From Labilithrix luteola (lineage in GTDB: Bacteria > Myxococcota_A > Polyangia > Polyangiales > Polyangiaceae), in contig JAMFST010000301.1 in assembly GCA_026225435.1 (NCBI GenBank), positions 1 through 16,978 of the forward strand: a DNA stretch of 16,978 bases. The letters run 5' to 3'. The position numbers were made by a program, and so were the translations under genes. This document shows, piece by piece, positions 1 to 16,978 of this stretch (position 1 is the first letter of the stretch; each line of letters begins with the position of its first letter). The notes under the pieces were generated by a model. That model ran no database searches. It worked only from the letters and a program-made list of their open reading frames with translations, and had not been told where the DNA came from.

Positions 1-1
1 G

Positions 2-346
2 AGCAGCGTCGCCTATATCGGCCCCGGGATCGCCGACACGCTGCTGACCCGCGCGGCCGACGTGATGCTCAAGGAGCGCCGCTCCCTCATCCTGGTGCCG
101 CGTGAGACGCCGCTCTCGGTGGTGCACCTGGAGAACATGCTGACGGTGTCGAAGGCGGGGGCGCTCGTGTTGCCGGCGATGCCGTCCTTCTATGCGCAGC
201 CGCGGACGATCGAGCAGGTGCTCGACACCGTGGTCGCGCGCATCTGCGACCACCTCGGGGTGGCGACCGATCTGATGAAGCGTTGGGGTTCGGGCGAGGG
301 CGGCGACAGCGCCAGCACGCCCGCGAAAGGAAACACGGCCGGATGA
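2..346 (+). CDS. ubiX: UbiX-family flavin prenyltransferase, C-terminal part (5' end outside window)
   Basis: The open frame enters at base 2 with no start in the window, so only the last 114 residues are seen. They contain the UbiX signature: AADVMLKERR, then LVPRETPLS and HLENML, then a hydrophobic stretch ending MPSFY, which in this family line the FMN and prenyl-phosphate site. The family makes prenylated FMN, the cofactor of UbiD-type decarboxylases. Beside mqn genes the likely role is to supply a UbiD-like enzyme (MqnL) that decarboxylates the naphthoate intermediate of menaquinone synthesis; such a copy is sometimes called MqnM. The last ~20 residues are a hydrophilic Ser/Gly-rich tail. 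The TGA overlaps the next ATG (ATGA), implying translational coupling. Family call is firm; the pathway assignment rests on neighbours. Confidence 0.92.
   Translation, partial: SSVAYIGPGIADTLLTRAADVMLKERRSLILVPRETPLSVVHLENMLTVSKAGALVLPAMPSFYAQPRTIEQVLDTVVARICDHLGVATDLMKRWGSGEGGDSASTPAKGNTAG
325..331 (+). promoter_or_regulatory. Ribosome binding site deciding the start at 343
   Basis: GAAAGGA lies 11 bases before the ATG at 343. The frame stays open upstream to an ATG at 283, but that start would put 60 bases inside the UbiX gene. The Shine-Dalgarno-like site plus the ATGA overlap favour 343. Confidence 0.6.
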
Positions 347-936
347 CCAGCATGCTCGTGAAGCGCTCCCTCCTCGCCGCCGGTCTCGGGCCGGTGGACG
401 AGGCGCGCGCCAATGGTGACCTCGTCGCGGTGAAGGCCGCCGTGCCGCTGCTCGAGAAGGCGGATCTGCTACCGCTCGGCGCGCTCGCCGACGCCATCCG
501 CGCGCGCGAGGTCGGGGCCGAGGTGCACGTGCACCTGCAGGCGCCCAACGAGTCGCTCGTCACCGTCGTCCACGCCGATCCCGAAGGCGGAGCCGCCGGG
601 GTCACCTTCCTCCGCCGCGTGGCCATCGCCCGCATCACCTCCGGCCCGAAGGCGCGCATCGCCGTCGACTGGGTGGAGATCGGCCTCGAGCTGGCGCAGG
701 TGGCGCTCGGCTTCGGTGCCAGCGAGCTGTCCGGCGCGGTCGTCAACAAGCGCGGCCTGCCCATCGCCGACGGCGAGACGCGCAAGATCAAGGGGCAGGG
801 GAACGTGGCCTTCTCCGACATCAAGCTGCGCGAGCTCGAAGGTCTGCTCGCCCGCGTCGGCCGGGTCGTCACCTACGCCGGCGCGCCCGCAGCCGAAAAC
901 GCTTCCGTCACTGCAGTACCAGGAGCCGACGCATGA
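343..936 (+). CDS. MqnE/MqnC-like protein lacking the radical-SAM core
   Basis: A 197-residue protein with no CxxxCxxC cluster motif and no recognisable SAM-binding barrel, yet both ends resemble the radical-SAM futalosine enzymes next door. Residues ~41-60 (DLLPLGALADAIRARE) match the N-terminal helix of MqnE (NLLKVGALANEVRERL) and of MqnC (ELFDLGLAADAVRNRK). Residues ~85-135 (FLRRVAIARI ... ELAQVALGFGASELSGAVV) match their C-terminal segment (LAVSRLMLDN ... DVAQIGLAFGADDLDGTIV), and the match continues weakly to ~185. About 230 residues of core are missing between the two. There is no frameshift, and the gene sits in frame with 4-base overlaps on both sides, so it looks functional. It cannot do the radical chemistry itself; a partner or scaffold for MqnE or MqnC, or a binding protein for their intermediates, is a guess from position. 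The homology was read by eye. Confidence 0.75.
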   Translation: MTSMLVKRSLLAAGLGPVDEARANGDLVAVKAAVPLLEKADLLPLGALADAIRAREVGAEVHVHLQAPNESLVTVVHADPEGGAAGVTFLRRVAIARITSGPKARIAVDWVEIGLELAQVALGFGASELSGAVVNKRGLPIADGETRKIKGQGNVAFSDIKLRELEGLLARVGRVVTYAGAPAAENASVTAVPGADA

Positions 937-2159
937 CCGACACGCGACCGAGTTTTGCCGAGATCGAGAAGAAGGTTCGTGCCGGGGAGCGCCTCACCGC
1001 CGAGGACGGCATGACGCTGTTCCACGAGCCCAACCTGCTCAAGGTGGGCGCGCTGGCCAACGAGGTGCGCGAGCGGCTGCACGGCGATCGCACCTACTTC
1101 AACCGCAACATGCGCCTCGAGGTCACCAACGTCTGCATGGCGTCGTGCCTCTTCTGCAGCTTCGCCAAGCTGGAAGAGCACATGCCCGGCTCGCACACGA
1201 TGACCCTCGACGAGGCGTGGCACGAGCTCGAGACGCGGATGGACAACCCGCCGAGCGAGCTCCACGTGGTCAACGGGCTGCACCCGGGGCTGCCGTTCTC
1301 CTATTACACGGACCTGCTGAAGGGCTTCAAACGCATCAAGGCGGACATCCACCTGAAGTGCTTCACCGCGGTGGAGATCCACTTCTTCGCCCGGCACTAC
1401 GGCAAGACCTACGAGCAGGTGCTGCTCGAGCTGCGCGAGGCGGGGCTCGACAGCCTGCCGGGCGGCGGCGCGGAGATCTTCCACCCGGACGTGCGCTCGC
1501 GCATCTCGCACGACAAGGCGACCGGCGACGACTACCTCGAGGTCCATCGCGTGGCGCACCGCCTCGGCATGATGACCAACGCGACGATGCTCTACGGGCA
1601 CATCGAGACCTTCGAGCACCGGGTCGACCACCTGCTGCGCCTGCGCGGCCTGCAGGACGAGAGCCTCGCGCTGGCGAAGGCGGCTGCAAGTAACGGCGGC
1701 ACGGAGCCTCGCGGGATCCTCCAGGCGTTCATCCCGCTGGCCTTCCACCCGGACGGCAACGGCATGAAGAACCTGCCGGCGCCCACCGCGGTCGACGACC
1801 TGCGCACCCTCGCCGTCTCGCGGCTGATGCTCGACAACTTCGAGCACGTGAAGGCCTACTGGGTCTCCAGCGGCCCGGACGTGGCGCAGATCGGCCTCGC
1901 CTTCGGCGCCGACGATCTCGATGGTACAATTGTCCACGAGACGATCTACAAGGCGGCCGGCTCGAACAGCCCGTCGGGGCTCACCGAGAAGGACCTGGTG
2001 CGCCTGATCCGCGAGGCGGGGCGCATCCCCATCGAGCGCGACACGCTCTACCGGGTGGTCAAGGAGTACGACAAGGCGGCCATGCCCGAGGCGGCCCTCA
2101 AGGTGCGCGACCGCAAGGCGGAGAAGCACCTGTCGATCTTGAAGGAGATCGTCTCGTGA
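933..2159 (+). CDS. mqnE: Aminofutalosine synthase MqnE (radical SAM)
   Basis: A 408-residue radical-SAM enzyme. Cys68, Cys72 and Cys75 form the CX3CX2C motif (CMASCLFC) for the 4Fe-4S cluster. Family landmarks follow: VVNGLHPGLPFSYY, HLKCFTAVEI, AGLDSLPGGGAEIF, NATMLYGHIET and the C-terminal VAQIGLAFGADDLDG. The NGLHP and FTAVEI forms fit MqnE rather than MqnC, which has QGGLNP and LHALSPEE in this operon. MqnE joins 3-[(1-carboxyvinyl)oxy]benzoate, the MqnA product, with SAM to give aminofutalosine in the cytoplasm. The start is supported by AGGAG at 921-925, 7 bases before the ATG, and by the ATGA overlap with the preceding gene. An Ala/Ser insertion near residues 245-255 interrupts the usual DE-GGFQAF region but leaves the frame intact. 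Confidence 0.95.
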   Translation: MTDTRPSFAEIEKKVRAGERLTAEDGMTLFHEPNLLKVGALANEVRERLHGDRTYFNRNMRLEVTNVCMASCLFCSFAKLEEHMPGSHTMTLDEAWHELETRMDNPPSELHVVNGLHPGLPFSYYTDLLKGFKRIKADIHLKCFTAVEIHFFARHYGKTYEQVLLELREAGLDSLPGGGAEIFHPDVRSRISHDKATGDDYLEVHRVAHRLGMMTNATMLYGHIETFEHRVDHLLRLRGLQDESLALAKAAASNGGTEPRGILQAFIPLAFHPDGNGMKNLPAPTAVDDLRTLAVSRLMLDNFEHVKAYWVSSGPDVAQIGLAFGADDLDGTIVHETIYKAAGSNSPSGLTEKDLVRLIREAGRIPIERDTLYRVVKEYDKAAMPEAALKVRDRKAEKHLSILKEIVS

Positions 2160-4078
2160 GCGAACGAGTCTCCACCAAGCTGCGCGTCTCCGCCGTCGAG
2201 TACCTCAACGCCCAGCCGCTCTATCTCGCGCTGGCGGGGAACCCGGACGTGGAGCTCGACACCGCGTTGCCGGCCGAGGTCGCGCGGCGGGTCGCCGAGG
2301 ACGAGACGGACCTCGCGCTCATGCCGGTGGCGGCGGCGGCGACCATCGGTGACCTGCGCCTGGTGCGCGGGATGGGGATCTGCGCGCGCGGCAAGGTGCG
2401 CAGCGTGGTCATCGTCTCCGAGCGGCCGCTCGAGGAGCTCACCGAGGTGTCGCTCGATCTGTCGTCGCGCACCAGCGTGGTGCTGGCGCGGCTGGTGATC
2501 CGTCACCGCCTCGGCGGCAAGGAGCCGAAGTATGTCGGGCGCGTGGCGGCGGACGCCATCGCGTCCATCGGCGGGACCACCGGCGCGGTCGTCATCGGCG
2601 ATCCGGCGCTGCGTATCGAGGGGAAGCCGGCGTACACGCTGGACCTCGCCGAGGCGTGGCGCGAGTGGACCGGGCTGCCGTTCGTCTTCGCCGCCTGGTT
2701 CGGTCGTCCCGGCGCGCTCGATGCCGCACAGGAGGCCATCATCCAGAAGGCGAAGGTCGACGGCATGGCCCGTCGTGACGAGATCTCCGACGCGTGGGCC
2801 AAGGCCAACGGGCGCGACGAGCTGCTGGCGAGCTACCGCTCGTACGTGCACGACACCATCCGCTACGACCTGGGAGACGAGGAGGCGCAGGCGCTGGCGC
2901 GCTTCTACGAGGAGGCGCACAAGGCCGGCCTGCTCCCCAAGGCGGAGGTGCGCTTCTTCGATCAAGATCGCGACGACGTCGCCTCCGGCAGCAAGCCGGC
3001 GCAGCGGCAGTCGCTCGACACGTTGCTCGGGCGCGCCGCCGATGGGGAGCGCCTCTCGGCGGCGGAAGGGGAGCGGCTCGTCGCCGAGGCGGAGCTGTTC
3101 GACCTCGGGCTGGCGGCGGACGCGGTGCGCAACCGCAAGCACCCGCACGATGTGGTGACGTACATCGTCGACCGCAACGTCAACTACACCAACGTCTGCA
3201 CCACCAGCTGCCGCTTCTGCGCCTTCTACCGCCCCGTCGGGCACCCCGAGGGCTACGTGCTCTCGCGCGAGGTCCTCGGGCAGAAGCTGCAGGAGGTGGT
3301 CGACGCCGGCGGCGTGCAGATCCTGCTGCAGGGCGGGCTCAATCCGGAGCTGCCCATCGAGTGGTACGAAGATCTCTTCCGCTGGATGAAGAAGGAGTAC
3401 GGGCTCGGCCTGCACGCTCTGTCGCCCGAGGAGATCCTCCACATCGCGCAGATGGAGAAGCTCTCGACCAAGACGGTCCTCGAGCGGCTCCGCGCCGCGG
3501 GGCTCGACAGCGTCCCCGGCGGCGGCGCCGAGATCCTCGTCGACCGCGTTCGCCGCAAGATCGCCAAGGCCAAGTGCACCAGCGAGGACTGGCTCGGCGT
3601 GATGCGCGTCGCCCACCAGATGGGGCTGCGCTCGTCGTGCACCATGATGTACGGCACGGTCGACACCGCCCGTGACCGCATCCAGCACCTGGTGAAGCTG
3701 CGCGATCTGCAGGACGAGACCGGCGGCTTCACCGCCTTCTTCTGCTGGGACTTCCAGCACGAGAGCGGCGTGCGCATCGAGGCCGGCGACCACGGGACGA
3801 TGTTCTACCTGCGGCAGCAGGCGGTCGCCCGGCTGATGCTCGACAACGTGGCCCACGTGGGCGCGTCCTGGGTCACCCAGGGGCCGGACGTCGGGCAGGT
3901 GGCGCTGCGCTTCGGCGCGGACGACTACGGGAGCGTCATGTTCGAGGAGAACGTGGTCTCCAGCGCGGGCACCACGTTCTGCACCAACGCCGGCGCCATC
4001 GAGGCGCGGATCCACGGCGCCGGCTTCCGCGCCGTGCGTCGCAACGTCCGCTACGACTGGCTGAACGAGCCGTCGTGA
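2156..4078 (+). CDS. mqnA-mqnC: Fused chorismate dehydratase-cyclic dehypoxanthine futalosine synthase (MqnA-MqnC)
   Basis: One 640-residue frame carries two pathway enzymes. Residues ~8-270 are MqnA: VSAVEYLNAQPLY at the start, LALMPVAA, SRTSVVLARLV, then GDPALR and EWTGLPFVFAAWFGR, all typical of this periplasmic-binding-protein-like fold that dehydrates chorismate. A short linker (~271-284, DVASGSKPAQ) leads to MqnC, residues ~285-640: Cys348, Cys352 and Cys355 (CTTSCRFC), then LLQGGLNPELPIEWYEDL, HALSPEEI, GLDSVPGGGAEILVDRVR, SSCTMMYGT and VGQVALRFGADDYGS. MqnC cyclises dehypoxanthine futalosine by a SAM radical. The two normally act at steps 1 and 4, not consecutively. GTG start with AAGGAG at 2142-2147, overlapping the mqnE stop as GTGA. 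No stop, frameshift or internal Shine-Dalgarno was noticed at the junction, so a true fusion is likely. Confidence 0.92.
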   Translation: MSERVSTKLRVSAVEYLNAQPLYLALAGNPDVELDTALPAEVARRVAEDETDLALMPVAAAATIGDLRLVRGMGICARGKVRSVVIVSERPLEELTEVSLDLSSRTSVVLARLVIRHRLGGKEPKYVGRVAADAIASIGGTTGAVVIGDPALRIEGKPAYTLDLAEAWREWTGLPFVFAAWFGRPGALDAAQEAIIQKAKVDGMARRDEISDAWAKANGRDELLASYRSYVHDTIRYDLGDEEAQALARFYEEAHKAGLLPKAEVRFFDQDRDDVASGSKPAQRQSLDTLLGRAADGERLSAAEGERLVAEAELFDLGLAADAVRNRKHPHDVVTYIVDRNVNYTNVCTTSCRFCAFYRPVGHPEGYVLSREVLGQKLQEVVDAGGVQILLQGGLNPELPIEWYEDLFRWMKKEYGLGLHALSPEEILHIAQMEKLSTKTVLERLRAAGLDSVPGGGAEILVDRVRRKIAKAKCTSEDWLGVMRVAHQMGLRSSCTMMYGTVDTARDRIQHLVKLRDLQDETGGFTAFFCWDFQHESGVRIEAGDHGTMFYLRQQAVARLMLDNVAHVGASWVTQGPDVGQVALRFGADDYGSVMFEENVVSSAGTTFCTNAGAIEARIHGAGFRAVRRNVRYDWLNEPS

Positions 4079-5349
4079 GCCCCATGCGAGCCCGCCTCTT
4101 CCACGCCGACGGCGTCATCCCGGGGGACGGCGTTCCGTTCCTCGATGGCGCCGTGGTGGTCAGCCAGACCGGCGCCATCGTGGAGGTGGGCAAGGCGACC
4201 GACGTGTTGCCGCGTCACGCCGAGCTGAACGTGGAGCGGATCCGCGGGGTGGTGTTCCCCGGGCTGATCAACGCGCACACCCACGTGGAGCTGTCGGCCA
4301 TGCGGGGGAAGGTCCCGGGCGGCGCCGGCTTCGTTCCCTGGGTGGAACGGCTGGTGACCACGCGCCCCGAGCTCGACGAGTCCGAGGTCGACGAAGCGGT
4401 CGAGCGCTCGGCGCGCGATCTGGCCCGCTACGGCACCGCGGCGGTGGGCGAGGTGACCAACGCGCTCTCGGCCGTCGGAGCGCTGGCGCGCAACGGGATC
4501 GGCGGCTGGATCTTCCACGAGGTCTTCGGCGTCGATCGCGCGCAGGTGATGAAGCGGATCGAGGGGGCCAGGAGCGAGCGGGCCGAGCGCTTCGCCAGCT
4601 GGCCGACGACCGATCTGGCCTACGCGCCGGCGCCGCACACGCTGTACACGACGCACCCCGATGCGGTGCGCGAGCTGCTGGCGAACGCGCGCAACGAGGG
4701 GCTGGTGACGAGCCTGCACCTGGCCGAGCACCCGGCCGAGCGGAGCGCGCTCGAGAGCGGGGAAGGGCCGCTCATGGGGTGGTACCAGCAGCGGCTCGGG
4801 CTCGATCCGGCCAAGCTGACCTGGCCGCACCTCTCGCCGGTGGCCTTCGCCGAGCAGCTGGGGGCGCTCGACCCGCGGGTGCTGCTGGTGCACCTCGCCG
4901 ATGCGCGACCGGAGGAGCTCGACCGCGTCGCCGAGAAGGGCTCGCCGGTGGTCCTCTGCCCGCGCTCCAACCTGTACATCGAGAGCCGCCTGCCGCCGCT
5001 CCTGGCCATGATCGAGCGCGGGATCGAGCCGGCGCTGGGGACCGACTCGCTCGCCTCGAACGCGTCGCTCGACGTGCTCGCCGAGGCGCGCGCGCTGGCC
5101 GACCGCTTCCCGGGAGTGCCGGCGGCGGACCTGGTGACGATGGCCACCTGGAACGGGGCGCAGGCGCTCTCGCGTCCGGACCTCGGTCGCTTCGCCCCGG
5201 GCACGCAGCCAGGGGTGCTCGCGGTCGAAGGGAAGCTCGCGGCAGGGCAGGGGCCGGCGCACTTCCTCCTCGCCAACGTGTCCAAGGATCGCCGCTGGTT
5301 GGTGCGGCGCGCCAAGATCGAAACCCCGACTCTGCCCAGCTTCTCCTGA
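4075..5349 (+). CDS. mqnX: Amidohydrolase, probable aminodeoxyfutalosine deaminase
   Basis: A 424-residue amidohydrolase of the COG0402-like (chlorohydrolase/deaminase) type. Metal and catalytic residues are visible in order: His68 and His70 (NAHTHVE), His215, Glu218 and His219 (HLAEH), His273 (VHLADA), and Asp324 (GTDSLASN). The barrel is flanked by the usual short beta-sandwich strands at both ends. Members of this group are known to deaminate 6-aminodeoxyfutalosine to futalosine, and the position directly after mqnA-mqnC makes that the best fit. Related purine, guanine or S-adenosylhomocysteine deaminases cannot be excluded from sequence alone. If correct, the organism uses the route through futalosine and needs an MqnB hydrolase elsewhere. 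The start is GTG at 4075, overlapping the previous stop as GTGA; ATG at 4084 is the alternative and would shorten the protein by three residues. Confidence 0.85.
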   Translation: MSPMRARLFHADGVIPGDGVPFLDGAVVVSQTGAIVEVGKATDVLPRHAELNVERIRGVVFPGLINAHTHVELSAMRGKVPGGAGFVPWVERLVTTRPELDESEVDEAVERSARDLARYGTAAVGEVTNALSAVGALARNGIGGWIFHEVFGVDRAQVMKRIEGARSERAERFASWPTTDLAYAPAPHTLYTTHPDAVRELLANARNEGLVTSLHLAEHPAERSALESGEGPLMGWYQQRLGLDPAKLTWPHLSPVAFAEQLGALDPRVLLVHLADARPEELDRVAEKGSPVVLCPRSNLYIESRLPPLLAMIERGIEPALGTDSLASNASLDVLAEARALADRFPGVPAADLVTMATWNGAQALSRPDLGRFAPGTQPGVLAVEGKLAAGQGPAHFLLANVSKDRRWLVRRAKIETPTLPSFS

Positions 5350-5360
5350 ACAGGTCTCCC

Positions 5361-6233
5361 ATGAACGTCGCCACTCGCCTCCGCACGTACGGTTCGCTCG
5401 TCACCTTCAGCCACACCATCTTCGCGTTGCCGTTCGCGGCGAGCGCGGTGGTGCTCGCGCAGGCCGAGCCCCACGTGCCGCTCACCGCGGTCCGCGTGGT
5501 GCTGATGCTGGTGTGCATGGTCTCGGCCCGCACCGCCGCCATGGCGTACAACCGCTACGCCGACCGGGACGTCGACGCGGAGAACCCGCGCACCAAGACG
5601 CGTCACCTGCCGAGCGGCGCGGTGAAGCCTGCCGAGGCGCTCGGTCTCACCGTGGCCAGCGCGGCGGTGTTCATGCTCGCGGCGGCCGGGCTCGGCTTCT
5701 GGCCGATGGTCCTCTCACCGCTCGTCCTCGCGGTGCTCCTCGGCTACTCGCTGGCCAAGCGGTTCACCTGGGCGGCGCACGTGTGGCTCGGGGTCGCGCT
5801 CTCGCTGGCGCCCGGCGGGGCCTGGCTGGCGGCGGGCGCCAAGCCCAACCTCGGCATCGTCTGCTTGATGCTCGGGGTGGTCACCTGGCTGCTCGGCTTC
5901 GACATCTTGTATTCACTCCAAGATGAGCACTTCGACCGCGCGCGCGGTCTGCACTCCATTCCGCAGCGCTTCGGCACGCGCGGCGCGGTCATCTTCTCGG
6001 CGGCGGCGCACGTGGTCACCGTCCTCGCCTTCGCCGGCACCGGCTTCGCCCTCGGGCGCGGGCCGCTGTACTTCACCGGGGTCATCGCGGCGGCCGGGCT
6101 GCTCGTCTACGAGCACTGGATCGTCGGGCCGGGGCGGCTCGAGCGCATCAACAAGGCGTTCTTCGACCTGAACGCGTACGTCAGCGTGGCGTTCTTCGTG
6201 CTCACGCTGCTGGACTCCCTCACCCGCCACTGA
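5361..6233 (+). CDS. mqnP: UbiA-family prenyltransferase, MqnP-like
   Basis: A 290-residue polytopic membrane protein with both aspartate motifs of the UbiA superfamily. NxxxDxxxD is Asn64, Asp68 and Asp72 (NRYADRDVD); DxxYxxxD is Asp181, Tyr184 and Asp188 (DILYSLQDEHFD). These bind Mg-prenyl diphosphate at the membrane. Long hydrophobic segments separate the motifs, in line with the family's eight or nine helices. In the operon context the enzyme should attach the polyprenyl tail to the naphthoate precursor of the futalosine route (MqnP) rather than to 4-hydroxybenzoate (UbiA), which it resembles; sequence alone does not separate the two well. It starts 11 bases after the deaminase stop with only a weak AGG upstream, so reading probably depends on the upstream genes. 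Confidence 0.9.
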   Translation: MNVATRLRTYGSLVTFSHTIFALPFAASAVVLAQAEPHVPLTAVRVVLMLVCMVSARTAAMAYNRYADRDVDAENPRTKTRHLPSGAVKPAEALGLTVASAAVFMLAAAGLGFWPMVLSPLVLAVLLGYSLAKRFTWAAHVWLGVALSLAPGGAWLAAGAKPNLGIVCLMLGVVTWLLGFDILYSLQDEHFDRARGLHSIPQRFGTRGAVIFSAAAHVVTVLAFAGTGFALGRGPLYFTGVIAAAGLLVYEHWIVGPGRLERINKAFFDLNAYVSVAFFVLTLLDSLTRH

Positions 6234-6247
6234 CGTAACCTGCGGGG

Positions 6248-7546
6248 GTGACTCGTCTCGCCGCGCTGGCGGTTCTTCTGGTCGCCTGCCGGGATCACGC
6301 CGAGCCGGTCGAGGCTGGTAGCGCGCTGGATGCGGAGGCCGCGGCCGACGCGTCGCCGCTCGATGCGGCCCCGGTCTCGTCGTGGACGGTGCTCACCGAC
6401 GCGGCGACGAGCGCTCCTCTGGATGCCGCGGCGAGTCGCGCGGCTGGCCCGCTCGATGCTGGCGCTTCGGCCTGCAAGCGCATCTACGGTCCGGCGCGGC
6501 AGCCGTTCGACGGTCCGGCGGCGATGGCCGTGCGGGGGGACCGGCTCGAGCTCGTCACCAACGACCGCGGCAAGCCGCAGATCACCACGGTGCCCATCCC
6601 CGCGTCGCTCACCGCGGTGGTCCCGCCGTCGCTCGCCGAGCCGGCGCACCTGCGCGACACGGTGCACCCCCCGTGCGCCATCGCCGGGGAGACGGTCTAC
6701 TGTGTCGGCCCCGGGAGCATCCTGACGCGCTTTCCCCGCGAGGGGGCACCGAAGGAGGTGGCCACGGTCATCGGCGTGCGCGGGATCGCCGCCGCTCCGC
6801 TCGGCAGCGGGCACGACGTGGTCGCCTTCCACCAGCAGCGCAAGACCAGCGAAGGCTTCGTCACCGAGGGCTGGATCTCGCTCGACGGGCAGCCCCCCGA
6901 GCACCTCTCGGAGGAGGGGAGCGGGGCGACGGCGCTCGACCTCGCCGTTGCGCCGACGCCGCCCGGTGCGCCCCCCGAGGTGCTCGCGCTGTCGCTCGAT
7001 GCCCGCGTGGCGATGACCCCGATGCACGCCCGGCACGTGACGCTCGACGCGGCGAGCCCCACGCGCCTGCATCTCGGCACGGACGAGGTCGTCTTCATCG
7101 GTCCCCTCGCCGAGCCCGGGACCGTGCCCCGCCTCGGCACGAGTCGCTCCGCGGCCTATGCGCTCGCGGCCTGGCCGCGGGACGCCGCTGACTTCGGCCT
7201 CTCGGTGGTCCCCCTCCCGGAGGCGCTCCGCATCGATCTCCCGGCGGTGTGGTCGATCTACCCGAACGGCCTCGACCCGGCGCCGCTGGCGGCCACCCGA
7301 GGGAGCGATCCGGTCGCCGTCGCCCGCATCGTGCCGGCCGGGCGCGAGCTGCCCACCGATCCGAAGCGCGAGCTCGTCCTCGAGCTGGGAGCGCTCGCCG
7401 CCGACGGCGCTTTCCTCTCCGCCGGCGAGGTTGCCCGCGGCCGCCGCCTGGCCGACCTGTCGGTCACCCGCGACGACAAGGGGGCCGTCTGGCTCCTCTG
7501 GTCGGACAACGACGGCACCTGGCTAGAGCGGCGCGTGTGCCCGTGA
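6248..7546 (+). CDS. Predicted lipoprotein of unknown function
   Basis: I do not recognise a family. The 432-residue product starts with a short signal peptide (MTRLAALAVLLVAC) whose lipobox LVAC would give a lipidated Cys14. Residues ~20-75 are a low-complexity Ala/Asp/Ser linker with PLDA three times (SPLDAAP, APLDAAA, GPLDAGA), common in surface lipoproteins of this kind of organism. The remaining ~355 residues are beta-rich and hydrophilic, with repeated short strands ending in Gly/Asp turns (for example DRLELVTNDRGKPQ and DDKGAVWLLWSDNDGTW), suggesting a beta-propeller-like fold; this is only an impression. Start is GTG, 14 bases after mqnP, with no clear Shine-Dalgarno site. Its presence in the menaquinone transcript may be chance co-transcription. 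Confidence 0.75.
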   Translation: MTRLAALAVLLVACRDHAEPVEAGSALDAEAAADASPLDAAPVSSWTVLTDAATSAPLDAAASRAAGPLDAGASACKRIYGPARQPFDGPAAMAVRGDRLELVTNDRGKPQITTVPIPASLTAVVPPSLAEPAHLRDTVHPPCAIAGETVYCVGPGSILTRFPREGAPKEVATVIGVRGIAAAPLGSGHDVVAFHQQRKTSEGFVTEGWISLDGQPPEHLSEEGSGATALDLAVAPTPPGAPPEVLALSLDARVAMTPMHARHVTLDAASPTRLHLGTDEVVFIGPLAEPGTVPRLGTSRSAAYALAAWPRDAADFGLSVVPLPEALRIDLPAVWSIYPNGLDPAPLAATRGSDPVAVARIVPAGRELPTDPKRELVLELGALAADGAFLSAGEVARGRRLADLSVTRDDKGAVWLLWSDNDGTWLERRVCP

Positions 7547-7559
7547 TAGACGGCTCGCC

Positions 7560-8309
7560 GTGAACGAGAACGCCAGCCAATCCCTCGACGAGACGCGCGC
7601 TTATTACGACGAGTTCTCCCGCGGCTACGAAGCTCAGCGGCGGCCGAACGATCCGCACGGCTACCACGCGCTGGTCGACGACCTGGAGGTCTCGCTCACC
7701 GAGCGCTACGCCCGCGGCAAGGAGCTGCTCGAGTGCGGCTGCGGCACCGGCCTGCTCCTCGAGCGCATGGCGCGGTTCACCTCCAAGGCGACCGGCATCG
7801 ACCTGTCCCCCGGCATGCTGGAGAAGGCGAAGGAGCGCGGGCTCGACGTGACCGTCGGCAGCGTCACCGACCTGCCGTTCCCCGATGCGTCCTTCGACGT
7901 CACCTGCTCCTTCAAGGTGCTGGCCCACGTCCCCGACATCGGCAAGGCGCTCGCCGAGATGGCCCGCGTGACGCGGCCGGGCGGCGTCATCCTCGCCGAG
8001 TTCTACAACCCGCTCAGCTTCCGCGCGCTCGCCAAGCGCCTCGGGCCGGCGGGGAAGATCTCCGCCAGCACGCGTGAGAGCGCGGTCTACACCCGCTTCG
8101 ATGCCCCCTGGGTCATCCCGCGTCTGCTCCCGCCGGGGGTCAGCCTGGAGAGCGCGCGCGGCGTGCGCATCGTCACGCCGGCTGCTGCCGCGATGCGTCT
8201 GCCGATGATGCGCGAGACGTTCCGTCGCCTCGAGACGCGCCTCGCCGACACGAAGATGTCCTTCTTCGGCGGGTTCTACGTGGCCGTGCTTCGACGTAAG
8301 TCTTCCTGA
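7560..8309 (+). CDS. Class I SAM-dependent methyltransferase
   Basis: A 249-residue methyltransferase. Motif I is ECGCGTG (residues 58-64, preceded by ELL), the ribose-binding acidic residue is Asp81 (TGIDLSPGML), then VTDLPFPDASFDVTCSFKVLAHV and the post-motif VTRPGGVILAEFYNP, the common layout of Methyltransf_11 proteins. The last step of menaquinone synthesis is a C-methylation normally done by UbiE/MenG. This protein has similar length but lacks the usual UbiE N-terminus (FDxIAxRYDxxN); instead it begins YYDEFSRGYEAQRR. It is therefore a candidate, not a clear demethylmenaquinone methyltransferase. It may act on an unrelated small molecule. GTG start, 13 bases after the lipoprotein stop, without an evident ribosome site; it appears to be the last gene of this operon. 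Confidence 0.85.
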   Translation: MNENASQSLDETRAYYDEFSRGYEAQRRPNDPHGYHALVDDLEVSLTERYARGKELLECGCGTGLLLERMARFTSKATGIDLSPGMLEKAKERGLDVTVGSVTDLPFPDASFDVTCSFKVLAHVPDIGKALAEMARVTRPGGVILAEFYNPLSFRALAKRLGPAGKISASTRESAVYTRFDAPWVIPRLLPPGVSLESARGVRIVTPAAAAMRLPMMRETFRRLETRLADTKMSFFGGFYVAVLRRKSS

Positions 8310-8314
8310 TCTGA

Positions 8315-8335
8315 TTCAACGAAAAGTTTGTTGAA
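8315..8335. repeat. Inverted repeat after the methyltransferase gene
   Basis: Arms TTCAAC and GTTGAA (6 of 6) flank a 9-base A/T-rich centre, starting 5 bases after the stop at 8309. There is no T-run after it, so it is a poor intrinsic terminator. It could be an operator or a weak transcript end. It stands out as AT-rich in a GC-rich surrounding. Confidence 0.45.
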
Positions 8336-8402
8336 GTCGCTGCGTCGTTCCGCCCCTCGGCGCGCGCGCGTCTAGGACATCCCGTCCGCTCGTTCGCTCG
8401 GT

Positions 8403-8420
8403 CGCCGTGAAAACACGGCG
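8403..8420 (+). promoter_or_regulatory. Perfect hairpin in the leader region of the envelope operon
   Basis: CGCCGTG and CACGGCG form a perfect 7-base-pair stem around an AAAA loop. It lies 48 bases before the ATG at 8469. No T-run follows, so termination is less likely than a 5' UTR stabilising structure or an operator for the downstream operon. The gap 8310-8468 holds this, the inverted repeat at 8315-8335 and presumably the promoter, but no convincing -35/-10 pair was found by eye. Confidence 0.45.
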
Positions 8421-8456
8421 GATCGTCGACGTACATTTCTTGGCGCTCCTTTTGCT

Positions 8457-8463
8457 GAAGGGA
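8457..8463 (+). promoter_or_regulatory. Ribosome binding site of the first envelope-operon gene
   Basis: GAAGGGA, 5 bases before the ATG at 8469. It is one of the clearer Shine-Dalgarno sites in the window and fits a gene at the head of a new transcript. Confidence 0.6.
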
Positions 8464-8468
8464 TCGTC

Positions 8469-9131
8469 ATGCGCGCCGCCGTCGCCCTCGTAGCTGCCGC
8501 CGCGGTGGTCACGGCGCTCACGGCGACCACCGCCGCGCGTGCCGACGGAGTCGACGCTTACTTCCAGGCGGGCGCCGGCGCGACGATGGTGCCGGGGAAC
8601 GACCTGCACGTCGGCTCTGCGACCAGCGTCGGTGCGCGCCAGGTGAGCGGCTCGCTGCGCGTCCCGAGCAACACCTTCTACGCCAGCGCCGAGATCGGCT
8701 TCGGCCTGCAGACCAAGCACGTGGTCATCCCGGTGCTCTCGCTCGGCACCTCCTCGTCGGTCGGCCTGTACGACGAGCAGCGCAGCTCGATCGACGGGAG
8801 CATCGCCCACATCCGCCCCTGGACCGGCGACCTCTACGACTTCGGCTTCGGCGGTCTCGGCTACCGCACGAACTACCGCCGCTGGACCTTCGCCGCGACC
8901 GGTCGCTTCGGCGTCACCTACGAGACCATGGGCGCCGACGCCGCTTACGGCTCGTCGACCTACGACCTCGAGCCGGCGCAGTGGTTCGCCTACGTCCGCC
9001 TCGACGTCGAGGCGTGCCGCCGGCTCGATCCCCTCGAGCGAATCTGCCTCGTCGCCAGCCCCAACGTCTTCGCCTTCGACCAAACCTTCCACGGCGGGAT
9101 GCTCTCGTTCCGCTACGAGCTGGGCAAATGA
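8469..9131 (+). CDS. Secreted, outer-membrane beta-barrel-like protein
   Basis: A 220-residue protein of unrecognised family. It has a clear Sec signal peptide: MR, a long Ala/Val core, and ARA before the predicted cleavage at Ala25/Asp26. The mature part is rich in Gly, Tyr and Phe with alternating-residue strands such as TFYASAEIGFGLQ, YDFGFGGLGYRT, FAATGRFGVTYET and WFAYVRLDVEA, the pattern of small outer-membrane barrels. It ends LSFRYELGK rather than with the usual terminal Phe. Two Cys (in EACRRLDPLERICLV) may form a disulphide. It heads a set of four genes joined by stop-start overlaps. The barrel fold is inferred from composition only. Confidence 0.75.
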   Translation: MRAAVALVAAAAVVTALTATTAARADGVDAYFQAGAGATMVPGNDLHVGSATSVGARQVSGSLRVPSNTFYASAEIGFGLQTKHVVIPVLSLGTSSSVGLYDEQRSSIDGSIAHIRPWTGDLYDFGFGGLGYRTNYRRWTFAATGRFGVTYETMGADAAYGSSTYDLEPAQWFAYVRLDVEACRRLDPLERICLVASPNVFAFDQTFHGGMLSFRYELGK

Positions 9132-10237
9132 GCCACCTGACCAAATGGATGTTCGTCCTGTCGGTGCCGCTCCTCGGAGCGTGCTCCGCCTCTTCCACCA
9201 CCTCCACCGGCGGCGAGACGGATCTCCTCGCCGGCAGCGGCCCCATCCCGCGCCGCTCGACCACCATCGAGATCGACGGCTGCTCCACCGACGCGTGGCA
9301 GGACGAGACGCTCGCCGCCTCCGCCACCCGCAAGGTGGTCCAGGAGATCATCCTCATGTGCCTGGCTCCGCGCGAGGACGGCACCATCGCTCCCGGTGAT
9401 CCCAGCGCCCGCGACGCGCTCGACGCCACCATCGGCTCGCTCCACAACCTCGGCTACACCGTCCGCCTCGGCGTCTCCTTCGTCGACGAGACCGGGGCGC
9501 GCTTCGACGGCGTGCAGACGGCCAGCTGGTTGTCGAGCTCCGGCTGGCGCACCGCGGTGGAGAGCGCCATCGCCGGGTACGCGCCGGACTGCGACGGCTT
9601 CGACCTCGACGTCGAGCGACTCCCCGACGACGCGCGCGACTCGCTCACCGCCTTCGTCGGCGAGCTGTCCACCGCGCTCCAGCCTTCCGGCAAGCGGGTC
9701 GGCATCTTCGTCTTGCCCTCCACGCAGTCACCGTCGGACGTCTCCGGTGGCGACGCCTTCGATCTGCCCGCGCTGGCCGCGGTCACCGATCGGATCCGCG
9801 TCGCCACCCTCGACTTCTCGGTGGGGACACCCGGCCCGACGCTCGACAGCGGCTGGGCGGTCGACGCGGTGAGGTTCGCGCAGTCGACCGTCAGCAGCGC
9901 TGGCAACACCACCGCGCTCTACGACATCGCCGCGCCGCTTTACGGCTGGGACTTCTCCCAGAACACGCAACGCTCCGTCACCTGGCTCGAGGCGACCGCC
10001 CTCGGCGAGACCTACGGCGTCGCGCCCCAGCGCATGCCGGGCGGCGAGGAGGAGCTGGCGTACACCGACGAGTACGACATCAAGCACACCGTGGTGTACG
10101 ACGACGCCTCGTCGACGACGACGTTCCTTCACGCCTGGGACACGAGCACGCTCCCGCAGCAGGTCGGCGTGGTCCTCTGGGGCTTCGGGGCAGAGGATCC
10201 CGAGACCTTCGCCTCCATCGCCAAGGCGCTGCCGTGA
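9128..10237 (+). CDS. GH18-type glycoside hydrolase lipoprotein
   Basis: A 369-residue lipoprotein: signal MSHLTKWMFVLSVPLLGAC with lipobox LGAC and lipidated Cys19. Residues 156-163 read DGFDLDVE, the exact DGxDxDxE signature of glycoside hydrolase family 18, with Glu163 as the acid/base catalyst. Upstream VRLGVSFVDE and downstream RVGIFVLP and RIRVATLDFSV fit barrel strands, and GVVLWGFGAED near the end matches the last GH18 strand. Family members cleave beta-1,4-GlcNAc links in chitin or peptidoglycan; the substrate here is unknown. It is anchored outside the cell, probably acting on wall or exopolysaccharide. The ATG at 9128 overlaps the previous stop (ATGA). The frame is open further upstream, but the lipobox fixes this start. 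Confidence 0.85.
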   Translation: MSHLTKWMFVLSVPLLGACSASSTTSTGGETDLLAGSGPIPRRSTTIEIDGCSTDAWQDETLAASATRKVVQEIILMCLAPREDGTIAPGDPSARDALDATIGSLHNLGYTVRLGVSFVDETGARFDGVQTASWLSSSGWRTAVESAIAGYAPDCDGFDLDVERLPDDARDSLTAFVGELSTALQPSGKRVGIFVLPSTQSPSDVSGGDAFDLPALAAVTDRIRVATLDFSVGTPGPTLDSGWAVDAVRFAQSTVSSAGNTTALYDIAAPLYGWDFSQNTQRSVTWLEATALGETYGVAPQRMPGGEEELAYTDEYDIKHTVVYDDASSTTTFLHAWDTSTLPQQVGVVLWGFGAEDPETFASIAKALP

Positions 10238-11538
10238 GCGCGCTTGCGCCGGTAGTGCCGGTCCGGACGCTGCCGATCAGCGCGGCCGCGGTGCGCCCGC
10301 TCAACAGCGAGGATCCGCTGGCCAACCCCGAGCTCGCGCGTGACCTCGCGCAGACGTACCTCGTGTGGGACGCGTGGGTCGCCGGCAAGCGACGGGTCGA
10401 CGTGCACCCCATCGTGCTCTCGCCGGCCGTCCACCGCGCCGCCGTGGACGCCGCCGAGTCCACCGTCCGCGCCATCGGCGAGATCGCCGCGCTGGCCCAC
10501 CGCGAGCCGCTCGAGCGCGCTCGCTACAAGCTGCACCCGGATGTCCTGCGCCTGGCGCGCGCCTCGCGCGAGATGGGGGACGATGCCGGCCTCTTTCGCG
10601 TCGACCTCCTCTTCGGCGAGGACGGAACCTTCCGCGCCTGCGAGGTCAACGCCGACTGCCCCGGCGGCCACAACGAGGCGCTCGCTCTGCCGCGGCTCGC
10701 CCGCGCGGCCGGCGCGACGTCCTTCTCGAACCCGACGGTGGTGGTCGAGCGACTGGTCGAGCGCCTTGCCCAGCTGGCCGAGGGGGGCACTGCCGTGAGT
10801 GGCCCCGAGCCCGGGGCCGTCGCCCTCGTCTTCGCCACCGCCTACGCCGAGGATCTGCAGATCTGCGCGCTCCTCCAGCGCCAGCTCAAGGCCCGCGGCG
10901 TCGACGCCATCCTCACCAACCCGACCGCCCCGCGCCTGCGCAACGGCGAGCTCTGGGCGCAGGGGCGCGCGATCAAGGTGCTCTACCGCTACTTCCCTGC
11001 AGAATACATGGAAGGGCAGCGCAACCTCGGCGACATCGAGCGCGCCATCCGCTTCGGCACCCTCAAGACGCTGTCGAGCTTCGAGCACATCTTCTCCCAG
11101 TCGAAGCTCGCCTTCGCCCGCGCCTGGGCGCGCCGCCACCAGGTGAGCGCGGAGGCACGCGCCGGGATCGAGGCGCACGTCCCCGAGACCTTCGAGGTGC
11201 CCGACATGAGGCTGCAGACCCTGGTGGCGGAGCGTGAGAGCTGGGTGGTCAAGCGCGCCCTCGGGCGCGTCGGCGACGAGGTCTTCGTCGGCCCGCTCTT
11301 CGATCAGGACGAGTGGGGCTCGCTGATGGCGCAGGTGGTGCAGCGCGCCGGGAGCGGGGAGAGCTGGATCGCCCAGCGCTTCGTCCGCCAGACCCCCGCG
11401 TCGACCCCCTGGGGACCGCGCTACCTCACCCTCGGCGCCTACGTCCAGGATGGACATTTCACCGGCTACTTCACCCGGGCGACGCCGGAGAGCCACGTGT
11501 CGCACGACGCGCTCTGCCTGCCGGTGCTGGTCGCATGA
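10234..11538 (+). CDS. Circularly permuted ATP-grasp ligase (glutathionylspermidine-synthase-like)
   Basis: A 434-residue cytoplasmic protein without signal peptide. It resembles ATP-grasp enzymes of the glutathionylspermidine-synthase/circularly permuted group: FRVDLLFGEDGTF, then CEVNADCPGG (residues 136-145, the conserved EhN-D-PGG element), VLYRYFPAEYMEG, and the nucleotide-binding WVVKRALGRVGDEVFVGP with WIAQRFV further on. Such enzymes join a carboxylate to an amine using ATP, forming amide or peptide bonds. The substrate cannot be told from sequence. It is the only intracellular member of a set whose other three products are exported, so it may make or modify a compound that reaches the envelope. 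GTG start, overlapping the glycosidase stop as GTGA. Confidence 0.78.
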   Translation: MSALAPVVPVRTLPISAAAVRPLNSEDPLANPELARDLAQTYLVWDAWVAGKRRVDVHPIVLSPAVHRAAVDAAESTVRAIGEIAALAHREPLERARYKLHPDVLRLARASREMGDDAGLFRVDLLFGEDGTFRACEVNADCPGGHNEALALPRLARAAGATSFSNPTVVVERLVERLAQLAEGGTAVSGPEPGAVALVFATAYAEDLQICALLQRQLKARGVDAILTNPTAPRLRNGELWAQGRAIKVLYRYFPAEYMEGQRNLGDIERAIRFGTLKTLSSFEHIFSQSKLAFARAWARRHQVSAEARAGIEAHVPETFEVPDMRLQTLVAERESWVVKRALGRVGDEVFVGPLFDQDEWGSLMAQVVQRAGSGESWIAQRFVRQTPASTPWGPRYLTLGAYVQDGHFTGYFTRATPESHVSHDALCLPVLVA

Positions 11539-12521
11539 ACCTCCTCCGCCTCCAGCCGCTGATCTTCGCCGGTCCGCTCGCGTTCCTCGCGACGGGCTGC
11601 TTCCCCGAGTCGTGGACGCCGGCGCTGAGCGTGCAGAACGGCAGCGACGTCCCCGATCTGCGGGCGGTGTACCTGCCGACCTCACAGACGGTGGCGCAGG
11701 CCTGGCAGCTGGCGCCGACCGACAGCTGGGCTCCCTACCAGAAGCTCACCCTCGTCTCCGCGCTCGACACCGGCGCGACCATCGGCTCCCTGCCGGACGT
11801 CCGCGCGCTCGACGTGGTCAACACCGCCAGCGCCGCTGGCGAACGAGTCGGGGCGCGTCTGCCGGCGCGCACGGCGTGGATCGTCGATCTACGCGGCGCC
11901 GCGTCGGTGGCCTTCGGCTCGAGCCTGAGCACCCGCGCCACCTCCCCCGCCTCCTGCGTGCTCACCTTCAACAACTGGCCGGCCGACGACGAGATGGTCC
12001 CGGCGGAGGAGACGCTCTCCTCGCTCATCACCTTCCGCCCCGCACCGCCGCTCGCGCAGAGCACGCACAGTGCCCCGATCTTCCTCCTCGACGCCTGGCG
12101 CCTCGCCTACCGCACCGACCAGGTCCCCGACGACACGATGGACAACCGCTACATGCTCACCTCCGCCGACCTCCCGGACGCGGCCGCCCTGCGCGCGCAG
12201 GGGATCGACAACGTGATGTACGTGGTGGAGAGCCTCGACGACAGCGCGGTCGAGGAGGACGATCTGCACGAGATCTTCCTCGCCTACCAGGCGGCGGGCA
12301 TCTCCATCTCGATGGTCGATCTCGCCTGGCTCACCGGGCAGGACGAGACCGGCGGCCCCATCGACGTCGTCGACGAGCGTTACACCGTGGAGCCGCGCGT
12401 CACCCTCGTGACCGACTTCAACTTCTACCGTCGCGCTCACGGCGGCTTCGGCGGGATCCACGGCGTCCCCAGCGGCCACGGCTGGGGTGGCGGATATTCC
12501 TTCGGCCACGGCGGTGGGTAG
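11535..12521 (+). CDS. Lipoprotein with Gly/His-rich C-terminus, unknown function
   Basis: No family recognised. The 328-residue product has a lipoprotein signal ending ATGC (lipid on Cys22). An early segment (~30-130) is beta-rich and Ala/Asp/Thr-rich; ~155-280 has mixed helix and strand, including APIFLLDAWRLAYRTDQ, GIDNVMYVVESLDDS and AAGISISMVDLAWLTGQDE, suggesting an alpha/beta domain. Residues 302-328 form a low-complexity tail with 14 Gly and 4 His in 27 residues. Such tails can bind metal ions or mediate adhesion, but nothing here proves either. ATG at 11535 overlaps the ATP-grasp stop (ATGA); the upstream open frame is discarded because the signal peptide begins here. It ends with TAG, unlike nearly all its neighbours, and is the last gene of the set. 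Confidence 0.75.
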   Translation: MNLLRLQPLIFAGPLAFLATGCFPESWTPALSVQNGSDVPDLRAVYLPTSQTVAQAWQLAPTDSWAPYQKLTLVSALDTGATIGSLPDVRALDVVNTASAAGERVGARLPARTAWIVDLRGAASVAFGSSLSTRATSPASCVLTFNNWPADDEMVPAEETLSSLITFRPAPPLAQSTHSAPIFLLDAWRLAYRTDQVPDDTMDNRYMLTSADLPDAAALRAQGIDNVMYVVESLDDSAVEEDDLHEIFLAYQAAGISISMVDLAWLTGQDETGGPIDVVDERYTVEPRVTLVTDFNFYRRAHGGFGGIHGVPSGHGWGGGYSFGHGGG

Positions 12522-12560
12522 ACCACTGAACAAGGAATGCGCGGTTTGGCTCGCGGGCTC

Positions 12561-12566
12561 TATACT
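12561..12566 (+). promoter_or_regulatory. Probable -10 box (TATACT) of the S41 peptidase gene
   Basis: TATACT is one base from the sigma-70 -10 consensus and stands out in GC-rich DNA. Transcription would begin near 12573, only ~5 bases before the ATG at 12578. No -35 match is seen at 16-18 bases upstream. Confidence 0.5.
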
Positions 12567-12577
12567 GGCAAACCTCG

Positions 12578-15500
12578 ATGCAGACTTCGCCGATGGCCGC
12601 GCGCCTTCTCAAGTTCGTCGCTATCTTCGTCGTCTTCGGAGCGGCCGCCGGGCTCTCGCTGAAGCTCAATAGCGCCGGGGGAGGCGGCCTGTGGGACGGC
12701 CTCGCCCCCATCGTCTCCGCCGCCGAGAGCACCTCGCCGCACAAGGGGCAGGACTACGACCTGGTGAAGATGCAGGTGGTCCAGGAGGTCATCAAGACCA
12801 TCCGCGATCGCTACGTCGACCCCAAGCGGGTCAAGCCGCGCGAGATGCTGCTCTCGGCGCTCAACTTCATCCAGCGCGACGTGGCCCAGGTCATCGTGCT
12901 GCACGAGGAGAACGCGCCGACGGTGAAGGTGCGGGTCGACACGCAGGAGAAGGAGTTCCGCGTCGACAACGTGCTCGGCCCCTGGGACGTGAGCGGCCGG
13001 CTGCGCGACGTGTTCTCGTTCCTGAAGGACGGCCTGCGCGGCAGCGACGTGGACCTGCAGGAGGTGGAGTACGCGGCTTGCAACGGCATGCTGCACACGC
13101 TCGACCCGCACAGCGTGCTGCTCTCGCCCGAGGCTTACAAGGAGATGAACCTCTCGACCTCCGGCCAGTTCGGCGGGCTCGGGATGGTGGTGTCGATCCG
13201 CGACCAGACGCTCACCGTCATCAACCCGATGCCGGGCACGCCCGCCGGACGCGCGGGGCTGAAGAAGTACGACCGCATCATCAAGATCGGCGGCGAGTCG
13301 ACCCTGAACATGGGGCTCAACGAGGCCGTGCAGCACCTGCGCGGCCTCCCCGGCAGCAAGATCACCCTGTTCATCCGTCGTGACGGCGAGGGCGGGTGGA
13401 AGGATCCGCGCCCCTTCGATCTCACGCGCGAGACGATCCACGTCGAGAGCGTCGAGCACAAGCTGCTCGACGGGAACATCGGCTACGTCCGCCTCAAGCA
13501 GTTCCAGGCGTCGAGCTCGTCGGACCTCGATCAGGCGCTCACCGACATGAAGAAGTCGGGGGAGCTCAAGGGGCTCGTCCTCGATCTGCGCGGCAACCCC
13601 GGAGGTCTGCTCGATCAGGCGGCGCGTATCGTCGACAAGTTCGTCGCCGACGGGCCGATCGTCGCGACGGTGGGCAACTCGTCCGAGGGGCGCGAGGAGA
13701 AGGAAGCGCACGCCGACGGCACCGAGCCGAACTACCCCGTCGTGCTGCTGGTAAGCGGCTCGTCGGCCAGCGCCAGCGAGATCGTCGCCGGCGCCATGAA
13801 GAACCACGACCGCGCCGTCATCGTCGGCGAGACCACCTTCGGCAAGGGGAGCGTGCAGCTGATCTTCGCCGACCTGCCGGACAAGGCGGCCCTCAAGCTG
13901 ACCATCGCGCAGTACCTGACCGAGCCGGGCGACATCTCGATTCAAGGCACCGGCGTCACGCCGGACATCGAGCTCGACCCGATGACCGTCGACGCGCAGG
14001 AGATGACCCTGAACGTCGACACCGGCGGGATGCTCAAGGAGCGCGATCTGTCGCGCAGCCTGTCGAACACCCGCATCCGCGAGGGGCAGAAGCCGCTCGA
14101 GACGGTGCGCTACGCGCTGACGCAGAAGGATCGCCAGGAGCTGCGCGAGCGGGGAGGGGATCCGGACGATCTGTTCGCCATGGACTTCCCCATCAAGTTC
14201 GCGCGTGACCTCGCGGCGCACGTGCCGCAGGGCAAGCGCCTCGACCAGGTGCGGGCGGCGAAGAACGTCATCGCCGAGAACCGCGCCACCGAGCTGGCCA
14301 AGGTCGGCGCGGAGCTGAACAAGCTCGGCATCGACTGGAGCGACGCGCCGGGCGATGCGCAGGCGGCCACCCCGGCGGCCCCGCCCGCGAACGTGACGGT
14401 GAAGGTCGAGACCGACCAGCCGAACAACGAGGTGCTCGCCGGCAAGCAGATGAACATGAAGGTCACCGTGACCAACGGCGGGAGCCAGACGCTCTACCGC
14501 CTGTACGCGGCGACCAAGAGCGACGACCCGCTCTTCGACAGCAAGGAGCTCGTCTTCGGCAAGCTCGAGCCGGGCAAGACGCGCACGGCGACCGTGCCGC
14601 TCGGCTGGTGCGACATCGAGGGGCACAAGGCCGGCTCCACCGCCGTGCTGCCGAAGGATGCGCCGCGCGTCTGCAAGGTGCCGAAGGACTCGCTCACCCG
14701 CGCCGACGGCATCAAGGTGCACTTCGAGGAGGCGCGCGGACATGCGCCCGCCGACGCCGAGGTCCACGCCACGGTCACCGCGCTCGAGCGGCCGGTCTTC
14801 GCCTACGGGTACCAGATCGCGGACAACCTGAGCGGCAACGGCGACGGCCGCGTCCAGAAGGGGGAGAGCGTCACGATGTACGTGACGGTGAAGAACGTCG
14901 GCAAGGGGCGGAGCTTCGAGACGCAGGCCAACCTGCGCAACCTGTCGGGCGACGGCGTCCTCCTGCACGAGGGGCGCTTCGACATCTCCGACATGAACCC
15001 CGGTGACACCAAGAAGGTGGTCTTCACCTTCGACGTCACCAACCAGCTGGCCGACCCCGAGGCGAAGGTGGAGCTGTCGATCACCGACACCGATCTGCGC
15101 GAGTCGGTGGTCGACAAGGTCCGCATGCCGATCGCTCCGGCGGCCAGCCTCGCCTCGGCGAACGCCGCGATGAGGGCGAAGGCGAGCGGCGCTGCCATCT
15201 ACGAGGCGCCCGATGCGGCCGCGCGGATGTTCGGCCGGCTGATGGCGGGTACCAGCGTGACCGAGATGGCGACGAGCACCGATTTCGTGAAGGTGGCGCT
15301 CGGCGGCAACCGCTTCGGCTTCGTCCGCGCGAGCGACGTGGAGAACGCCGGCGGCGCGGCTGCCGGTGGTCCGGTGGCCTTCGAGGACGCGCTCGCTCAC
15401 GCTCCGCCGACGATCGAGATTGGCCAGGCTGCGCTGGTGACGCGCGACACGCACGTCTCGGTGAAGGGGCTCACCAGCGACACCGACCGGCTGCTCGACG

Positions 15501-15754
15501 CGTACATCTTCGTCGGCTCGCGCAAGCTGTTCTACCAGTCGAACCGCACCGGCGCGGACCCGAAGAAGATGGCCATCTCGGCCGATCTGCCGCTCCGTCC
15601 GGGCGTCAACGTCGTCACCGTCATGGCGCGCGAGAACCCCGACACCACCGGTCACAAGACCTTCATCGTCCGCCGCGACGGCCCCAACGGCGAGCTGCTG
15701 ACCACGCCGAAGACGGACGACGAATTGTCCGAGACCGAAGCCTCGGACGACTGA
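12578..15754 (+). CDS. S41-family C-terminal processing peptidase with PDZ and long C-terminal tail
   Basis: A 1058-residue exported or membrane-anchored peptidase. A hydrophobic N-terminal segment (~9-30) is a signal peptide or anchor. A PDZ domain follows at ~199-270 (GGLGMVV to FIRR), then the S41 core at ~299-470: LDLRGNPGGLL, catalytic Ser398 in SSASASEIVAGAM, and catalytic Lys423 in TFGKGSVQ, spaced exactly as in E. coli Prc. Residues ~604-730 and ~738-850 look like Ig/CARDB-type domains, the second starting with an Asp/Gly/Asn-rich turn (SGNGDGRV). Residues ~866-925 resemble a bacterial SH3 domain, and ~941-1038 a last Ig-like domain. The family clips C-termini of envelope proteins. 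CtpA-type enzymes are usually ~400-550 residues, so the extension is about 580. Start: ATG at 12578 without Shine-Dalgarno; ATG at 12593 (MAARLLKF) is possible. Confidence 0.9.
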   Translation: MQTSPMAARLLKFVAIFVVFGAAAGLSLKLNSAGGGGLWDGLAPIVSAAESTSPHKGQDYDLVKMQVVQEVIKTIRDRYVDPKRVKPREMLLSALNFIQRDVAQVIVLHEENAPTVKVRVDTQEKEFRVDNVLGPWDVSGRLRDVFSFLKDGLRGSDVDLQEVEYAACNGMLHTLDPHSVLLSPEAYKEMNLSTSGQFGGLGMVVSIRDQTLTVINPMPGTPAGRAGLKKYDRIIKIGGESTLNMGLNEAVQHLRGLPGSKITLFIRRDGEGGWKDPRPFDLTRETIHVESVEHKLLDGNIGYVRLKQFQASSSSDLDQALTDMKKSGELKGLVLDLRGNPGGLLDQAARIVDKFVADGPIVATVGNSSEGREEKEAHADGTEPNYPVVLLVSGSSASASEIVAGAMKNHDRAVIVGETTFGKGSVQLIFADLPDKAALKLTIAQYLTEPGDISIQGTGVTPDIELDPMTVDAQEMTLNVDTGGMLKERDLSRSLSNTRIREGQKPLETVRYALTQKDRQELRERGGDPDDLFAMDFPIKFARDLAAHVPQGKRLDQVRAAKNVIAENRATELAKVGAELNKLGIDWSDAPGDAQAATPAAPPANVTVKVETDQPNNEVLAGKQMNMKVTVTNGGSQTLYRLYAATKSDDPLFDSKELVFGKLEPGKTRTATVPLGWCDIEGHKAGSTAVLPKDAPRVCKVPKDSLTRADGIKVHFEEARGHAPADAEVHATVTALERPVFAYGYQIADNLSGNGDGRVQKGESVTMYVTVKNVGKGRSFETQANLRNLSGDGVLLHEGRFDISDMNPGDTKKVVFTFDVTNQLADPEAKVELSITDTDLRESVVDKVRMPIAPAASLASANAAMRAKASGAAIYEAPDAAARMFGRLMAGTSVTEMATSTDFVKVALGGNRFGFVRASDVENAGGAAAGGPVAFEDALAHAPPTIEIGQAALVTRDTHVSVKGLTSDTDRLLDAYIFVGSRKLFYQSNRTGADPKKMAISADLPLRPGVNVVTVMARENPDTTGHKTFIVRRDGPNGELLTTPKTDDELSETEASDD

Positions 15755-15784
15755 GGTTCAGGATGTGGTGCGGGCCTGCTCGCC

Positions 15785-15802
15785 GGGCCCGGGCTCGGGC
15801 CC
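15785..15802. terminator. GC-rich hairpin between convergent genes
   Basis: GGGCCCG, loop GGCT, CGGGCCC: a perfect 7-base-pair stem. It lies 30 bases after the peptidase stop and directly abuts the pdxJ stop on the other strand, so it could end transcription from both sides. The T-run is only two bases on each strand, so intrinsic termination may be weak. Confidence 0.6.
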
Positions 15803-16537
15803 TTACGAGCCAGTGATCGCGAGGTAGGCCCGCACGGTATCGGCCAGGCCGTACTCCAGGGCCTCGGCGATCAAGGCGTGGCCGATGCTGACCTCGAGGA
15901 CGTGGGGGACGTTCTCGAGGAAGACGGCGAGGTTGTTCTGGCTGAGATCGTGGCCGGCGTTGACCCCGAGGCCGGCGGAGGTGGCCGCCTTGGCGGTGTC
16001 GCGGAAGCGCGGAATCACAGCCTCGTGCTTCCCCTCGGCGAAGGCCGCGGCGTAGGGCTCGGTGTACAGCTCGACCCGATCGGCGCCGAGCTCCCTGGCG
16101 AGGTGCACCACCTCGGGGACAGCGTCGACGAAGAGGCTCGAGCGGATACCGAGCTCGCGCAGGCGGGCGAGGACGGGCCGCAGGCGCGGGCCGTCGGCGA
16201 CCAGGTCCCAGCCGTGATCGCTGGTGGACTGCCCCTCGGAGTCGGGCACCAAGGTGCACTGTGCCGGCCGGTGCTTCTCGGTCAGCGCCATCAGGTTGTG
16301 GAAGGGGTTCCCCTCGATGTTCAGCTCGACCTTGGGATGCTCGGCGAGCAGCTCCTGGAGGTCGGCGACGTCCTTCGGGCGGATGTGCCGCTCGTCCGGG
16401 CGAGGGTGGACGGTGATCCCCTGTGCGCCGGCGCCGAGGCACAGGCGGGCGCACTGCACCACGCTGGGGATGTCGAGCGCGCGCGTGTTGCGCAGCGTCG
16501 CGACCTTGTTCAGGTTGACCGAGAGCTTGGTGGACAC
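15803..16537 (-). CDS. pdxJ: Pyridoxine 5'-phosphate synthase
   Basis: A 244-residue PdxJ, the usual family length. It condenses 1-deoxyxylulose 5-phosphate with 3-amino-2-oxopropyl phosphate to make pyridoxine 5'-phosphate (vitamin B6). Landmarks: LSVNLNKVATLRNTR at the start (the NLNKVATLRN variant in place of the enteric NIDHVATLR), GITVHPRPDERHI for phosphate binding, ELNIEGNPF with the catalytic Glu, VNAGHDLSQNNL with the catalytic His, and SIGHALIAEAL near the end. The frame runs on without a stop to the window edge, but family length and the overlap with acpS put the start at the GTG 16537-16535. No Shine-Dalgarno precedes it. It ends with TAA. Confidence 0.95.
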   Translation of the reverse strand: MSTKLSVNLNKVATLRNTRALDIPSVVQCARLCLGAGAQGITVHPRPDERHIRPKDVADLQELLAEHPKVELNIEGNPFHNLMALTEKHRPAQCTLVPDSEGQSTSDHGWDLVADGPRLRPVLARLRELGIRSSLFVDAVPEVVHLARELGADRVELYTEPYAAAFAEGKHEAVIPRFRDTAKAATSAGLGVNAGHDLSQNNLAVFLENVPHVLEVSIGHALIAEALEYGLADTVRAYLAITGS

Positions 16538-16556
16538 GAGGTGTACGATACCGGAC
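16538..16556. promoter_or_regulatory. Possible shared bidirectional promoter for pdxJ and acpS
   Basis: Only 19 bases separate the two start codons. In the middle lies TACGATA (16544-16550). Read forward, TACGAT is a fair -10 box ending 7 bases before the acpS GTG; read in reverse, TATCGT is a fair -10 box ending 7 bases before the pdxJ GTG. Both transcripts would then begin at or within a base or two of the start codon (leaderless), matching the absence of Shine-Dalgarno sites. No good -35 is seen on either side. Confidence 0.4.
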
Positions 16557-16934
16557 GTGATCGTCGGCGTCGGCATCGACATCTGCTCCATCGAGCGGAT
16601 GCGCAGGGCTCTCGGGCGAAACGAGGGGCGGATCTTCGACCGCATCTGCAGCCCGGCCGAGCGGGCCGACCTCGCGGGCCGCAAGGACCAGGCGCTGGCG
16701 CTGGCCGGCCGCTTCGCCATCAAGGAGGCCTTCTCCAAGGTGCTCGACGGCGCGCGCGGCGTCGGCTGGCACGAGTGCGAGGTGCGGCGCGACCCCAGCG
16801 GTCGCCCGCGCCTCGAGCTGAAAGGCAACGCGCTCCTGCAGGCGAACGAGCGCGGCGCCGACACCTGGCACGTGAGCCTCACGCACGACGGTGGCCTCGC
16901 GGTCGCCGTCGTCATCCTGGAGAAGACCCGATGA
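16557..16934 (+). CDS. acpS: Holo-[acyl-carrier-protein] synthase
   Basis: A 125-residue AcpS, normal length. It transfers 4'-phosphopantetheine from CoA to a serine of acyl carrier protein. Seen: VGVGIDICSIERM with Mg-binding Asp8, RFAIKEAFSKVL with Glu57, and HVSLTHDGGLAVAVVILE at the end. The frame is open far upstream (to 16224) but that would run through pdxJ on the other strand; GTG at 16557 gives the family N-terminus exactly. pdxJ and acpS are neighbours in many bacteria (same strand in E. coli); here they are kept together but divergent. The stop overlaps the next ATG (ATGA). Confidence 0.95.
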   Translation: MIVGVGIDICSIERMRRALGRNEGRIFDRICSPAERADLAGRKDQALALAGRFAIKEAFSKVLDGARGVGWHECEVRRDPSGRPRLELKGNALLQANERGADTWHVSLTHDGGLAVAVVILEKTR

Positions 16935-16978
16935 TCCCCGTCCTCGACACCGCCGGCGCGCGCGCCTTCGACGCGCAC
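16931..16978 (+). CDS. nnr: Probable NAD(P)HX epimerase/dehydratase, first 16 codons
   Basis: Only MIPVLDTAGARAFDAH is visible before the window ends. This resembles the N-terminus of YjeF-type proteins (typically MxxLTxxxMRALDxxA), which repair hydrated NAD(P)H. The gene commonly follows acpS, which supports the call. A good ribosome site, GGAGAAG at 16919-16925, lies 5 bases before the ATG, and the start overlaps the acpS stop. With so little sequence the assignment is tentative. Confidence 0.55.
   Translation, partial: MIPVLDTAGARAFDAH

Follow-up and report, generated by a model that had tools for sequence, protein, structure and literature searches.

The closest described relatives of the gene reported here are MqnE, the aminofutalosine synthase of the futalosine pathway to menaquinone (NCBIfam TIGR03700; PDB entries 6xi9 and 6xig), and the MqnC/CofH proteins (TIGR03699, TIGR03551 and Pfam PF19288). 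The gene, referred to here as X, resembles MqnE in its N-terminal helix, in the C-terminal end of the barrel and in the equivalents of R97, Q119 and G125, but it has about half the length, contains no cysteine, has lost the barrel core and carries a replacement of the T332/E336 loop. A further comparison is offered by catalytically dead paralogues which act as subunits (prozymes and other pseudoenzyme activators). These are known in several superfamilies, and X is like them in being an inactive duplicate kept beside an active paralogue. A literature search by titles and abstract starts returned no subunit of this kind among radical-SAM enzymes, and an open-licence PubMed Central full-text search, read at the same depth, returned no description of a cluster-less MqnE relative. 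In the excerpt of a study in which quinone pathways were annotated in 26,264 genomes, mqnE is not named (PMC13386864).

The window (the whole stretch of DNA that was analysed) comprises 16,978 nt of Labilithrix luteola (assembly GCA_026225435.1, contig JAMFST010000301.1, positions 1–16,978, forward strand). X was found close to its start, among the following genes:

1..346, plus strand: UbiX-like flavin prenyltransferase gene, 3' part, cut by the contig end (TIGR00421, E 1.7e-37)
343..936, plus strand: X, cluster-less MqnE paralogue of 197 aa, ATG at 343 (profiles, AlphaFold model)
933..2159, plus strand: mqnE, complete, CX3CX2C present (TIGR03700, 453.3 bits, above the cut-off of 434.55)
2156..4078, plus strand: mqnA-mqnC fusion (PF02621 at residues 9–255; TIGR03699 at 298–635, 448 bits, above cut-off)
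4075..5349, plus strand: aminofutalosine-deaminase-like amidohydrolase gene (PRK08418, E 1.9e-41, below its cut-off)
5349..6233, plus strand: UbiA/MqnP-like prenyltransferase gene (TIGR01475, 278 bits, above its cut-off)

The initial annotation had described coupled overlaps on both sides of X, and an ATGA is indeed shared at each border, with the ubiX-like stop at 346 and the mqnE start at 933. An AAAGGA sequence upstream of X ends 11 bases before the ATG. An mqnD relative is located on a different contig of this draft genome, in which a futalosine nucleosidase gave a weak, partial match only. Elsewhere in the window, a 1058-aa ORF (12578–15754) resembles a C-terminal processing protease of the PDZ/S41 type to which further domains are attached, and a presumed pdxJ-like gene on the minus strand adjoins a presumed acpS-like gene on the plus strand (about 15800–16930).

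Four parts of X were distinguished:

463..534, plus strand: residues 41–64, N-terminal helix and first strand (DLLPLGALADAIRAREVGAEVHVH), MqnE N-terminus-like (N-half profile; helix 42–56 and strand 60–64 in the AlphaFold model)
595..879, plus strand: residues 85–179, resembling the MqnE barrel at its C-terminal end (profiles, alignments, structure)
748..807, plus strand: residues 136–155, basic loop KRGLPIADGETRKIKGQGNV, of which the MqnE equivalent is GT(I/V)xxE...AG (alignments; role putative)
886..933, plus strand: residues 182–197, variable tail (pLDDT <50)

No cysteine occurs anywhere in the 197 residues of X, and the CX3CX2C cluster motif is therefore absent, as the initial annotation had stated. 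A plain protein query of the genome contigs with X gave no match. The NCBIfam MqnE model TIGR03700 matched X over two stretches (E 1.4e-12; 47.3 bits, under its cut-off), the NCBIfam MqnC model matched at E 4.1e-8, and Pfam CofH_C (PF19288) at E 0.0051 (17.1 bits, below the gathering cut-off of 27 bits). Comparison of whole profiles by hhalign gave 8.2e-14 for X and MqnE versus 7.9e-9 for X and MqnC. The profile match, proposed earlier as a check, is significant, and MqnE 6xi9 was the best profile match to X among solved structures (E 1.4e-4).

The two halves of X were also searched separately. The N-half profile (E<=1e-3) matched 55 of 128 MqnE sequences, none of 25 MqnC and none of 153 reversed sequences; among 1586 other ORFs its ten matches were the nine X genes of loci L063–L071 and a protein of locus L083, described below. 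The C-half profile matched all 25 MqnC and none of the 153 reversed sequences, as well as 23 of the 1586 other ORFs, read as the L083 protein together with X genes and additional MqnE/MqnC frames; it also matched 128 of 128 MqnE, a count which is partly built in because many MqnE were fetched by means of the C-half motif, whereas the N-half count is free of this. For both ends of X the likeness exceeds what chance would give, and that of the N-terminal end indicates MqnE. Whole-profile hhalign placed the N-terminal half on MqnE from residue 162 onward and not on the MqnE N-terminus; the split-profile placement, which rests on about 45 residues, is preferred because it is local and controlled. 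The earlier description of X as having both ends like MqnE/MqnC thus stands for the C-terminal part, which is like both, and needs correction for the N-terminal part, which is like MqnE and not MqnC. X shares descent with MqnE.

A structure of X was predicted with AlphaFold2 from an alignment of 10 sequences (X and nine relatives) from which MqnE was absent. The protein on its own was predicted to fold, with a mean pLDDT of 82.4 and a pTM of 0.78, and the 18 residues with pLDDT below 50 fall chiefly in the tail 182–197. In a Foldseek search of the PDB with this model, the two MqnE entries, with four chains between them, took ranks 1–4 of 760 (probability 1.00, E 1.2e-3 to 4.3e-3, with no match at E<=0.001), and further radical-SAM enzymes, HydG, ThiH and PylB among them, came next. 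X superposes on MqnE over part of the chain only (TM-score 0.33, rmsd 4.7–9.6). Judged by the AlphaFold elements and the length of X, a complete barrel with the SAM-binding strands is absent. The earlier remark that there is no room for the barrel therefore applies to X itself, but its relatives in the class can be longer.

In the C-terminal part, R97, L122 and G125 were retained in all 22 thinned X rows, and Q119 and A126 in 95% of them, as in MqnE, while T332 and E336, which are invariant across 50 MqnE rows, are substituted in X. The f20 form of X has Glu at the E336 position in 83% of rows. The position of MqnE Tyr309 is occupied by Asp in 63% of short X rows, in 12 of 12 f20 rows and in 16 of 16 rows of the Acidobacteriota relative described below; this may reflect kinship or convergence, since the f16 form has Arg there and not Asp. 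With the catalytic centre lost while the reading frame and other residues are conserved, X has the character of a pseudoenzyme under selection. Having neither a cluster site nor the barrel core, X cannot, by what is currently known of the superfamily, carry out radical-SAM chemistry itself.

Of 58 relatives, the window's own genome apart, 15 have an X that is clearly recognizable (E at most 2.5e-12). MqnE over the family cut-off was found in 42 of the 124 genomes of the window's class, and the stretch upstream of mqnE was inspected in every one of these 42 loci, the window included. A cluster-less MqnE-like frame lies just upstream of mqnE in 41 of them (the window, 39 recognized with the X profile (E<=0.0021), and G410 recognized at 8e-72 by the profile of another X form, with family codes f69/f72), the lack of the motif being by construction, as frames were selected for lacking CX3CX2C. 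This bears out the expectation that the same gene would be seen in related genomes. X is cut by the contig end in G452, and a sister profile matched the G404 frame far better (5e-64). Among the 42 genomes, G458 alone has an mqnE with no X alongside; the same was observed in G045, from another search, which has no X elsewhere in the genome at the search sensitivity used. As both genomes keep mqnE without an adjoining X, X is not indispensable.

Of 53 loci scored, 48 show an overlap between the X stop codon and the closest in-frame start of mqnE; this is an upper reading because the script chose the nearest start and so favoured overlap; for this count L189 (cysteine site misplaced), L185, L196 and L200 were dropped by hand, and L171 was outside the score. 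An assembly artefact is unlikely, as X adjoins mqnE in the single-contig genomes G019 and G454 too. In other classes of the phylum, all 20 mqnE loci (of 61 genomes listed) were without X beside mqnE. Two weak cluster-less matches in L295, outside the class (E 0.0019 and 0.009), resemble on reading shadow frames of ubiX and mqnE. When 40 genomes from several phyla, Acidobacteriota among them, were searched with a profile, each yielded one to three matches, mostly frames of MqnE/MqnC length, and two genomes yielded 143-aa frames as well.

The class forms range overall from about 168 to 285 aa. Of 56 class frames kept by script, L185 and L196 were cut MqnE fragments and were dropped. Complete short forms, found in the window's order (relatives in Polyangiaceae and Sandaracinaceae), have about 168–225 aa. 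The f16 forms (188–273 aa) seem from their sequence to keep an extra strand-helix-strand before the common part, and may on this reading of the alignment represent a half barrel. The f20 forms (190–285 aa) align along most of MqnE (hhalign 1.4e-19). ORF starts in the class were assigned by a script, which left some frames too short or too long; this affects these lengths and a few of the dN/dS pairs given below. In the genus of L161 (about 586–1608, G454) and L163, X has a low-complexity linker with repeated units, e.g. GASAMSEATGANRQ, the length of which varies between species. In trees of the shared C-terminal region, which have only 114–116 columns and long branches, the class forms make up one clade (SH-aLRT 99; 100/99.6 in the second tree), which falls on the side of MqnE and is separate from MqnC. 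X and the MqnC/CofH proteins thus have the C-terminal region in common and differ in the N-terminal part and in their place in the tree. The coexistence of longer and shorter forms allows a stepwise comparison of a TIM-barrel enzyme being stripped into a possible accessory subunit.

A second cluster-less MqnE relative was identified in another phylum. L083 (Vicinamibacteria, Acidobacteriota) encodes at 5437–6333 an MqnE-like protein of 298 aa without CX3CX2C, located directly before mqnA and followed by mqnC, a deaminase-like gene, ubiA and ubiX; this protein passes the CofH_C cut-off (35.1 bits). The relative is present in 18 of 199 genomes of the phylum (E 6.4e-45 or better), including G547, G511, G558 and G613. 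The 16 inspected have 282–305 aa, and none has CX3CX2C. It is directly followed by mqnA in at least 16 of the 18 loci (15 by motif and one by reading), with a stop-start overlap in the three loci displayed. Like X, it is MqnE-derived, without the motif in those inspected, and sits in a futalosine operon; unlike X, it can be aligned over the whole MqnE barrel (hhalign 4.6e-38) and adjoins mqnA, not mqnE. A single clade for X and the Acidobacteriota form received a support of 77 in one tree and a p-AU of 0.41 in the other. The Acidobacteriota profile (E<=1e-34) had no match in 359 genomes of the window's phylum, in a search run without a positive control. That either protein stands in for MqnE was rejected: X precedes a complete mqnE, and MqnE above the cut-off is present in each of the 18 genomes that carry the Acidobacteriota form. 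X as the missing piece of a split MqnE can likewise be set aside, as the window's MqnE is complete.

On the basis of sequence and gene order, X is probably an accessory subunit, not itself catalytic, that serves the enzymes early in the futalosine pathway and most likely MqnE. For an inactive MqnE descendant, the simplest role would be that of a structural or regulatory subunit sitting on MqnE. Such an MqnE-derived pseudoenzyme would be produced in step with the enzymes opening the futalosine pathway to menaquinone; the place before mqnE and the usual overlap, kept despite the wide divergence of X, point to matched production of both proteins, which the overlap may bring about by coupling. X may dock on MqnE and stabilize it, tune it, or hold its substrate or product for hand-over, and could perhaps help the MqnA product into MqnE or aminofutalosine out of it. 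The MqnA product is enolpyruvyl-benzoate, and aminofutalosine is the other candidate compound for X to hold. The position of the Acidobacteriota form, ahead of mqnA, suggests the hand-over from MqnA to MqnE as the step served.

That same placement also fits a different partner. X could belong with MqnA or the MqnA-MqnC fusion and not with MqnE, serving as a scaffold or carrier which moves the MqnA product onward, and in one Vicinamibacteria genome (G464, L277 2901–4887) the real mqnE pairs with an mqnD-like gene, away from the mqnA-mqnC operon. In G458, which is X-less, the 4 kb downstream of mqnE contained no frame flagged as mqnA or mqnC, and an unfused MqnC-like frame of 384 aa lies on another contig; the genes which follow mqnE there (C15, L272) are presumably those of an Na+-translocating NADH:quinone reductase. 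Because G458 has neither X nor a fusion by mqnE, and because of the Acidobacteriota placement, MqnA stays a conceivable partner. However, X-less G045 retains a 745-aa frame with motifs of MqnA and of a radical-SAM enzyme, which speaks against a strict link between X and the fusion. In the window's class it is mqnE that X adjoins and mostly overlaps, and an MqnE descendant would most simply bind MqnE. A partnership with MqnA in place of MqnE is accordingly considered rather unlikely.

A ligand-binding or regulatory protein that has no stable enzyme partner and acts by sensing or sequestering a nucleoside-like compound of the pathway would be compatible with the remaining barrel edge and with the basic loop, which reads KRGLPIADxxxKxxKGxG in most short forms, while GPIxxxRxL recurs in the f16 and f20 forms; the substitution of MqnE pocket residues in X would also be in keeping with it. 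However, the short form is without most of the eight-strand barrel, and a sensor would have no need of the matched production that the overlap with mqnE indicates. Such a function is regarded as improbable.

The dN/dS of X ranged from 0.07 to 0.65 with a median of 0.29 and was below 1 in all 19 pairs, which were chosen by the authors, compared with 0.014 to 0.29 and a median of 0.12 for mqnE in 15 of the 19 pairs. These values indicate that X is under purifying selection, weaker than that on mqnE. The initial annotation had held that X does not look like a decaying pseudogene, and the dN/dS values, the retention across the class and the conserved position before mqnE all speak in the same direction; of the outcomes it had named as contrary to its proposal, namely no profile match, an unrelated fold, or absence of the gene with relaxed selection, none was encountered. 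A slowly eroding duplicate without a present role, which could be read into the differing degrees of shortening across the class, the faster change of X relative to mqnE and its absence beside mqnE in two genomes, is hardly credible given dN/dS below 1 throughout, the invariant residues, the open frame kept by nearly all MqnE-bearing genomes of the class and the confidently predicted fold.

Returning to X as an accessory subunit of MqnE, a wider proposal can be put forward tentatively: aminofutalosine synthase may be a two-component radical-SAM enzyme here, made up of a catalytic MqnE and a dead subunit derived from it that was pared down in one class to a few elements at one edge of the barrel, with a parallel dead subunit encoded before mqnA in another phylum. 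This proposal is less probable than the accessory role itself. X extends a quinone pathway by a gene not listed for it so far, and almost all MqnE-bearing genomes surveyed in the class keep this dead paralogue beside MqnE.

Other unusual frames were seen during the searches. MqnE-like frames of Candidatus Poribacteria (L075, L104, L105, L106, L108, L112, L113, L119, L127 and L134) have NVC-ILHAR-CHFC, that is CX5CX2C and not CX3CX2C. In Verrucomicrobiota, ORFs of 143 aa in L128 (10270–10701) and L142 (5947–6378) match the C-terminal part of MqnE only, and are either fragments or another shortened MqnE relative.
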